A stretch of 64,000 bases of DNA from Pseudomonas tumuqii (GTDB taxonomy: Bacteria > Pseudomonadota > Gammaproteobacteria > Pseudomonadales > Pseudomonadaceae). Of the stretch, positions 1 through 64,000 are shown piece by piece; positions within the stretch are counted from its first letter, which is position 1; the number at the start of each line of letters is the position of its first letter. The translations under genes and the position numbers were made by a program. The stretch spans positions 1 through 64,000 of the forward strand of contig NZ_JAAOJA010000012.1 of NCBI RefSeq assembly GCF_013184545.1, read 5' to 3'. The notes under the pieces were generated by a model. The model was not told the DNA's origin. It saw only the letters and a program-made list of their open reading frames with translations, and searched no databases.

Positions 1-180
1 GCCGAGCTGGCCGCTGTTGCCTCGATCCTCGGTCGCCTGCCGACCGTTGAGGAATACATGGTCTACGCGAAGGAAATCGACACCATGGCAGCGGACGTAT
101 ACCGCTACCTGAGTTTCGACCAGATCGCCGAGTTCCGTGAAGCGGCAGCGAACGCCAACATCCCGGTCGTGCAAGCCTGA
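1..180 (+). CDS. acnB: Aconitate hydratase B, C-terminal end (partial)
   Basis: The window opens in frame inside this gene; 59 residues and a TGA are visible. The tail (ELAAVASILGRLPTVEEY, then DVYRYLSFDQI) matches the C-terminus of AcnB, the bifunctional aconitase / 2-methylisocitrate dehydratase of the TCA and methylcitrate cycles. The [4Fe-4S] ligands lie upstream of the window. A hairpin plus T-run follows within 25 nt, so acnB is probably the last gene of its transcript. Confidence 0.9.
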   Translation, partial: AELAAVASILGRLPTVEEYMVYAKEIDTMAADVYRYLSFDQIAEFREAAANANIPVVQA

Positions 181-202
181 ACGTAACCCTGCGTGAAGAA
201 GA

Positions 203-227
203 GCCCCGCCCAGTGCGGGGCTTTTTT
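203..227 (+). terminator. Rho-independent terminator of acnB
   Basis: A 7-bp GC stem (GCCCCGC / GCGGGGC) with a 5-nt loop is followed by six T residues, 22 nt after the acnB stop codon. Confidence 0.9.
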
Positions 228-284
228 ATGCTGGAGGGCCTGCAGCCAGTCGGCCAGTTCGCTCGACCAGAGCGCCGGCCTGCA

Positions 285-515
285 TCACTTGGCCGTGGGT
301 CTCTGCGCCAGCGGGCAGACCGACCGCCCGCTGGCCAAGCACACGAGGCGCTGGCCATCGCTCTCACGGTCGGGAAAGGTGAACGGCGGGAATGCCACAT
401 CGCTGACGCACACCGCCAGGGGGCTGGCCCGAACCGGCGCGACCAGGCAAACCAGCAGGCACAACAGGCCCAACCGAATACGCCCGCCGACACGCTGGGG
501 TTCATCCCCAACAGG
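285..515 (-). pseudogene. Remnant of a family 3 solute-binding protein gene
   Basis: Read on the minus strand, a hydrophobic signal-like stretch (RLGLLCLLVCLVAPVRA) is followed by PLAVCVSDVAFPPFTFPD, which resembles the first strand of periplasmic SBP_bac_3 proteins. The frame then loses similarity and stops at 285 after about 65 residues, where an intact protein would have about 250. There is no convincing start codon or RBS. The surrounding 231-667 stretch otherwise holds nothing I can support as coding. Resemblance is by motif only, so the family call is tentative. Confidence 0.4.
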
Positions 516-667
516 GCAAGGCGTCACGCCCAAGCAGCCAATCACATTCACTTCAGGCCCTCTATTCAGAGGGGAACAGCAAAACCCCAGTCCCAGCAAC
601 GCGGAGACCAAGGGCAGTTTCTTGCCGCCCGGTAAAGCCCCACCCTGGCGGGCGGGGCCTAGCCGGC

Positions 668-3106
668 TTATGCCCGCTTTGGATTGCGCAGCAGGAAGTG
701 CGACAGCGCCGGGATCAGGATCAGCGCGCCGAGCATGTTCCAGACGAACATGAAGGTCAGCAGGATGCCCATGTCGGCCTGGAACTTGATCGGCGACCAG
801 GCCCAGGTGATCACCCCGGCGGCCAGGGTGATGCCGACCAGGCCGACCACCCGGCCGGTGAAGGCCACCGCGTTCTTGTAGGCCGCCGACAGCGACAGGC
901 CCTGGCGCTGGAAGTGCAACTGCACGCTGAGCAGGTACAACGCATAGTCGATACCTATGCCCACGCCGAGGGCGATCACCGGCAGGGTCGCGACCTTGAC
1001 GCCGATGCCCATGTACACCATCAGCGCCTCGCAGAGGATCGAGGTGAGCACCAGCGGCAGGATCGCCACCACGGCCGCGCGCCAGCTGCGGAAGGCGATC
1101 AGGCAGAAGATGATCACCGCCGTGTAGACATAGAGCAGCATGGTGCGGTTGGCGTCGCGCACCACGATGTTGGTCGCCGCTTCGATGCCGGCGCTGCCGG
1201 CGGCAAGCAGGAACTGGCGATCCTCGCTGCTGTTTGCCTGGGCGAAGCGCTCGGCGATGGCCACCACCTGGTCGAGGGTCTCGGCCTTGTGGTCGGCCAG
1301 GTAGGCGATCACCGGCATCAGCGAGCAGTCGGTGTTGAACAGTTCCGGCGCGTTGACCGAGGCCTGCTGCGCGGCGTAGTTGAGCATGTCCTGGTTGCGC
1401 TGGATGCTGTTCAGCTTGGGGTTGCCCTCGAACGAGCCGGCAGTGATCTGGCGCACCGCGTTGACCAGCGACACGGTGGTCTGCACCTGCGGGTGCTGCT
1501 GCAGTTCCCAGGCCAGGCGGTCGGCCAGGACCAGGGTCTGGTAGTTCAGGCAGCCTTCCGGGCCGGTCTTGATCATCACCGCGAACATGTCGCTGGACAG
1601 CGCGTAGTGGCCGGTGATGTAGGCGTTGTCGCGGTTGTAGCGCGAGTCCTCGCGCAGCTCCGGGGCGCCGCTGTCGAGGTCGCCGATCTTCAACTGCAGG
1701 CTGACGACGAAGCCGCCGATGCCCAGCAGCACGGCGACCAGCACCGCGCCGGTCGCCCACTTGGGCGTGGTGAACAGGTCGAGCAGGTCCCACAGCTTGC
1801 CCAGGCCGCGATGCTGGGTGGCATGGGCGTCGATGATCAGCGCACGCTGGGCAGCCTTGGCGCTGACGCCGACATAGGACAGCGCCACCGGCATCATCAG
1901 CAGGGTGGTGAAGATCAGCACGGCGACGCCGATGCTGGCGGTGATCGCCAGCTCCTGGATCACCGGGATGTCGATCAGCATCAGCACGGCGAAACCCACT
2001 GCGTCGGACAGCAGCGCGGTGACCCCGGCGATGAACAGGCGGCGGAAGGTGTAGCGCGCCGCCACCAGCTTGTGGGTGCCCTGGGCGATGTCCTGCATGA
2101 TGCCGTTCATCTTCTGCGAGGCGTGCGACACGCCGATGGCGAAGATCAGGAAGGGCACCAGGATCGAGTAGGGATCGATCGCATAGCCCAGCCAGGAGAC
2201 GATGCCCAGCTGCCAGATCACCGCCATCAGCGAACAGCCGATCACCAGCAGGGTGCTGCGCAGGCAGCGGGTGTACAACAAAATGATGCAGAAGGCACTG
2301 AGCACGGCGACGCCGAAGAACATCATCACCTGGATCAGGCCGTCGATCAGGTCGCCGATCAGCTTGGCGAAGCCGATCACGCGGATCTTGATCTTGCCGC
2401 TGCCTTCCTCATCGGCCTGCAGCGCGCCACCGCCGGCGAACTCGTACTGGTCGCGCAGTTTCTCCTCGAGCACCTGGGAGAACTGGTGGTAGTCGATGCC
2501 CTGACCGGTGGCCGAGTCCTTGTCGAGCAGCGGCACGATCAGCATGCTCGATTTGAAATCGCTGGCCACCAGGCTGCCGACGATGCCGGCACGGTTGATG
2601 TTCTGCCGCAGCAGCTCGATGTCCGCCGGCGTGCCGCTGTAGCTGTCGGGCATCACCGGCCCGCCCTGGAAGCCTTCCTCGGTGACCTCGGTCCAGCGTA
2701 CGCCCGGGCTCCACAGCGACTTCATCCAGGCGCGGTCGACGCCGGCGGTGAGGAACAATTCGTCGTTGACCTGCCGGAGCACCTCCAGGTACTCGGGGTC
2801 GTAGATGTCGCCCTCGGTGTTCTCCACCACCACCCGCACCGAGTTGCCCAGGCCGCGCAGCGAGGCGCGGTTCTCCAGGTAGTTCTGGATGTACGGCTGG
2901 CTCTGCGGAATCATCTTCTCGAAGCTGGGGCGCATCTCCAGGCGGGTCACGGCCATGTAGCCCAACACCAGGGTGATCAGCGCCATGAGCACGACGAACA
3001 GCGGTCGGTGATTGAACACCAGGCGTTCCAGCAGGTTGCCGCTGTGCGGATCGAAGTCGCGCAGATCGCGGATCACCGGCATGCTGTCTTGCTTGATTGT
3101 GCCCAT
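668..3106 (-). CDS. MMPL/RND-superfamily transporter
   Basis: An 812-aa inner-membrane protein with the two-fold RND layout. TM1 is near residues 33-52, followed by a large periplasmic loop (about 55-245), a block of five TM segments (about 250-420), TM7 near 450-470, a second periplasmic loop (about 475-640) and five more TM segments to about 805. Length and topology fit the MMPL/HpnN-type single-subunit RND permeases that move hydrophobic molecules, rather than the roughly 1040-aa HAE exporters. It lies 27 bp downstream of the YCF48-like gene and is the last gene of the hydrolase-DUF1302-DUF1329-YCF48-MMPL operon, which suggests a trans-envelope task on a lipid-like substrate. A weak hairpin with few T residues follows at about 640-662. 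The start could also be the ATG eight codons downstream. Confidence 0.85.
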   Translation of the reverse strand: MGTIKQDSMPVIRDLRDFDPHSGNLLERLVFNHRPLFVVLMALITLVLGYMAVTRLEMRPSFEKMIPQSQPYIQNYLENRASLRGLGNSVRVVVENTEGDIYDPEYLEVLRQVNDELFLTAGVDRAWMKSLWSPGVRWTEVTEEGFQGGPVMPDSYSGTPADIELLRQNINRAGIVGSLVASDFKSSMLIVPLLDKDSATGQGIDYHQFSQVLEEKLRDQYEFAGGGALQADEEGSGKIKIRVIGFAKLIGDLIDGLIQVMMFFGVAVLSAFCIILLYTRCLRSTLLVIGCSLMAVIWQLGIVSWLGYAIDPYSILVPFLIFAIGVSHASQKMNGIMQDIAQGTHKLVAARYTFRRLFIAGVTALLSDAVGFAVLMLIDIPVIQELAITASIGVAVLIFTTLLMMPVALSYVGVSAKAAQRALIIDAHATQHRGLGKLWDLLDLFTTPKWATGAVLVAVLLGIGGFVVSLQLKIGDLDSGAPELREDSRYNRDNAYITGHYALSSDMFAVMIKTGPEGCLNYQTLVLADRLAWELQQHPQVQTTVSLVNAVRQITAGSFEGNPKLNSIQRNQDMLNYAAQQASVNAPELFNTDCSLMPVIAYLADHKAETLDQVVAIAERFAQANSSEDRQFLLAAGSAGIEAATNIVVRDANRTMLLYVYTAVIIFCLIAFRSWRAAVVAILPLVLTSILCEALMVYMGIGVKVATLPVIALGVGIGIDYALYLLSVQLHFQRQGLSLSAAYKNAVAFTGRVVGLVGITLAAGVITWAWSPIKFQADMGILLTFMFVWNMLGALILIPALSHFLLRNPKRA

Positions 3107-3133
3107 GTCAGGGTACTCGCTCTTGTTGTTCTG

Positions 3134-4207
3134 TTATTCGACGGGCAAGGCGCGTACGCCACGGCCACCGACCAGCACCAGGGCGCCATTGGCGGCCAGG
3201 GTGGCGCCGGCGACCGGCGACTGGCTCTGCTGCGGCAGCAACTGCAGGTGGGTGCTGCCATTTTCACTGAGCAGCATGTGCCCGGCCTGGGTGAACAGCC
3301 GGTAAGCGCCAGCCGCATCGCGGCTGGCGGCGCTGATGCTGACCTGCAGGCCGCTATCCAGCGGGCTCCAGCTGGCGCCACCATCGGCGCTGCGGAACAC
3401 ATGGCCGCGCAGACCGTAGACCAGCAGCTCGCCAGGGCTGCCGATCAGGCCGAAGAAGCTGCCCTGGTAGGGCGTGGCGACGGCGACAAAGCGCTCCCGA
3501 TCGGCATCCCACTTGCGCAGCAGGCCTTGTTCGCCGGCGAGGTACAGCGCCTCGCCGGCCGCGGCGATGGCATTCAGGTGCAAGCCCTGCGGGTTGTCGG
3601 TGCGGTCCTGCAGCGGCGTCCAGCTCTGGCCGCCGTCGCGGGTCGCGAGGATCAGGTTGAACACGCCGACCGCGTAACCGCGCTTGGCGTCGGCGAACCA
3701 GACGTCGAGAAACGGCTTGTCGGCGCCCTCTTCGATCAGGCGCTGGCCTTCGGCCACCAGCAGCGGCCATTGCTCGTTGGCCGGCTCGGCACTGGCCAGG
3801 GCGCCGTAATGCTGCACCAGCAAAGCGCCGATTTCACGGCCGTCGAGCTGCTTGCTCCAGGTCGCGCCGGCGTCATTGCTGTGCAGGATCACGCCATCGT
3901 TGCCCACCGCCCAGCCCAGCTCGGCGGTGGGGAAATGCACGGCATTCAGATCGGCGCTGACCGGCACGGCGGCCTGCTGCCACTGCGCACCGGCATCATC
4001 GGAATAGAGAATGTGGCCACGTTGGCCAACAGCGACCAGACGCTCACCCGCGCGGGTCACGTCCAGCAAGGGACTGCGCACGGCCAGGGCACTCGGCTTG
4101 GCCGGCAGTTCCAGTACATCGACATAGCTGGCTGCCTGAGCGACAGCCTGCAGCAGCGTCAACGTGGCGCAGAATGTCACTAGCATGAACTTTTTGAAAG
4201 AACACAT
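3134..4207 (-). CDS. YCF48/BNR-like beta-propeller protein, exported
   Basis: A 357-aa protein with a signal peptide (basic start, hydrophobic core at residues 7-20, cut after AQA near 26). Repeats of about 45-50 residues carry the YCF48/BNR signature, for example GQRGHILYSDDAGAQWQQ, GNDGVILHSNDAGATWSK and HVFRSADGGASWSPL. This predicts a seven-bladed propeller like the photosystem II assembly factor Ycf48/HCF136. In non-photosynthetic bacteria such proteins recur beside MMPL transporters and DUF1302/DUF1329 genes, as here, and are probably periplasmic partners of the transporter (inference). RBS GAGGA lies about 7 nt before the ATG. Confidence 0.8.
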   Translation of the reverse strand: MCSFKKFMLVTFCATLTLLQAVAQAASYVDVLELPAKPSALAVRSPLLDVTRAGERLVAVGQRGHILYSDDAGAQWQQAAVPVSADLNAVHFPTAELGWAVGNDGVILHSNDAGATWSKQLDGREIGALLVQHYGALASAEPANEQWPLLVAEGQRLIEEGADKPFLDVWFADAKRGYAVGVFNLILATRDGGQSWTPLQDRTDNPQGLHLNAIAAAGEALYLAGEQGLLRKWDADRERFVAVATPYQGSFFGLIGSPGELLVYGLRGHVFRSADGGASWSPLDSGLQVSISAASRDAAGAYRLFTQAGHMLLSENGSTHLQLLPQQSQSPVAGATLAANGALVLVGGRGVRALPVE

Positions 4208-4312
4208 ACCGCGTCCTCAAGGGAAACAGCGCCGGGGTACCCGCGAAGGCAGCCCGGCGTGGGAATCAGCAGCTCCGGACGATCGGCGACTTACACCGAC
4301 CGTCAGCACGTC

Positions 4313-4337
4313 ACGCTGTCGTGATTAACGACAGCGT
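4313..4337. terminator. Hairpin between the DUF1329 and YCF48-like genes
   Basis: A perfect 10-bp stem (ACGCTGTCGT / ACGACAGCGT) with a 5-nt loop lies in the 158-bp gap after the DUF1329 stop codon. There is no T-run next to it on the minus strand, so it is more likely a processing or mRNA-stability element, or partial attenuation between the two halves of the operon. Confidence 0.45.
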
Positions 4338-4365
4338 TCCGGCCAGGGCTTTTTTCATAGCGCGA

Positions 4366-5724
4366 TCAGCGAATACCGGCGCCCGCCAGAGCCTCCGGCG
4401 ACCACTGTACCTTCGACAGGGGTTCGATGTACTTGATGCCGCCGTAAGGGCCGACCACACCGTTGACGTTGTAGCTGCCACCGACCAGATCATAGATCAC
4501 GTGAGGTGCAGAGTTGGGCGTATCCACGTCGTAGCTCTGGGTGAAGAAGCTGTAGGAGCCGCGATACAGCTGACCGCGGGCATCGTACTGGTCAGAGGCC
4601 AGGGCCACCCAGGTGTCCTCGTCCAGATAGAAGCGGCGCTTGTGGTAGATATGGCGAGCATCACCCTTGAGGGTACCTTCGACCACCCACACGCGATGCT
4701 TCTCCCAGCGCACGAACTCCGGCGCCAGGTGGTTCGGCGTGGTCATCGGCTTGGGATCCTTGATGTAGGTCAGCGCGTAGGTGTTGTACGGCACGACCAT
4801 TTCCTGCTTGCCGACCAGTTTCCAGTCGTAGCGGTCCAGGCCACCGTTGAACACATAGACGTCATCGTAGGTGCCGGAGCCGGCGGTGCCCGGGTTCGGC
4901 GTGTCGTAGGCCAGGTTCGGCGCGAGCTTCACCCGGCGCACGCCGGGCAGGTACTGCCAGGCACGGCGCGGCTGTGCCAGCGGGTTGGCGGCGTCCTTGA
5001 GCATCAGCGACTCGCCGGCGCGGCGGGCCGGACCGCTGTAGTACAGCTTGATCTGCCAGTAGGTGTCCTTGGCCTCAATGACCTTATTCAGGTCTTCGTA
5101 GATCGGATAGGAATTGAAGGCCATACCGGTGGTGGCCAGGGTCGGGGTGCCTGCGGAGTCGACGTTCCAGGAGTCGTACTTGGTGGAGTACGCGACCCCC
5201 TGGTAACGCAGCAAGTGGTTCCACATGGCTTCCGCCCCGCTCTGCGGAATCGGGAAGGGTACGCCCGGCAGGACGTTCTCGATGGCATTGCCACCTTCCA
5301 GCGACTTGGCGCCGGTGGCGTTCTTCAGGGTGTTGTCCAGCAGGGTCTGGGGCAGCGTCGCCGTGCGATGACTCGGGTAGACATCAATGCGGAAGCTGGG
5401 GAAACGCTTGACCAGCTCGGCGGTGACCGCAGTCAGCTGGTCCTTGTACTGGTCGACGTTCTTGCCGTCGATCACCAGCACCGGTTTTTCATCGGCGAAA
5501 GGATCGGGGCGGAAGGTGTCGCCCGCCTTGAACCCGGCCGGCGCGGTCTTCAGGCCGCCGTCGAAGGCCGGAATGGAACCATCGGCACTGGCCGCCATTT
5601 CGGCACCCACTGCAGTAAGACTGGTGCCCAGCTTGGCCGCTTCCTCGGCCGATACCGCCGCCAGGGCGGCACCTGAAATCATGGAGGCCAGAGAGGCGGC
5701 CAGCAGCGTAGTCACGAATTTCAT
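4366..5724 (-). CDS. DUF1329 family exported protein
   Basis: A 452-aa protein with a clear signal peptide (MKFVTTLLAASLASMISGAA, cut near residue 22). The mature part fits the DUF1329 family (LolA/LolB-like fold predicted): KLGTSLTAVGAEMAAS at the N-terminus, then RRAWQYLPGVRRVKLAPN and VGKQEMVVPYN. Length is typical (about 450 aa). It is encoded 39 bp after its usual partner, a DUF1302 protein. In Pseudomonas putida a DUF1302/DUF1329 pair has, as I recall, been linked genetically to growth on esters or fatty compounds. The biochemical role is unproven; handling of a hydrophobic ligand in the periplasm is an inference from the fold and neighbours. RBS AGGAG lies 9 nt before the ATG. Confidence 0.85.
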   Translation of the reverse strand: MKFVTTLLAASLASMISGAALAAVSAEEAAKLGTSLTAVGAEMAASADGSIPAFDGGLKTAPAGFKAGDTFRPDPFADEKPVLVIDGKNVDQYKDQLTAVTAELVKRFPSFRIDVYPSHRTATLPQTLLDNTLKNATGAKSLEGGNAIENVLPGVPFPIPQSGAEAMWNHLLRYQGVAYSTKYDSWNVDSAGTPTLATTGMAFNSYPIYEDLNKVIEAKDTYWQIKLYYSGPARRAGESLMLKDAANPLAQPRRAWQYLPGVRRVKLAPNLAYDTPNPGTAGSGTYDDVYVFNGGLDRYDWKLVGKQEMVVPYNTYALTYIKDPKPMTTPNHLAPEFVRWEKHRVWVVEGTLKGDARHIYHKRRFYLDEDTWVALASDQYDARGQLYRGSYSFFTQSYDVDTPNSAPHVIYDLVGGSYNVNGVVGPYGGIKYIEPLSKVQWSPEALAGAGIR

Positions 5725-5763
5725 CTTGTTGTACTCCTGCCTAGTGGCTAGGTCATTCGCGGA

Positions 5764-7725
5764 TCAAAAGGTGGTTTTTAAGGTCAGGTACATGGCGCCA
5801 CGATCTTCGCCGGTGGCACCGCCGCCGGAGAACGAGGAGTAGCCGCCGCCGTAGCAGGTGTAGCGCTCAGGACCATCCAGGGCGTTCGGCGTGGCCCCGT
5901 CGGTGGCGCCGTCGTTACACTTCTCCGTCTCGCCGAAGGAGTCGACGTACTTGAGGTCGACGAAGTACTTGCTGTAGATCGCCGCGCTGACGCCCACCGC
6001 ATAGTTGCCGGTGTCTTCGGCACCGCCTGCGACGACCGGGGAGACGCCATCGAGGCCGACGTTGATCGACAGCGGCGCGCTCAGGTCAACACCCGGGAAC
6101 ACCTGGTACCAGGTCGGGGTGAAGTTGACCGCCAGGCCCCAGTTGTCGCGGGTCGGCTTGTCGATGCCACGGTAGGTGCTCTTGCCCTTGTAGAGCGCCT
6201 CGTTCTCGCTATCGAGGCTGATCAGGTTGCTGTAGTACAGCTCGCCGAGCAGGACGGCCGAATCGAACAGCGGGGTGTCGCCGATGGCGACCAGACCGTT
6301 GACGGTCCAGTGCAGGGTTTCGCCGGTGGCTGCCATGCTGTCGCCTTCGCCTGGCACGTCGGTAACCACGCCAGTGCCCGGGGTGCGCGCCGGCAACAGG
6401 CCCAGTCCAGAACCAAGCCCGAGAGGACCAGTCGCACTGAGGATCGCCGGGATGCTGCTCAGCGGCATGTTCTGGCGGAAGTTGAGGTCGCTGCCGATAC
6501 TGACGTCGCCGAAGTTCTTGGACAGGCTCAGACCGTAGATGTCGATGTCGTCGCCGTAGCTGAGGTTGTAGCTGGTGCCGGCCAGGGAGTCGACCAGAGT
6601 ACAGACCGCCCCACCCAGGCCGCCAAAACCGCAGCTATTACCCACAACTGTAAGCGAGCGGGCATCCAGCACGGCCTGCGGCAGGATGTCCGAGGTGTTG
6701 CGGTAGTAGGCGCCCAGGGTGCCGTCCAGCCACTCCGGCGACCACTTGACCATCAGGCCCCAGTCGCCGCGATCATCGGGGGTGTTGTCATCGCCGCGAC
6801 GCACGTTGGTCAGCGCGTCCTGGCCGAGCAAGCCGGGCGGCGTGGCGGTGTGGCCGAGCAGGAAGGACTGTGCGCCCTCGCCCAGCACATCGGAAGTGCC
6901 GTAGTAGGTGCCGGCCTCGGGCAGGCGCGCCTCGTCCCACTTGAGGAAATACTGGGCGCCGAAGGTCAGCTCGGGATTGAGGGTAAAGGTGGTGGAAATC
7001 TGGTTGCGCGGAACGAACAGTTCCTTGGCCTCGGTGCCTGGCGAAGCGGCCAGCTTGGCCAGGTCCAGGCCGGACTGGCCGTAGCTGACCGAATGCACCG
7101 GATTGAGGATGGTCTCGCCCCAGAACACGTTGTGCTGGCCGGCCTTGATGCTGAACAGCGACTCCTCGCCGACCTCGGTGCTGTAGAACAGGAAGGCGTC
7201 GAGGATCTCGCCGGATGGCCCGCTGTAGTAGCGCTGGGCATAGTTGCTCAGGTGCGGGCTACCGTTACCCACGCCGTCGAGACCGGTGAAGCCGCCGACC
7301 AGGGGATGCTGGCCGACCATGCCGCTCACGGCGCCATTGCCGTTGACGAACGGATTGGAGTTCGAACCAGTATTGTCGTAGGCCTTGTCATACCAACTCG
7401 CGGCGCTGACCCGGAAGCCCATGGAATTCTGGTAGACCACGTCGAACTCGGACAGCAGGTCGACGCGGTTGGTGATATTGGTGCCGGACTTGCGGAAGTT
7501 GTAATCACCGTCGTTGTTGTTCGGCGTACCGAGCATGCGCTTGTCGGCACTTTCGGTGCGCACGCCGTAGTTGTACTTGACCGTGTTGTCGAAGCGCACC
7601 GACCAGTCTTCGCTGCCGGTATCGAATTCGAAGGCCTGGGCGACCGGCATGGAAGCGGCCAGGATGGCCGTGGCCAGCAGGCTGCGACGCAAGGGGCTGG
7701 AACCGTGACTCTTGTTGTTGTGCAT
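5764..7725 (-). CDS. DUF1302 family outer-membrane protein
   Basis: A 653-aa protein with a long signal peptide (two arginines at 13-14, hydrophobic core at 15-28, cut after AQA at 31). The mature N-terminus FEFDTGSEDWSVRFDNTVKYNYG and many alternating aromatic/polar stretches indicate a beta-barrel. It ends in MYLTLKTTF, with the C-terminal phenylalanine typical of BAM-inserted outer-membrane proteins. It matches DUF1302 proteins in length and in their pairing with DUF1329. In this operon it would be the outer-membrane component for uptake or surface processing of the substrate. RBS GGAGA lies about 7 nt upstream of the ATG. Confidence 0.85.
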   Translation of the reverse strand: MHNNKSHGSSPLRRSLLATAILAASMPVAQAFEFDTGSEDWSVRFDNTVKYNYGVRTESADKRMLGTPNNNDGDYNFRKSGTNITNRVDLLSEFDVVYQNSMGFRVSAASWYDKAYDNTGSNSNPFVNGNGAVSGMVGQHPLVGGFTGLDGVGNGSPHLSNYAQRYYSGPSGEILDAFLFYSTEVGEESLFSIKAGQHNVFWGETILNPVHSVSYGQSGLDLAKLAASPGTEAKELFVPRNQISTTFTLNPELTFGAQYFLKWDEARLPEAGTYYGTSDVLGEGAQSFLLGHTATPPGLLGQDALTNVRRGDDNTPDDRGDWGLMVKWSPEWLDGTLGAYYRNTSDILPQAVLDARSLTVVGNSCGFGGLGGAVCTLVDSLAGTSYNLSYGDDIDIYGLSLSKNFGDVSIGSDLNFRQNMPLSSIPAILSATGPLGLGSGLGLLPARTPGTGVVTDVPGEGDSMAATGETLHWTVNGLVAIGDTPLFDSAVLLGELYYSNLISLDSENEALYKGKSTYRGIDKPTRDNWGLAVNFTPTWYQVFPGVDLSAPLSINVGLDGVSPVVAGGAEDTGNYAVGVSAAIYSKYFVDLKYVDSFGETEKCNDGATDGATPNALDGPERYTCYGGGYSSFSGGGATGEDRGAMYLTLKTTF

Positions 7726-7865
7726 TATGTTGTCTCCGCTTCTTGTAATTGTTGCTCTAACAACGGCTCACATCCTGTATAGCTGCGATGCGAGTTTTAC
7801 TTATTCAGTTTGTTCCTGGACGCATACTTGTTTGCTGCGCGCAGCGCATACGCTGGCGTTCCCGA

Positions 7866-8432
7866 CTAGTGATCCAGATCGTCGATGAAATCCTCGGCCA
7901 GCGGCCATTTGCCGTAGCCGGAAGCCGGATTGAGGTGGCCGACCGCGCCGAGGTTGACCAGTGCACTGCCCCAGTCCTGGGCCATGCGGGTAACCGCGTC
8001 CAGGCTGGCCAGGTAATCGTTGGAGCTGCCGGCGAGGATGCTGCGAAACGGCAGCTTGCCCTTGGGCAGCGGGTTCCAGCCGTTGGCCCGCAGGCTGTCC
8101 GGCGTCGGGTAGTTTTCCGGCCAGCTGGCATCGAGGTCCGGCGGTGCGACCAGCAGCGCGCCCTTGATCGGACGGTCGTAGCGCGCGGCCCAATGCGCCA
8201 CCATCAGCACGCCGGCGCTGTGCGCGACCAGGATCACCGGCCCGTCGATCTGCTCCAGCTCGCGCTGGATGGCCTCGACCCGGGCGGCGCAACTGAGCTT
8301 GTCGGTTTCCAGGGGTGGCACGCTGCGCACCTTGGCCAACCTGGCCTCGAGCAAGGTCTGCCAATGCTCGGCGACATGCTCACGCAGGCCCGGCACGATC
8401 AGAACGGTTGCGGCAGTTTGCTTTTTATCCAC
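7866..8432 (-). CDS. Alpha/beta hydrolase of the RBBP9/YdeN type
   Basis: About 188 aa from a GTG start. Signatures: TVLIVPGLREHVAEHW near the N-terminus, nucleophile elbow VAHSAG (Ser), and LGAVGHLNPASGYGKWP near the C-terminus with the catalytic His. These small serine hydrolases (RBBP9 / YdeN, COG3545) act on short esters or amides; no signal peptide is seen. I chose the GTG at 8432 (GAGG 8 nt upstream) over an ATG at 8564 because the extension is not hydrolase-like and would run through the conserved operator at 8523-8560. It is the first gene of the envelope operon, 140 bp before the DUF1302 gene, and could cleave an ester that the DUF1302/DUF1329/MMPL parts bring in. Confidence 0.75.
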   Translation of the reverse strand: MDKKQTAATVLIVPGLREHVAEHWQTLLEARLAKVRSVPPLETDKLSCAARVEAIQRELEQIDGPVILVAHSAGVLMVAHWAARYDRPIKGALLVAPPDLDASWPENYPTPDSLRANGWNPLPKGKLPFRSILAGSSNDYLASLDAVTRMAQDWGSALVNLGAVGHLNPASGYGKWPLAEDFIDDLDH

Positions 8433-8522
8433 TTCAGCACCCTCGTCTTCTCGATGATTCGGCCAGCCAAACCGCCAGCGCTTTTTATAGTGTCGACAAT
8501 AAAGCCCCCCCCTCCGGCGTGC

Positions 8523-8560
8523 TTCGCATTTGACGTCAGTCACTTTTCTATTGATGACAG
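8523..8560 (+). promoter_or_regulatory. Direct-repeat AraC-type operator of the envelope operon
   Basis: Two 17-nt half-sites, TTCGCATTTGACGTCAG (8523) and TTTTCTATTGATGACAG (8544), begin exactly 21 bp apart. They match the half-sites at 33393-33430 and 35634-35671 (consensus TTYTCATnnnryGACAG). The pair lies 90 bp upstream of the hydrolase GTG, in the same orientation relative to the target operon as the other copies. Two helical turns between tandem sites is the usual AraC/XylS activator arrangement. The protein is inferred to be one of the two AraC regulators at 16.9-19.9 kb. Confidence 0.6.
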
Positions 8561-8953
8561 GCACTGATCACCTTCGCACTCATGGCGCCACTGCCAGCCG
8601 ACACAACAAACACAATCAAGACAAGGATTAGTTCAGACGCCAGCCTGGCACTCAATGTCAACAACCAGAATCACCGATTGCGCCTGATTGGCCCTCCGAC
8701 GGCCTCCTGGACACTGATAAAATTCCCCGGAAGTTGATTGCCATCACTCACTACGTTCTTACACAGTCTGGGCCAATTGCTGCCGATCATCGATTCTGGA
8801 TACCGGTCATTCTGGCGACTGCATCGACTTGAATCCTGTCGGACTGCCTGCGCATAGAACACGGTCATTGCAACTGGTGGCGCCAGCTCAGTTGAATAGG
8901 CAAGTTTTCCGACATTGACGCTGAGTACCGGCTGGTCCGTGCTGCTGAAACAT
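8561..8953. other. Intergenic stretch without a supportable gene
   Basis: This lies between the envelope-operon operator and the FAH gene stop codon. Base composition is visibly less GC-rich than the envelope operon. A 97-codon minus-strand open frame (8671-8964) overlaps the end of the FAH gene, lacks an RBS and resembles no family I know. It probably marks the seam between two DNA segments. Confidence 0.5.
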
Positions 8954-9814
8954 TCAGGCTTCATCTACCACGTGATTGCGCAACAAGCCGATGCCTTCTA
9001 TCTCGACCTCGCACACGTCTCCAGCTTTCATGTAAAGCGCCGGCTGGCGGGTGAACCCGACTCCCGGCGGTGTGCCGGTCACAATGACGTCGCCTGCCTG
9101 GAGCGTGAGCGCTTCGCTCAACAAGGCAATCAACGTGGCGGCATCGAAAATCATGTCGTCGGTGGAGGCGTCTTGCACAATCGTGCCGTTCAAGCGGGTC
9201 TGCACGCGCAAACCCTTGCCGCCTGCCGGCACCTCGTCAGGGGTGACGAGATAGGGGCCGAAAGCGCCCGTGCCGTCGAAATTTTTCCCGACCGTCCATT
9301 GCGCACCCTTCATCTGGTAATCGCGCACTGAGCCATCGTTGAACACCGAATAACCCGCAACGTGTTCAAGCGCTTTTTCCTTGGCGATGTGGCGTCCGGG
9401 CTTGCCGATCACGACGACGAGCTCACCTTCAAAGTCAAATTGTTCCGAGGCTTTTGGCCGCACCAAAGGTGCGCCGCTACCAATCAAACTTGACTGAAAG
9501 CGGGCGAAAACAGCTGGATAGGTGGGGGGCTGGAACCCGCCTTCTTTTGCATGCTCCAGATAGTTCAAGCCAATGCAAATGATCTTGCCCGGACTTTGCA
9601 ACGGCGGCAGCACTTCAACCTCTGCGGCGCTGAATGTGCGCCCATCCAGCAGACACCGTCCGGCTGCCTGAAGCACTTCGTCACCTTTCTCGATCAAGGT
9701 TTCCAAGGTTCCGGGGTAGGCATTTTCATCCTCCAAACAACCGCGCAACTGTCCTTTTGTATCCACAACTCCCAAGCCTTGCTTGCCGCACGACTTGAAT
9801 ACTTGAAATCGCAT
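8954..9814 (-). CDS. Fumarylacetoacetate hydrolase family protein
   Basis: A 286-aa protein with the FAH C-terminal domain: ICIGLNYLEHAKEGG, then FEGELVVVIGKPGRHI with the metal-binding E-x-E type motif, YSVFNDGSVRDYQ, and VTGTPPGVGF near the C-terminus. Members cleave C-C bonds of 1,3-dicarbonyl acids (acylpyruvates, fumarylpyruvate) or decarboxylate/isomerise 2-oxo-diacids with Mg2+ or Mn2+. The C-terminal block GDVCEVEIEGIGLLRN is typical of the acylpyruvase/ureidoglycolate-lyase-like branch. It is the last gene of the module-1 operon (QOR1 to FAH). Substrate unknown; a 1,3-diketo acid arising in the pathway would fit. Confidence 0.85.
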   Translation of the reverse strand: MRFQVFKSCGKQGLGVVDTKGQLRGCLEDENAYPGTLETLIEKGDEVLQAAGRCLLDGRTFSAAEVEVLPPLQSPGKIICIGLNYLEHAKEGGFQPPTYPAVFARFQSSLIGSGAPLVRPKASEQFDFEGELVVVIGKPGRHIAKEKALEHVAGYSVFNDGSVRDYQMKGAQWTVGKNFDGTGAFGPYLVTPDEVPAGGKGLRVQTRLNGTIVQDASTDDMIFDAATLIALLSEALTLQAGDVIVTGTPPGVGFTRQPALYMKAGDVCEVEIEGIGLLRNHVVDEA

Positions 9815-9924
9815 GCCTCTTTCCTCAATTTCTTTGCTTGAGTGCTACCAGCGGTCATCGCGACCTACTTCACTAATTGACCGCCCTAACTGTCAGCACA
9901 ACTTACGTACCGCTCCCAAGTGCT

Positions 9925-10551
9925 TTACTTCGTATCCATGACCGCCTTGTAGATGGATCGCTTTGGCGCTCCCATCACTCGTTGCACCATTGGCTCGAAG
10001 GTGCTCAGCGGATAAATCTCGCCGTCCGGATCGAAGGCCGGGCTGTCGTATTTATCGATAAACTCTAGCGTGCGCTCATAATGCGGATGGCCCTTGAACT
10101 GGTCACGCATGTTGCGATCCATGCCGATGTAGTGAAAGAAATTGTGCCCCTGAAAAATGCCGTGATGCTCAATCATCCACAAGTTAGCTTCGGATACGAA
10201 AGGCTTCAGGATCGCCGCTGCGACTTCGGGGTGGTTGTACGAGCCCAACGTATCGCCTATATCGTGCAGCAGGGCGCACACCACATACTCTTCGTCGCGT
10301 CCGTCTTTCAAGGCCAGCGTGGCGCTCTGCAGGCAGTGGCTGTAGCGGTCGATCGGAAAGCCGCCGAAGTCGCCCTCCAGAAGCTTCAGGTGCGCCAGTA
10401 CGCGCTCAGGCAGTCCGCTGAAGAATTTCGCTGCCTGGGGTTTGATGATGTCCCAGTCTTCCTGGGTGCTGTCCTGCATGCGTTTGAATTTCGCCAGTTT
10501 CATCATGGAAGTCTTCATTTCTGATCTGCCGTGTGAGGTTGCCATCCGCAT
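9925..10551 (-). CDS. HD-domain protein, PhnZ/TmpB/MIOX-like (putative diiron oxygenase)
   Basis: A 208-aa protein. The metal-ligand pattern of the HD fold is visible: H in YSHCLQSA, HD in ALLHDIGD, H in YNHPEVAAAIL, H in IEHHGIFQGH, and a late D in FIDKYDSPAFDPDG. The stretch from HCLQSATLALKDGRDEEYVV through ALLHDIGD closely parallels PhnZ (EHSLQ...ALLHDLGH), the mixed-valent diiron oxygenase that works after the 2OG dioxygenase PhnY. The window also encodes three 2OG (TauD) dioxygenases, so an analogous hydroxylate-then-cleave pair is plausible. The Tyr/Glu pair that binds substrate in PhnZ is not obvious here, so phosphohydrolase activity is not excluded. Start could be an internal ATG at 10518. 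Confidence 0.7.
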   Translation of the reverse strand: MRMATSHGRSEMKTSMMKLAKFKRMQDSTQEDWDIIKPQAAKFFSGLPERVLAHLKLLEGDFGGFPIDRYSHCLQSATLALKDGRDEEYVVCALLHDIGDTLGSYNHPEVAAAILKPFVSEANLWMIEHHGIFQGHNFFHYIGMDRNMRDQFKGHPHYERTLEFIDKYDSPAFDPDGEIYPLSTFEPMVQRVMGAPKRSIYKAVMDTK

Positions 10552-10581
10552 ACGCGCCAGATGGCTTACGGTTCATTTCAT

Positions 10582-11460
10582 TCAAATCACGGCGCCGCCA
10601 TTGGGACTGATCACCTGTCCCACAAAGTAATGGTCTCCCGCCAGGTACGTCGCCATGGATGCATATTCCTCCATCTGGCCGAAACGCCCCGCGGGAATCA
10701 TCTGCCAGAATCTGTTCCTGCCTACTTCGCCGATGGAGTCGAGATACTCCTCGAAGAACGGTGTCGACACGCCTCCCGGCGCCAGCGCGTTGACGAGGAT
10801 ATTGGCTCCGGCCACTTCGGCTGCGACCGACTTGGTGAACGCAATAACGGCTCCCTTGGTGGCGCAGTAGTGGGGGCTGTGCAGGCTGATGGTGGAGAAG
10901 CCTGCGATGGAGGCCAGGTTAATGATTCTGCCGTACTGCTGCGCCTCCATCAGTTTGAGGGCTTCGCGCGTGCAGTAGAACATGCCATGCACATTGACAT
11001 TCCAGTAGCGGAGCCAGTCCTCATCGGTGATTTGGCTGGTGAAGCCGAGAGACTGACGAGGCACTGGCGTGGTCATGTAGGCGTAGTGCTTGTTGCGTCG
11101 CTCCGCGTCGGCTTTTCCGGTGGGCGCGACCGCTGCGTTGTTCACCAGAATATGCAGCGCGCCAAAACGCTCAACGGCGCTGGCAAACATCTCTGCCACC
11201 TCACGGCTTGAAGTAATGTCGCAGCGCAGTGCCAGACAGGCAGCGCCCGCCTCTTCCACTTTTTGCCGGGTTTCTTCCAGGGCAGGCATATCAATATCGC
11301 AGATAACGATATCCGCGCCGGCCTTGGCCAAGTCGACCGCGATGCTGCCGCCAAGACCACGGCCTGCACCAGTGATCAGGGCAATGCGGCCAGCGAGCTT
11401 GCCTTGTGTTCTGTCGCTTGTCGCATGTTCGGTTCGTTGTGATTGCTGTGACGACTGCAT
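10582..11460 (-). CDS. Short-chain dehydrogenase/reductase (SDR)
   Basis: A 292-aa classical SDR. NAD(P)-binding motif TGAGRGLG is near residue 31, an acidic CDID after strand 2 suggests NAD preference, NNAAVAP is motif II, Ser lies in NLASIAGF and the catalytic pair in YCATK. It is longer than usual (about 250) because of an N-terminal 22-residue polar tail and an insert (KADAERRNKHYAYMTTPVPR) before helix 4 that probably shapes the substrate pocket. RBS GGGAGA precedes the ATG. It lies 57 bp after the second SDR gene and 30 bp before the HD gene. Likely oxidises a hydroxy acid made by the TauD enzyme to the keto acid used by BKACE (inference). Confidence 0.88.
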   Translation of the reverse strand: MQSSQQSQRTEHATSDRTQGKLAGRIALITGAGRGLGGSIAVDLAKAGADIVICDIDMPALEETRQKVEEAGAACLALRCDITSSREVAEMFASAVERFGALHILVNNAAVAPTGKADAERRNKHYAYMTTPVPRQSLGFTSQITDEDWLRYWNVNVHGMFYCTREALKLMEAQQYGRIINLASIAGFSTISLHSPHYCATKGAVIAFTKSVAAEVAGANILVNALAPGGVSTPFFEEYLDSIGEVGRNRFWQMIPAGRFGQMEEYASMATYLAGDHYFVGQVISPNGGAVI

Positions 11461-11517
11461 GGCGTTCTCCCGGGTTTAGGTACGATCAATTCTTCAGCGC
11501 TTATTCGTGGCCAGGTC

Positions 11518-12249
11518 TCAGGCAGGTCGGCGCATGAGACTGTAGCTCTGGGCCGTCGGACCGCCGTCGGGCATGCTCGCCAGGAACAAGGCCATGGGCG
11601 TCACCTCCTGGGGGGACTTGAACCACTCTCCTGGGGGGATGGCCGCATCGCGGGTCATGGCGGTCTTGACCGGGCCAGGAATGAGTTCGTTGACGCTGAT
11701 GTTGTATTCATGCAGTTCCAACGCCAGCGATTGAGTGAGCATCCACATGCCGCTCTTGGAACAGGAATAAGCCGAAAACCCTGGCGCAGGGCGATTGCGT
11801 TGACCGGAGCCGACCATGATGATCTTGCCGGCGCCACGCTTACGCAGATGCGGGATAGCGGCATGTGCCGTGTAGTAAGCACCTGTCAGGTTGATGTCGA
11901 TCGTCTTGCGCCACAACTCAGGGTCGCTGTCTTCGATCCGGCGTTGCTCGGTGGCGACACCGGCATTGGCCACCACAATATCGACCCCACCATATTCATC
12001 GCTGGCGCGCTGAAATAAAGAGACCAGCGAAGCGTAGTCAGCCACGTCAGCGACATGCGCAAGCGCCCGACCACCCGAGGTCTTGATCTGAGCGGCCGTT
12101 TCTGCGATTTCCGCGCCGCTGCGAGCGCTGCACACCACGGCAGCGCCAGCCTTTGCATAGGCGATGGCAATACTGCGACCGATGCCACGACCGGCACCGG
12201 TAATGATGGCGACCTTACCCTCGAGCGGGGTGGGATTGGAGTGGTTCAT
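11518..12249 (-). CDS. Short-chain dehydrogenase/reductase (SDR)
   Basis: A 243-aa classical SDR: TGAGRGIG at about residue 16, ANAGV motif, Ser in MVGSGQRNRP, YSCSK catalytic pair, then NELIPGPVKTAMT in the substrate loop. After strand 2 it reads CSARS instead of an acidic residue, which suggests NADP(H) use, unlike its neighbour. RBS AAGGAAA is 7 nt upstream. Two SDRs with different apparent cofactor preference in one operon may act on different intermediates. Confidence 0.88.
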   Translation of the reverse strand: MNHSNPTPLEGKVAIITGAGRGIGRSIAIAYAKAGAAVVCSARSGAEIAETAAQIKTSGGRALAHVADVADYASLVSLFQRASDEYGGVDIVVANAGVATEQRRIEDSDPELWRKTIDINLTGAYYTAHAAIPHLRKRGAGKIIMVGSGQRNRPAPGFSAYSCSKSGMWMLTQSLALELHEYNISVNELIPGPVKTAMTRDAAIPPGEWFKSPQEVTPMALFLASMPDGGPTAQSYSLMRRPA

Positions 12250-12290
12250 GAGCTGTTTCCTTTATTGTTTGTAGGATGAAAGGTCGAGAT

Positions 12291-13685
12291 TCAAAAGAAT
12301 GGTTGTGAACTGGTAGCCTCAAAACGGCGCAGATCGCGCACATAGCTGGCCCTCGCGCAAGCAAACATCAGCGCAGCAGCGATAGATATCAGTGGGATCC
12401 ATTGCAAGGCCCCCAGCAGGCCAATCTGATCGGCCAGCACGCCCGTCAGGTAGGGGCCTGGCGCAGCACCCAGCAGATTGTTGGCCAACACCAGCGTGGC
12501 AAGGGCCGTCGAGTGAATGGCCGGGTGCACCAGGTTGGTCACTACGGCGCCAGCTGGACCATAGCTGCCAGCCGCGAAAAAGACGCCAACGGCGATCATG
12601 ACAAACTGTGCAGCGCCCGGCGGCAAGCGCATGGCGATCACCAGCAAGACACAGGCGCCCAGACAGAACTTGATCGCCAGCGTCAGTTGTTTCTCCGGCG
12701 CGTCGCGCCCGGATCTGTCGGCGAAGGCACCGCACACGGCCATGCCGATCCCGCTGGCAATGAGCAGCAAAGCCGCTGCCAGTGCCGCCTTGTCCAGGGC
12801 CATACCGTAGTAGCGGTTAATGTAGCTCGGCACCCAGGAGATGACGGAGTAGGCGATAAACAGCTGCAGGCCGCTGGCGACGTAGGCGAACACCAGCGTA
12901 GGAGCGCCAAACAACGCCTTGACGATCTTGCGCAGCAGCTTGCGGTCCATGTTTTTCAGTCCGCCCGCACCACTCACTGCTTCAGACGAACCCTTGTGCA
13001 CATGCAGGGCAACGCGGGCTTCGGTAATGGTCAATACGTAGACCAGCACCAGCAGCAGGCCGAAGAGGGCCATGGCAATGAATGCCGCCCGCCAGCCAAA
13101 GTGGGTAGCCAACACGCCACCAGCCGCCATGCCGAGCACCGAGCCGAACATGCCCGCAGCCGTGAATGCACCGGTCAGAGTGGCGCGCTTGGCCGGGGGA
13201 AAAATACTCAGGATGATGGCCAGACCGACGCTTCCGTAACCGGCCTCACCCAGCCCCACAAAAAAGCGCGCGAGCAGCATATGGCCATAGTTTTGCGCGA
13301 CTCCGCACCCCAGGGTGGCGAGGCTCCAGAACAGCACCATCAGCACGATACATTTAACCCGTCCAAAGCGGTCGGCCAGTACCGCGATCGGGACAGCCAA
13401 CAAACCAACCATCAGACCGACAATACCGCTGAGCAAACCGAGCTGGGCATCGCTCAGGCTCCATTCAGTTTTCAGCTGGGGAAACACGGCGCTGAGCACT
13501 TGCCGAGACATGTAATCTGACAGCATCAGGCCGAAGATGATGGCAAACACCAACCAAGCGTAGGCGCGCGAGCGTGGAGCCTCGAGCGCAAGGCCGGCGT
13601 TGGCAAACGAAGCGACAGATTCTTCCTGCATGGGTGTGCCTTGGTCTGTTGCGACGAAAGGCGTCGCGCCAATAGCTTGATTCAC
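12291..13685 (-). CDS. MFS transporter, module 1 copy
   Basis: A 464-aa, 12-TM major facilitator. TM1 is near residues 44-62, followed by LLSGIVGLMVGLLAVPIAVLADRFGRVK, which carries the loop 2-3 motif A (DRFGRVK). It is clearly homologous to the MFS at 28808-30136 (YAW-VFA--FGL--SDYMSRQVL-AVFP core). Start is a GTG with GGATAGG upstream. It belongs to the QOR1-TauD1-BKACE1-MFS1 block and lies 84 bp after BKACE1, beyond a strong hairpin. Probably imports an organic anion used by the pathway; substrate not determinable. Confidence 0.88.
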   Translation of the reverse strand: MNQAIGATPFVATDQGTPMQEESVASFANAGLALEAPRSRAYAWLVFAIIFGLMLSDYMSRQVLSAVFPQLKTEWSLSDAQLGLLSGIVGLMVGLLAVPIAVLADRFGRVKCIVLMVLFWSLATLGCGVAQNYGHMLLARFFVGLGEAGYGSVGLAIILSIFPPAKRATLTGAFTAAGMFGSVLGMAAGGVLATHFGWRAAFIAMALFGLLLVLVYVLTITEARVALHVHKGSSEAVSGAGGLKNMDRKLLRKIVKALFGAPTLVFAYVASGLQLFIAYSVISWVPSYINRYYGMALDKAALAAALLLIASGIGMAVCGAFADRSGRDAPEKQLTLAIKFCLGACVLLVIAMRLPPGAAQFVMIAVGVFFAAGSYGPAGAVVTNLVHPAIHSTALATLVLANNLLGAAPGPYLTGVLADQIGLLGALQWIPLISIAAALMFACARASYVRDLRRFEATSSQPFF

Positions 13686-13720
13686 TACCTATCCGACAGG
13701 CTGGCAGGCATCTCTGCCCC

Positions 13721-13762
13721 CCTGCCCCCCAGTCTTGCCGTGTGGCAACACTGGGGGGCAGG
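13721..13762 (-). terminator. Strong hairpin between BKACE1 and MFS1
   Basis: A perfect 13-bp outer stem (CCTGCCCCCCAGT / ACTGGGGGGCAGG) closes on an inner 5-bp stem (TTGCC / GGCAA) with a GTGT loop. There is no T-run on the minus strand. It begins 8 nt past the BKACE1 stop codon. The same position is occupied by hairpins after BKACE2 and BKACE3, so it probably protects upstream mRNA or lowers transporter expression rather than ending transcription completely. Confidence 0.65.
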
Positions 13763-13769
13763 TTGCGCA

Positions 13770-14825
13770 TCAGACTCCGCTCAGGGGCATATTTTTCTGA
13801 CCCGGTTTACGGTTCGGCGCCATGCCATTGGCGGCCAAGGTTTCCTCGATGCTGTTGTACTGCACACCGATCTTGTAGATCTCGCGCGCTTCCTTGCCGG
13901 TGGCGATTTCACGCCCCAGTTCGTGGGCGATGCGCACGGTTTGCTTGACCTGATCGACCGAGCCGAAACGATCGCCCTTGTGGTCAATGATGGTGTCTTC
14001 GTTGCCCACTCGCGGGTGCAGGCCCATGGCCAGAGCCATGGTGTTGAACGGCAGCACGTTCTTCAGCAGCGATTCGGAGGTCAGGGTGCAACCGTCTGGC
14101 ACGCGGTGGATGAAGTTGAAGAAGTTGAACGGGTTCGGGCCGTCGAAACCGCCGCCGATGCCGATCCAGGTCAGGTTCAGCGGCCCCATGTACAGGCCCT
14201 TGCGCACCAGACGCATGAGGGTTTCCAGGGCGTGGATGCCGGTCAGCTGGAAGTGCGGCTGGATGCCGGACGCCTGCAGGCGGCGCAGGTGTTCTGCCAC
14301 AAAGGCAGGGCCGGCCGGCACGGTCATTTCGCTGTAGGCAGCCTGGAAGGCCGGGCTGCCCAGGGAGGTGCCTTCCAGGTATTCCGGATACAGCAGCTCC
14401 ATGATGTTCATCTGGGTGGTGTTGATCGCCAGGGTGACCTGATCAGGTTTGGGCGTCAGGTCGGCCAGCATGTGACGGGTGTCGTCGGACAGCCACAGGG
14501 CTTCTGCACCGTCACCTTCCGGCGCGAAGGAGATCGAACCGCCCACCTGGATGATCATGTCCGGCACGGCGTCGCGCACGCCGGCAATCAGTTCGTTGAA
14601 CTTGGACAGACGCTTGGAACCCTTGCCGTCCAGTTCACGTACGTGCAGGTGCAGTACGGTGGCGCCGGCGTCGTAGCAGTCAACGGCCTTCTGTACCTGC
14701 TCGTCCATGGTCAGCGGGATGTCTTCCGGGAAGTCTTCCGGCATCCACTCTGGACCGTACGGGGCCACGGTGATGACCACCTTGTCCATGTTTTCTACGT
14801 GCAGGGAATCGTCCAGGAATTGCAT
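13770..14825 (-). CDS. BKACE (DUF849) beta-keto acid cleavage enzyme, copy 1
   Basis: A 351-aa protein of the BKACE/Kce family (TIM barrel, Zn2+). The zinc-ligand histidines are visible in ATVLHLHVRELDGKG; SKFNELIAGVR, IQVGGSISFAP and NLTWIGIGGGFDGPNPF are family blocks. The family condenses a beta-keto acid with acetyl-CoA to release acetoacetate and a new acyl-CoA. It is longer than Kce (about 276 aa), with an extended N-terminus and C-terminal tail. By eye it is about 85-90% identical to copy 2 and about 60% to copy 3. It lies 62 bp downstream of TauD1; RBS GAGGAAG. Its substrate class within BKACE is not assignable here. Confidence 0.88.
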   Translation of the reverse strand: MQFLDDSLHVENMDKVVITVAPYGPEWMPEDFPEDIPLTMDEQVQKAVDCYDAGATVLHLHVRELDGKGSKRLSKFNELIAGVRDAVPDMIIQVGGSISFAPEGDGAEALWLSDDTRHMLADLTPKPDQVTLAINTTQMNIMELLYPEYLEGTSLGSPAFQAAYSEMTVPAGPAFVAEHLRRLQASGIQPHFQLTGIHALETLMRLVRKGLYMGPLNLTWIGIGGGFDGPNPFNFFNFIHRVPDGCTLTSESLLKNVLPFNTMALAMGLHPRVGNEDTIIDHKGDRFGSVDQVKQTVRIAHELGREIATGKEAREIYKIGVQYNSIEETLAANGMAPNRKPGQKNMPLSGV

Positions 14826-14887
14826 ATTCTCACTTCCTCAATAATTGCTACGGGAGACCAAATGGGGCCGATGGTGCTGGTGCTGTT

Positions 14888-15736
14888 TCAGTAAGGCTGA
14901 TTGCCGATGATGGTGGCGCGGTCCATCTTGCGATGGCAGGGCGGGTAATCCATCACGGCGTAATGCTGGGTCGAACGGTTATCCCAGATCGCCACGCTGT
15001 TTTTCTTCCAGCGCCAGCGCACCTGGTACTCGGGGTTGTAAGCCTGGCTGATCAGGTACTGCAGAAGGTCACTGCCGCCCTTGTTGTAATCCTGGCCGTA
15101 ACGCACCCGTTCCCGGGTGTGGTAATTCACCAAGTGGGTCGTGAATGCATTGACGAACAGGATCTTTTCACCGGTTTCTGGATGCGTGCGCACCACCGGG
15201 TGTTCGGCATCTGGGAACTGGCTCTTCAGCGCGAGACGCTTTTCCTTCGGCATGGCGGCGCCGAAACTGGACTCGATGCTGTGGCTGGCAATCAGGTCGG
15301 CAATCTTCGCCTTGACGTCATCCGGCAGCTTCTCGTAGGCCAACACCATGTTGGCCCACATGGTGTCGCCACCGACCGGCGGGCATTCCACGCAGCGCAG
15401 CACGGCACCCAAGGGCGGGGCTTCGCGCCAGGTAGCGTCGGTGTGCCAGCAGTTCTCGTAGCGGTCTATCGGACTGTCCGGGCTCTTGTAGATTTGCACC
15501 AGGCCCGGCGCGTCCGCGTGAGTGGGTGCCACCGGGTGATCTTCAAGGTCGCCAAAGCGGCGCGCAAAAGCCGCATGTTCGACGCTAGTGATGTCCTGGT
15601 CGCGCAGAAAGAGCACGCGATGCTTGATCAAGGCCTCACGGATGGGTGCGAACAAGCCATCGTCATGCACCGCGTCACGTAAACTGACACCCATCAGCTC
15701 GGCACCGATGGCACAGCTCAGTTGTTCGACTCTCAT
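14888..15736 (-). CDS. TauD/TfdA family 2-oxoglutarate dioxygenase, copy 1
   Basis: A 282-aa Fe(II)/2OG dioxygenase. The facial triad is visible: H and D in WHTDATW, distal H in STQHYAVMDY, and the 2OG-binding Arg in CHRKMDRATI. The N-terminus (IGAELMGVSLRDAVHDDGLF, HRVLFLRDQD) is typical of TauD/AtsK/RdpA enzymes, which hydroxylate next to a sulfonate, sulfate ester or carboxylate and often split off an aldehyde. RBS AGGAGG is strong. It lies 14 bp after QOR1 and 62 bp before BKACE1. It may make the hydroxy acid that later becomes the BKACE substrate (inference). Confidence 0.9.
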   Translation of the reverse strand: MRVEQLSCAIGAELMGVSLRDAVHDDGLFAPIREALIKHRVLFLRDQDITSVEHAAFARRFGDLEDHPVAPTHADAPGLVQIYKSPDSPIDRYENCWHTDATWREAPPLGAVLRCVECPPVGGDTMWANMVLAYEKLPDDVKAKIADLIASHSIESSFGAAMPKEKRLALKSQFPDAEHPVVRTHPETGEKILFVNAFTTHLVNYHTRERVRYGQDYNKGGSDLLQYLISQAYNPEYQVRWRWKKNSVAIWDNRSTQHYAVMDYPPCHRKMDRATIIGNQPY

Positions 15737-15750
15737 TTGCGCCGCCCTCC

Positions 15751-16731
15751 TTAAATGACGAAGATCGAGGAGCCGGTGGTCTTGCGCGCTTCCAGATCGC
15801 GGTGCGCCTGTGCCGCGCCTTCCAGCGTATAGCGCTGGTTGATCTCGATCTTGATGCGGCCCGCGCCGACATGACCAAACAGCTCGCCGGCCAGATCCGC
15901 CTTCTCGGCCGGGTCGGAAATGTAGTCAGCCAAGGCTGGACGGGTCAGATAAGGTGAACCCTTGGTGGCCAGAATTTGCGGATCGAAACCCGAGATGGTT
16001 CCGGACGTGAAGCCCAGGCAGACCACCAGACCGCGCCGCTTGACGGAGTTGAGTGAGGCATCGAAGGTGCTCTTGCCAACGCTGTCGATGACGACGTTCA
16101 CGCCGACGCCATTGGTAAATTCGCGTACACGCTTGGCCACATCTTCATGGCTGTAATTGATGGTGTGATCACAGCCATGGGCCCGGGCGATGGCCGCCTT
16201 CTCTTCGGTTGAAACCGTGCCGATGACCGTCAAACCCAACAGCTTGGCCCACTGCGAGACGATCAGGCCGACGCCGCCGGCGGCGGCGTGCAGGAGGATG
16301 CTGTCGCCCGGCTTGAAGTCGTAGATGCGCCGCATCAGATAGGACGAGGTCAGGCCGCGCATGGTCATGGCGGCAGCGGTTTCACAGCTGATCGACTCGG
16401 GCAGCTTGATCAAGGGCGCAGCCGGAATCAGGCGCTCGGTGCTGTAGGCACCCAGCGTGTTCAAAAAGCCGGTGTAGGTCACACGATCGCCTACAGCGAC
16501 ATTGGTCACGCCTTCACCAACGGCATCGACCACGCCGGCAGCTTCGACGCCCATGCCAGCGGGCAACGGCATCGGATACAGGCCACTGCGGAAATAGGTG
16601 TCGGCGAAGTTCAATCCGACCGCTTCATGGCGCAGCCGAACCTGACCAGGACCGGGATCGCCGACGTCTACTTCCTCCCAGCGCAGGACTTCCGGACCGC
16701 CTGTTTCATACATGCGTATGGCGTGTGGCAT
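15751..16731 (-). CDS. Zinc-free MDR quinone oxidoreductase-like protein, copy 1
   Basis: A 326-aa member of the NADPH:quinone reductase branch of the medium-chain dehydrogenases. GroES-like N-terminal domain (GPGQVRLRHEAVGLNFADTYFRSG), Rossmann motif AAAGGVGLIVSQWAKLLG, and GRIKIEINQRYTLEGAAQAHRDLEARKTTGSSIFVI at the end. No structural or catalytic Zn cysteines are present. The same length and high identity as QOR2 (32330-33310) mark it as part of a duplicated module. It is first gene of the module-1 operon, divergent from araC1 with the operator between them; RBS GGGAGAG. Likely removes a reactive enone or carbonyl intermediate (inference). Confidence 0.9.
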   Translation of the reverse strand: MPHAIRMYETGGPEVLRWEEVDVGDPGPGQVRLRHEAVGLNFADTYFRSGLYPMPLPAGMGVEAAGVVDAVGEGVTNVAVGDRVTYTGFLNTLGAYSTERLIPAAPLIKLPESISCETAAAMTMRGLTSSYLMRRIYDFKPGDSILLHAAAGGVGLIVSQWAKLLGLTVIGTVSTEEKAAIARAHGCDHTINYSHEDVAKRVREFTNGVGVNVVIDSVGKSTFDASLNSVKRRGLVVCLGFTSGTISGFDPQILATKGSPYLTRPALADYISDPAEKADLAGELFGHVGAGRIKIEINQRYTLEGAAQAHRDLEARKTTGSSIFVI

Positions 16732-16836
16732 ATCAACTCTCCCAAATCCAATATGTTCGGCGCTCTGACTTCACTACATCGCGATGTCATCGCCGTGCAG
16801 GAAAAGTATCTGTGAATGAGCTGGTGCGAATTTGAT

Positions 16837-16872
16837 ATTCTGGGGCGAAGACTTTACATTTTGGGGCGACAG
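16837..16872 (+). promoter_or_regulatory. Direct-repeat operator between QOR1 and araC1
   Basis: Half-sites ATTCTGGGGCGAAG (starting 16837) and ATTTTGGGGCGACAG (starting 16858) begin exactly 21 bp apart. Their right half (GGCGACAG-like) matches the right half of the other operators in the region, while the left half differs (TTYTGG instead of TTYTCAT). It sits 105 bp upstream of QOR1 and ends 11 bp before the araC1 ATG, overlapping its leader, so activation of QOR1 with autorepression of araC1 is a natural reading. Confidence 0.6.
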
Positions 16873-16883
16873 AGGGGATCTCG

Positions 16884-17906
16884 ATGCCGAACTTGATAAG
16901 AAGCTCAAGCCTGACAAACTTTATCGACGTGGCCCGCGCAGCTGGCCTGGATCCCTATCGCCAGTTGCGAAAAGCCGGCGTCAGCACATCCGCATTACTG
17001 GATCCGGACATCAAGATCCCGGCGAATTCGGTGATGCGCCTGCTGGAGGATTCGGCTCAGGCATCAGGAGTCGAAGACTTCGGCCTGCGCATGGGCGAAA
17101 CGCGCCAACTGGACAACCTCGGGCCATTGGCGATTGCCCTGCGCGAGGAAGCCACGCTGCGCGAAGCTCTGGGATCGGTCGCACGCCATCTAGTGCTGTA
17201 CAACGAATCGATGGAGTTGCGCATCGAGGAAGGGGATGGCGTGGCGCTCCTCAAGCTGCTGGTGATACACGGCGCGCGCGGATCTCTGCGGCAATCAATC
17301 GAGATCGTCATGTGCACCTTGTACCGCATCCTCAAACTGTTCCTTGGCGCAAGCTGGAAGCCCAGAAGTGTCTGCTTCGAGCACAAGGCGCCAGCCAGCT
17401 TGGTCACGCACAGACGCGTGTTTGGCACGTCAATCCTGTTCAATCAGGACTTCGACGGTATTGTCTTGAGCCAAACCGATTTCGATACAAAGATCTCCTC
17501 GTATGACCCCGTCCTGGCGTGGCATGCCCGCGACTTCCTGAATGCGAAGCTGGCGCAGTCTGATGTGACGATGCCAGACAAGGTCAGAAAGCTGGTGTTG
17601 GCCCTGCTACCGAAAGGCGAGTGCGTTGCCGAGCGCGTGGCCGAGCAACTGGGTATGGATCGCAAGACCGTGCACCGCCATCTGGCCAGTCACGGCCAGA
17701 ATTACTCCTCCATCGTCGATGCGGTTCGGGTCGATCTGGTGATTCAATACGTCGAAAACAGAGAACGGCCGCTGTCTGATGTGGCGATTTTGCTGGGCTT
17801 TTCGTCCTTGAGTGCCTTTTCTCGATGGTTCTCGGACCGCTTCGGCTGCAGTGTGTCGACGTGGCGCCGCGAAATACGCCAGCCGGTTTTAACCTCCACA
17901 GTTTGA
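16884..17906 (+). CDS. AraC-family regulator 1
   Basis: A 340-aa protein: an N-terminal ligand-binding domain of the PF12625 type (LTNFIDVARAAGLDPYRQLRKAG at the start) and a C-terminal double HTH (ERVAEQLGMDRKTVHRHLASHG, then VAILLGFSSLSAFSRWFSDRFG). Length and layout resemble OruR/VqsM-like activators. It is divergent from the QOR1 operon with a direct-repeat operator between; RBS GAGGGG is 7 nt from the ATG. It is paralogous to the regulator at 18833-19852 (about 45-50% identity by eye). Probably the direct activator of module 1. Confidence 0.9.
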   Translation: MPNLIRSSSLTNFIDVARAAGLDPYRQLRKAGVSTSALLDPDIKIPANSVMRLLEDSAQASGVEDFGLRMGETRQLDNLGPLAIALREEATLREALGSVARHLVLYNESMELRIEEGDGVALLKLLVIHGARGSLRQSIEIVMCTLYRILKLFLGASWKPRSVCFEHKAPASLVTHRRVFGTSILFNQDFDGIVLSQTDFDTKISSYDPVLAWHARDFLNAKLAQSDVTMPDKVRKLVLALLPKGECVAERVAEQLGMDRKTVHRHLASHGQNYSSIVDAVRVDLVIQYVENRERPLSDVAILLGFSSLSAFSRWFSDRFGCSVSTWRREIRQPVLTSTV

Positions 17907-18073
17907 ATAGCCAGGAGTCGTCATGGTGGCATGAGCTCCTTGGCTCCTCAATGCGTGCCAGTAATAACGCTGAGGGGTTGTGCCGCTCTACTGGCGGAGT
18001 TGACCGGTCCCGAATGTTCGCGCTCTTGCTGGCTTGATGCGTGGCGATTGGCTTTCCTTAGCCAGGTGGCACC

Positions 18074-18352
18074 TCAAGATGTGCATGATATCGTCAACCA
18101 AGTGCATGTGACTGAACCGAACACATACTGGTCGTAGGCGACACCATCGACGGTGGTACTTACTGATTGAACAGCACCCACGATATTCAGGGTATCAAAG
18201 CTGTCACCGCCTATCTGCAACTCGTTGTCGGTATCGGTGAGCAACTCGATAGCCTCGGCGGTTAGCGAAAGCGTTGAACCAGCATCCCCTGTGCCCAGAT
18301 CGATGCGCTCGATATTGCTCACACTGCCAGTCAGGCCTTCAGATGGCTCCAC
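18074..18352 (-). pseudogene. Fragment of a large repeat adhesin
   Basis: The frame reads GSVSNIERIDLGTGDAGSTLSLTAEAIELLTDTDNELQIGG...YDQYVFGS, an acidic Asx/Thr-rich pattern typical of the C-terminal part of large RTX/Bap-type adhesins (NIE.IDLG / LSLTA..VLDLTD). There is no start, and the 5' side runs into an unrelated Aer fragment at about 18342. At the 3' end the expected tail appears only after a frame change near 18100. A dead relic brought in by a deletion or rearrangement; it shows former neighbours that are not otherwise in this window. Confidence 0.55.
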
Positions 18353-18558
18353 ATATGCTCGAAAATCGCCGGCGGCATGTCGGGGTGGCGCACAATATTG
18401 TGCGGGCTGCCGATCAACTGCTCACGAGTGAAGCCACTGACCGCGACAAACTCGTCGTTGCAATAAGTGAGATTGCCATGTTCGTCTGTCGCGGAAATCA
18501 ACCGTTGCTCGGCTGGGAGGCTGCGTTCCCGGTCGGTGATCGGCGTATTCAGTCGCAT
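18331..18558 (-). pseudogene. Truncated Aer-type PAS aerotaxis receptor
   Basis: From the ATG at 18558 the product begins MRLNTPITDRERSLPAEQ, then LISATDEHGNLTYCNDEFV, AVSGFTREQLIGSPHNIVRH and PDMPPAIFEHMWSHLKA. This is the first 75 residues of an Aer-type receptor (FAD-binding PAS domain; NIVRHPDMP is diagnostic). The frame then meets a stop at the junction with the adhesin fragment, so HAMP and signalling domains are missing. The whole 17907-18706 stretch is fossil DNA with no intact gene. Confidence 0.75.
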
Positions 18559-18733
18559 ACAGGCTCTCTCAAGTCTTTCGCTTAGTTCCCCCACCAACGA
18601 CTTCGGCGACCAGACAAACAGGGCGCCAGCAGATATCGTCACGTGTGCATCGGGGCCGTTTTTTCAAAACTGACACTGGAGACAGAATTTACTGGAGGCC
18701 AATTTCTTGAAAACCACAAAGGACGTCAAAAAC

Positions 18734-18750
18734 TTCTCATTTCATGACTT
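18734..18750 (+). promoter_or_regulatory. Single AraC half-site upstream of araC2
   Basis: TTCTCATTTCATGACTT matches 16 of 17 positions of the half-site at 35655 and closely that at 33414. No convincing second half-site lies 21 bp to either side. It is 83 bp upstream of the preferred araC2 start, which argues against the longer open frame from 18707 being translated. Suggests autoregulation by AraC2. Confidence 0.5.
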
Positions 18751-18832
18751 GCAGACCAGCCTTGATCCATGTCAATTTTCTTTCTGCCGGGGCCGCTGCC
18801 CAGAGCAAGCCCTCCCCCAGGAATGCCCGCAC

Positions 18833-19852
18833 ATGACAAAACTGGTTCGCGCCGCCGTCCTGACCAACTACCTGGAAACCGCCCAACATCTCGGCCTCAA
18901 TCCACACAATTTGCTGGCCGGGGTTGGCCTGAACAAGACCATGCTGCAGGATCCCGAGCAGCGCATCCCGGTCGATGCCGCGGTGCGTCTGCTGGAGGAC
19001 TCGGCAGCCGCCAGCGGCTGTCAGAACTTCGGCCTGAGCATGGCCGAATCGCGCCAGCTCTCCGACTTCGGTGCGGTCAGCCTGCTGCTCACCCACCAGC
19101 GCACCCTGCGCGAAGCGCTACAGGTGGTGGTGCAGTACCGTCACCTGCTCAACGATTCGCTGGCGATCTTCATCGAAGAAGCCGGCAAGATGGTGATCAT
19201 TCGCGAGGAAGTGGTCACCGAGTCGCACCTGCCCTGTCGCCAGGCCAATGAGCTGGCGATCGGCGTGATGTTCCGCCTGTGCGCCGCCCTGCTCGGCACG
19301 CACTGGCATCCCTACAGCGTCAACTTCACCCACCAGGCACCGAACAATCTGCAACTGCATCGCCGCCTGTTCGGCTGCAAGCTGGAGTTCGGCAGCGAGT
19401 TCAACGGCATCGTCTGCCCCGACGCCGACCTGGACGCGACCAATCCCCATGCCAACCCGGCGATGGCACGCTACGCCCAGCGCTACCTCGACTCCCTGCA
19501 GAGCGGCAACGGCGAGTCGATGCTGTTCGAGGTGCGCAAGGCCATCTACCTGCTGCTGCCGATGGGCCGCGCCACCATCGAGCAGATCGCCCAAACCCTG
19601 GGCATGAACGTGCGCACCCTGCAGCGCCGCCTGAAGGAAGGCGACAGCACCTTCAACGAACTGATCAACGACGTGCGCCGCGACCTGGTGCTCCGCTACC
19701 TGGAAAACCCCGACTACTCGCTGGGACGGATCGCCGACATGCTCGGCTACTCCATGCCGAGTTCCTTCACCCGCTGGTTCATCGCCCAGTTCGGCATGCC
19801 GCCGGCAACCTGGCGCGGTACGCACAAGCAGGTGCCGCGCAACAGCGGCTGA
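18833..19852 (+). CDS. AraC-family regulator 2
   Basis: A 339-aa protein from the ATG at 18833 (AGGA 7 nt upstream), the same length as araC1. N-terminal PF12625-type domain (AAVLTNYLETAQHLGLNPHNLLAGVGL), C-terminal AraC HTHs (IEQIAQTLGMNVRTLQRRLKEG and RIADMLGYSMPSSFTRWFIAQFG). A 42-codon upstream extension is open but carries the operator half-site, so I leave it out. Its own leader holds a half-site nearly identical to those before QOR2 and TauD3, so it may control modules 2 and 3 and the envelope operon. It converges with the SDR at 19868, only 15 nt apart. Confidence 0.9.
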   Translation: MTKLVRAAVLTNYLETAQHLGLNPHNLLAGVGLNKTMLQDPEQRIPVDAAVRLLEDSAAASGCQNFGLSMAESRQLSDFGAVSLLLTHQRTLREALQVVVQYRHLLNDSLAIFIEEAGKMVIIREEVVTESHLPCRQANELAIGVMFRLCAALLGTHWHPYSVNFTHQAPNNLQLHRRLFGCKLEFGSEFNGIVCPDADLDATNPHANPAMARYAQRYLDSLQSGNGESMLFEVRKAIYLLLPMGRATIEQIAQTLGMNVRTLQRRLKEGDSTFNELINDVRRDLVLRYLENPDYSLGRIADMLGYSMPSSFTRWFIAQFGMPPATWRGTHKQVPRNSG

Positions 19853-19867
19853 AGCCCCTGGCTAGTG

Positions 19868-20707
19868 CTAGGCGCGACGCGGCAACGCCGTCTTGTTCGC
19901 CAAGAGCCGATCGAGCAGCCGGGTCGGCAGCAGCGCGGCCAGGTACCACATCGGGTTGAGCGGGTAGCGCGGCTTTGGCCGGGGCGCTTCAATGGCCTTG
20001 AGCACGGCCCGGCTGACCGTCGCCACCGGCGCCCCTTTGGCCCCGTTGTGCGCCAACAGACCGAACAGCGCCTGCATGGCGCCCGCGTAATCGCTGTCCA
20101 GGTAGCGCGTGTCGGGTTGCGCCTTGCTCCAGATCGGTGTGCGGATTGGCCCCGGTTCGATGACTACCACCTGGATGCCGTAGATGCCCAGCTCCACCCG
20201 CAGTGCGTCGCTGACCGCCTCCAGCGCATGCTTGGTGGCGGCATAGCAGCCGGTCAGCGGTGTCGCCACCCGCCCGGATACCGAGCCGATATTGATCACC
20301 CTGCCCGGTCGTGTGCTGTCCTGGCGCGCGCCGAGTAGCGGCAGGAAGGCCTGGGTGACGGCCAGCAGGCCGAACAGGTTGACCTCGAACATGCCGCGGA
20401 TTTCCTCCAGCGGCTGCAGCATCAGCGGGCCGCTGGGCGAGGCGATCCCGGCGTTGTTGACCAGCGCCGCCAAGCCCTCGGCGCCGACCCACTGCTCGAC
20501 CTGGCGCACCGCCTGCGGCAAGCCGGCGCTGTCGCTCACGTCCAGGCGCAGCGGCAGGAACGCCTCGCCGAGGATGGCGCGGGCACGCACCCCGTCCTCG
20601 TCACGGCGCACCGTGCCGATGACCCGGTAACCCTGTTCGATCAGCAGGCGAGCGCTGTCCAGGCCAATGCCCGAAGAGACGCCGGTGATCAGGACGAAAG
20701 ACTTCAT
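19868..20707 (-). CDS. Short-chain dehydrogenase/reductase (SDR)
   Basis: 279 aa: VLITGVSSGIGLDSARLL at the N-terminus, TVRRDED after strand 2 (NADP-type), NNAGIAS, Ser in NIGSVSGRVAT, and YAATKHALEA catalytic pair. The C-terminal 50 residues (KPRYPLNPMWYLAALLPTRLLDRLL) are hydrophobic/basic, as in retinol-dehydrogenase-like SDRs (COG4221/COG0300) that sit at membranes. The ATG overlaps the MFS stop (ATGA), so it is translationally coupled to the transporter upstream. There is no operator copy near this pair; a role in the TauD/BKACE pathway is uncertain. Confidence 0.88.
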   Translation of the reverse strand: MKSFVLITGVSSGIGLDSARLLIEQGYRVIGTVRRDEDGVRARAILGEAFLPLRLDVSDSAGLPQAVRQVEQWVGAEGLAALVNNAGIASPSGPLMLQPLEEIRGMFEVNLFGLLAVTQAFLPLLGARQDSTRPGRVINIGSVSGRVATPLTGCYAATKHALEAVSDALRVELGIYGIQVVVIEPGPIRTPIWSKAQPDTRYLDSDYAGAMQALFGLLAHNGAKGAPVATVSRAVLKAIEAPRPKPRYPLNPMWYLAALLPTRLLDRLLANKTALPRRA

Positions 20708-21918
20708 GTGTTCTGCTCCTTGTGAGGTGTGCCATGGCGTGCAGTTGGACCGCGCTGCGAAAGCCAGAACGCCAGCAGGGCCAGGTACTGCAGGGCAGCC
20801 ATACCCAGCGCCAGGCTCAGCGTGCTGTCCTGCAGCAACGGCACCAGCAGCGCCGAGGACAGCGCGGTGACGAGTTGATGGACGGTGATGAAACCACTGG
20901 AGGCCAAACCGCGACGCTCGGGAAAGCGATCGAGGGCAAGCAGCTGCAGGCCCGGCTGGGTCAGCATCAGGCCCAGGGCGAAGATCGGCAGGGCCAGCAG
21001 CGGCCAGGGCACGTGGCTCGGCAGCCACAGGCAGAGGCCGATATTGAGCAGGGTGGCGAGCAGCATCACGGCGCTGCCAAGCTGCACACCGCCTGCGGCA
21101 CTCATGCGGCCGGCCACCCGATGGGCGGCGAAGGCGCCGGCCAGCAGGCCACCGACAATCGGCAGAAACAACCAGGCGAAGGATTGCGCACCCAGCCCCA
21201 GGTGCTCGATGACGAAGGTCGGCGCACTCAGCACGTAGAGGTAGATCGCGGCATTGGCCCCGGCGTTGGCCAGGCAGATCAGCACGAATGGAGCATCGCG
21301 CAGCTGTTCGGCGAACGCGCGGCTCAGCGCCAGCGGATGCAACGACTGGCGCTTGTCGATGGGCAGGGTCTCCGCCAAGTGGCGCCAGCAACCAAACAAC
21401 AGCAGTGCACTGAGCAGGGCAAGAAAGGCGAAGATGCCACGCCAGCCGAACCAGGGCAGCAGCCAGCCGCCGCATAGCGGGGCAAGCGCCGGAGCCAGGG
21501 AAAACCCAATGGCCACCAGCGCCATCTGCCGCTGCGCGTGCACGCCGTCGAAACGGTCGCGGATCATCACCCGCCCGACCACCATGCCGATACCGGCGCT
21601 CAGCCCCTGCAGGGCACGTCCGGCGAACAGCCACTGGATACTCGGCGCCAGCATGCACAGCAGCGAGGCGCCGAAGAACAGGCCAAGGCCGAACAGGAGG
21701 AAGCCCCGGCGACCGATGGCGTCGGCAATCGCGCCGTGCCAGAACAGGGCCAGGGCAAAAGGCAGTAGATAGGCGGTGAGCGTCTGCTGCACCTGGGCGG
21801 GCGTCGCCGCCAGCTCCTCGGCAATGGCGGCGAACGCCGGCATGTAGGTGGCGATGGCGAACTGGCCCATGGAGGCCAGGCTGGCGACCAGCAGGACAAA
21901 CAGGTGGGAGTTTCGCAT
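20704..21918 (-). CDS. Bcr/CflA-type MFS drug transporter
   Basis: 404 aa from the ATG at 21918 (MRNSHLFVLLVASLASMGQF); a 40-codon open extension upstream is not transporter-like and is left out. Twelve TM segments. YMPAFAAIAEELAATPAQVQQTLTAYLLPFALALFWHGAIADAIGRR is the Bcr/CflA signature, followed by GRALQGLSAGIGMVVGRVMIRD. These exporters move small drugs or amino-acid-like compounds. It shares ATGA with the downstream SDR gene. A decayed copy of its 5' end lies about 1.4 kb away at 23176-23425. Confidence 0.88.
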   Translation of the reverse strand: MRNSHLFVLLVASLASMGQFAIATYMPAFAAIAEELAATPAQVQQTLTAYLLPFALALFWHGAIADAIGRRGFLLFGLGLFFGASLLCMLAPSIQWLFAGRALQGLSAGIGMVVGRVMIRDRFDGVHAQRQMALVAIGFSLAPALAPLCGGWLLPWFGWRGIFAFLALLSALLLFGCWRHLAETLPIDKRQSLHPLALSRAFAEQLRDAPFVLICLANAGANAAIYLYVLSAPTFVIEHLGLGAQSFAWLFLPIVGGLLAGAFAAHRVAGRMSAAGGVQLGSAVMLLATLLNIGLCLWLPSHVPWPLLALPIFALGLMLTQPGLQLLALDRFPERRGLASSGFITVHQLVTALSSALLVPLLQDSTLSLALGMAALQYLALLAFWLSQRGPTARHGTPHKEQNT

Positions 21919-22028
21919 TGGGGCGCTCGCCGCTCTCCGTGGACGGCCCCGGCCGTCCGTAAGGAGCGTCGCCGCGACCGCAAGCAATAAAAGCGGTCGA
22001 CTGCCGAAACAGTCGCCGCAAAGCCCGG
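21850..22028. repeat. Duplicated segment, copy A (MFS 5' end and leader)
   Basis: The first codons of the Bcr-type MFS gene and its leader recur, diverged, at 23247-23425. Best-conserved parts are GCGAACTGGCCCATGG and the leader block AGCGGTCGACTGCCGAAACA. The rest of 22029-22413, up to the end of the next gene, contains nothing I can support. Confidence 0.7.
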
Positions 22029-22413
22029 GACTCATCACCCCGACAGATCACCCCATCGCTGGGATCTTTCACGCTCACTGCGCGGCAGTTGGACAACACT
22101 GACCAACTGCCGTTTTCTTCAAGCAGACGACTGCCGCCTACATCCAATCGGCTCAAGGCATTGGTGCTGATTGCCAGAACCATCGAACGGCCAAAGCGGG
22201 TCACGATAGGCGCCAGCATAGTGCGGCGCCGGCGCATTCACTTGACCTTGCGGGACGACATTCAGTGCCTCGCTCGCTCACCTCATACCGGTGAGCGACG
22301 CTGCACTGCCTGCGGCCAGTGACACACCCCGATCGTGGATTGCACGAGGCAATTGCTCCGGACATAGGACCTCTGGAGACAGCCGCAACAGGCGGGAGTT
22401 TTTTTACAACCGC

Positions 22414-23151
22414 TCACAGTGTCATCGCCAGCTCGTCGAGATCGAGCACCGCGCGACTGAGATAGAACTCGGCGCCACCCTGGGTGCGGCCTTTACTCTG
22501 CTGCAGTTCGGCGCGCACGAAGCGGTAGTTGCCCCTGACCTTGAGCAGCACCTCGGCGTGCGCCGGATGCGCGGCCAGCAGGCTGTCGAAACGCTGTTCG
22601 ATAGCGCCGTCGAGGGCCTGCAGTTGCGCGGGCATCAGGGCGAATCCGCCCTTGTCTGGCAGTGGATAGAGGCGTAGCTGGTAGTCCAGCAACAGGCGGG
22701 CCAAGGCTTGGCTCTGCGCATTGAGCAGCAGTGCCGATGCGCTCAACGCCGGATCCTGCTGGGCACGTACGTAGGCATCTGCGGCGGCCAGTTGCAGTTG
22801 CCGGTGGTGCTCAAGCAGCTGCTGAACCAGCTCGGGATAACGCTCGCCCTGCGCCCGCGGCAAGATTTCCAGCTTGGCAAATACACGCTTCATAGCCGTG
22901 ACTGGCCGCAATAGCTGTGGCGGCTGGCCGAGCTGCAGGACAAAGGTTTCCAGCGTATTGAGGTGATGAAAGACCGCCGTCAGGCTGCGCGGGTCAGGAG
23001 TGCGATCCTGCGGGTTGAAATAGACCATGGCGCTGGCGCATAGCAGGTGACTACGGCTGTCAAGCTCGCTCAGTTGCTGGGCGCTACGCCCGTCACCCCA
23101 GGCCGGCTGACACAGCAGATACAGCAGGCACAACAGCACAGTGGTTCGCAT
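22414..23151 (-). CDS. Exported protein of unknown function
   Basis: 245 aa. Signal peptide MRTTVLLCLLYLLCQPAWG, cut near residue 19. The mature protein is mostly alpha-helical, rich in Leu, Ala and Gln, with LDSRSHLLCASAMVYFNPQD near its start and long amphipathic helices (for example ELVQQLLEHHRQLQLAAADAYVRAQQD). It looks like a small periplasmic four-helix sensor or scaffold domain, but no family is recognised and no partner is adjacent. It is flanked by the two copies of the MFS 5' duplication. Confidence 0.65.
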   Translation of the reverse strand: MRTTVLLCLLYLLCQPAWGDGRSAQQLSELDSRSHLLCASAMVYFNPQDRTPDPRSLTAVFHHLNTLETFVLQLGQPPQLLRPVTAMKRVFAKLEILPRAQGERYPELVQQLLEHHRQLQLAAADAYVRAQQDPALSASALLLNAQSQALARLLLDYQLRLYPLPDKGGFALMPAQLQALDGAIEQRFDSLLAAHPAHAEVLLKVRGNYRFVRAELQQSKGRTQGGAEFYLSRAVLDLDELAMTL

Positions 23152-23175
23152 CTTCCCTACCCTCGGTTCTTGTTG

Positions 23176-23425
23176 TTATGTCAGATCCTGTGGTGTCTCT
23201 GCCGGGCCTGGCGCACTAACGCTGCAGGCCCGCAAGGTGCGGCGGGCGAACTGGCCCATGGGAGCCAGACTGACGATCCGAACGACGAAGAGGTAGAAGT
23301 CACGCATTCGGGGCGCCAATCTGGCTTCCATGGGAGGGTCCGAAATTGGGCAAAAGGTGTCACGGCAAGTAGCGTTAAAAAGCGGTCGACTGCCGAAACA
23401 GCCGCCGCAAAGGGACCCGGGGACC
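23176..23425 (-). pseudogene. Decayed duplicate of the MFS 5' end (copy B)
   Basis: From an ATG at 23307 the minus strand reads MRDFYLFVVRIVSLAPMGQF, which aligns with MRNSHLFVLLVASLASMGQF of the MFS at 21918. It then diverges and stops at 23176 after about 42 codons. Upstream of the ATG, AGCGGTCGACTGCCGAAACA matches the intact gene's leader. A partial tandem duplication that never contained, or has lost, the other TM segments. Confidence 0.7.
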
Positions 23426-23482
23426 GCTCCCCGGATAAAGTGCCCTGCCCCCGCATGGAGTAACGGGGTAAGGCGCTTAACA

Positions 23483-23617
23483 GGCCGTTGAAAAACTACT
23501 GCGCTCGGCCATGCTGCGTTGAAATCAGCCTCAGAAGCTCATTTACAGCTCGTAAACTGCGCTTCTTCGGCTGATTTCGCCTTGCCTGGCCTTCGCTCGC
23601 TACGTTTTTTCAACGGT
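23483..23617. repeat. 135-bp palindromic element (MITE-like) after scoB
   Basis: Terminal inverted repeats GGCCGTTGAAAAA / TTTTTCAACGGTC. Inner arms pair GAAATCAGCC with GGCTGATTTC, and the centre pairs around TTTACAGCTCGTAAA. As a transcript the whole unit folds into one long imperfect hairpin. It begins 3 nt past the scoB stop codon, so it probably also terminates the long minus-strand operon. Elements with these GCCGTTGAAAAA ends are, from memory, common in Pseudomonas intergenic regions. Confidence 0.75.
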
Positions 23618-23620
23618 CTT

Positions 23621-24250
<630 letters not shown>

Positions 24251-24252
24251 GT

Positions 24253-24948
24253 TCAGTTCCTCACCGTGCGCACTTCGATACGTTTTTCCGGGTTGCCATT
24301 GCGCACCAGCCGCTGCACATAGATGCCCGGCAGGTGGATCTCGTCCGGCGACAATTCACCGACCTCGACGATCTCCTCGACCTCGGCGACGCACACCCGT
24401 CCGGCCTTGGCGCACAACGGATTGAAGTTGCGCGCGGTCTTGTTGAACATCAGGTTGCCGGCCTTGTCCGCCACCGCGCCCTTGATCAGCGCCACGTCGG
24501 CGGTCAGCGAGCGCTCCATGACGTACCACTCGCCGTCGAACTGGCGGGTTTCCTTGCCCTCGGCGATCAGCGTGCCGTAGCCGGTGCGGGTGAAGAACGC
24601 CGGGATGCCGGCGCCGCCGGCGCGCAGCTTCTCGGCCAGGGTGCCCTGGGGGGTGAACTCCAGCTCCAGCTCGCCGGCCAGGTACTGGCGCTCGAACTCC
24701 TTGTTGCCGCCGACGTAGGAGGAAATCATCTTCTTGATCTGCCGGCTGAACAGCAGCGGACCAAGACCGAAGTCGTCCACCCCGCAGTTGTTGCTGATGA
24801 TGGTGAAACCACGCTTGCCGGTTTCGCCCAGCGCCTCGATCAACGCCTCGGGAATACCGCACAAGCCGAAGCCGCCGGAGGCGATGGTGATGCCGTCGTG
24901 AACGATGCCGGCCAGGGCGGCATGGGCGTCGGGGTAGATCTTGTTCAT
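24253..24948 (-). CDS. scoA: 3-oxoacid CoA-transferase subunit A
   Basis: 231 aa. [21 protein letters not shown] near the N-terminus, then [16 protein letters not shown], and [30 protein letters not shown] are subunit A blocks. It starts 33 bp downstream of the PHA-synthase-like gene and is followed at once by scoB. AtoD-type paralogues have the same signatures; the sco name is chosen for context (acetoacetate) rather than proven specificity. Confidence 0.92.
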
Positions 24949-24981
24949 GAAGTTCCTCTGCGTTGATCTAAGCCAGTTGCT

Positions 24982-26766
24982 TCAGCGCTGCAGTACATAG
25001 GTGCCGGGGGCGGCGCACATGGGTGGGTATTGGCGCGAGCCGAGCTTCTTCGGCGCCGGCCGACTGTCGCCCGAGCGCGCCTGGATCCATTGCCGCCAGT
25101 GCGGCCACCAGCTGCCGCCGTGGCGCTCGCCGGCGCCTTCAAGCCATTCCTGCGGGTCGCTGGCGCTCGCTTCGGCCGCGTAGAAATACGCCTTGGGATT
25201 GCCCGGCGGATTGACCAGGCTCTGCAGGTGGCCGGCGTTGGAGAGGACGAAGGTGCTGTCCTCGCCGAACAGCCGGGCGGTGCCGTAGCAGCCCTGCCAG
25301 GGCGTGATGTGATCGGTGGTGCCGCCGATCACATAGGCGCCGACCTTGACCTGGGTCAGGTCGATCGACTCGCCGGCGATCTGCAGCGCCCCCGGGTTGC
25401 TGAAGGGGTTGAGCTGGATCAGATCCAGGTAGTCGGCGTGCAGCTGCGCGGGCAGCCGCGTGGTGTCGTTGTTCCAGGCCAGGATGTCGAACGCCGGCGG
25501 CTTGTTGCCGAGCAGGTAGTTGTTGACCCAGTAGTTCCAGATCAGGTCGTTGGGGCGCATCCAGGCGAACATCCGTGCCATGTCCTGGCCGCTGAGCACA
25601 CCCTTGCGCCAGGAGCTGGCCTTGGCCGCACGCAGGGCCGCCGGGGTGGCGAACAGGCCGAGAGTGGTGTCGTCCAGCACCGCCGGCATGTCCAGCACGC
25701 ACACCGCCCAGCAGGTGTTGGCCACCTTGCCGCCCTCGCCGCGCGCCGCCAGCCAGCCGAGATAGGCCGCCAGGGTCAGGCCGCCGGAGCAGGAACCCCA
25801 CATGTTCACATCGTCGCTGCCGCTGATCTGCCGCGCCGCCTCGACCGCCTGATCCAGGCACAGCGCATACTCGGCCAGGCCCCAGTCGCGGTGCTTGGCG
25901 GTCGGGTTGCGCCAGCTGATGACGAACAGCTGCACGCCGCTGTCCTGCATCCACTTGATCAGACTCTTGTCCGGCGCTAGGTCGATGGCGTAGTACTTGT
26001 TGATCTGCGGCGGCGACATCACCAGCGGCCGTGCATGCACGTTTGCCGTGGTCGGGGCGTACTGCAACAGTTCGAACATCTCGTTGCGCAATACCACCTG
26101 GCCCTCGGCCGTGGCGATGTTCTCGCCGAGCTTGAATGGCGTGCTGTCCACCTGCGACGGCATGCCGCGATTGTGCAGCAGGTCACTGGAAAACTGCCGC
26201 GCGCCGCGAATCAGGTTCATGCCGCCGGTATCCACCAGCTTGCGCAGCGCCGCCGGGTTGGTCAGCACCAGGTTGCTCGGCGCCAGGGCATCGACCAGCA
26301 GGGAGGCGATGAAACGCGCGCGCCCCTTGTCCAGCGGGCCGAGATCAGCCACCTCGATAAAGGCGCCGAGCGCCTTGTCGCCGGCCAGGTAGCTCTGCAT
26401 CAGGGCACGCAGGAAGGCATTGTCCTGCCAGGCCGGATCGGCGAAGCGCTTGTCCTTCGGATGCGGCGCGACAGCGCAATCACCGATGGCGATGTCGAAC
26501 AGTGCCTTGAGGTAATTACCGGTGTGCAGCCCGGCCTTGAACGGCGTCCTGCCGACAGCCTTGAGCAGGGAGCCGGCCGCACCGAGCAGATCGACCGGGC
26601 GCACGCCGAGCAGCGGCGTGCCCGCCAGCGTGTGCTTTTCGGCCACGCTGGCCAACTCCATCCCCTGGGGCGCGACCGCCGGCTTCGCTTTGCGGCGGCC
26701 AGCAGGGGCTGCCGCGCGAGGCTTGGCGGGGATTGCTTGTGGGGGGACATTGGATGCTTTGCGCAT
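24982..26766 (-). CDS. PHA synthase-like protein (PhaC family)
   Basis: 594 aa from ATG at 26766 (a TTG six codons upstream is also open). A basic, Ala/Pro-rich N-terminal 35 residues precede the PhaC fold. The lipase-like box is GSCSGG with the catalytic Cys; Asp lies in GGTTDHITPW and His in SNAGHLQSLVNPPGNPK. AWNNDTTRLPAQLHADYLDL is a PhaC hallmark. Full length and intact triad suggest activity. It is not in the usual phaC1-phaZ-phaC2-phaD arrangement but directly before scoAB and after the YeiH-like gene in the module-2 operon, so it may polymerise acyl-CoA units left by the pathway (inference). Confidence 0.88.
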   Translation of the reverse strand: MRKASNVPPQAIPAKPRAAAPAGRRKAKPAVAPQGMELASVAEKHTLAGTPLLGVRPVDLLGAAGSLLKAVGRTPFKAGLHTGNYLKALFDIAIGDCAVAPHPKDKRFADPAWQDNAFLRALMQSYLAGDKALGAFIEVADLGPLDKGRARFIASLLVDALAPSNLVLTNPAALRKLVDTGGMNLIRGARQFSSDLLHNRGMPSQVDSTPFKLGENIATAEGQVVLRNEMFELLQYAPTTANVHARPLVMSPPQINKYYAIDLAPDKSLIKWMQDSGVQLFVISWRNPTAKHRDWGLAEYALCLDQAVEAARQISGSDDVNMWGSCSGGLTLAAYLGWLAARGEGGKVANTCWAVCVLDMPAVLDDTTLGLFATPAALRAAKASSWRKGVLSGQDMARMFAWMRPNDLIWNYWVNNYLLGNKPPAFDILAWNNDTTRLPAQLHADYLDLIQLNPFSNPGALQIAGESIDLTQVKVGAYVIGGTTDHITPWQGCYGTARLFGEDSTFVLSNAGHLQSLVNPPGNPKAYFYAAEASASDPQEWLEGAGERHGGSWWPHWRQWIQARSGDSRPAPKKLGSRQYPPMCAAPGTYVLQR

Positions 26767-26818
26767 GGCAATTCTCAGGGTCAAGACAGTAGTTCAGGGC
26801 GGGCGCAGGCGACTGCTG

Positions 26819-27829
26819 TCACCAGGCCCAACGCAGCAGCAGCAGCACCAGGGCAACCAGGAAGACGGTCTCGCCGATCATCAGCAGGATCGGCTTGATG
26901 CCGACCGAGGCCAATTCCTTGAGCTGGGTCTTCATGCCCAGCGCACTGATCGACACCACCAGGCACCAGCGCGACAACTCGTTGACCCCGCCCTGCACCA
27001 GGCTCGGCACCCAGCCAGTGCTATTGACGCAGGCCAGGATGATGAAACCGACGGCGAACCAGGGCAGCAGCGGCGGGCGCTTGCCGGTCGGGTCGGCGCC
27101 CTGCATGCGGGTGATCATGGCGGCGACGACGATCACCGGCACCAGCATGGCCACGCGCATCAGCTTGACCACGGTGGCGGTGTCACCGGTCTCCGGCGAC
27201 ATGCTGTAGCCGGCGCCGACCACCTGGGCGACGTCATGGATGGTGGCGCCGAGGAACACCCCGGCCTCCTGCGGCGACAGGGCGAACCAGTTGGCGATCA
27301 TCGGGTAGACGATCATCGCCAGGGTCGACAGTGCCGACACGCCGATCACGGTGAACAGGGTGGCGCGTTCTTTCTGCGGATGGTTGGGCAGTGCGGCGGC
27401 CAGCGCCAGCGCCGCCGAGGCGCCGCAAATGGCAGTGGCACCGCCGGTGAGCATGCCGAACAGGCGCTGGAAACCCAGGGCCTTGGCCGCCACCACCGAG
27501 ACCAGGATGGTCACCAGCACCAGGGTCACCACCAGCGCCACCGGTTTCCAGCCGAGGCCGACGATCTGCTCCAGGGTGATGCGCATGCCCAGCAGGGCCA
27601 CGCCGATGCGCAGCACGGTGCGTGCGGTAAATTCGATGCCGGCCTTGCACTGGCCGTCGGCGGCGAGGAAGTTCAGCGCCATGCCCAGCAGCAGGGCGAA
27701 CAGCATCACCGGCGCACCGTAGTGCTCGGAGAGAAAGGTCGCCGCCGCGGCGACGATCAGGCTGACGACGAAACCCGGCGCCAGTTCGCGCACACGGTCT
27801 TGAATGCTGACGAGAGCGATGGCGCTCAT
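26819..27829 (-). CDS. YeiH/UPF0324 family membrane protein
   Basis: 336 aa, about 10 TM helices. MLFALLLGMALNFLA, LGMRITLEQIVGLGW, MLTGGATAICGASAALA and GVFLGATIHDVAQVVGAGYS are hallmarks of PF03601 (YeiH; putative sulfate or organic-anion exporter family). The ATG overlaps the Rieske gene stop (ATGA). It is the last member of a four-gene ATGA chain starting at MFS2. Function in the family is poorly defined; export of a small sulfonate or sulfite released by the TauD enzymes is a speculative fit. Confidence 0.85.
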   Translation of the reverse strand: MSAIALVSIQDRVRELAPGFVVSLIVAAAATFLSEHYGAPVMLFALLLGMALNFLAADGQCKAGIEFTARTVLRIGVALLGMRITLEQIVGLGWKPVALVVTLVLVTILVSVVAAKALGFQRLFGMLTGGATAICGASAALALAAALPNHPQKERATLFTVIGVSALSTLAMIVYPMIANWFALSPQEAGVFLGATIHDVAQVVGAGYSMSPETGDTATVVKLMRVAMLVPVIVVAAMITRMQGADPTGKRPPLLPWFAVGFIILACVNSTGWVPSLVQGGVNELSRWCLVVSISALGMKTQLKELASVGIKPILLMIGETVFLVALVLLLLRWAW

Positions 27830-28152
27830 GGCGCGGACTCCTCGGGGACGATGACGATAAACACCTGGCCGTCGATCAGCTCGACCGGGTAGTTGGCGAC
27901 CTTGAGCTGGGTCGAGTTGAGCAGGTAGCCGCTGGCCAGATCGAAGCGCAGGCCGTGGGCGCAGCACTGGATCACCTTGCCTTCGAGTTTGCCGCCACAC
28001 AGCGAAGCGCCCTGGTGCGGACAACTGTCGTCGATGGCGTAAAACTGGCCGGCGACATTGAACAGCGCCAGGCTCTTGCCATCCTGCTCGAACAGGGCGC
28101 GACCGCCGGGGACCGGCACTTTGTCGACTGGCACCTGCAGACGCACGCTCAT
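27826..28152 (-). CDS. Rieske-type [2Fe-2S] ferredoxin
   Basis: 108 aa from the ATG at 28152. Cluster motifs CPHQGASL and CCAHGLRFDL supply the two Cys and two His ligands. Size and lack of a TM segment match NirD/ferredoxin-like Rieske proteins of ring-hydroxylating systems. No oxygenase alpha subunit is encoded in the window, so its partner is unknown; it could feed electrons to one of the iron enzymes here. Both ends overlap neighbours by ATGA. Confidence 0.88.
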   Translation of the reverse strand: MSVRLQVPVDKVPVPGGRALFEQDGKSLALFNVAGQFYAIDDSCPHQGASLCGGKLEGKVIQCCAHGLRFDLASGYLLNSTQLKVANYPVELIDGQVFIVIVPEESAP

Positions 28153-28811
28153 GCCGGCTGCCTCGCGCAATGGGCCAGGGCCTCGGTCATGGCGTCGAGC
28201 AGCACCTCGGCCGGCTGCGCGCCGGAGACCGCCAGGCGCCGATCGAAGACAAAATAGGGCACGCCGCTGCCGGCCATGCCGGCGGCTTCACCGACGAAGG
28301 GGCTGCCATCGCCGCGCAGACTGGCAGCCAGTTGCGCGGGCTCGAAGCCGCAGGCTGCGGCGATGGCCAGCAGGCTGGCGGTATCGCCAAGATCCTCGCC
28401 ATTATGGAAATAGGCGGCGAACAGGCGCTCGAGCAGGGCTTCACGCTGCGCCGCACTGCCCAGGCCGGCGGCGCATGCCAGCAGGCGATGGGCATCTGCG
28501 GTATTGGGCATGCACGCGATGCGGGCCAGGTCGATCTCCACCCCGGCTACGGCGGCGGCCTGTTGCACCTGGGCCTGGCGCAGGCGCACGGCCTCGGCGC
28601 TGCCCAGACGCTGGCGATAGAACTCGGCGAAGGGCTCGCCCTGCACCGGCATGTTGGGCAGCAACTGCACGCCATGCCAGGCCAGTTCGACCTCGACGTC
28701 CGCCTGGTTGGCGCGCAGCTGAACCAGCGCGCGCTCCAGCTGGCGCTTGCCGATCAGGCACCAGGGGCAGATGAACTCGAAGAACACATCGATGCGCAGG
28801 CTACGGCTCAC
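28149..28811 (-). CDS. FrnE-like DsbA-family oxidoreductase
   Basis: 220 aa, no signal peptide. Thioredoxin-fold start RIDVFFEFICPWCLIGKRQLERAL with CPWC active site, a helical insertion (DLARIACMPNTADAHRLLACAAG), and a C-terminal GVPYFVFDRRLAVSGAQP with the cis-Pro. This is the FrnE / HCCA-isomerase-like cytoplasmic branch, often found in polyketide and aromatic pathways as a thiol-disulfide or isomerase enzyme. Coupled by ATGA to MFS2 and to the Rieske gene. Confidence 0.88.
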   Translation of the reverse strand: MSRSLRIDVFFEFICPWCLIGKRQLERALVQLRANQADVEVELAWHGVQLLPNMPVQGEPFAEFYRQRLGSAEAVRLRQAQVQQAAAVAGVEIDLARIACMPNTADAHRLLACAAGLGSAAQREALLERLFAAYFHNGEDLGDTASLLAIAAACGFEPAQLAASLRGDGSPFVGEAAGMAGSGVPYFVFDRRLAVSGAQPAEVLLDAMTEALAHCARQPA

Positions 28812-30136
28812 GGCTGAACCTCCAGCGCGGCCGCGACAGCCTTCTCCTCGACGCCCTCACCGTGCAGGCGGGCCATGTCGTTGTGGTAGTGGCGCTTGCC
28901 GTAGAAGAACACTGCTGCGGCGGCGATGCTGATCAGCGGCACCAGCTGGAAGGCATTGTCCAGGCCGATGACGTCGGACACCTTGCCGGTGATGAACGGC
29001 CCCGGCGCCAGGCCCAGCAGGTTGTTGGCCAGGGTCAGGGTGGCGAAGGCGGTGCCATGCACGCTGTAGTGGGTGAGGTTGGCTACCATGGCGCCGGCCG
29101 GTCCCGAAGTACCGGCGGCGATCAGCATGCCCAGACAGATCATCACCAGCTGGGGCATGCCCACCGGCAAGGCGAAGGCCAGCGACAGCAATACGCAGCT
29201 ACCCAGGCAGAAGGCGATGGCCAGGCTGATCTTGCGATCCGGACGGTTGCGGCACATACGATCGCTGAGCATGCCGCAGAGGATCATGCCGGCGCCGCTG
29301 CACAGTACGATGATCGCCGCCACCGCGCCGGCCTTGTCGGTGCCCATCGCGTAATAGCGATTGAGGTAGCTGGGCATCCACACGATCACGGTGCCGCCGA
29401 CGAACAGCTGCAGGCCGCTGCCGACGTAGGCGCTGATCACCGAGCGGCTGGAATACAGGGTACGCAACGGCCGGGTCAACGCCACCGCGGCCTTGCTCGC
29501 GACCGTGGCGGCACGCTGCGGGTTGATCCGCGCTTCCTTGACGATGATCGGGTAGAGCACGGCCAGCAGCAGGCCGAACAGCGCCATGCCGGCAAACGCC
29601 CAGCGCCAGCCCAGGTGTTCGGCCAGCACGCCGCCGGCGGCCATCCCCAGCACCGAGCCGAACATGCCGCCGGAGATGAAGGCGCCGGACAGGGTGGCGC
29701 GCATCTCGCGCGGGAATACCGCCACCACCACGGCGATGCCGACACTGCCATAGGCGGCCTCGCCGACGCCGACCAGAAAGCGGGCAATGAACATCTGCTG
29801 GTAGTTCTCCGCCAGGGCGCAGCCGAGGGTCGCCAGGCTCCAGAGCATGGCCATCAGCGCCAGGCTCTTGACCCGGCCGAAGCGGTCGGCGAGCAGCGAC
29901 AGCGGGAAGGTCAGCAGGCCGACCATCAGCGCGACTATGCCGCTGAGCAGACCGAGCTGGCTGTCGCTCAAGGCCCACTCGCCCTTCAGCAGCGGGAACA
30001 CCGCATTGAGCACCTGCCGCGACATGTAGTCGGAAATCAGCAGGCCGAAGGTCAGGGCGAAGACGATCCAGGCATAGGTGCGCGGAATACCGATCGAGGT
30101 GTCTTCACCGTCGTCGCTGATGTGGTGTGCGGCCAT
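28808..30136 (-). CDS. MFS transporter, module 2 copy
   Basis: 442 aa, 12 TM, paralogue of the MFS at 12291-13685: SDYMSRQVLNAVFPLLKGEW and LLADRFGRVKSLALMAMLWS align throughout, with GEAAYGSVGIAVV and AGGVLAEHLGWRWAFAG following. The C-terminal tail is cytoplasmic and charged. It follows BKACE2 as MFS1 follows BKACE1, but at a larger distance (204 bp) containing a hairpin and a palindromic repeat. ATGA overlap to the FrnE-like gene starts a coupled chain of four genes. Confidence 0.88.
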   Translation of the reverse strand: MAAHHISDDGEDTSIGIPRTYAWIVFALTFGLLISDYMSRQVLNAVFPLLKGEWALSDSQLGLLSGIVALMVGLLTFPLSLLADRFGRVKSLALMAMLWSLATLGCALAENYQQMFIARFLVGVGEAAYGSVGIAVVVAVFPREMRATLSGAFISGGMFGSVLGMAAGGVLAEHLGWRWAFAGMALFGLLLAVLYPIIVKEARINPQRAATVASKAAVALTRPLRTLYSSRSVISAYVGSGLQLFVGGTVIVWMPSYLNRYYAMGTDKAGAVAAIIVLCSGAGMILCGMLSDRMCRNRPDRKISLAIAFCLGSCVLLSLAFALPVGMPQLVMICLGMLIAAGTSGPAGAMVANLTHYSVHGTAFATLTLANNLLGLAPGPFITGKVSDVIGLDNAFQLVPLISIAAAAVFFYGKRHYHNDMARLHGEGVEEKAVAAALEVQP

Positions 30137-30193
30137 GCTGCCTCCTCGTTCTACTGTCGATTGTTATTGTTGTAACGGGTAACAACCCGGTTG

Positions 30194-30287
30194 TGAAAAA
30201 GCTTCAGGAGCCTCCCGTTTAGAGACCGCTGTGACGCTTGAAATCCTTGTCGGCAGGATAATGCGGGCGTGGCTGAAGCTTTTTCGC
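30194..30287. repeat. 94-bp inverted-repeat element between BKACE2 and MFS2
   Basis: Arms TGAAAAAGCTTCAG and CTGAAGCTTTTTCGC pair at 14 of 15 positions around a 65-nt interior. Like the palindrome at 23483 it is intergenic and has A/T runs at the ends, so it may act as a mobile intergenic repeat or as a terminator for either strand. Confidence 0.6.
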
Positions 30288-30302
30288 AAACGGCTTGGAT
30301 GG

Positions 30303-30335
30303 GTGCCCTGCCCCGCTGGCGGCGGGACAGGGCAC
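30303..30335 (-). terminator. Hairpin after BKACE2
   Basis: A 14-bp stem with one mismatch (GTGCCCTGCCCCGC / GCGGGACAGGGCAC) and a 5-nt loop, 5 nt past the BKACE2 stop codon. No T-run. Equivalent in position to the hairpins after BKACE1 and BKACE3. Confidence 0.65.
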
Positions 30336-30340
30336 TGCCG

Positions 30341-31393
30341 TCAGCCGCGCTGCGGCACGCCCTTCTGCCCCGGCTTGCGGTTCGGCGCCATGCCGTTGGC
30401 CAGCAGGGTTTCCTCGATGCTGTGGTACTGCACGCCGATCTTGTAGATCTCGCGCGCTTCCTTGCCAGAGGCAATTTCGCGGCCCAGTTCATGGGCCACG
30501 CGTACGGTCTGCTCGATCTGTTGTACCGAGCTGAAACGCTTGCCGTGCTGGTCGATGATGGTGTCTTCGATGCCGACGCGCGGGTGCAGCCCCATGGCCA
30601 GGGCCATGGTGTTGAAGGGCAGGACGTTCTTCAGCAGCGACTCGGAAGTGATAGTGCCGCCGTTCGGCGCGCGGTGAATGAAGTTGAAGAAGTTGAATGG
30701 GTTGGGGCCGTCGAAGCCGCCGCCGATGCCGATCCAGGTCAGGTTCATCGGCCCCATGTACAGGCCCTTGCGCACCATGCGCTCAAGGGTTTCCAGGGCA
30801 TGGATGCCGGTCAGCTGGAAGTGCGGCTGGATGTTGTTGGCGGCCAGACGCTTGAGGTGCTCGGTGACCCAGCCCGGGCCAGCCGGCACGGTCATCTCGC
30901 TGTAGGCAGCCTGGTAGGCCGGGTTGGCCAGGGAGGTGCCTTCCAGGTATTCCGGATAGAGCAGCTCCATGATGTTCATCTGCGTGGTGTTGATCGCCAC
31001 GGTGACCTGATCCGGCTTCGGCGTCAGTTCGGCGAGCATGTGGCGGGTGTCGTCGCTCAGCCACAGGGCGGCCTCGCCATCGCTTTCCGGGGCGAAGGAA
31101 ATCGAACCGCCGACCTGGATGATCATGTCCGGCACCGCGGCGCGTACGCCGGCGATCAGTTCGTTGAACTTGGACAGGCGCTTGGAACCCTTGCCGTCCA
31201 GTTCACGCACATGCAGGTGCAGCACAGTGGCGCCCGCTTCGTAGCAGTCCACCGCCTTTTGTACTTGTTCGTCCATGGTCAGCGGGATGTCTTCCGGGAA
31301 GTCTTCCGGCATCCACTCCGGGCCGTAAGGGGCGACGGTAATGACTACCTTTTCCATGTTTTCCGGGTGCAGGGAATCGTCGAAGAATTGCAT
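30341..31393 (-). CDS. BKACE (DUF849) beta-keto acid cleavage enzyme, copy 2
   Basis: 350 aa, collinear with copy 1 without gaps in the alignable part. Zn-site histidines in ATVLHLHVRELDGKG; blocks IQVGGSISFAPE and NLTWIGIGGGFDGPNPFNFF are identical or nearly so. Differences cluster around residues 180-215 (AYQAAYSEMTVPAGPGWVTEHLKRLAANN) and in the C-terminal 50 residues, so the two copies may share a substrate type with tuned specificity. It is 73 bp after TauD2. Confidence 0.88.
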   Translation of the reverse strand: MQFFDDSLHPENMEKVVITVAPYGPEWMPEDFPEDIPLTMDEQVQKAVDCYEAGATVLHLHVRELDGKGSKRLSKFNELIAGVRAAVPDMIIQVGGSISFAPESDGEAALWLSDDTRHMLAELTPKPDQVTVAINTTQMNIMELLYPEYLEGTSLANPAYQAAYSEMTVPAGPGWVTEHLKRLAANNIQPHFQLTGIHALETLERMVRKGLYMGPMNLTWIGIGGGFDGPNPFNFFNFIHRAPNGGTITSESLLKNVLPFNTMALAMGLHPRVGIEDTIIDQHGKRFSSVQQIEQTVRVAHELGREIASGKEAREIYKIGVQYHSIEETLLANGMAPNRKPGQKGVPQRG

Positions 31394-31466
31394 GAGAGGG
31401 TCCTCGCTTGCTTCTTGTTAAAGGCGCCCGCCCCGGAACGGTAAAACCGGAGCGGGCCAAAGGGGC

Positions 31467-32315
31467 TTAGTAGGTCTTGTCACCAATGATCCCGGCGCGC
31501 TCCATCTTGCGATGGCAGGCCGGGTAATCCATGACGGCGTAATGCTGGGTGCTGCGGTTGTCCCAGATCGCCACGCTGTTGGGCTTCCAGCGCCAGCGCA
31601 CCTGGTACTCCGGGATGTACGCCTGGCTGATCAGGTAGCGCAGCAGGTCGGCGGCACCGGGGTTGGCGTCCTGGCCGAAGCGCACCCGCTCAGGGGTGTG
31701 GTAGTTGCTGAAATGGGTGGTGAAGGCGTTGACGAACAGCACCTTCTCGCCGGTTTCCGGGTGGGTGCGCACCACCGGGTGTTCGGCATCCGGGAACTGT
31801 GCCTTGAGCGCCAGGCGCTTTTCGATCGGCATGGCCGCACCGAAGCTGGCCTCGATGCTGTGGCGTGCGCGCAGGTCAGCGATCTTCGCCTTGACGTCAT
31901 CGGGCAGGCGCTCGTAGGCCACCACCATGTTCGCCCACATGGTGTCGCCGCCCACCGGCGGGCACTCCACGCAGCGCAGCACGCAGCCCAGCGGCGGCGC
32001 CTCGCGCCAGGTGGCGTCGGTGTGCCAGGCGTTCTCGTAGCGATCGATCGGGCTGTCCGGGTTCTTGTAGATCTGCACCAGGCCCGGATGCTCCGGGTGG
32101 CTGCCGGCCACCGGATGATCTTCCAGCTCGCCGAAGCGGCGAGCGAAGGCCACGTGCTCGGCGCGGCTGAAGTCCTGATCACGCAGGAACAGCACGCGGT
32201 GCTGGAGCAGTTGCGCGCGGATCTCGCCGAACAGGCCGTCGTCATGGATGGCGTCGGCGAGGTTGACGCCGATCAGCTCGGCGCCGATGTTGCAGGTCAG
32301 TTGTTCGACTTGCAT
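31467..32315 (-). CDS. TauD/TfdA family 2-oxoglutarate dioxygenase, copy 2
   Basis: 282 aa from the ATG at 32315, same length as copies 1 and 3; the longer open frame upstream belongs to the end of QOR2 in another frame. Facial triad WHTDATW and STQHYAVMDY, 2OG-binding Arg in CHRKMERAGI. By eye about 80% identical to copy 1. Lies 14 bp after QOR2, again as in module 1. RBS GAGGAGAG. Confidence 0.9.
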   Translation of the reverse strand: MQVEQLTCNIGAELIGVNLADAIHDDGLFGEIRAQLLQHRVLFLRDQDFSRAEHVAFARRFGELEDHPVAGSHPEHPGLVQIYKNPDSPIDRYENAWHTDATWREAPPLGCVLRCVECPPVGGDTMWANMVVAYERLPDDVKAKIADLRARHSIEASFGAAMPIEKRLALKAQFPDAEHPVVRTHPETGEKVLFVNAFTTHFSNYHTPERVRFGQDANPGAADLLRYLISQAYIPEYQVRWRWKPNSVAIWDNRSTQHYAVMDYPACHRKMERAGIIGDKTY

Positions 32316-32329
32316 GGCTGCTGCTCTCC

Positions 32330-33310
32330 TCAGATGACGAAAATCGACGAGCCGGTGGTCTTGCGCGCTTCCAGATCGCGATGGGCCTGCACGGCGTCCT
32401 GCAGGGCATAGTGCTGGTTGATCTCGATCTTGATCCGGCCGCTGCCGACGTGGTCGAACAGCTCGCCGGCCAGGGCGGCCTTCTCGGCCGGATCGGCGAT
32501 GTAGTCGGCCAGGGCCGGACGGGTCATGTACAGCGAGCCTTTCATTGCCAGCAGCTGCGGGTTGAAGCCTTCGATCGGGCCGGAGGCGGTACCGACGCAA
32601 ACCAGCAGGCCGCGGCGCTTGAGCGAGTCCAGCGAGCCCATGAAGGTGTTCTTGCCGACGCTGTCGAACACCACATTGACGCCGACGCCATCGGTCAGCT
32701 CACGCACGCGCTTGGCGACGTCTTCATGGCTGTAATTGATCGTGTGGTCGCAGCCATGGGCCCGTGCCACTTCGGCCTTGGCGTCGCTGGACACGGTGCC
32801 GATCACGGTCAGACCGAGCAGCTTGGCCCACTGCGAGACGATCAGGCCGACGCCACCGGCGGCGGCGTGCAGGAGGATGCTGTCGCCGGGCTTGAAGTCA
32901 TAGATGCGGCGCATCAGGTACGACGAGGTCAGGCCGCGCATGGTCATGGCCGCGGCGGTCTCGAAGGCGATGGTTTCCGGCAGCTTGATCAGCGGCGCGG
33001 CCGGGATCAGGCGTTCGGTGCTGTAGGCGCCGAGGGTATTGAGAAAGCCGGTGTAGGTGACCCGGTCGCCGACCACCACGTTGGTCACGCCCTCGCCGAC
33101 CGCCTGGACCACGCCGGAGGCTTCCACGCCCATGCCGTTGGGCAGCGGGATCGGGTAGGTGCCGTTGCGGAAGTAGGTGTCGGCGTAATTGAGGCCGACG
33201 GCGACATGACGCAAACGAACCTGACCCGGACCGGGCTCGCCGACCTCGACGTCTTCGTAGCGAAGAACCTCGGGACCACCGGTTTCATAGAAGCGTACGG
33301 CATTGGCCAT
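32330..33310 (-). CDS. Zinc-free MDR quinone oxidoreductase-like protein, copy 2
   Basis: 326 aa from the ATG at 33310 (GGAG 9 nt upstream); an in-frame ATG five codons earlier would overlap that RBS. GPGQVRLRHVAVGLNYADTYFRNG, AAAGGVGLIVSQWAKLLG and DLEARKTTGSSIFVI match QOR1 along the whole length. It is the first gene of the module-2 transcript and lies 82 bp from the direct-repeat operator. Confidence 0.9.
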   Translation of the reverse strand: MANAVRFYETGGPEVLRYEDVEVGEPGPGQVRLRHVAVGLNYADTYFRNGTYPIPLPNGMGVEASGVVQAVGEGVTNVVVGDRVTYTGFLNTLGAYSTERLIPAAPLIKLPETIAFETAAAMTMRGLTSSYLMRRIYDFKPGDSILLHAAAGGVGLIVSQWAKLLGLTVIGTVSSDAKAEVARAHGCDHTINYSHEDVAKRVRELTDGVGVNVVFDSVGKNTFMGSLDSLKRRGLLVCVGTASGPIEGFNPQLLAMKGSLYMTRPALADYIADPAEKAALAGELFDHVGSGRIKIEINQHYALQDAVQAHRDLEARKTTGSSIFVI

Positions 33311-33392
33311 GTCTGTTATCTCCAATCTGCGATTTGGACGAACTGCGTCGATTTACGTTGATTGGACTTTAGGCCGCTGGCCGGCCCGACGC

Positions 33393-33430
33393 TTCTCATC
33401 AGGCGACAGCGACTTTTCATTTCATGACAG
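33393..33430 (+). promoter_or_regulatory. Direct-repeat AraC-type operator of module 2
   Basis: Half-sites TTCTCATCAGGCGACAG (33393) and TTTTCATTTCATGACAG (33414), 21 bp start to start, 82 bp upstream of QOR2 in the gap between BKACE3 and QOR2. Best-defined member of the set and the reference for the consensus TTYTCATnnnryGACAG. Confidence 0.7.
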
Positions 33431-33518
33431 ACGCCCGGCGGCCACCAGGCCGGAAGCCGCCGCCGCAACCGATCCTGCGGATCACCCGCTGAACCGGCCG
33501 CGCGCGGCGGCGTAAAGC

Positions 33519-33555
33519 ACCTGGCACTGTCAGCGGGCCTCGCTGCCCGCCAGGC
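33519..33555 (-). terminator. Hairpin after BKACE3
   Basis: Inner 6-bp stem GCGGGC / GCCCGC with a 6-nt loop, extended by imperfect outer pairing (CCTGGC-type arms), directly before the BKACE3 stop codon on the minus strand. No T-run. It separates module 3 from the module-2 operator. Confidence 0.5.
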
Positions 33556-33556
33556 A

Positions 33557-34612
33557 TCAGGCGTGCTGGGTAAAGCCCACCTGCCCTGGCTGGCGGTTGG
33601 GTGCGAAGCCGTTCTTGGTCAGGGTCTCGTCGGCGTCCTTGTAGAAGGTGCCGATCTTGTAGATCTCGCGCGCCTCCTCGCCGTTGGCCACGTCGCGGCC
33701 GAACTCGCGGGCGATGCGCACCAGCTGCTCGATCTGCGCGACGCTGGTCATCTTGTCGGTTTGGCGCTGGTTCCAGATGTTGTCCTCGATGCCGCAGCGC
33801 ACATGCAGGCCCAGGGCGATGGCCATCATGTTCAGCGGCAGCACGTGACGCATGCTGGTTTCCAGGGTCAGCACCGAGCCGTCCGGGCAGGCACGCACGA
33901 AATTGGCCAAGTCGTATGGGTTCGGCGAGTCGAAGCCGCCACCGATGGCCACCCAGGTAAGGATTAGCGGCACGTTGCACGCCCCGCGGCGCATCATGCG
34001 CTCGACGGTGTTGAGCTGGGTGATGTTGGCCAGCTGGAAGTGGGTCTGGATCTTGTTGGCGGACAGTCGGCGGATGTGCTCCTCGACCCAAGCCGGGCCG
34101 GCCGGGATGGTCATCTCCTGGTAGGCCTGGAACATCGCCGGATCGGCCAGCGAAGTGCCGGCAACGTCCTGGGCGGTCATCTGCTCGCAGACGTTCATCT
34201 GGTTGGTGTTGATCGCGATGGTCACCTGGTCCGGGGTCGGCTTCAGCTCGGCGAGCATGTGGCGGGTGTCGTCGGACAGCCACTTGGCGGTGTCGCCGTC
34301 GTTTTCCGGGGCGAAGGAGATCGAGCCGCCGACCTGCAGGATCATGCCCGGGCAGGCTTCACGGATGCCGGCCAGCAGTTCGTTGAACTTGGACAGGCGC
34401 TTGGAGCCCTTGCCGTCCTCTTCACGCACGTGCACATGCAGCACGGTGGCGCCGGCGTTGTAGCAATCGACCGCCTTCTGGATCTGCGCCTGCATGCTCA
34501 CCGGGATGTCTTCCGGGAAATCCGCCGGCATCCATTCCGGGCCATAGGGCGCGGCGGTGATGACCAGTTTCTGCATGTTTTCGACAAACAGCGAACCATC
34601 GATAAAGTTCAT
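33557..34612 (-). CDS. BKACE (DUF849) beta-keto acid cleavage enzyme, copy 3
   Basis: 351 aa. Zn-site histidines kept in ATVLHVHVREEDGKG; SKFNELLAGIR, LQVGGSISFAPEN and WVAIGGGFDSPNPYDL conserved. By eye about 60% identical to copies 1 and 2, so this is an older paralogue; residues 145-215 (CEQMTAQDVAGTSLADPAM onward) differ most and probably change the acid side-chain pocket. Paired with TauD3 and lacking its own QOR and MFS. It starts 45 bp after TauD3. Confidence 0.88.
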   Translation of the reverse strand: MNFIDGSLFVENMQKLVITAAPYGPEWMPADFPEDIPVSMQAQIQKAVDCYNAGATVLHVHVREEDGKGSKRLSKFNELLAGIREACPGMILQVGGSISFAPENDGDTAKWLSDDTRHMLAELKPTPDQVTIAINTNQMNVCEQMTAQDVAGTSLADPAMFQAYQEMTIPAGPAWVEEHIRRLSANKIQTHFQLANITQLNTVERMMRRGACNVPLILTWVAIGGGFDSPNPYDLANFVRACPDGSVLTLETSMRHVLPLNMMAIALGLHVRCGIEDNIWNQRQTDKMTSVAQIEQLVRIAREFGRDVANGEEAREIYKIGTFYKDADETLTKNGFAPNRQPGQVGFTQHA

Positions 34613-34657
34613 GGCATTTACCTCGAAATAAGAAGAGTGGTGTGTGGTCGTCAGGGG

Positions 34658-35506
34658 TCAGAACGGCTTGTCGCCGATGATCGCGGCGCGCTCCATCTTG
34701 CGATGGCAGGCCGGGTAATCCATCGCGGCATAATGCTGGGTGCAGCGGTTGTCCCAGATGGCGTTGCTGTTCGGCTGCCAGCGCCAGCGCACCTGGTACT
34801 CGGGGATAAAGGCCTGGCTGACCAGGAAGCGCAGCAGGTCGCTGGCACCGGGGTTGGCATCCTGGCCGAAGCGCACGCGATCCTTGGTGTGGTAGTTGGT
34901 GAAGTGGGTGGTGAAGGCGTTGACGAAGAGGATCTTCTCGCCGGTTTCCGGGTGGGTGCGCACCACCGGGTGTTCGGCGTCCGGGTACTGGGCCTTCATC
35001 GCCAGACGCTTGTCGATCGGCATGGCGGCGGCGAAGGAAGACTCGAAGCTGTGGTTGGCGCGCAGGTCCTCGATCTGCTGCTTGATCGCCTGCGGCAGAC
35101 GCTCGTAGGCCAGGGCCATGTTCGCCCACAGGGTGTCGCCACCCACTGGCGGGCATTCCACGCAGCGCAGCACGCAGCCCAGGGCCGGCGTTTCGCGCCA
35201 GGAACCGTCGCTGTGCCAGGCGTTCTCATAGCGGTCGATCGGCTGCTCGGGACGCTTGTAGATCTGCACCAGGCCCGGCGCCTCTGGATGACTCGGTGCC
35301 ATCGGGTGATCTTCCAGCTCGCCGAGCTTGCGGGCGAAGGCCACGTGGTCCGGGCGCGAGATGTCCTGGTCCCGCAGGAACAGCACCTTGTGCTGCAGCA
35401 GCAGGCCCTTGATCTCATTGAACAGACTGTCGTCGCGGACGGCATCGGCCAGGTTCACGCCGACCAGCTCGGCGCCGATACTGCAGGTGAGTTGCTCTAC
35501 GCGCAT
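34658..35506 (-). CDS. TauD/TfdA family 2-oxoglutarate dioxygenase, copy 3
   Basis: 282 aa. WHSDGSW replaces WHTDATW of the other copies but keeps H-x-D; distal His in CTQHYAAMDY and Arg in CHRKMERAAI are intact. About 70% identical by eye to copies 1 and 2. First gene of its own operon, 127 bp from a direct-repeat operator. The substrate-contact change around the HxD motif suggests a related but different substrate. Confidence 0.9.
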   Translation of the reverse strand: MRVEQLTCSIGAELVGVNLADAVRDDSLFNEIKGLLLQHKVLFLRDQDISRPDHVAFARKLGELEDHPMAPSHPEAPGLVQIYKRPEQPIDRYENAWHSDGSWRETPALGCVLRCVECPPVGGDTLWANMALAYERLPQAIKQQIEDLRANHSFESSFAAAMPIDKRLAMKAQYPDAEHPVVRTHPETGEKILFVNAFTTHFTNYHTKDRVRFGQDANPGASDLLRFLVSQAFIPEYQVRWRWQPNSNAIWDNRCTQHYAAMDYPACHRKMERAAIIGDKPF

Positions 35507-35633
35507 CTTATTATCCTCAAGGGGGTACGTAGTTCATCGAACGGGGTACCGTGCCAGCGCCGCGAACGGAGTCGCAGCGGCTTGCGCGGGACCGGCCGTG
35601 AGAGCGAATTTAGGAGGGAGGAGCCGCGCCGAC

Positions 35634-35671
35634 CTTTCATTCGGCGACAGTTATTTCTCATTTCATGACTA
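35634..35671 (+). promoter_or_regulatory. Direct-repeat AraC-type operator of module 3
   Basis: Half-sites CTTTCATTCGGCGACAG (35634) and TTCTCATTTCATGACTA (35655), 21 bp start to start, 127 bp upstream of the TauD3 ATG. Same orientation relative to the regulated genes as the copies at 8523 and 33393. Confidence 0.7.
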
Positions 35672-36076
35672 ATCCCCGTCGTCTTCCAGGGGATTGCACC
35701 GGGTATTGACCCAGGTCAGTTTTTTGCGCGCGGGACTGGACGCTCTTGCCAGTTGATCAAGTCAATCACCGATATCACTTACAGCCGCACGCTCGAGGCA
35801 GAAGTCTCTCGTTATCGATCAAGATCTATCCGAACTGGATCCGCTGCGTCTGGACTAACTCGAAGTGATCGAACAGACCGACAGCTCAGTCGTCATGCAA
35901 ACTGAGCGGATCCACTCGGCGCGATCCGCATGCCCCATGAATGAACCGCGGCCCCTAGCGGCTCGGGTACATGTCGAATATCGTCGCATCGACACACTAC
36001 GGCGGCTTCACGATGGGTTCTGGCGCGCTATGCGCCTCGCCCGTCAGTCGACTGTCGGGTAATGTCGGGATAGCTG

Positions 36077-36200
36077 CTGCATCCCCTCAATGACGAGTTG
36101 CACAAAGCTCAGGACGGCAAGATCCGCAGCATTCCGATTCGGGTGCTGTTCAATGAGCCTGATCTGAACTTCCGTGCTGGCTACACGCTGTTGAACAACT
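36077..36200 (+). pseudogene. Fragment of a phage/ICE recombination directionality factor
   Basis: In frame, HPLNDELHKAQDGKIRSIPI followed by RVLFNEPDLNFRAGYTLLNN resembles the segment WVKHPLDEQLR...KLRSIPVRVLFNDPDLNLRAEYSLFD that I recall from Pseudomonas prophage and ICE recombination directionality factors. The N-terminus and the rest of the protein are missing. It lies 140 bp from the 3' end of tRNA-Pro, a usual integration site. The remaining 35672-36296 DNA shows no intact gene and is probably the scar of an excised element. Confidence 0.5.
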
Positions 36201-36296
36201 TGTCGATGCCTCTGCATGCGGCGATAGAAGAAAAAAATCTCGGTGGGGCAAAAAGTGGGGGAAAAATTCTGGATCAACGCAAAACACTCGCCCATA

Positions 36297-36332
36297 AAAA
36301 AATCCAGTCACCGCTAAGTGACTGGATTTTCT
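36297..36332 (-). terminator. Terminator of tRNA-Pro
   Basis: An 11-bp stem (AATCCAGTCAC / GTGACTGGATT) with a 6-nt loop, followed on the minus strand by a run of seven T residues, 10 nt past the tRNA 3' end. Confidence 0.9.
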
Positions 36333-36341
36333 AGGATTATA

Positions 36342-36418
36342 TGGTCGGGACGGAGTGATTCGAACACTCGACCCCTAGCACCCCATGCTAGTGCGCTACC
36401 GGACTGCGCTACGCCCCG
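36342..36418 (-). tRNA. tRNA-Pro (anticodon GGG)
   Basis: 77 nt on the minus strand. Acceptor stem CGGGGCG / CGTCCCG, anticodon arm CTAGC-ATGGGGT-GCTAG giving anticodon GGG, T arm GAGTG-TTCGAAT-CACTC, encoded CCA end. Next to merR and ihfA as in other pseudomonads. Confidence 0.95.
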
Positions 36419-36508
36419 ACTAAGCGTGAAACTGTTTCCGTACATCCGGAAACGTCGCGAACTATACTATAAGCTTCTGAAATATGGAAACTTTTTTGAA
36501 TAGCTCTG

Positions 36509-36865
36509 CTATTTTTTGAGCACATGCAGTACATCTTCCAGCTCGGCAATCGTCTGCCTGATGAGCTGCTTGTACTGAGTGGTGTCATCTTTGGCCTCAT
36601 CACCAGAAAGACGCTGACGAGCCCCGCCTATGGTAAAACCTTGCTCATATAACAATGCGCGAATCTGACGAATCATCAACACATCCTGGCGTTGATAGTA
36701 TCGCCGATTACCGCGACGCTTGACCGGATTGAGCTGGGGGAACTCCTGCTCCCAATACCGCAAAACATGCGGCTTGACTGCACAGAGTTCGCTTACCTCG
36801 CCGATCGTGAAATACCGCTTGCCGGGTATGGCGGGTAATTCGTCGTTATGACTTGGTTCCAGCAT
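36509..36865 (-). CDS. MerR-family regulator next to ihfA
   Basis: 118 aa from the ATG at 36865, overlapping the end of ihfA by 20 nt. MerR winged helix [29 protein letters not shown] and the wing [15 protein letters not shown] are clear, followed by a coiled-coil helix. No effector domain or Cys ligands. This is the conserved short MerR gene (PA2737-like) that follows ihfA in gammaproteobacteria; its target is not known. Confidence 0.9.
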
Positions 36866-37148
36866 ATGCCTCAACCCTGGCTTTAAGTTTCTGGCCTGGA
36901 CGGAAAGTCACCACACGGCGCGCCGTGATGGGGATTTCCTCTCCCGTTTTTGGATTACGACCGGGGCGCTGACGCTTATCGCGCAGATCAAAATTGCCGA
37001 ACCCCGAGAGTTTGACCTGTTCGTTGAGTTCCAGCGCCTGGCGGATCTCTTCGAAGAACAGTTCTACCAATTCCTTGGCTTCCCGTTTATTCAGGCCCAG
37101 CTCTTCATACAGACGTTCCGCCATTTCAGCTTTCGTCAGAGCCCCCAT
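36846..37148 (-). CDS. ihfA: Integration host factor subunit alpha
   Basis: 100 aa, standard length. [20 protein letters not shown] and [30 protein letters not shown], with the DNA-intercalating Pro in GRNPKTGE. Forms a heterodimer with IhfB that bends DNA by about 160 degrees. It starts 3 nt after the pheT stop codon, in the conserved thrS-to-merR string. Confidence 0.97.
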
Positions 37149-37151
37149 ACG

Positions 37152-39530
37152 CTACTTCCTTAACGTGGCGTTAAACCTTTGTTCCAGGGAGGTGAGGACA
37201 TTTTGTGTCGCAGTACTCACCTCATCGTCATTAAGAGTGCGCGATGGATGCTGCCAGGTCAAGCCGACGGCAAGACTTTTTCTATGCGGATCAATACCTT
37301 TACCGTGATACACGTCAAATAGCTTGAGGTCAGTCAACCATTCGCCCGCGGCCTCACGAATAACTGCGAGCAATGTCGCAGCCGGCACATCACGATCCAC
37401 CAGCAAAGCCAGGTCGCGACGCACCTCAGGAAAGCGCGACAGCTCCTGGAACTTCGGCATACGACCTTGAGCGATTTCCGCCAATACCACCTCGAACATA
37501 TACACCGGCTGATCAAACCCAAGCGCCTTACCCAGCTCCGGATGCATTGCACCCAAGAAGCCAACCAATCGACCTTCGCGCTCGATGCGTGCGGTTTGTC
37601 CTGGATGCAAAGCCGCATGCTCAGCGGGAATAAAAGTGAAGTCCTCGCCCGCCCCAGCACTGGCCAGCAATGCCTCGACATCGGCCTTCACATCGTAGAA
37701 GTCGACATTGTCGCGGCCATGGGCCCAGTTTTCCGACAGCCGACTGCCACAAATTACCCCAGCGAGCATCGGCTCCTGCTTGAGCCCTTCAAGCTGACCA
37801 ACAAAGCGCAAGCCGCTTTCAAACAGACGCACACGCGACTGTTGACGATTGAGGTTATGCTCCAGCGCCTTGACCAAGCCTGGCCACAGCGATGAGCGCA
37901 TAGCAGCCATGTCGGCCGATATCGGGTTGGCCAACATCAGCGGCTCAGCACCAGGGTGAAACAGTTCGAACAGCTTGGGATCGATAAAGCTGTAGGTGAT
38001 GGCTTCCTGGTAACCGCGCGCCACCAGCAATCGACGCAGCGCCGGCAACTCGACAGCAGCCTCGGTTTTGGGCTGCGGCGCCAGACGCGCTTGCGGATAA
38101 CGCACCGGCAGACGGTTGTAGCCGTATAAGCGCGCCAGTTCTTCAATCAGATCGACCTCGATGCTGATATCGAAGCGGTGGCTGGGAACAGTAACCTGCC
38201 GCTGCCCTTCTCCACCGGCACTGACACCCAAGCCCAGGCCGACCAACAAACGCACGACTTCTTCGTCGTCCATTTTCAGGCCAAGCATTTGCTCGATGCG
38301 CTCGGCACGCAGGGTCACAGGGGCGATGTTCGGCAGCTGCTGCTGATCGACCACCTCGATGACCGGACCAGCCTCACCGCCGACGATCTCCAGCAACAAT
38401 CCAGTGGCCCGCTCCATGGCTTCACGTGCCAACTGCCAATCCACGCCCCGCTCGAAACGGTGCGAAGAGTCGGTGTGCAAGCCATAAGAGCGCGCCTTGC
38501 CGGCAATGGCGATGGTGTCGAAAAAGGCACTTTCGAGAAACAGGTCGCAGGTCTTGGCACTCACGCCACTATGCTCACCGCCCATCACGCCGGCGATCGC
38601 CAGCGCGCGTTGGTGATCGGCGATAACCAGGGTGTCGGCACGCAGACTGACTTCCTGACCGTCGAGCAGCACCAGCTTCTCGCCCTCCTCGGCCATGCGC
38701 ACACGGATGCCACCATTGATCTCGGCGAGGTCGAAGGCATGCATCGGCTGACCCAGCTCGAGCATCACGTAGTTGGTGATATCCACCGCGGCATCGATGC
38801 TGCGCACATCGGAGCGGCGCAGGCGCTCGACCATCCACAATGGTGTTGGCCGGGACAGGTCGACATTGCGTACCACTCGGCCGAGATAACGTGGGCAAGC
38901 CTGGGAGGCCAGGACTTCGACCGGGCGCACCTCATCATGGCTCGGTGCCACTGCAGCAATAGCTGAACGCTCCACTGGCGCGTCGTACAGGGCACCGACT
39001 TCACGGGCCAGACCGGCCAGGGACAGACAGTCGCCACGGTTCGGCGTCAGATCGACCTCGATGCTGGCATCATCCAGCTGGAGATAAGCCCGGATATCCT
39101 GGCCAACAGGTGCATCGGCCGGCAGCTCCATCAGGCCATCGTTTTCTTCGCTGATCTGTAGCTCGGAGGCCGAGCAGAGCATGCCGTTGGACTCGACACC
39201 GCGCAGCTTGGCTTTCTTGATCTTGAAGTCGCCCGGCAACTCGGCGCCGATCATGGCGAAGGGAATCTTCAGGCCGGGGCGCACATTCGGCGCGCCGCAC
39301 ACTACCTGGAAAGTCTCTGCGCCATTGCTGACCTGGCACACCCGCAGCTTGTCAGCATCGGGATGCTGCTCGGTGCTGAGCACCTCGCCTACCACCACGC
39401 CGCTGAATGTCCCGGCAGCCGGGGTCACGCTATCTACTTCGAGGCCCGCCATGGACAGGCGCGCCACCAGCTCGTCACGGGAAACCTGCGGGTTTACCCA
39501 GCTACGCAGCCATTGTTCACTGAATTTCAT
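37152..39530 (-). CDS. pheT: Phenylalanine--tRNA ligase beta subunit
   Basis: 792 aa. N-terminal MKFSEQWLRSWVNP, the EMAP/OB tRNA-binding domain (VVGEVLSTEQHPDADKLRVCQV), B3/B4 editing domain in the middle, B5 domain, and the C-terminal anticodon-binding FDX-ACB domain (KFQELSRFPEVRRDLALLVD). Works as an alpha2-beta2 enzyme with PheS, whose gene ends 38 nt upstream. Confidence 0.97.
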   Translation of the reverse strand: MKFSEQWLRSWVNPQVSRDELVARLSMAGLEVDSVTPAAGTFSGVVVGEVLSTEQHPDADKLRVCQVSNGAETFQVVCGAPNVRPGLKIPFAMIGAELPGDFKIKKAKLRGVESNGMLCSASELQISEENDGLMELPADAPVGQDIRAYLQLDDASIEVDLTPNRGDCLSLAGLAREVGALYDAPVERSAIAAVAPSHDEVRPVEVLASQACPRYLGRVVRNVDLSRPTPLWMVERLRRSDVRSIDAAVDITNYVMLELGQPMHAFDLAEINGGIRVRMAEEGEKLVLLDGQEVSLRADTLVIADHQRALAIAGVMGGEHSGVSAKTCDLFLESAFFDTIAIAGKARSYGLHTDSSHRFERGVDWQLAREAMERATGLLLEIVGGEAGPVIEVVDQQQLPNIAPVTLRAERIEQMLGLKMDDEEVVRLLVGLGLGVSAGGEGQRQVTVPSHRFDISIEVDLIEELARLYGYNRLPVRYPQARLAPQPKTEAAVELPALRRLLVARGYQEAITYSFIDPKLFELFHPGAEPLMLANPISADMAAMRSSLWPGLVKALEHNLNRQQSRVRLFESGLRFVGQLEGLKQEPMLAGVICGSRLSENWAHGRDNVDFYDVKADVEALLASAGAGEDFTFIPAEHAALHPGQTARIEREGRLVGFLGAMHPELGKALGFDQPVYMFEVVLAEIAQGRMPKFQELSRFPEVRRDLALLVDRDVPAATLLAVIREAAGEWLTDLKLFDVYHGKGIDPHRKSLAVGLTWQHPSRTLNDDEVSTATQNVLTSLEQRFNATLRK

Positions 39531-39568
39531 CCTGCTCTCCTAAACAATTCGGTTACGGTCGTGCGGCT

Positions 39569-40585
<1,017 letters not shown>

Positions 40586-40604
40586 TTACAGACTCCAGAT
40601 ACGA

Positions 40605-40638
40605 AATAGGGGAAGAGCTTGAAGGCTCTTCCCCTATT
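40605..40638 (-). terminator. Hairpin in the rplT-pheS gap
   Basis: A perfect 14-bp stem AATAGGGGAAGAGC / GCTCTTCCCCTATT with a 6-nt loop, 20 nt before the pheS ATG; a second small hairpin (CACCGGG / CCCGGTG) lies at about 40651-40668. The 3' side carries only three Ts, so termination should be partial. No leader peptide rich in Phe codons is present in front, unlike the enterobacterial pheM attenuator. Confidence 0.7.
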
Positions 40639-40680
40639 GGTGACGTTTAGCACCGGGCGAACCCGGTGATTGTCGGGGAC

Positions 40681-41037
40681 TTAAGCCAGAGTGGCTTTCG
40701 CTTTTTCGACAATCGCAGCAAACGCCGCTTTTTCGTTCACTGCCAGATCGGCCAACACCTTACGGTCGATCTCGATGGACGCTTTTTTCAGGCCGGCAAT
40801 GAAACGGCTGTAGGACAGACCGTTAACACGAGCACCAGCATTGATACGAGCGATCCACAGGGCACGGAACTGACGCTTCCTCTGACGGCGGTCGCGGTAG
40901 GCGTATTGGCCTGCCTTGATCACTGCCTGCTTGGCAACGCGGAATACGCGCGAACGCGCACCGTAGTAGCCTTTAGCGAGTTTCAGAATTTTTTTGTGAC
41001 GCTTGCGAGCGATAACGCCGCGCTTAACACGAGCCAT
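40681..41037 (-). CDS. rplT: 50S ribosomal protein L20
   Basis: 118 aa, highly basic. [20 protein letters not shown], then [31 protein letters not shown] is the L20 signature. Binds 23S rRNA early in assembly and in many bacteria represses its own operon through the rpmI leader. 25 bp after rpmI. Confidence 0.97.
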
Positions 41038-41062
41038 GAGTAATTTCCTCTATCTTGACCGA

Positions 41063-41257
41063 TTAACGAACGCGCAGCATGCGCGCCACTTTTGCCACGT
41101 CAGACGGATGCACCATGGTGCTACCGCGCAGTTGACGCTTACGCTTAGTGGACATCTTGGTCAGGATGTGGCTCTTGAAAGCGTGCTTGTGCTTGAAGCC
41201 GTTAGCGGTTTTAAGAAAACGCTTGGCTGCACCACTCTTGGTTTTCATCTTTGGCAT
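41063..41257 (-). CDS. rpmI: 50S ribosomal protein L35
   Basis: 64 aa from the ATG at 41257. [20 protein letters not shown] and [16 protein letters not shown] are typical L35 blocks. A 13-codon open extension upstream is not conserved and is not used. Confidence 0.96.
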
Positions 41258-41316
41258 GTTCGGTACTCCGCATTCAGTTGATAAACATAACCGCAAGGCC
41301 TGCCGTGCCCTGGTGG

Positions 41317-41868
41317 TTACTTCTTCTTTTTGGGGGCGATGACCATTATCAGCTGGCGTCCTTCCATCTTTGGATGCTGTTCAACCGAGCCATATTCAAG
41401 CAGGTCAGCTTCAACCCGCTTCAACAGCTCCATTCCCAGCTCCTGATGCGCCATCTCACGGCCACGGAATCGCAAGGATACCTTGGCCCTGTCCCCTTCA
41501 CTCAGGAAACGTACCAGGTTGCGCAGTTTTACCTGGTAATCCCCTTCCTCCGTCCCTGGACGAAACTTGATTTCTTTAACCTGGACTTGCTTCTGGTTCT
41601 TCTTCGCCGCAGCGATCTGCTTCTTCTTTTCGAAGATCGACTTGCCGTAGTCCATGACTCGGCAAACCGGAGGGATCGCATCAGCAGAAATTTCCACCAA
41701 ATCCAGTTTGGATTCTTCTGCGATTCTAAGCGCTTCATCAATCGAGACGATGCCAATTTGCTCGCCTTCAGCGCCAATTAACCGAACCTCGCGTGCCGAG
41801 ATATTCTCGTTGATCGGGGCTTTCGGGGCAGCTCGTTTATCTTGTCTCATTTCACGCTTAATAATGAT
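41317..41868 (-). CDS. infC: Translation initiation factor IF-3
   Basis: About 183 aa. [29 protein letters not shown] starts the N-domain; [29 protein letters not shown] is in the C-domain. The first ATG (41850) leaves a shorter protein; upstream and in frame lie ATC-ATT-ATT-AAG-CGT-GAA. GGAG at the end of thrS is placed for an ATT start (41865 or 41862) or the ATC at 41868. Start with a discriminated non-AUG codon is the known autoregulation device of infC. The exact codon cannot be decided here; the outer one is given. Confidence 0.92.
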
Positions 41869-43790
41869 TACTCCACATCTTGGCGACCACGCCGGGAAAC
41901 CGCCTGCGCGAGGAATTCAGCGAATTGAGCGACGGGCATCGAGCCCAGATCAGCACCTTCACGGGTACGCACGGCGACAGTTTGCATCTCCACCTCCCGA
42001 TCTCCGATAACCAAGAGATAGGGAACCTTGAGCAAAGTATGCTCGCGGATTTTAAAGCCAATTTTTTCGTTTCTCAAGTCAGACTTGGCACGAAAACCGC
42101 TTTGGCCGAGTGTTTTTTCCACTTCCAAGGCAAATTCGGCCTGCTTGTCGGTGATATTCATCACCACAGCCTGAGTTGGCGCCAGCCACGCCGGGAACGC
42201 ACCTTCATAGTGCTCGATCAGAATCCCGATAAAGCGCTCGAAGGAGCCAAGAATGGCGCGATGCAACATCACCGGATGCTTACGGCTGTTGTCTTCGCTG
42301 ACGTATTCGGCGCCCAAGCGAACCGGCAAGTTGAAATCGAGCTGCAGGGTACCACACTGCCAGACCCGCCCCAGACAATCCTTCAGTGAGAATTCGATCT
42401 TCGGCCCGTAGAAGGCACCCTCGCCCGGCTGCAGATCATAAGGCAACTCCGCACTGTCCAGCGCCGACGCCAGCGCCGCTTCGGCACGATCCCACAACTC
42501 ATCGGAACCGACGCGCTTGTCCGGGCGGGTCGAGAGCTTGAGCTGGATGTCGGTAAAGCCGAAATCGGCATAGACCGCCAGGGTCAGCCTGATGAAATCC
42601 GCCGATTCGGCCTGCATCTGCTCTTCGGTACAGAAGATATGCGCGTCATCCTGGGTAAAGGCACGCACACGCATGATGCCGTGCAGCGCGCCGGACGGCT
42701 CGTTGCGGTGGCAGGCACCGAACTCGGCCAGACGCATCGGCAGCTCGCGGTAGCTCTTCAAGCCTTGATTGAACACCTGCACGTGGCACGGGCAGTTCAT
42801 CGGCTTGATCGCGTAATCGCGACTTTCCGACTCGGTAGTGAACATGTTTTCGGCGTAGTTGGCCCAATGCCCGGATTTCTCCCACAGCGAGCGGTCGACC
42901 ACCTGCGGTGTCTTGATTTCCAGGTAGCCATGCTCGTGCTGCACCTTACGCATGTACTGCTCGAGCACCTGGTACAGGGTCCAGCCATTGGGATGCCAGA
43001 ACACCATACCCGGCGCTTCTTCCTGGGTATGGAACAGGTTCAGGCGCTTGCCGATCTTGCGGTGATCGCGCTTCTCGGCCTCTTCGATACGCTGGATATA
43101 GGCCGCCAGCTGCTTCTTGTCGGCCCAGGCAGTGCCATAGACCCGCTGCAGCTGTTCGTTCTTGGCATCGCCGCGCCAGTAAGCACCGGACAGCTTGGTC
43201 AGCTTGAACGCCTTGAGGAAACGCGTATTCGGCACGTGCGGACCACGGCACATGTCCACGTATTCTTCGTGGTAGTACAGACCCATGGCCTGCTCGCCCG
43301 GCATGTCTTCGATCAGGCGCAGCTTGTAGTCCTCGCCACGGGAGGCGAACACATCGATCACCTCGGCCCGCGGGGTCACCTTCTTGATCACGTCGTAATC
43401 TTTTTCGATCAGCTGCTGCATGCGCTGCTCGATCGCCGCCACATCCTCCAGCGTGAAGGGACGCTCGGAGGCGATGTCGTAGTAGAAACCTTCTTCAATG
43501 ACCGGGCCGATCACCATCTTGGCGCTCGGAAACAGTTGCTTGACCGCATGACCGACCAGATGCGCACAGGAGTGACGGATGATCTCCAGCCCCTCCTGAT
43601 CTTTTGGCGTAATGATCTGCAGGGTCGCGTCGTCGTCGATCAGATCGCAGGCATCGACCAGCTTGCCGTTGACCTTGCCGGCCACCGTCGCCTTGGCCAG
43701 GCCAGCACCAATGGATTGCGCCACCTCGAGTACGGATACCGGATGCTCGAACGTACGCTGACTGCCGTCGGGAAGAGTAATGATGGGCAT
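41868..43790 (-). CDS. thrS: Threonine--tRNA ligase
   Basis: 640 aa from the ATG at 43790 (AGGAGAGGAGG upstream), the usual ThrS length. TGS domain ([20 protein letters not shown]), editing domain with [11 protein letters not shown], class II catalytic core with the zinc Cys in [11 protein letters not shown]-terminal anticodon-binding domain. Its TAA overlaps the first infC codon candidate. First gene of the thrS-infC-rpmI-rplT-pheST-ihfA-merR string. Confidence 0.97.
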
Positions 43791-43993
43791 GGCGCCTCCT
43801 CTCCTAGTGGTGACCTCTACCAAAGGCCACATGGGTTGGGATGAGCCAGTAAGCGATTCGGCGGTATGCCTGCCTTACAGTGGCAGGAGCTTGTGAGCCA
43901 ACCTGAACCGAACCAGAGTCACTGGAGGTTTATACACATTGAAGCAACGGCCGGATGCTTCCAGAAAGCCTGGGCCCTGGCAAGCCGCCCAAT

Positions 43994-44022
43994 AAAAAAG
44001 GGTCGCCTGGGCGACCCTTTTT
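43994..44022 (-). terminator. Terminator of tRNA-Val
   Basis: A 7-bp stem GGGTCGC / GCGACCC with a 4-nt loop and T-rich flanks on both strands, 7 nt after the tRNA-Val 3' end. The 200 bp between it and thrS holds the thrS promoter region; no other gene is seen. Confidence 0.9.
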
Positions 44023-44029
44023 ATCGAAT

Positions 44030-44106
44030 TGGTAGGCACAATTGGATTCGAACCAACGACCCCCACCATGTCAAGGTGGTGCTCTAACCAACTGAGCTAT
44101 GTGCCT
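44030..44106 (-). tRNA. tRNA-Val (anticodon GAC)
   Basis: 77 nt on the minus strand. Acceptor AGGCACA / TGTGCCT, D arm TAGCTCAGTTGGTTAGAGC, anticodon arm CCACC-TTGACAT-GGTGG with anticodon GAC, T arm GTTGG-TTCGAAT-CCAAT, encoded CCA. Confidence 0.95.
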
Positions 44107-44290
44107 CCGATGGGTGCGCATTCTACGGAGGCGCTAAAAAGAGTCAACACTTTTTTCTCTAACTGCCTGAATAAATGAATTTTTTACTGTTCAGCGCAGC
44201 GTTTAATATTTCGCACGGGGCACTAGCCGGGCATTTTCAACTCGGGTAGCATCAGCGCATCCGTAAAAAATAAAGAACAGAGGTTGCAGT

Positions 44291-45574
44291 ATGGCGCACA
44301 CGGCTTATCCACAATCCTACTATGCCGCTTCAGCCAACCCGGCTCCGCCACGCCCGGAACTGAATGGCGAAGTGGAAACCGACGTCTGCATTGTTGGTGC
44401 AGGCTACACCGGCTTGTCCACGGCCATAGCCCTGCTGGAAAACGGCTTCAAGGTGAGCATTGTCGAGGCTGCCAAAGTCGGTTTCGGCGCCTCTGGTCGC
44501 AACGGCGGTCAAATCGTCAACAGCTACAGCCGCGACATCGACACCATAGAGCGCAGCGTCGGCCCCAAACATGCGCAACTGCTGGGCCAGATGGCGTTCG
44601 AAGGCGGCCGGATCATTCGCGAACGGGTAGCCAAGTACAACATCCAGTGCGACCTCAAGGATGGCGGGGTGTTTGCCGCGATCACGCCCAAGCAGATGGG
44701 ACACCTGGAAGCACAGAAGAAGTTGTGGGAGCGCTATGGCCATACCCAACTGGAGCTGCTGGACGCCAAACGCATCCGCGAAGTGGTGGCGACCGACAAC
44801 TATATCGGCGGCATGCTCGACATGAGTGGCGGCCATATCCACCCGCTCAATCTGGCGCTTGGCGAGGCGGCTGCCGTTGAATCCCAGGGCGGAGTGATTT
44901 ACGAGCAATCCCCGGCCATTCGCATCGAGCGCGGCGCCAACCCAGTGGTGCATACCCCCAACGGCCGAATCAAGGCCAAGTTCGTGGTAGTGGCCGGCAA
45001 TGCTTACCTGGGTAATCTGATCCCCGAACTGTCGGCCAAGTCGATGCCCTGTGGTACCCAGGTGATCACCACCGAACCCTTGTCCGATGAACTGGCGAAG
45101 AGCCTGCTGCCGCAGGACTATTGCGTCGAAGACTGCAACTACCTGCTCGACTACTACCGCCTGAGCGGCGACAAGCGTCTGATCTTCGGTGGCGGCGTGG
45201 TCTATGGCGCGCGCGATCCTGCCAACATCGAGGCGATCATCCGTCCGAACATGCTCAAGACCTTCCCGCAATTGAAGGATGTGAAGATCGATTACGCCTG
45301 GACCGGCAACTTCCTGCTGACCCTGTCGCGTCTACCCCAGGTCGGTCGCCTCGGCGACAATATCTACTACTCGCAGGGCTGCAGCGGCCACGGCGTGACC
45401 TACACCCACCTGGCCGGCAAGGTGCTGGCCGAAGCCCTGCGCGGCCAGGCCGAGCGTTTCGACGCCTTCGCCGAACTGCCGCACTACCCCTTCCCGGGTG
45501 GCCAGCTGTTGCGCATCCCCTTCACGGCGATGGGTGCCTGGTACTACAGCCTGCGCGACAGGCTCGGGTTCTAA
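44291..45574 (+). CDS. PuuB-like FAD-dependent amine oxidase (DAO family)
   Basis: 427 aa. Dinucleotide motif DVCIVGAGYTGLSTAIALLENG at residues 31-52, FGASGRNGGQIVNSYS (DAO family), and C-terminal DNIYYSQGCSGHGVTYTHLAGKVLAEAL with the FAD-binding glycines. Best fits gamma-glutamylputrescine oxidoreductase/PuuB-like enzymes of polyamine breakdown. It stands alone between tRNA-Val and a terminator; there are no other puu genes nearby, so the exact amine is open. RBS AGAGG. Confidence 0.85.
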   Translation: MAHTAYPQSYYAASANPAPPRPELNGEVETDVCIVGAGYTGLSTAIALLENGFKVSIVEAAKVGFGASGRNGGQIVNSYSRDIDTIERSVGPKHAQLLGQMAFEGGRIIRERVAKYNIQCDLKDGGVFAAITPKQMGHLEAQKKLWERYGHTQLELLDAKRIREVVATDNYIGGMLDMSGGHIHPLNLALGEAAAVESQGGVIYEQSPAIRIERGANPVVHTPNGRIKAKFVVVAGNAYLGNLIPELSAKSMPCGTQVITTEPLSDELAKSLLPQDYCVEDCNYLLDYYRLSGDKRLIFGGGVVYGARDPANIEAIIRPNMLKTFPQLKDVKIDYAWTGNFLLTLSRLPQVGRLGDNIYYSQGCSGHGVTYTHLAGKVLAEALRGQAERFDAFAELPHYPFPGGQLLRIPFTAMGAWYYSLRDRLGF

Positions 45575-45589
45575 CCACTCGTGCAGACA

Positions 45590-45621
45590 AACCAACGGCG
45601 CCTTATGGCGCCGTTGGTTTT
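45590..45621. terminator. Bidirectional terminator
   Basis: A 12-bp perfect stem ACCAACGGCGCC / GGCGCCGTTGGT with loop TTAT and T residues on the plus side (AAA on the other). It separates the convergent PuuB-like gene and the C39-like peptidase gene. Confidence 0.9.
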
Positions 45622-45630
45622 CCAGCTCAG

Positions 45631-46605
45631 TCAGTTAGCCTGTGGGCAGACAGGCGGAGATAGGCACTGTTGGACTGATCCGCCGGTCGTGTGCTTCACA
45701 CTTGTAGTGAATCGCTGATCATCGGGCGCCAGCCGCTGGGCACAGACCCTCGCTTGCTCGGCGGCCTGCAGGCAACCACGATCGGCCAATACCTGCGACA
45801 GATTGAACCAGCCCGCAGCGAAGTCCGGCTGCTGCGCCAGGCTTTTACGTAAAGCCGTTTCAGCCCCGGGGGCATCGCCACTGGCATAGCGGCTATTGGC
45901 CAAGGCAAACCAACCCAATGACTCATTCGGCCAATGTTGAGTGGCGGTGCGATAGGCGCGCTGCGCCGCAGCGACCCGCCCGGTTTCCTCAAGATCGCTG
46001 GCGGCCTTGAGCCAGGGGCGCAATTCGGCCTGCGCCGGCAGCGTATCAGTCGGCAAGGTCAAGATCGCCCAACGCCCACCCCGCGCCCACGTCTTGTCGA
46101 AACTGTTGAAGCTGGTCAGCCAACGCCGCGTGGTGCCCGAACGCAAAATCAAGGTTCGCTCACGCTGGTCATAACCGACCACCACAGCGAAGTGCCAGCG
46201 TGGGTACCAGTCGAAGGCCAGGTTTTGCAAGACCAACACCGGATTACCCGCTGACACTTCGGCAAGCAATGCTTGCAGACTCGGCTGCAGCGGGTACACC
46301 AACATATCGTGAGCCCGCGCGGTCGCCACCATCTCTACTTGCAGACTGCCGTCCCGCGCAGGAATGAACACCCGATCCTTGAGCAGGCCGGGGCTGGTCA
46401 CTACGCCGCGCTGGTTGAGCATGGTCGCCAGCGCCGCCGGCCCGCATTGATAGGCACTCTGTGGAAAAAACGGCACATCGCTCAGCTCTACCCGTTCAGG
46501 CAAACGCGAAGTCTCCGGTGGTAACACCGGAGACTTCGCGCAAGCGGCAAGCAGAACAATCAGAACGAGTGGAAGGAGGTTCCAGCCAATCAACGATTTA
46601 TGCAT
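45631..46605 (-). CDS. PA2778-like C39-family cysteine peptidase lipoprotein with TPRs
   Basis: 324 aa. Lipobox LLAAC at residues 18-22. Papain-like C39 core with the active Cys in QSAYQCGPAALATML and His in RWHFAVVVGYDQR, then two or three tetratricopeptide repeats (residues 190-290: WFALANSRYASGDAPGAETALRKSL). C39 peptidases usually cut double-Gly leaders; the PA2778 group is free of an ABC transporter. It overlaps the 3' end of the small membrane protein upstream by 16 nt, so the pair is coupled. Confidence 0.88.
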   Translation of the reverse strand: MHKSLIGWNLLPLVLIVLLAACAKSPVLPPETSRLPERVELSDVPFFPQSAYQCGPAALATMLNQRGVVTSPGLLKDRVFIPARDGSLQVEMVATARAHDMLVYPLQPSLQALLAEVSAGNPVLVLQNLAFDWYPRWHFAVVVGYDQRERTLILRSGTTRRWLTSFNSFDKTWARGGRWAILTLPTDTLPAQAELRPWLKAASDLEETGRVAAAQRAYRTATQHWPNESLGWFALANSRYASGDAPGAETALRKSLAQQPDFAAGWFNLSQVLADRGCLQAAEQARVCAQRLAPDDQRFTTSVKHTTGGSVQQCLSPPVCPQAN

Positions 46606-46997
46606 TTGACGAAACTGAAGATGTTAGTAGCGCAGAGCAGATCGGTAATGATGAAGATCACCAGGAACAACACAATAATTCCAACAACACCACCATCGGC
46701 ACCCGCTGGTGCTTCCGACAGTTGCTGATTGAACTGTGCCAATTCGGTACTGGTCAGGCTGTTGATACGGTCTTCAACCTGGGAGCGGTCTACCCCCATG
46801 CTCAGCAACTTTTCCTGAACAGCCTGCTCATCGAGCATGCTCAGCAATTGCTGGCGATCGACCTGTTGCTGTTGTTCGGCCAACACCTCACCGGTGCCGA
46901 TCATGGCCGCATTTGCCAGGGGGATCTGGACAATCATCAGAACGTGGAAAACCGCCAAGATGGCAGCCATACGCCGGAAAAACGAGTGATTGTACAT
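46590..46997 (-). CDS. PA2779-like small membrane protein
   Basis: 135 aa. Hydrophobic segment at residues 8-30 (signal or TM), a polar helical middle (EQQQQVDRQQLLSMLDEQAVQEKLL with SMGVDRSQVEDRINSLT), and a C-terminal TM (GGVVGIIVLFLVIFIITDLL) after a Gly/Ala-rich hinge. The AGADGGVVG hinge before the last TM could be a processing site for the adjacent C39-type peptidase, as in leader or sortase-like systems (inference). Confidence 0.85.
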   Translation of the reverse strand: MYNHSFFRRMAAILAVFHVLMIVQIPLANAAMIGTGEVLAEQQQQVDRQQLLSMLDEQAVQEKLLSMGVDRSQVEDRINSLTSTELAQFNQQLSEAPAGADGGVVGIIVLFLVIFIITDLLCATNIFSFVKCINR

Positions 46998-47116
46998 ATG
47001 GGTTATCTCCTTGAAGGACCATATCCCCTAGACCTAAACGGTTTAAGAGGGTTCCACACCAGCATAGCCAATAAAACCCCAGCGACTGTCTGACAGCACA
47101 CATATAACCATCTTTC

Positions 47117-48862
47117 TCACAATAAACTGGACTCGCGCAGCAACTGACTGACTACCGCGCGCAACTTGCCGGGCTTGACCGGTTTATTGAGTAGGGGCAT
47201 GCCCATGCGCTGCAACGCGCGACGGCACTGATCGCTGCGATCCGCGGTGATCATCACCGCCGGAATTGGCGAGCCGAAGTACTGGCGCAAATACGCCACC
47301 ACATCGCAACCCAGCACATCATGGTCAAGATGAAAGTCCGCCAGAATCAAATCCGGCGCCTGCCCGTCAAGCGCCTGCACGGCAGCTTCCTGATCGATGG
47401 CAGTCACCACCGTGCAGCCCCACTGCTCGAGCAACGCGGCCATGCTATGGAGGATACTCAGCTCGTTATCCAGCACCAACAGGCGCCGCCCTGGCAGCGG
47501 ATCACCGACTAACGGTTGAACCGATGAAGTAACGGGTGCCGCGTTAATAGCGCGCTGCGCCAACGGCACCCGAATGGCAAACACCGAGCCGCGCCCAGGC
47601 TGCGAGCGCACCTCGACCGGATAGCCCAGCATCCGCGCAATCCGCTCGACGATCGCCAGACCCAGACCAACCCCTCGGCGCTCTGCCGCGCGGCCGACAT
47701 TCAGCTGATTGAACTCCAGAAAGATGTTTTCCAGCTGATCCTCGGATATGCCACGGCCGGTATCCCACACCTGCAGGTCGAGGAACTCGCCGCGTTTTCG
47801 CACACCCAAGAGAACGCGGCCTTGCTCGGTGTAGCGACAGGCATTACTCAGGAAGTTGCGCAGGATGCGCGTCAGCAGGCGGAAATCCGTGCTGATCGTA
47901 TAGTCGGGAATCCGCGTCTTCAGGCGCAAACCCTCGGCGGCGGCCACCGATTGAAACTCAGACGCCAGGGGCGCCAGCAGATCCTGCAAACGATACACAT
48001 CAATATCCGGCTTGATCGCCGCCTGATCGAGCTTGGAGATATCGAGCAAATCGGTGAGTAGATCCTCGGCCCCCTCCAGTGCCTGGTGGCTGCGCTCGAC
48101 CAGATTGTGCTCGGCCGCCGGCAAGCTGCGCTCACGCAGGGTGGAGATCAGCAGACGCGCCGCGTTGAGTGGCTGCAACAGGTCATGGCTGGCGGTTGCC
48201 AGGTACTTGTCCTTGCTGTGGTTGGCTGCTTGCGCGGCATCGCGCGCCTCTCGCAATGCCTGTTCGATGCGCTTGCGCTCGACGATCTGCTGCAACAGGT
48301 TGCGGTTGGCCTCCTGCAACTCGGCAGTGCGTGCCTTGACCCGCAGCTCCAGCTCGTCGTTGAGCTGTTGCAGGCGCCGCTGCGCCTGCTTGCGCTCGGT
48401 GATGTCGGCGACGAACCCCTCGATCAGCCCATCCTCGCCCGGTTTCAGCAGCAGGTTCATCAAGACATCGACGGTGCTGCCATCCTTGCGCCGCAACTGG
48501 GTCTCATAGCCGAACAGGCCGGGCGCATGCTCCAGCACCTGGCGAATATGTTGCAACTCCTCACGGCCACCGACGAACAGGTAGTGGGCCAGGTCGGTCA
48601 GCGACCACAGCACCTCCTGCGGATCGGCATAACCGAGCATCCGCGCCAAGGCCGGATTGGCCGAGCGCAGGCCCTCCTGCAGGCTGGCCTGGAAGATGCC
48701 GTGTACCGCGTGCTCGAACAGCCACTTGTAGCGATTGCGCTCGGTTTCCAGGTCTTCCAGGCGTGCCAGCAATTCCGGGTAATGGCTCTTGCGCACCGAA
48801 TGACTGCCCAGCCCGAGCAGTTCGGTGAGCGCCTGGCGTTGCTGGTCAGAGGGCTTCGGCAT
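47117..48862 (-). CDS. ercS: Hybrid sensor histidine kinase, ErcS-like
   Basis: 581 aa from the ATG at 48862 (GAGG 7 nt upstream), overlapping ercA by 17 nt. PAS domain at about residues 40-155 (WLFEHAVHGIFQASLQEGL), coiled coil (LQQLNDELELRVKARTAELQEANRNLLQQI), HisKA with ASHDLLQPLNAARLL (phospho-His), HATPase with DTGRGISEDQL and GVGLGLAIVERIARMLG, and a C-terminal receiver with LILADFHLDHD (phospho-Asp). No TM segment, so cytoplasmic. The gene order next to ercA and pqqH matches the Pseudomonas ethanol-oxidation regulatory network. Confidence 0.88.
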   Translation of the reverse strand: MPKPSDQQRQALTELLGLGSHSVRKSHYPELLARLEDLETERNRYKWLFEHAVHGIFQASLQEGLRSANPALARMLGYADPQEVLWSLTDLAHYLFVGGREELQHIRQVLEHAPGLFGYETQLRRKDGSTVDVLMNLLLKPGEDGLIEGFVADITERKQAQRRLQQLNDELELRVKARTAELQEANRNLLQQIVERKRIEQALREARDAAQAANHSKDKYLATASHDLLQPLNAARLLISTLRERSLPAAEHNLVERSHQALEGAEDLLTDLLDISKLDQAAIKPDIDVYRLQDLLAPLASEFQSVAAAEGLRLKTRIPDYTISTDFRLLTRILRNFLSNACRYTEQGRVLLGVRKRGEFLDLQVWDTGRGISEDQLENIFLEFNQLNVGRAAERRGVGLGLAIVERIARMLGYPVEVRSQPGRGSVFAIRVPLAQRAINAAPVTSSVQPLVGDPLPGRRLLVLDNELSILHSMAALLEQWGCTVVTAIDQEAAVQALDGQAPDLILADFHLDHDVLGCDVVAYLRQYFGSPIPAVMITADRSDQCRRALQRMGMPLLNKPVKPGKLRAVVSQLLRESSLL

Positions 48863-50009
48863 AGACGACCTCGACATCGCGCTGGGTCGAATCCCTCGGG
48901 TTGGTCAGGATGCATGGATCCTGCATGGCATTGCGCGACAGGAATGGGATGTCGGAACAACCAACCCCCTGCAACCCCAGGGTTTCATGAAAGCCGACCG
49001 CCCGCTTGAACTGGATCAGGTGCTCGACCAGGCGCTGGCGGATCTGCGGGTGATTGAGGCCGCGGGTGTCGATGCCGAGGGTTTCGGCTACCACCTTGAA
49101 GCGCTCCGGCGCGGCCTTGTAGTTGAACGCCACCACATGCTCGATCAGCACCGCATTGCACAGGCCATGCGGCAAGTCGAGAAAACCGCCGAGGCTGTGC
49201 GACATCGCATGCACCGCGCCGAGGATGGCATTGGAAAAGGCCAGTCCGGCCTGCATGCTGCCAAGCATGATCTTCTCGCGCAGGGCGATTTCATTCGGGT
49301 TGGCGATCATCGCCACCAGATTGCCGTTGATCAGGCGCATGGCCTCCAGCGCATGGGAGTCGGTCAAGGGCCCCGAACCGGTGGAAACGAAGGCCTCGAT
49401 GGCATGCACCAGCGCATCGATGCCGGTACAGGCGGAGAGGAACGGATCCATGCTCAGGGTGGTTTCCGGGTCGATCAGCGAGACGTCGGGCACCGCCCCC
49501 TTGCTGACGATGGAGAACTTCATCCGCTCGTCCTGATTGGAGATGATCACGAACTGCGACACGTCCGCCGAAGTGCCGGCAGTGGTTGGTATCAGGATCA
49601 GTGGCGGACTCGGCACGCGCAAGGTATCCACACCCTCGAACTCGATGATGTTGCGGCCATGGGCCACGACGATGCCGATGCCCTTGGCGCAGTCCATCGG
49701 GCTGCCGCCACCCACCGCCACTATCACGTTGCAGCCCTGACTGCGGTAAAGCTCGGCGCCGAGCATCACCTCTTCGCTGCGCGGATTCGGCGATACTTGG
49801 GTGTACAGGCAGTGCGAGATGCCCTGGCGCAACAGACTGGCTTGCACGTCGGCCACCCAACCGGCAGCTTGCACACCCGGGTCCGACACCAGCAGCACTT
49901 TGCGCGCACCGAAGTTACTGGCGTAGTTGCCCACGCTATGTCGGCAACCTGCCCCAAAGACGATTTCCGGCGAGACGAATTTACGATGAAGACTGATATC
50001 GGCACTCAT
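48846..50009 (-). CDS. ercA: Iron-containing alcohol dehydrogenase ErcA
   Basis: 387 aa group III Fe-ADH. NAD-binding VAVGGGSPMDCAKGIGIVV, and iron-ligand blocks DALVHAIEAF and LGAVHAMSHSLGGFLDLPHGLCNAV. In Pseudomonas aeruginosa ErcA is needed in the control of PQQ-dependent ethanol oxidation rather than as the main dehydrogenase. Located 129 bp after pqqH. Confidence 0.9.
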   Translation of the reverse strand: MSADISLHRKFVSPEIVFGAGCRHSVGNYASNFGARKVLLVSDPGVQAAGWVADVQASLLRQGISHCLYTQVSPNPRSEEVMLGAELYRSQGCNVIVAVGGGSPMDCAKGIGIVVAHGRNIIEFEGVDTLRVPSPPLILIPTTAGTSADVSQFVIISNQDERMKFSIVSKGAVPDVSLIDPETTLSMDPFLSACTGIDALVHAIEAFVSTGSGPLTDSHALEAMRLINGNLVAMIANPNEIALREKIMLGSMQAGLAFSNAILGAVHAMSHSLGGFLDLPHGLCNAVLIEHVVAFNYKAAPERFKVVAETLGIDTRGLNHPQIRQRLVEHLIQFKRAVGFHETLGLQGVGCSDIPFLSRNAMQDPCILTNPRDSTQRDVEVVYAEAL

Positions 50010-50138
50010 GCCACGGCCTACTGCTTGTTGTTCTGACTACCGGCCAGCGTACTGCATTCACCTGCCAATGCAATGCCAGCGGTGTAGCGAGGCAAATCAA
50101 GCAGGCAGGCTTGCCGAAGGGACAGTCGCGACCGTTGG

Positions 50139-52001
50139 CTACGAGGCGCTCAGCACATCGCAATAGAAGCGCCACTCATGCTCCAGGGCATGGGCGAGGT
50201 TCTTTGCCTGGCGAAAACCGTGACGCTCCTGCGGATACAGATGGTATTCCACCGGCACGCCGCGCAGCCGTAACGCGGCGACCATCTGCTCGGTCTGCGC
50301 CGGCAGTACCACCGCATCCAGGCCGCCCTGGAAGAAGATCACCGGCGTCGCGATCCGGTCGGCATGCAACAACGGCGTGCGCGCCCGATAGCGCTGGGCA
50401 TCGCGCAGCGGGTCGCCGATCAGCCAGTCCAGGTAGTCGGCCTCGAACTTGTGCGTCGCCTGGCGCAGGGCCAGCGGATCGCTGACCCCATAGAGGCTGG
50501 CGCCGCCGCGAAACACCTGGCTGAAGGCCAGGGCGCATAACGCCGTGTAGCCGCCGGCGCTGGCGCCGCGGATAAACGCCCGCGCCGGGTCGATCAGGCC
50601 GCTGGCCGCCAGGTGCGCCACCGCGGCCTGGGCGTCCGCCACCTCGATCTGCCCCCACTCCCCCGCCAGGCGCAGGCGATAGGCCCGGCCGTACCCGCTG
50701 CTGCCGCGGTAATTGAGGTCGAGCACGGCGTAGCCGCGCAGCGTCCAGAACGGGATGCGCGGATCGAACACCGGATAGCAGGCCGACGTGGGCCCGCCAT
50801 GCAGGAACACCAGCAGCGGCGGTTTCTCGACTTGAGCGGCAGGTGCATAGAAGAAGCCCTGGCTGCGCTCGTCCTCACCGACCGGGCAACTGAAGGGCTG
50901 CGGCCTGGGCAGGTGCTGTTTGCCCAGAGGCTGTTCACCACCGACGAGAATGCGCACCGCGCCGCTGTCACGGGCAATGGCCAGAACCGCCGGCAGGCGA
51001 TCCGCTGCCCCGGCGATGCAGTAGTAGTGGCCGGAATCCGCCGCCAGCTCGCGAAAGCGGCTGAAGTCTGCGGCCAGGCGTCGTTCATTAGCCGCGCCAG
51101 CCTGCTCCAGCAGCACGCCGAAGCCCTGCTCGAAACGGCTCAGCAGCATGCCCCCCGCCTCCAGTGGCAGGTAGGTGCTACCACCCAGTTGCCAGGGCGC
51201 CGGCGCATGATCGTAGGGTGACGCGGGGCCGCCGAGGCCATGCGCACCTTCGGATGACTCGGAATCATCGGTGACGCGCACGGGCTGCCACCAACCGTGG
51301 CGGTCGGAAAGTACCCAGAGCCTGCCATCGGCAGCGAAGCGCGGCTGCTGCAGGGACTGGTCGTGCTCAGCGCCGGCCAGAATCCGTCCGCCTCCCTCGC
51401 CCTCACGCAGACACAGGCGGCTGGCGACCCAGGGCTGATAGGGTCTGTCCCACTCGATCCAGGCCAGCTGGCGGCCGTCCGCGCTGGCAACCGGGCCGGC
51501 ATAGAAGTCGGCCCCCTCGACCAGCACTCGGCGGCTGCCATCCAGGCCGATGCGCACCAGGCGATGGATCACCCCGACCGCCTCGTGGCTTTCCTCCACG
51601 GCCAGGAGTGCCTGCCAGGCCGGGACGAAGGACAGGCCACCATAACGGCAATCCGGGCGGGCGGTCAGTTTGCAAGGTGCGGCCGCCGAATCACTGGTGC
51701 GCGCGGCGCTGCCTAGCAGGTAGATCTGCTGGTCAGCCTCGTTGACGAAGGCCGCGCCCCGGTCGGTGGCGCAGCAGGCACCACCGCCGTATTCGTAAAC
51801 CCGGCTGCGCACGGAGAAACCCGCCGGGGTCAGTTCACGCAGTTCCTCGTCACGCCAGAAGAACAGGCCGCAGCGCGCCTGCTGCGGATCGAAAGCCACC
51901 CACAGCAGGCCACCATGGGCGGCGTGCAGTTCGGCGAAATCGCCACTGGCGGCTGCAGCCTGGGCGGCATTCCAGATGCCATCGGCTTCGTCGGTGCGCA
52001 T
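50139..52001 (-). CDS. pqqH: S9-family prolyl oligopeptidase in the PQQ operon
   Basis: 620 aa from the ATG at 52001; it starts 8 nt after the pqqE stop codon. N-terminal beta-propeller (about 1-370), C-terminal hydrolase with Ser in GASAGGYTA, Asp in QGGLDAVV and His in ERHGFRQ, plus VFLHGGPTSACYPVFDP. Matches the PqqH/PA1990-type S9 peptidase that Pseudomonas places after pqqE; probable role in trimming PqqA. No M16 peptidase pqqF is in the window. Confidence 0.85.
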   Translation of the reverse strand: MRTDEADGIWNAAQAAAASGDFAELHAAHGGLLWVAFDPQQARCGLFFWRDEELRELTPAGFSVRSRVYEYGGGACCATDRGAAFVNEADQQIYLLGSAARTSDSAAAPCKLTARPDCRYGGLSFVPAWQALLAVEESHEAVGVIHRLVRIGLDGSRRVLVEGADFYAGPVASADGRQLAWIEWDRPYQPWVASRLCLREGEGGGRILAGAEHDQSLQQPRFAADGRLWVLSDRHGWWQPVRVTDDSESSEGAHGLGGPASPYDHAPAPWQLGGSTYLPLEAGGMLLSRFEQGFGVLLEQAGAANERRLAADFSRFRELAADSGHYYCIAGAADRLPAVLAIARDSGAVRILVGGEQPLGKQHLPRPQPFSCPVGEDERSQGFFYAPAAQVEKPPLLVFLHGGPTSACYPVFDPRIPFWTLRGYAVLDLNYRGSSGYGRAYRLRLAGEWGQIEVADAQAAVAHLAASGLIDPARAFIRGASAGGYTALCALAFSQVFRGGASLYGVSDPLALRQATHKFEADYLDWLIGDPLRDAQRYRARTPLLHADRIATPVIFFQGGLDAVVLPAQTEQMVAALRLRGVPVEYHLYPQERHGFRQAKNLAHALEHEWRFYCDVLSAS

Positions 52002-52009
52002 GACGCGCC

Positions 52010-53164
52010 CTAGACCTTGCAGATCAGCTTGGAGGCCTTTTCGTTGCGGAACACCAGAGTATCCAGCGCACCCGGTGCCTGCTCGGCCTCTTCGCGCGCG
52101 GCGAGGATGATGCCGTGGTGCGCCGACTTGCTGCACACCGGGTCGGCATTGCTGGCGTCGCCCGTGAGCATGAAAGCCTGGCAGCGGCAGCCGCCAAAAT
52201 CCTTGGCCTTTTCATCACAGGAGCGGCACGGTTCGGGCATCCAGTCGTCGCCGCGAAAACGGTTGAAGCCGAAGGAGTCGCGCCAGATGTGCTCGATGCT
52301 GTGCTCGCGCACGTTGGGAAACTGCACCGGCAGCTGGCGGGCGCTGTGGCATGGCAGCGCGGTGCCGTCCGGGGTGATGTCGAGGAACAGGTTGCCCCAG
52401 CCGTTCATGCAGGCCTTGGGTCGCTCCTCGTAGTAATCCGGGGTGACGAAGATCAGCTTGCACGGGTGGTGCTCGGCCGCCAGCTTGGCGCGCCACTCGT
52501 TAGTGATGCGCTCGGCATGCTCGAGCTGGGCGCGGGTCGGCAACAGGCCGGCCCGATTGAGTTCGGCCCAGCCGTAGAACTGGCAGGTGGCCAACTCGAC
52601 GAAATCCGCCTCCAGCTCCAGGCACAGCTCGATGATCCGCTCGATATTGTCGATGTTGTGCCGGTGGGTGACGAAGTTCAGCACCATGGGGTAACCGGCT
52701 GCCTTGACCGCCCGGGCCATGGCCAGTTTCTGGGCGAAGGCCTTCTTCGAGCCGGCCAGCAGGTTATTGACCTCCTCGTCGGCGGCCTGGAAGCTGATCT
52801 GGATATGATCCAGGCCGGCCTCGCTGAAGCTGGCGATACGCTCTTCGGTCAAGCCGATGCCGGAGGTGATCAGGTTGGTGTAGTAGCCCAGGTCGCGCGC
52901 GGCCTTGATCAGCTCGGCCAGATCCTGGCGCACCAGCGGTTCGCCGCCGGAAAAACCCAGTTGCGCCGCGCCCAGCGCGCGCGCCTGGCGAAACACCTCG
53001 ATCCACTCGGCGGTGCTCAGCTCCTCACCTTGCTGGGAGAAATCCAGCGGATTGGAGCAATACGGACACTGCAGCGGGCAGCGGTAGGTCAGCTCGGCCA
53101 ACAGCCACAGAGGAGGACCCGGTGCATGACCGGGTTTACTGCAACTCGATCCAGAACTGAGCAT
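52010..53164 (-). CDS. pqqE: PqqA peptide cyclase (radical SAM)
   Basis: 384 aa. Radical SAM motif CPLQCPYC (CxxxCxxC), [14 protein letters not shown], and a C-terminal SPASM domain with [33 protein letters not shown] and FGGCRCQAF. Forms the Glu-Tyr C-C crosslink in PqqA bound to PqqD. Overlaps the 3' end of pqqD by 29 nt, consistent with coupled translation. Confidence 0.96.
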
Positions 53165-53414
53165 TGGCTACCTCCATAAAGGCCAGGATGTCTTCATGGA
53201 GCCCCGGCACGTCCGGAAAACGTTCACTCAAGGTGTCGATGATCTGGCCGACACTGTGCGCACCATTGACCTGCTGGAGAATTTCCCCAGCGCTGTCATT
53301 GAGCTTGATCATGCCTTCCGGGTAAAGCAGCACATGGCAGTTTTGCACGGGCTCGAACTGCAGGCGAAAGCCGCGGCGCAGCTTGGGGATCTTGCTGGCA
53401 AGGGACTGGTTCAT
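53136..53414 (-). CDS. pqqD: PQQ biosynthesis peptide chaperone PqqD
   Basis: 92 aa from the ATG at 53414 (GGAG 8 nt upstream). [22 protein letters not shown] followed by [17 protein letters not shown] is the RRE fold that holds PqqA for PqqE. An in-frame TTG at 53495 that overlaps the pqqC stop would add 27 non-conserved residues; the ATG start gives the usual length. Confidence 0.94.
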
Positions 53415-53491
53415 ACAATCGACTCCGCCGCACCCTACCGGGGTGTCACCTGCAGACATAGGGTGCGCGGTGCGCACCAATGGGTTGCTGC

Positions 53492-54244
53492 TCAAAGCAC
53501 TATCCCCTTGTGCCAGACCCGCTCGGCCGTCACTGTGTGGTAAGGCGCGCGTTCCAGCTCGTAGGCCATGCTCATGGCATCGAGCATGCTCCAGAGTACG
53601 TCCAGCTTGAATTGCAGGATCTCCAGCATGCGTTGCTGACCCTCGTAGGTCGTGTAGTGCTGCAAGGTGATGCGCAGGCCATGTTCGACATCGCGGCGCG
53701 CCTCTTTCAGGCGTTTGCGGAAGTAGTCGTAACCGCTGGCATCGATCCAGGGGTAATGCTGCGGCCAGGCATCCAGGCGCGACTGGTGAATGGTGGGGGC
53801 GAACAGCTCGGTCAGCGAACTGCTGGCCGCCTCCTGCCAGCAGGCGCGGCGGGCGAAGTTGACGTAGGCATCGACGGCGAAGCGCACCCCCGGCAACACC
53901 AGTTCATGGGACAGCACCTGCTCGCGGTCCAGGCCCACGGCCTCGGCCAGGCGCAGCCAGGCCTCGATGCCGCCCTCCTCGCCAGGCGCGCCGTCGTGGT
54001 CGAGGATGCGCTGCACCCACTCGCGACGGGTGTCGCGATCGGGGCAGTTGGCCATGATCGCCGCATCCTTCACCGGGATGCACACCTGGTAGTAGAAGCG
54101 GTTGGCCACCCAGCCCTGGATCTGCTCGCGGCTGGATTGACCGGCGTACATCGCCTGATGGAAAGGATGATGAATGTGGTAATAGGCGCCCTTGGCGCGC
54201 AGCGCCTGCTCGAACTCGGCAGGGCTCATGGCTGTCTTGCTCAT
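53492..54244 (-). CDS. pqqC: Pyrroloquinoline-quinone synthase
   Basis: 250 aa, standard length. [21 protein letters not shown] and [21 protein letters not shown] carry conserved active-site His, Tyr and Arg. Cofactor-free oxidase for the last ring closure and eight-electron oxidation to PQQ. 105 bp after pqqB. Confidence 0.96.
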
Positions 54245-54349
54245 CGAGGCTCTCCAATTCACGGTGCCGCTCGCCCGGGGTGCGTCATGCGCACCACTGG
54301 CGGCAACGTCGTTCTCGTGATGCGCGCGGCCTCGGCGGCCCCGCGCACC

Positions 54350-55264
54350 TTACAAATTGATGCTCAGGCCGTCCCAGGCGACGTCGATACCATGGGCGCA
54401 CAGCTCGGCACGCTCCGGCGAATCGACATCGAGGATCGGATTGGTGTTGTTGATATGGATCAGAATCTTCTGCTTGCCCGGCAGGCCGTCGAGCACCTCG
54501 ATCATGCCGCCGGGGCCGCTTTGCGGCAGATGGCCCATTTCGCTGCCGAGCTTGTCGCCGACCTCGCACTGGCGCATTTCGTCGTCGCGCCACAGGGTGC
54601 CATCGACCAGCAGGCAATCGGCGCGGCGCATCCAGGCCAGCAGCTGATCATCCACCTGCCCCAGGCCAGGGGCATAGAACAGGGTGCCGCCGGTGCGCAG
54701 GTCTTCGACGAACAGGCCGATATTGTCACCCGGGTGCGGATTGCCACGGTGCGGCGAGTACGGCGGCGCGCTGCTGCGCAAGGCAATCGCGGTAATCTGC
54801 AGATCCGGGCAGGCGGGGATGCTGAACGGCACGCCATCCAGCTTGATCAGGTTGTGCTGCAAGCCACCGTTCCAATGGTCGAGCATATTGAACAGGGGGA
54901 AACCGCTGGTCAGGTCCTGATGCACCATCTCGGTACACCAGACCTGATGCGGACAACCCTCGCGCAGGGTCAGCAGACCGGTGCAGTGGTCGATCTGGCT
55001 GTCGATCAGAATGACCCCGCCGATCGCCGTGTCACGCGGTTTGCGCGCCGGCTGCAAGGCCGGGAACGACTCGATCTGCGCACGGATATCCGGTGAAGCG
55101 TTGCACAGGATCCAGTCCTTGCCATTGTCGCTCAGGGCGATCGAGGACTGGGTACGCGGCTGCGCACGCAAACTGCCGTCGCGCACCCCACGGCAGTTGC
55201 GACAGTTGCAGTTCCATTGGGGAAAGCCGCCGCCGGCGGCGGAACCGAGAATCTGGATATGCAT
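54350..55264 (-). CDS. pqqB: PQQ biosynthesis protein PqqB
   Basis: 304 aa from the ATG at 55264. [20 protein letters not shown] with the zinc-site cysteines CNCRNC, and the metallo-beta-lactamase-fold blocks [19 protein letters not shown] and HINNTNPIL. Hydroxylates the PqqA-derived Glu-Tyr intermediate. 45 bp after pqqA. Confidence 0.96.
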
Positions 55265-55309
55265 GGCGAGTTCCGGTGAGATGCCCCGACAGTGCCGGGG
55301 CAAGGCCAA

Positions 55310-55381
55310 TCAACGATTGGCGAAGTACATGGTGACTTCGAAACCAATACGCATATCGGTGAAGGCGGGTTTAGTCCACAT
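55310..55381 (-). CDS. pqqA: PQQ precursor peptide PqqA
   Basis: A 23-aa ORF, MWTKPAFTDMRIGFEVTMYF plus ANR, with the conserved Glu15 and Tyr19 (E-x-x-x-Y) that become PQQ. Usual length and sequence. First gene of the operon; the 290 bp up to the divergent DUF190 gene contain the promoter. Confidence 0.95.
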   Translation of the reverse strand: MWTKPAFTDMRIGFEVTMYFANR

Positions 55382-55673
55382 GGCGCGGTCCTCTTCTTAT
55401 CAAACCGGCGAATTCCGGTAGTGCTAGTTATGCACCCAGATAGCCCGCGGCAGAATGGTACTTTGGGATGAGGCCGAACTGCTATTGGTAGGACAGGCCA
55501 GCGCCCAGCCCAGGGCCCGCATGCTGCGTCAGCGGTGCTGGCGCCAGGGCAATCTGGAACCATTGCCGGATCGCAGCGCGCCCGCGATTGATCCAGGTTA
55601 CCCAAGGTGATGCGACCGGCTGACTCCTGCGAAGCAAAGGGGGCGCTATGCTGAAAGTGTCAGGAGAACGATC

Positions 55674-56012
55674 ATGCACGGTTATCAGGTGACCTTCTTT
55701 ACCCAACAGAATCGCCGTTACAAGGGCAAGATGCTCGCGGACTGGCTGGTCGCCCTGGCCAAGGACATGCACTTGCGCGGCGCCACCCTGGTGTCCGGGA
55801 TCGAGGGCTTCGGCCATACGGGCAAGCTCCATTCCTACCACTTCTTCGAACTTGCCGATCAGCCGATGGAAGTCTCCCTGGTGCTCAGCGAAGAGGAATG
55901 CAGTCGGCTGTTTGAGCGTTTGCAACAGGAAGCTCTCGCCTTGTTCTACGTGAAGACACCAGTCGAATTCGGCACCCTCGGCAAGCAGGCCGGGGCCGAT
56001 ACGACCGGTTGA
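55674..56012 (+). CDS. DUF190 domain protein
   Basis: 112 aa. YQVTFFTQQNRRYKGKMLADWLVALAKDM and GATLVSGIEGFGHTGKLHS fit the DUF190 family of small ferredoxin-like-fold proteins related to PII-type regulators. No membrane segment. Divergent from pqqA, followed by no gene in the same direction until the nuoA relic. In other genomes DUF190 genes often sit beside crcB (fluoride export); no crcB is seen here. Confidence 0.8.
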   Translation: MHGYQVTFFTQQNRRYKGKMLADWLVALAKDMHLRGATLVSGIEGFGHTGKLHSYHFFELADQPMEVSLVLSEEECSRLFERLQQEALALFYVKTPVEFGTLGKQAGADTTG

Positions 56013-56212
56013 AACCCTCAAGGCAGGCAAGGCCCGCACGCAGATCACATTCGCCGCCGACCAGGGCGCAGGTCTTGAGCCGGGTCCCTCGAACGATTTT
56101 TCAGCAGAAAGCCACTGACTCGCCGAAGCCCGCCTGGTATCAAGTAAACCGCTGTGACTGAGTCACAGGGAGTGATGCGTCAGCAACCCCCATCCTTGTC
56201 GAGGAGTACGGC

Positions 56213-56569
56213 ATGCCTGATGTGGTAGCGAGCCTGACCCATACTGGGGTTTGCGGTTTTTCTGTTGGGCGTAGCCGGCTTGTGCGCCTTCATGCTCGGG
56301 GCCTCCAGTCTGCTCGATAGTAAAGCTTGGGACATAGCAAGAACGAGCCATTCGAGTCCGGCATCGTTTCTACCGGCGACACGCGCCTGCGCTTTTCCGC
56401 CAAGCTCTATCTGGTTGCAATGCTGCTCGCGACCTTCGATGTCGAAGCCCTGCTTCTCTTTGCCTGGGCCATTTCGCTGTGCGAAAGCGGCTGGCCCGGA
56501 TTTATCGAGGCCCCGGTGTTCATCATGCTCCTGCTGATCGGGTTGTTTTACCTGGCGCGCACACCATGA
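56213..56569 (+). pseudogene. Decayed tandem copy of nuoA
   Basis: From ATGCCTGATG the frames shift at least twice (near 56240 and 56330) but successive pieces read [40 protein letters not shown] and [20 protein letters not shown], then [19 protein letters not shown]. These align with intact NuoA encoded 0.9 kb downstream. The C-terminal [13 protein letters not shown] tail is missing; it ends FYLARTP. Product would be non-functional. Confidence 0.85.
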
Positions 56570-57108
56570 ACCAGTTCGGCTAATAACCATTGGGGCACTC
56601 GGCCAGGATCCCGCATCCGAGCTGAGCATGATGTAGCTAAACTCCTGCAGCGATGCTGGTTTTTTTCATTTTCATCCCCCAGCCTGCACCCGTAAGAGCG
56701 GCTCTGGCGCCCCCTGCGGAAGCCATCAGCCCGAAGATCGACGACAGCCAGTCGCAAAGCCCCGACAAGCCCCCCTGACGCGAGCAGTCGCGCAGGAACT
56801 CAGGCCAATGTGCTCCCGGCCATTCATAAAATTCTTCTCTGCACTGCTTTTATATGGCTAAAACTGGTTGAAACTGCGTCAGGCAGTTACAACTAAGCGA
56901 CCAAGTCAGAATGACGCGAAGACAAGCGCAGGTAATAACAACCCCTGTATTCACCGCAATGCACGCATGCTTATCTGAAAAATTTACTTACAGCTAAAAA
57001 CGCGCATAATATGGCCCGGCGTAGATTGCTGGGCAATCCGCTAGCTTGAAGCTAATGCGAACCTTTAAATAAAAGTGAACGCCGTTCCTGATCTCGAGGG
57101 GTTCCGGC
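56570..57108. other. Gap between nuoA relic and nuoA, with the nuo promoter region
   Basis: No coding sequence I can support. The last 130 nt become AT-rich (TTTACTTACAGC, then CATAATATGG about 100 nt before the nuoA ATG), the most likely place for the nuo promoter. The 56640-56780 part is featureless GC-rich DNA. Confidence 0.45.
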
Positions 57109-57522
57109 ATGTCGGAAGCAACCGCAGTCCTGTCCCATAACTGGGCGCTAGCCGTTTTTCTGCTGGGGGTCGTTGGCCTCTGTGCATTCATGCTTGGCGT
57201 TTCCAGTCTGCTAGGCAGCAAGGCCTGGGGCCGCAGCAAGAACGAGCCTTTCGAATCCGGCATGCTCCCCACCGGCAGCGCCCGCCTGCGCCTGTCGGCA
57301 AAATTCTATCTGGTCGCGATGCTCTTCGTGATCTTCGACGTTGAAGCCCTCTTTCTCTTCGCCTGGTCTGTCTCCGTTCGCGAAAGCGGCTGGGCCGGCT
57401 TTATCGAAGCCACCGTTTTTATAGCAATTCTGTTGGCAGGTCTTGTCTACCTTTGGCGTATCGGCGCGCTCGATTGGGCTCCCGAAGGACGTCGTGAGCG
57501 GCAGGCGAAGCTAAAACAATGA
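57109..57522 (+). CDS. nuoA: NADH-quinone oxidoreductase subunit A
   Basis: 137 aa, three TM helices (about 14-34, 66-86 and 96-116). The SKNEPFESG and [11 protein letters not shown] motifs are hallmarks of NuoA/ND3. Small membrane-arm subunit at the quinone site of complex I. First intact gene of the nuo operon. Confidence 0.97.
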
Positions 57523-57532
57523 GGCTTTGGCG

Positions 57533-58210
57533 ATGCAGTACAAACTTACTCGGGTCGACCCGGATGCACCCAACGAGGTGTATCCGATCGGCCAGCGGGA
57601 GACCGTTTCCGACCCGCTGCTAGACGATCAGGTTCATAAAAACATCTACATGGGCAAGCTGGAAGACGTGCTGAATGGCGCGGTCAACTGGGGGCGCAAG
57701 AACTCCCTGTGGCCATACAATTTCGGCCTTTCCTGCTGCTATGTGGAGATGACCACGGCCTTCACCGCACCCCATGACATCGCCCGCTTCGGTGCCGAAG
57801 TCATTCGTGCGTCCCCGCGCCAGGCCGATTTCATGGTGATCGCTGGCACCTGCTTCATCAAGATGGCGCCGATCATCCAGCGCCTCTACGAGCAGATGCT
57901 AGAACCCAAGTGGGTAATCTCCATGGGTTCCTGCGCCAATTCCGGCGGCATGTACGATATTTATTCGGTCGTTCAGGGCGTGGACAAGTTCCTCCCGGTG
58001 GACGTCTACATACCCGGCTGCCCGCCCCGCCCCGAGGCATTCCTGCAAGGCTTGATGCTGTTGCAAGAATCCATTGGGCAGGAGCGCCGTCCGCTTTCCT
58101 GGGTCGTTGGCGACCAAGGCGTCTACCGCGCCGAAATGCCTTCGCAAAAGGAACAGCGTCGTGAACAGCGTATTGCTGTCACCCATCTGCGCAGCCCTGA
58201 CGAAGTCTGA
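57533..58210 (+). CDS. nuoB: NADH-quinone oxidoreductase subunit B
   Basis: 225 aa from the ATG at 57533. [28 protein letters not shown] and [11 protein letters not shown] supply the Cys ligands of cluster N2, the last [4Fe-4S] before quinone. 10 nt after nuoA. Confidence 0.97.
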
Positions 58211-58272
58211 GTCTCACCCTTTCGCAAGAAGGCCTGATTCATTCTCTACGTTGACCGATAGCGACCGAGACC

Positions 58273-60054
58273 ATGACTGCAGACACCGTTCTGTCTATTC
58301 CGCCGTACAAGGCTGACGACCAAGATGTCGTCGTTGAGCTTAATTCCCGCTTTGGTGCCGAAAGCTTCACCCTGCAGGCCACTCGCACTGGCATGCCGGT
58401 GATCTGGGTAGCCCGGGAAAAGCTGATTGCAGTACTTACCTGCCTGCGCAACCTGCCGCGCCCATTCGTCATGCTCTATGACCTGCATGGGGTTGACGAG
58501 CGCCTGCGCACTCAACGCCGTGGCCTGCCCGGTGCCGACTTCACGGTGTTCTACCACCTGATGTCGATCGAACGTAACAGCGACGTGATGATCAAGGTCG
58601 CGTTGTCCGAAGGCGATCTCAACCTGCCGAGCGCTACCAGCATCTGGCCGAACGCCAACTGGTACGAACGCGAAGTCTGGGACATGTATGGCATTCACTT
58701 TTCCGGGCACCCGCACCTGACCCGGATCATGATGCCGCCGACCTGGGAAGGTCACCCGCTGCGCAAGGACTATCCGGCGCGCGCCACCGAGTTCGATCCG
58801 TTCAGCCTGACCCTGGCCAAGCAGCAGCTGGAAGAGGAAGCCGCACGCTTCAAGCCGGAAGACTGGGGCATGAAGCGGCGCAGCGAGCACGAGGACTACA
58901 TGTTCCTCAATCTCGGCCCGAACCACCCCTCTGCCCATGGCGCCTTCCGCATCATCCTGCAACTGGATGGCGAAGAGATCGTCGACTGCGTACCGGAAGT
59001 CGGCTACCACCACCGCGGCGCCGAGAAGATGGCCGAGCGCCAGTCCTGGCACAGCTTCATTCCCTATACCGACCGCATCGACTACCTCGGCGGGGTAATG
59101 AACAACCTGCCCTACGTACTGGCGGTGGAGAAACTGGCCGGGATCAAGGTGCCGGATCGAGTCGATTTCATTCGGGTGATGATGGCCGAGTTCTTCCGCA
59201 TCACCAGCCACCTGCTGTTCCTCGGCACCTATATCCAGGATGTCGGCGCCATGACCCCGGTGTTCTTCACCTTCACCGACCGCCAGCGCGCCTACAAGGT
59301 GATCGAGGCCATCACCGGTTTTCGCATGCACCCGGCCTGGTACCGCATCGGCGGCGTCGCCCACGATCTGCCACGCGGCTGGGATGGACTGGTCAGGGAG
59401 TTCGTCGAGTGGCTACCCAGGCGCCTCGACGAATACGAAAAAGCTGCCCTGAAAAACAGCATCCTCAAGGGCCGCACCGTTGGCGTTGCCGCTTACAACA
59501 CCAAGGAAGCGCTGGAGTGGGGCGTTACCGGTTCCGGCCTGCGCGCCACCGGTCTCGACTTCGACCTGCGCAAGGCGCGTCCCTACTCAGGCTACGAGCA
59601 CTTCGATTTCGAGATACCGCTGACTCACAACGGCGATGCCTACGACCGCTGCATCATCCGCGTAGAGGAAATGCGCCAGAGCCTGCGCATCATCGAGCAG
59701 TGCCTGAAGAACATGCCGGAGGGCCCGTACAAGGCGGATCACCCACTGACTACGCCGCCGCCGAAAGAGCGCACACTGCAGCACATCGAGACCCTGATCA
59801 CCCATTTCCTGCAAGTCTCCTGGGGTCCGGTCATGCCGGCCAACGAAGCCTTCCAGATGATTGAGGCGACCAAGGGCATCAACAGTTACTACCTGACCAG
59901 CGACGGCAGCACCATGAGCTACCGCACTCGTATCCGCACACCGAGCTTCCCGCACCTGCAGCAGATCCCTTCGGTGATCCGCGGCAGCATGGTGGCCGAC
60001 CTGATTGCGTACCTGGGCAGTATCGATTTCGTTATGGCTGACGTGGACCGCTGA
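58273..60054 (+). CDS. nuoCD: NADH-quinone oxidoreductase fused subunits C/D
   Basis: 593 aa. NuoC part at about residues 1-190 ([20 protein letters not shown]), NuoD part from about 215 ([20 protein letters not shown], then [14 protein letters not shown] and [15 protein letters not shown]). The fusion is typical of gammaproteobacteria. Forms the quinone cavity with NuoB. Confidence 0.97.
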
Positions 60055-60055
60055 C

Positions 60056-60571
60056 ATGAGCCAGACAAACCTGAATAGCAACAGTTTGATCCAAACCGAC
60101 CGTTTCGCCCTGAGCGAGGCCGAGCGTTTGGCCATCGAGCACGAAATGCATCACTACGAAGACCCGCGCGCGGCGTCCATCGAAGCCCTGAAAATCGTGC
60201 AGCAAGCACGAGGCTGGGTGCCGGACGGCGCCGCCGATGCCATCGGTGCGATCCTGGGCATCCCCGCCAGCGATGTCGAAGGTGTAGCCACCTTCTATAG
60301 CCAGATCTTCCGCCAGCCGGTGGGTCGTCACATCATTCGCGTATGCGACAGCATGACCTGCTTTATCGGTGGCCACGAGTCGGTGGTTTCCAGCATCCAG
60401 CAGCAACTCGGCATCGGCCTGGGGCAGACCAGCGCCGACGGCCGCTTCACCCTGCTGCCAGTGTGCTGCCTGGGCAACTGCGACAAAGCCCCGGCCGTGA
60501 TGATCGACGACGACACCTTCGGCGACGTGCAGCCTGACGGCATCGCCCAACTGCTGGAGGCCTATCCATGA
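60056..60571 (+). CDS. nuoE: NADH-quinone oxidoreductase subunit E
   Basis: 171 aa from the ATG at 60056, 1 nt after nuoCD. Thioredoxin-like [2Fe-2S] (N1a) ligands are in [11 protein letters not shown] and [18 protein letters not shown]. Works with NuoF and NuoG in the NADH-oxidising module. Confidence 0.97.
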
Positions 60572-61941
60572 CTCAGCGCACCGCCATGACCGCAAAGACG
60601 CTGACCTCCATTGGTCCGGCCAACCGCATCGCACGCAGTGACGAAACCCATCCGCTGACCTGGCGCCTGCGTGACGACGCGCAACCGGTATGGCTCGCCG
60701 AGTACCAGCAGAAGAACGGCTACGCTGCCGCACGCAAAGCCCTGGGCGAGATGGCCCAGGCCGATATCCTGCAGACAGTCAAGGATTCCGGCCTCAAAGG
60801 CCGTGGCGGTGCAGGTTTCCCCACCGGCGTGAAGTGGGGCCTGATGCCGGCCGACGAATCCATGAACATCCGCTACCTGCTGTGCAATGCGGATGAGATG
60901 GAGCCGAACACCTGGAAAGACCGCCTGCTCATGGAGCAGCTGCCGCACCTGCTGGTGGAAGGCATGCTGATCAGCGCCCGGGCGCTCAAGGCCTACCGGG
61001 GCTACATCTTCCTGCGCGGCGAGTACGTCGACGCGGCAGCCAACCTCAATCGCGCCATCGAGGAAGCCAAGGCCGCCGGTCTGCTGGGCAAGAACATCCT
61101 CGGTAGCGGCTTCGACTTCGAGTTGTTCGTGCACACCGGTGCCGGCCGCTACATCTGCGGCGAAGAAACCGCGCTGATCAACTCGCTGGAAGGCCGGCGT
61201 GCCAACCCACGCTCCAAGCCGCCCTTCCCCGCCGCCGTCGGCGTATGGGGCAAGCCGACTTGCGTGAACAACGTGGAAACCCTGTGCAACGTGCCGGCTA
61301 TCGTCGGCAATGGCGTCGATTGGTACAAATCCCTGGCCCGTCCCGGCAGCGAAGACCACGGCAGCAAACTGATGGGCTTTTCTGGCAAGGTGAAGAACCC
61401 CGGTCTGTGGGAACTGCCGTTCGGCATTTCGGCCCGAGAGCTGTTCGAAGACTACGCAGGCGGCATGCGCGACGGTTTCAGTCTGAAGTGCTGGCAACCT
61501 GGCGGCGCCGGCACCGGTTTCCTGCTACCGGAGCATCTCGACGCCTCGATGTACGCCGCCGGCATCGCCAAGGTCGGAACCCGCATGGGTACTGGATTGG
61601 CCCTGGCGGTGGACGATAGCGTCAACATGGTTTCGCTGCTGCGCAACATGGAAGAGTTCTTCTCCCGCGAGTCCTGCGGCTTCTGCACCCCATGCCGGGA
61701 CGGCTTGCCGTGGAGCGTGAAGATCCTCCGTGCGCTGGAGCGTGGCCAGGGCACCCGGGAAGACATCGAGACCCTGCTCGGCCTGGTCAACTTTCTCGGC
61801 CCCGGCAAGACCTTCTGTGCTCACGCCCCTGGTGCCGTCGAGCCGCTGGGCAGCGCGATCAAGTATTTCCGTGCAGAGTTCGAAGCGGGCATTGCCAGCC
61901 AAGCGGCGCCGGCAACGACGGGGCAGTTCGTCCCCGCATGA
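60568..61941 (+). CDS. nuoF: NADH-quinone oxidoreductase subunit F
   Basis: 457 aa. FMN/NADH site [17 protein letters not shown] and [20 protein letters not shown]3 [4Fe-4S] ligands in [15 protein letters not shown] overlaps the nuoE stop (ATGA); a second in-frame ATG at 60586 gives a length closer to homologues, so the start is not certain. Confidence 0.96.
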
Positions 61942-62035
61942 AGTTTTGCGCCGTGGCGGCCATAAGTCCGGCCCCGCGGTACACCATGATTCCATTAGCC
62001 AAGTCCGCTGCGGCGGATAAAGAAGAAACTCGACC

Positions 62036-64000
62036 ATGGCCACTATCCACGTAGACGGCAAAGATTTCGACGTCGATGGCGCGGACAACCTCTTGCAGGC
62101 CTGTCTGTCCCTCGGTCTCGATATCCCCTATTTTTGCTGGCACCCGGCGCTTGGTAGCGTCGGCGCCTGCCGCCAGTGCGCAGTCAAGCAGTACACCGAC
62201 GAGAACGACACACGCGGTCGCCTCGTCATGTCCTGCATGACGCCTGCTACCGACAACACCTGGATTTCCATCGACGACGAGGAAGCCAAGCAATTTCGCG
62301 CCAGCGTAGTCGAATGGCTGATGACCAACCATCCGCACGACTGTCCGGTGTGCGAGGAAGGCGGCCATTGCCACCTGCAGGACATGACGGTGATGACCGG
62401 GCATAACACCCGGCGTTATCGCTTCAGCAAGCGCACCCACCAGAACCAGGAACTCGGCCCGTTCATCGCCCATGAGATGAACCGCTGTATCGCCTGCTAC
62501 CGCTGCGTGCGCTATTACAAGGACTACGCCGGCGGCACCGACCTCGGCGTATTCGGCGCCCACGACAACGTCTACTTCGGCCGCGTCGAAGACGGCGTGC
62601 TGGAGAGCGAGTTCTCCGGCAACCTGACCGAGGTCTGCCCGACCGGCGTGTTCACCGACAAGACCCACTCCGAGCGCTACACCCGCAAGTGGGACATGCA
62701 GTTCGCCCCGAGCATCTGCCAAGGCTGCGCCAGCGGCTGCAACATCAGCCCCGGCGAGCGTTACGGCGAGATCCGGCGCATCGAGAACCGCTTCAACGGC
62801 GATGTGAACCAGTATTTCCTCTGCGACCGCGGCCGCTTCGGCTACGGCTACGTCAACCGCGAAGACCGCCCGCGCCAGCCGATGATGATGCTGAGCAAGA
62901 TGAAGATGGGCATCGACTCGGCTCTCGACCAGGCTGCCGCGCTGTTGAAGAACCGCAAGGTGATCGGCATCGGTTCGCCACGCGCCAGCCTGGAGAGCAA
63001 CTTCGCCCTGCGCGAGCTGGTCGGCGCGGAAAACTACTACTCCGGCATCGCAGCGGCCGAGCTGGAAAACCTGCGGCTGATTTATGACCTCCTGCAAAAC
63101 GGCCCGCTGCCGACACCGACCCTGCGCGAGGTGGAACACCACGATGCGGTGTTCATCCTCGGCGAAGACCTGACCCAGACCGCCGCTCGGCTCGCCCTTT
63201 CCCTGCGCCAGGCGGTGAAAGGCAAGGCCGTCGAGATCGCCGCCTCGATGAAAATCCAGGACTGGCACATTGCCGCGGTGCAGAACATCGCCCAGGACGC
63301 ACTCAACCCGCTGTTTATCGCCAGCGTCGCGGCCACCCGTCTGGACGATGTCGCCGCCGAATGCGTGCACGCGGCGCCAGCCGACCTGGCTCGCCTTGGC
63401 TTCGCCGTGGCGCATGCCATGGACCCGAGCGCGCCAGCTGTCAGCGGCCTGGACCGCGAGGCCGCCGAACTGGCACAGCGCATCGCCGATGCACTGCTGG
63501 CCGCCAAGCGCCCGCTGATCGTCTCCGGCGCATCCCTGGGCAGCCGAGCGCTGATCGAAGCCGCCGCGAATATCGCCGGTGCACTGAAGAACCGTGAGAA
63601 GAATGGCTCCATCAGCCTGGTGGTGCCGGAAGCCAACAGCATGGGCCTGGCATTGCTCCTGGGCGAAGAGCTTGCGGATCGATCCGTCGATGCCGCCCTG
63701 CACGCCCTGATTAGCGGGCAGGCCGATGCCGTTGTGGTCCTGGAGAACGACCTCTACCGCCGCGCCGCAAGCGCCCAGGTCGATGCGGCACTGAACAGCG
63801 CCAAAGTGGTGATCGTCGCCGATCACCAGCAGACCGCGACTACTGCCAAGGCGCATCTGCTGCTGCCGGTGGCCAGCTTTGCCGAAGGTGACGGCACCCT
63901 GGTCAGCCTGGAAGGCCGCGCCCAACGCTTCTTCCAGGTTTTCGACCCGAGCTACCACGACGCCAACATCCTCGTGCGTGAAGGCTGGCGCTGGCTGCAT
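62036..64000 (+). CDS. nuoG: NADH-quinone oxidoreductase subunit G (partial)
   Basis: The ATG at 62036 opens a frame that stays open for 655 codons to the window end. N-terminal [2Fe-2S] domain ([20 protein letters not shown]), the 3Cys-His N5 cluster region ([17 protein letters not shown]), N4 ligands ([13 protein letters not shown] and EVCPTGVF), and the molybdopterin-like domain with a further cluster motif (CQGCASGCN, the N7 type). Preceded by a 94-nt gap after nuoF. The C-terminal part lies beyond the window. Confidence 0.96.

Follow-up and report, generated by a model that had tools for sequence, protein, structure and literature searches.

An HD-domain protein in a catabolic operon of Pseudomonas tumuqii is a candidate diiron oxygenase from a family placed as sister to the phosphonate HD oxygenases

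The HD-domain protein considered here is encoded in the window, that is, in the whole 64,000-nucleotide stretch of Pseudomonas tumuqii DNA that was analysed. Judged from its sequence, it is probably a diiron oxygenase of the PhnZ/TmpB/MIOX kind, a candidate member of a sister family in which the bond cut is most likely a C-C bond. By sequence the family is placed next to the phosphonate HD oxygenases, as a separate sister group; the placement is drawn from profile and sequence matches, fold matches, hhalign comparisons and a separating tree. The family is apparently widespread and uncharacterised, and a literature search with thin coverage of subscription journals found no characterised member. 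Only three HD-domain oxygenases are listed in PMC8177086 (2020), and PMC10574752 (2023) contributes phosphonate variants.

What supports this placement? The open reading frame is intact in the ORF list and spans exactly 10551 to 9925, and the segments HCLQSA and ALLHDIGD, for which the sequence-only reading had called the protein PhnZ-like, both lie within it, in the same stretch that phmmer aligns to TmpB and PhnZ. The Pfam HD model matches the protein at 28.3 bits (cut-off 22). Against solved chains, phmmer gave TmpB (6npa) as the best sequence match at E 1.5e-5 and PhnZ (4mlm) at 6.4e-4. A profile of 42 relatives matched PhnZ at 2.8e-8 and TmpB at 6.2e-8, and the next match, a dGTPase-like chain, came at 0.21. 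An hhalign comparison of the family with 17 Phn-HD proteins scored 99.2% (E 4e-19, 136 columns); the same comparison gave 0.3-11% for seven further HD proteins encoded in the genome and 9% for a YfbR-like set. These hydrolase sets are small and mechanically chosen, and the YfbR-like one has six rows, one of them (L212) in a wrong frame. On a tree of 96 family rows and the 17 Phn-HD rows, with rows from these two sets alone, the two sets separate with a support of 100. The likeness to PhnZ was thus borne out by sequence, profile and hhalign, as well as by the fold.

The AlphaFold model of the protein has a mean pLDDT of 91.5. In structure comparison (VIA) this predicted model matched PhnZ with Z 18.0 (rmsd 3.1 over 153 residues, 23% identity) and TmpB with Z 17.2 (rmsd 3.1 over 155 residues), followed by mouse MIOX with Z 12.6 (rmsd 3.3 over 141 residues) and human MIOX with Z 11.8 (rmsd 3.5 over 136 residues). 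A superposition on these three enzymes had been proposed earlier, and they proved to be the best solved matches of the predicted model: ranks 1-7 are all PhnZ, TmpB or MIOX, and the next is a tRNA enzyme at 8.6. All ten Foldseek matches below 0.001 are PhnZ or TmpB. In PHROGs the only match, at E 0.062, was a weak one to a family whose function is unknown.

Each of the three enzymes also differs from the window protein. PhnZ, which works with PhnY as a 2-amino-1-hydroxyethylphosphonate oxygenase, shares the six-ligand motif, and a 2OG partner such as it has occurs in some family relatives; however, the setting of the window gene is carbon catabolism, and by eye the stretch from HD to the following His is some 11 residues shorter in the window protein. 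TmpB works with TmpA as a (R)-1-hydroxy-2-trimethylaminoethylphosphonate oxygenase, and some family members are likewise paired with TmpA-like dioxygenases, but the window protein scores only 35.8 bits on the NCBIfam TmpB model (cut-off 300), 35.4 on Phn-HD (214.6) and 19.9 on PhnZ1 (300). Orthology to PhnZ or TmpB was rejected on these scores and on the co-occurrence of TmpB and a family member in the same genomes. MIOX, the myo-inositol oxygenase, offers a precedent for C-C cleavage, yet it is a longer protein with another substrate setting. Pfam MIOX (PF05153) has no match at 0.1 in the window protein or anywhere in the window's genome, and membership of the MIOX family was rejected on that account. 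As a prospective tree outgroup, Pfam MIOX gave one weak match among 150 genomes.

The active site was compared in an alignment of 164 proteins, which includes the window protein; four of 167 loci were set aside because their read-through contained a stop. The motif H...HD...H...H...D was used as the metal-ligand motif for alignment, as given in PMC8177086. The positions are as follows, with counts in family members.

10045..10338, minus strand: six putative ligands together, aligned with the PMC8177086 motif
10336-10338, minus strand: putative metal ligand His72 (163/164; one His72Tyr)
10261-10266, minus strand: putative metal ligands His96-Asp97 (each 164/164)
10231-10233, minus strand: putative metal ligand His107 (164/164)
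10162-10164, minus strand: putative metal ligand His130 (164/164)
10045-10047, minus strand: putative metal ligand Asp169 (163/164; one gap)
10357..10368, minus strand: Phe62 and Phe65, aligned by phmmer with PhnZ Tyr24 and Glu27
10345..10347, minus strand: Arg69, three residues before His72 (162/164)
10252..10254, minus strand: Asp100 of HDxGD (160/164)
10150..10152, minus strand: Gln134 of H...Q (164/164)

Conservation of the ligand positions exceeds chance, each being kept in 163 or 164 of the 164 proteins. The PhnZ lid residues Tyr24 and Glu27 (numbering from PMC8177086) align with Phe62 and Phe65, which confirms the loss of the lid already suspected from the sequence; the YxxE of the PhnZ/TmpB subgroup is not found in the window protein, and MIOX also lacks it, according to the same source. 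At position 65 the family has F in 121, Y in 42 and C in one of 164, and never E; at position 62 it has F (48), Y (36), L (26), C (17), H (13), T (9) and others. Phn-HD proteins, by comparison, have Glu at the Glu27 position in 17/17 and Tyr at the Tyr24 position in only 10/17, HDxGH in place of HDxGD in 17/17, and H...K in place of H...Q in 17/17; this set misses two of 19 loci, and pattern matching served to choose its H...K and R..D motifs. Most of the family has E, A, H or D where PhnZ has Arg158. In PhnZ the phosphonate is contacted by His62, Lys108 and Arg158. Within the family, the 19 proteins that have a GBBH, PhyH or BKACE partner all carry Tyr at position 65; the 19 linked to Mpo1 and the four cluster proteins carry Phe. 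Two far relatives, L087 (HD at 9175-9735) and L088 (HD at 8864-9409), carry Gln where the family has Arg69 and HDxxK where it has HDxGD, a pattern reminiscent of MIOX; they may form a further uncharacterised group.

The strongest single point against an oxygenase is Arg69, on which the sequence-only reading was silent; the missing lid pair counts against it as well. The position of Arg69 is M or Q in the 17 Phn-HD proteins, and Arg three residues before the first His is a conserved feature of HD phosphohydrolases in the figure 3 legend of PMC8177086. Could the protein then be a dinuclear HD phosphohydrolase that resembles PhnZ only through the shared di-metal site? Its Arg69 would bind a phosphate group, of a nucleotide or of a phosphorylated sugar, in the manner of YqeK-like diphosphatases. 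YqeK has the same six-ligand arrangement according to PMC8177086, and one plasmid relative (H6) is annotated as a phosphohydrolase. However, HD hydrolase chains among the matches listed reach at most Z 7.8 against the predicted model, compared with 12-18 for the three known oxygenases; the profile and sequence matches are oxygenases as well; and a phosphohydrolase has no obvious place beside 2OG dioxygenase, carnitine and beta-oxidation genes. We regard it as unlikely, and infer that Arg69 is an anion-binding residue able to serve a carboxylate. Less likely still is a PhnZ/TmpB-type enzyme that continues to cut the C-P bond of a hydroxyphosphonate, which we consider quite improbable even with PhnZ and TmpB as the closest solved relatives and TmpA-like dioxygenases as partners in the family, one of them above the TmpA cut-off (L240). 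The window protein's scores on the TmpB, Phn-HD and PhnZ1 models, at 20-36 bits, stay far under the cut-offs, and the Glu, HDxGH and H...K of Phn-HD proteins are replaced. Three genomes (G067, G226 and G435) hold TmpB above its cut-off and, elsewhere, a PhyH-coupled family member, and no phosphonate gene was found among the 30 window proteins scanned (up to 49 kb).

The HD gene and the genes around it are listed here.

8954..9814, minus strand: FAH-family hydrolase (Pfam)
9925..10551, minus strand: HD protein of 208 aa, a candidate oxygenase with a mixed-valent diiron site (ORF, profile, fold comparison)
10582..11460, minus strand: SDR1 (Pfam; homologous clusters in other genomes)
11518..12249, minus strand: SDR2 (Pfam; homologous clusters in other genomes)
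12291..13685, minus strand: MFS transporter (Pfam)
13770..14825, minus strand: BKACE, beta-keto acid cleavage enzyme (Pfam)
14888..15736, minus strand: TauD/TfdA-type 2OG dioxygenase (Pfam; taurine dioxygenase model 259.5 bits, cut-off 313)
15751..16731, minus strand: QOR, NADPH:quinone reductase-like (PRK10754 354.1 bits, cut-off 348)
16884..17906, plus strand: AraC-type regulator, divergent (Pfam)

The minus-strand genes run in the order QOR-TauD-BKACE-MFS-SDR2-SDR1-HD-FAH, with gaps of 14-84 bp from QOR through HD (30 bp between SDR1 and HD) and 110 bp between HD and FAH. Pfam matches to the window proteins agree with the non-phosphonate setting beside BKACE, SDR and FAH enzymes that the sequence-only reading had described. 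That reading had also paired the HD gene with the TauD gene. From the same-strand run and the short gaps the two likely share one operon, so this part holds; but four genes (BKACE, MFS and both SDRs) lie between them, the 2OG dioxygenase gene is not adjacent to HD as it is in the 2OG-HD pairs of relatives, and TauD is not the usual neighbour of the family. The TauD of the window travels with BKACE rather than with HD: the genome has five TauD matches, three of them within the window, and each of the three is beside a BKACE gene. The two further pairs (BKACE 30341-31393 with TauD 31467-32600, and BKACE 33557-34612 with TauD 34658-35506) belong to a second catabolic cluster at 18707-35506, which also holds a QOR, CoA-transferase subunits, a PhaC-like gene and a 245-aa ORF (22414-23151) without a Pfam match at 1e-5.

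Is the HD gene a regular member of this cluster? A search for SDR1 in 298 genus genomes found five places in four other genomes, and the plasmid collection gave no match to SDR1. Three of the places, one of them the contig of L113, have the full order AraC | QOR-TauD-BKACE-MFS-SDR2-HD-SDR1-FAH followed by DUF1329, so that HD is present in 3/3 SDR2-SDR1 clusters found through SDR1. At the other two, where SDR1 is 64-66%, BKACE, MFS and DUF1302/1329 are present, and TauD, SDR2, QOR and HD gave no match. Incomplete versions occur in L097 (QOR, TauD, SDR2, SDR1 and HD, without BKACE or MFS) and in L099 (AraC, MFS, SDR2, SDR1 and HD, without TauD, QOR or BKACE). The HD gene comes after SDR1 in one cluster type and before it in the other, and in a 29-row tree the HD proteins of the two types fall apart, those of the second type grouping (98/99) with proteins of Pseudomonas and Acinetobacter, of which two are aldolase-linked. 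A single HD clade is rejected there (AU p 0.0005 with six rows, 0.0002 with five), while a wider quick tree does not reject a single clade of the window, L097 and L113 (AU p 0.087), so that two entries rest on the smaller tree. It is probable from these trees that HD joined the SDR/TauD cluster twice, by double recruitment or replacement, and two separate entries suggest that the pathway needs the HD activity.

Relatives at E 1e-5 were found in 41 of 299 sampled phylum genomes (a few are fragments or weak, at least one weak and partial) and in 56 of 99 genus genomes (a few fragments or weak). Neighbourhoods were surveyed at 166 loci with profiles for partner families built from few seeds; adjacency was counted from profile hits since gene calls beside HD, made with a rough GC-position score, are unreliable in places. 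The counts cover the seeded families, and partners of other families would escape. Directly upstream on the same strand stands a GBBH/TmpA-like dioxygenase at 7/166 loci and a PhyH at 6/166, and nine of these 13 genes overlap HD by 1-11 bases, with starts picked mechanically. A BKACE gene is directly upstream at 6/166; all six loci share one genus code and have a carnitine dehydrogenase-type gene on the downstream side. A class II aldolase adjoins HD at 9/166; the literature search, thin for subscription journals, found no paper on HD/aldolase pairs. Pfam on representatives showed an acyl-CoA synthetase upstream in five loci, and a thiolase downstream with a FadB-like gene upstream in three. 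Some sought partner type is present at 58/166 loci, including three window-type clusters, and none was detected at the other 108. The fewest context changes on the tree are 3 for GBBH, 4 for PhyH, 8 for aldolase, 1 for Mpo1 and 1 for BKACE. On the 12.9-kb, mobilizable plasmid of Sphingobium baderi (L178), an aldolase, HD and an alpha/beta hydrolase stand in a row at 5052-7353, downstream of the transposase gene of ISPme1; they may form a mobile catabolic cassette.

A 2OG dioxygenase partner thus exists in the family, as had been expected from the known pairs, but it is rarely of the window's type, which accompanies HD only in L097, L113 (= L268), L269 and L270 beside the window; no relative of the window TauD was found in 40 family loci examined, and TauD as the family's standard partner was rejected. 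The GBBH-type partners were scored on the TmpA model, whose cut-off is 400: those of L096, L220, L222, L248 and L249 reach 318-355 bits and that of L240 reaches 422.5. Of the HD genes at these loci, the four tested (L096, L220, L222 and L240) score 38-45 bits on the TmpB model. The L249 locus has a gamma-butyrobetaine dioxygenase above cut-off (431.1 against 414.75), with BKACE and dehydrogenase profile hits, and L085 a carnitine 3-dehydrogenase above cut-off (595.9 against 592). A P. aeruginosa plasmid carries the pair with genes for a choline-binding protein, a choline dehydrogenase and an aldehyde dehydrogenase behind it. The best 25 matches to the plasmid query (48-67% identical), all of which were fetched, comprise eight with a 2OG dioxygenase directly upstream, six with BKACE and carnitine dehydrogenase, and 11 with neither.

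The remaining context is an Mpo1-like 2-hydroxy fatty acid dioxygenase (PF06127), a protein family unrelated to HD and absent from the window operon. It lies directly upstream at 19/166 loci, which overstates this context, since some genus loci were chosen as probable Mpo1 copies. The fair count for Pseudomonas concerns near-family copies outside the window's genome: 51 of 52 stand directly behind an Mpo1-like gene, taken from the upper part of the Mpo1 match list and leaving out three fragmentary HD rows (the second G329 piece, G385 and G365). Mpo1-like genes occur in 97/99 genus genomes, so they are often present without HD. The Pseudomonas proteins are of two kinds, near 140 bits and near 75 bits. 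A P. putida gene annotated as porin pcaP is nearly identical to a 2-hydroxy fatty acid dioxygenase according to PMC13332142. In a Pseudomonas genome (G329), the Mpo1-linked HD gene near 7337-7940 (L254) reads as two overlapping pieces and is apparently broken.

Two further explanations concern the role of the window gene. One, compatible with an oxygenase, is that HD directly takes the product of the TauD at 14888-15736. The shared likely operon, the joint presence of TauD and HD in the window and the four loci named above, and the recurrence of 2OG-HD pairs speak for it, yet in L099 AraC, MFS, both SDRs and HD are retained and TauD is missing, TauD stands beside BKACE three times in the window and twice without HD, and the window TauD is of the TauD type, whereas the dioxygenases of the coupled pairs are GBBH or PhyH. 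Such a direct pair is conceivable, though we would not expect it. The other sees in HD an accessory or moonlighting protein that owes its position to chance inheritance. The very mixed contexts, with no sought partner type detected at most loci, would fit, but the two separate entries into the same cluster, the constant place behind Mpo1-like genes in Pseudomonas and the overlapping 2OG-HD pairs make chance a poor explanation, and we hold it to be very unlikely.

How would a diiron oxygenase of this family act? The putative site would be a di-iron one held by His72, His96-Asp97, His107, His130 and Asp169. Following PMC8177086, the hydroxylated substrate would sit on one iron and O2 on the other, a superoxo species would abstract the carbinol hydrogen, and the adjacent bond would break. 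The bond beside the hydroxyl-bearing carbon would thereby be cut in a four-electron oxidation without external reductant. This bond is most likely C-C, because the phosphonate-site residues are changed and the neighbours are carbon-catabolism genes. In the window, the substrate would probably be an acid intermediate made by the operon's 2OG dioxygenase and/or the SDRs, and BKACE would then handle a beta-keto acid.

A more specific proposal, by analogy, points to C1-C2 cleavage of alpha-hydroxy acids. PhyH is an alpha-hydroxylation enzyme, the neighbours concern fatty acids and betaines, and O2-driven C1-C2 cleavage of a 2-hydroxy acid already has a precedent in Mpo1-like proteins, whose yeast founder is reported to perform alpha-oxidation of a 2-hydroxy fatty acid. 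Family members might then use O2 and a mixed-valent diiron site to act as C1-C2 lyases of alpha-hydroxy acids, catalysing R-CH(OH)-COO- + O2 -> R-COO- + CO2 + H2O, the carboxylate counterpart of PhnZ acting on R-CH(OH)-PO3. Arg69, Asp100 and Gln134 would hold the carboxylate in the phosphonate's stead, and the coupled 2OG dioxygenases (PhyH, TmpA-like) would make the alpha-hydroxy acid. Examples could be beta-alanine betaine to glycine betaine and delta-valerobetaine to gamma-butyrobetaine; in Pseudomonas, 2-hydroxy fatty acids would be shortened beside Mpo1; and in the window, one carbon would be removed from an acid intermediate between the TauD/SDR and BKACE steps. Taken with all these roles, the proposal is a tentative one and somewhat unlikely to hold in full.

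The family is distinguished by its own active-site signature and, in places, by its own 2OG partner genes, and the overlapping 2OG-HD pairs are small two-gene systems suited to assay. Should its members prove to be oxygenases that act on carbon acids, the reach of mixed-valent diiron chemistry, so far phosphonates and inositol, would widen to ordinary fatty-acid and betaine catabolism. A testable function could then be assigned to records that currently carry the names 'phosphohydrolase', 'HD domain-containing protein' or 'inositol oxygenase family protein'.
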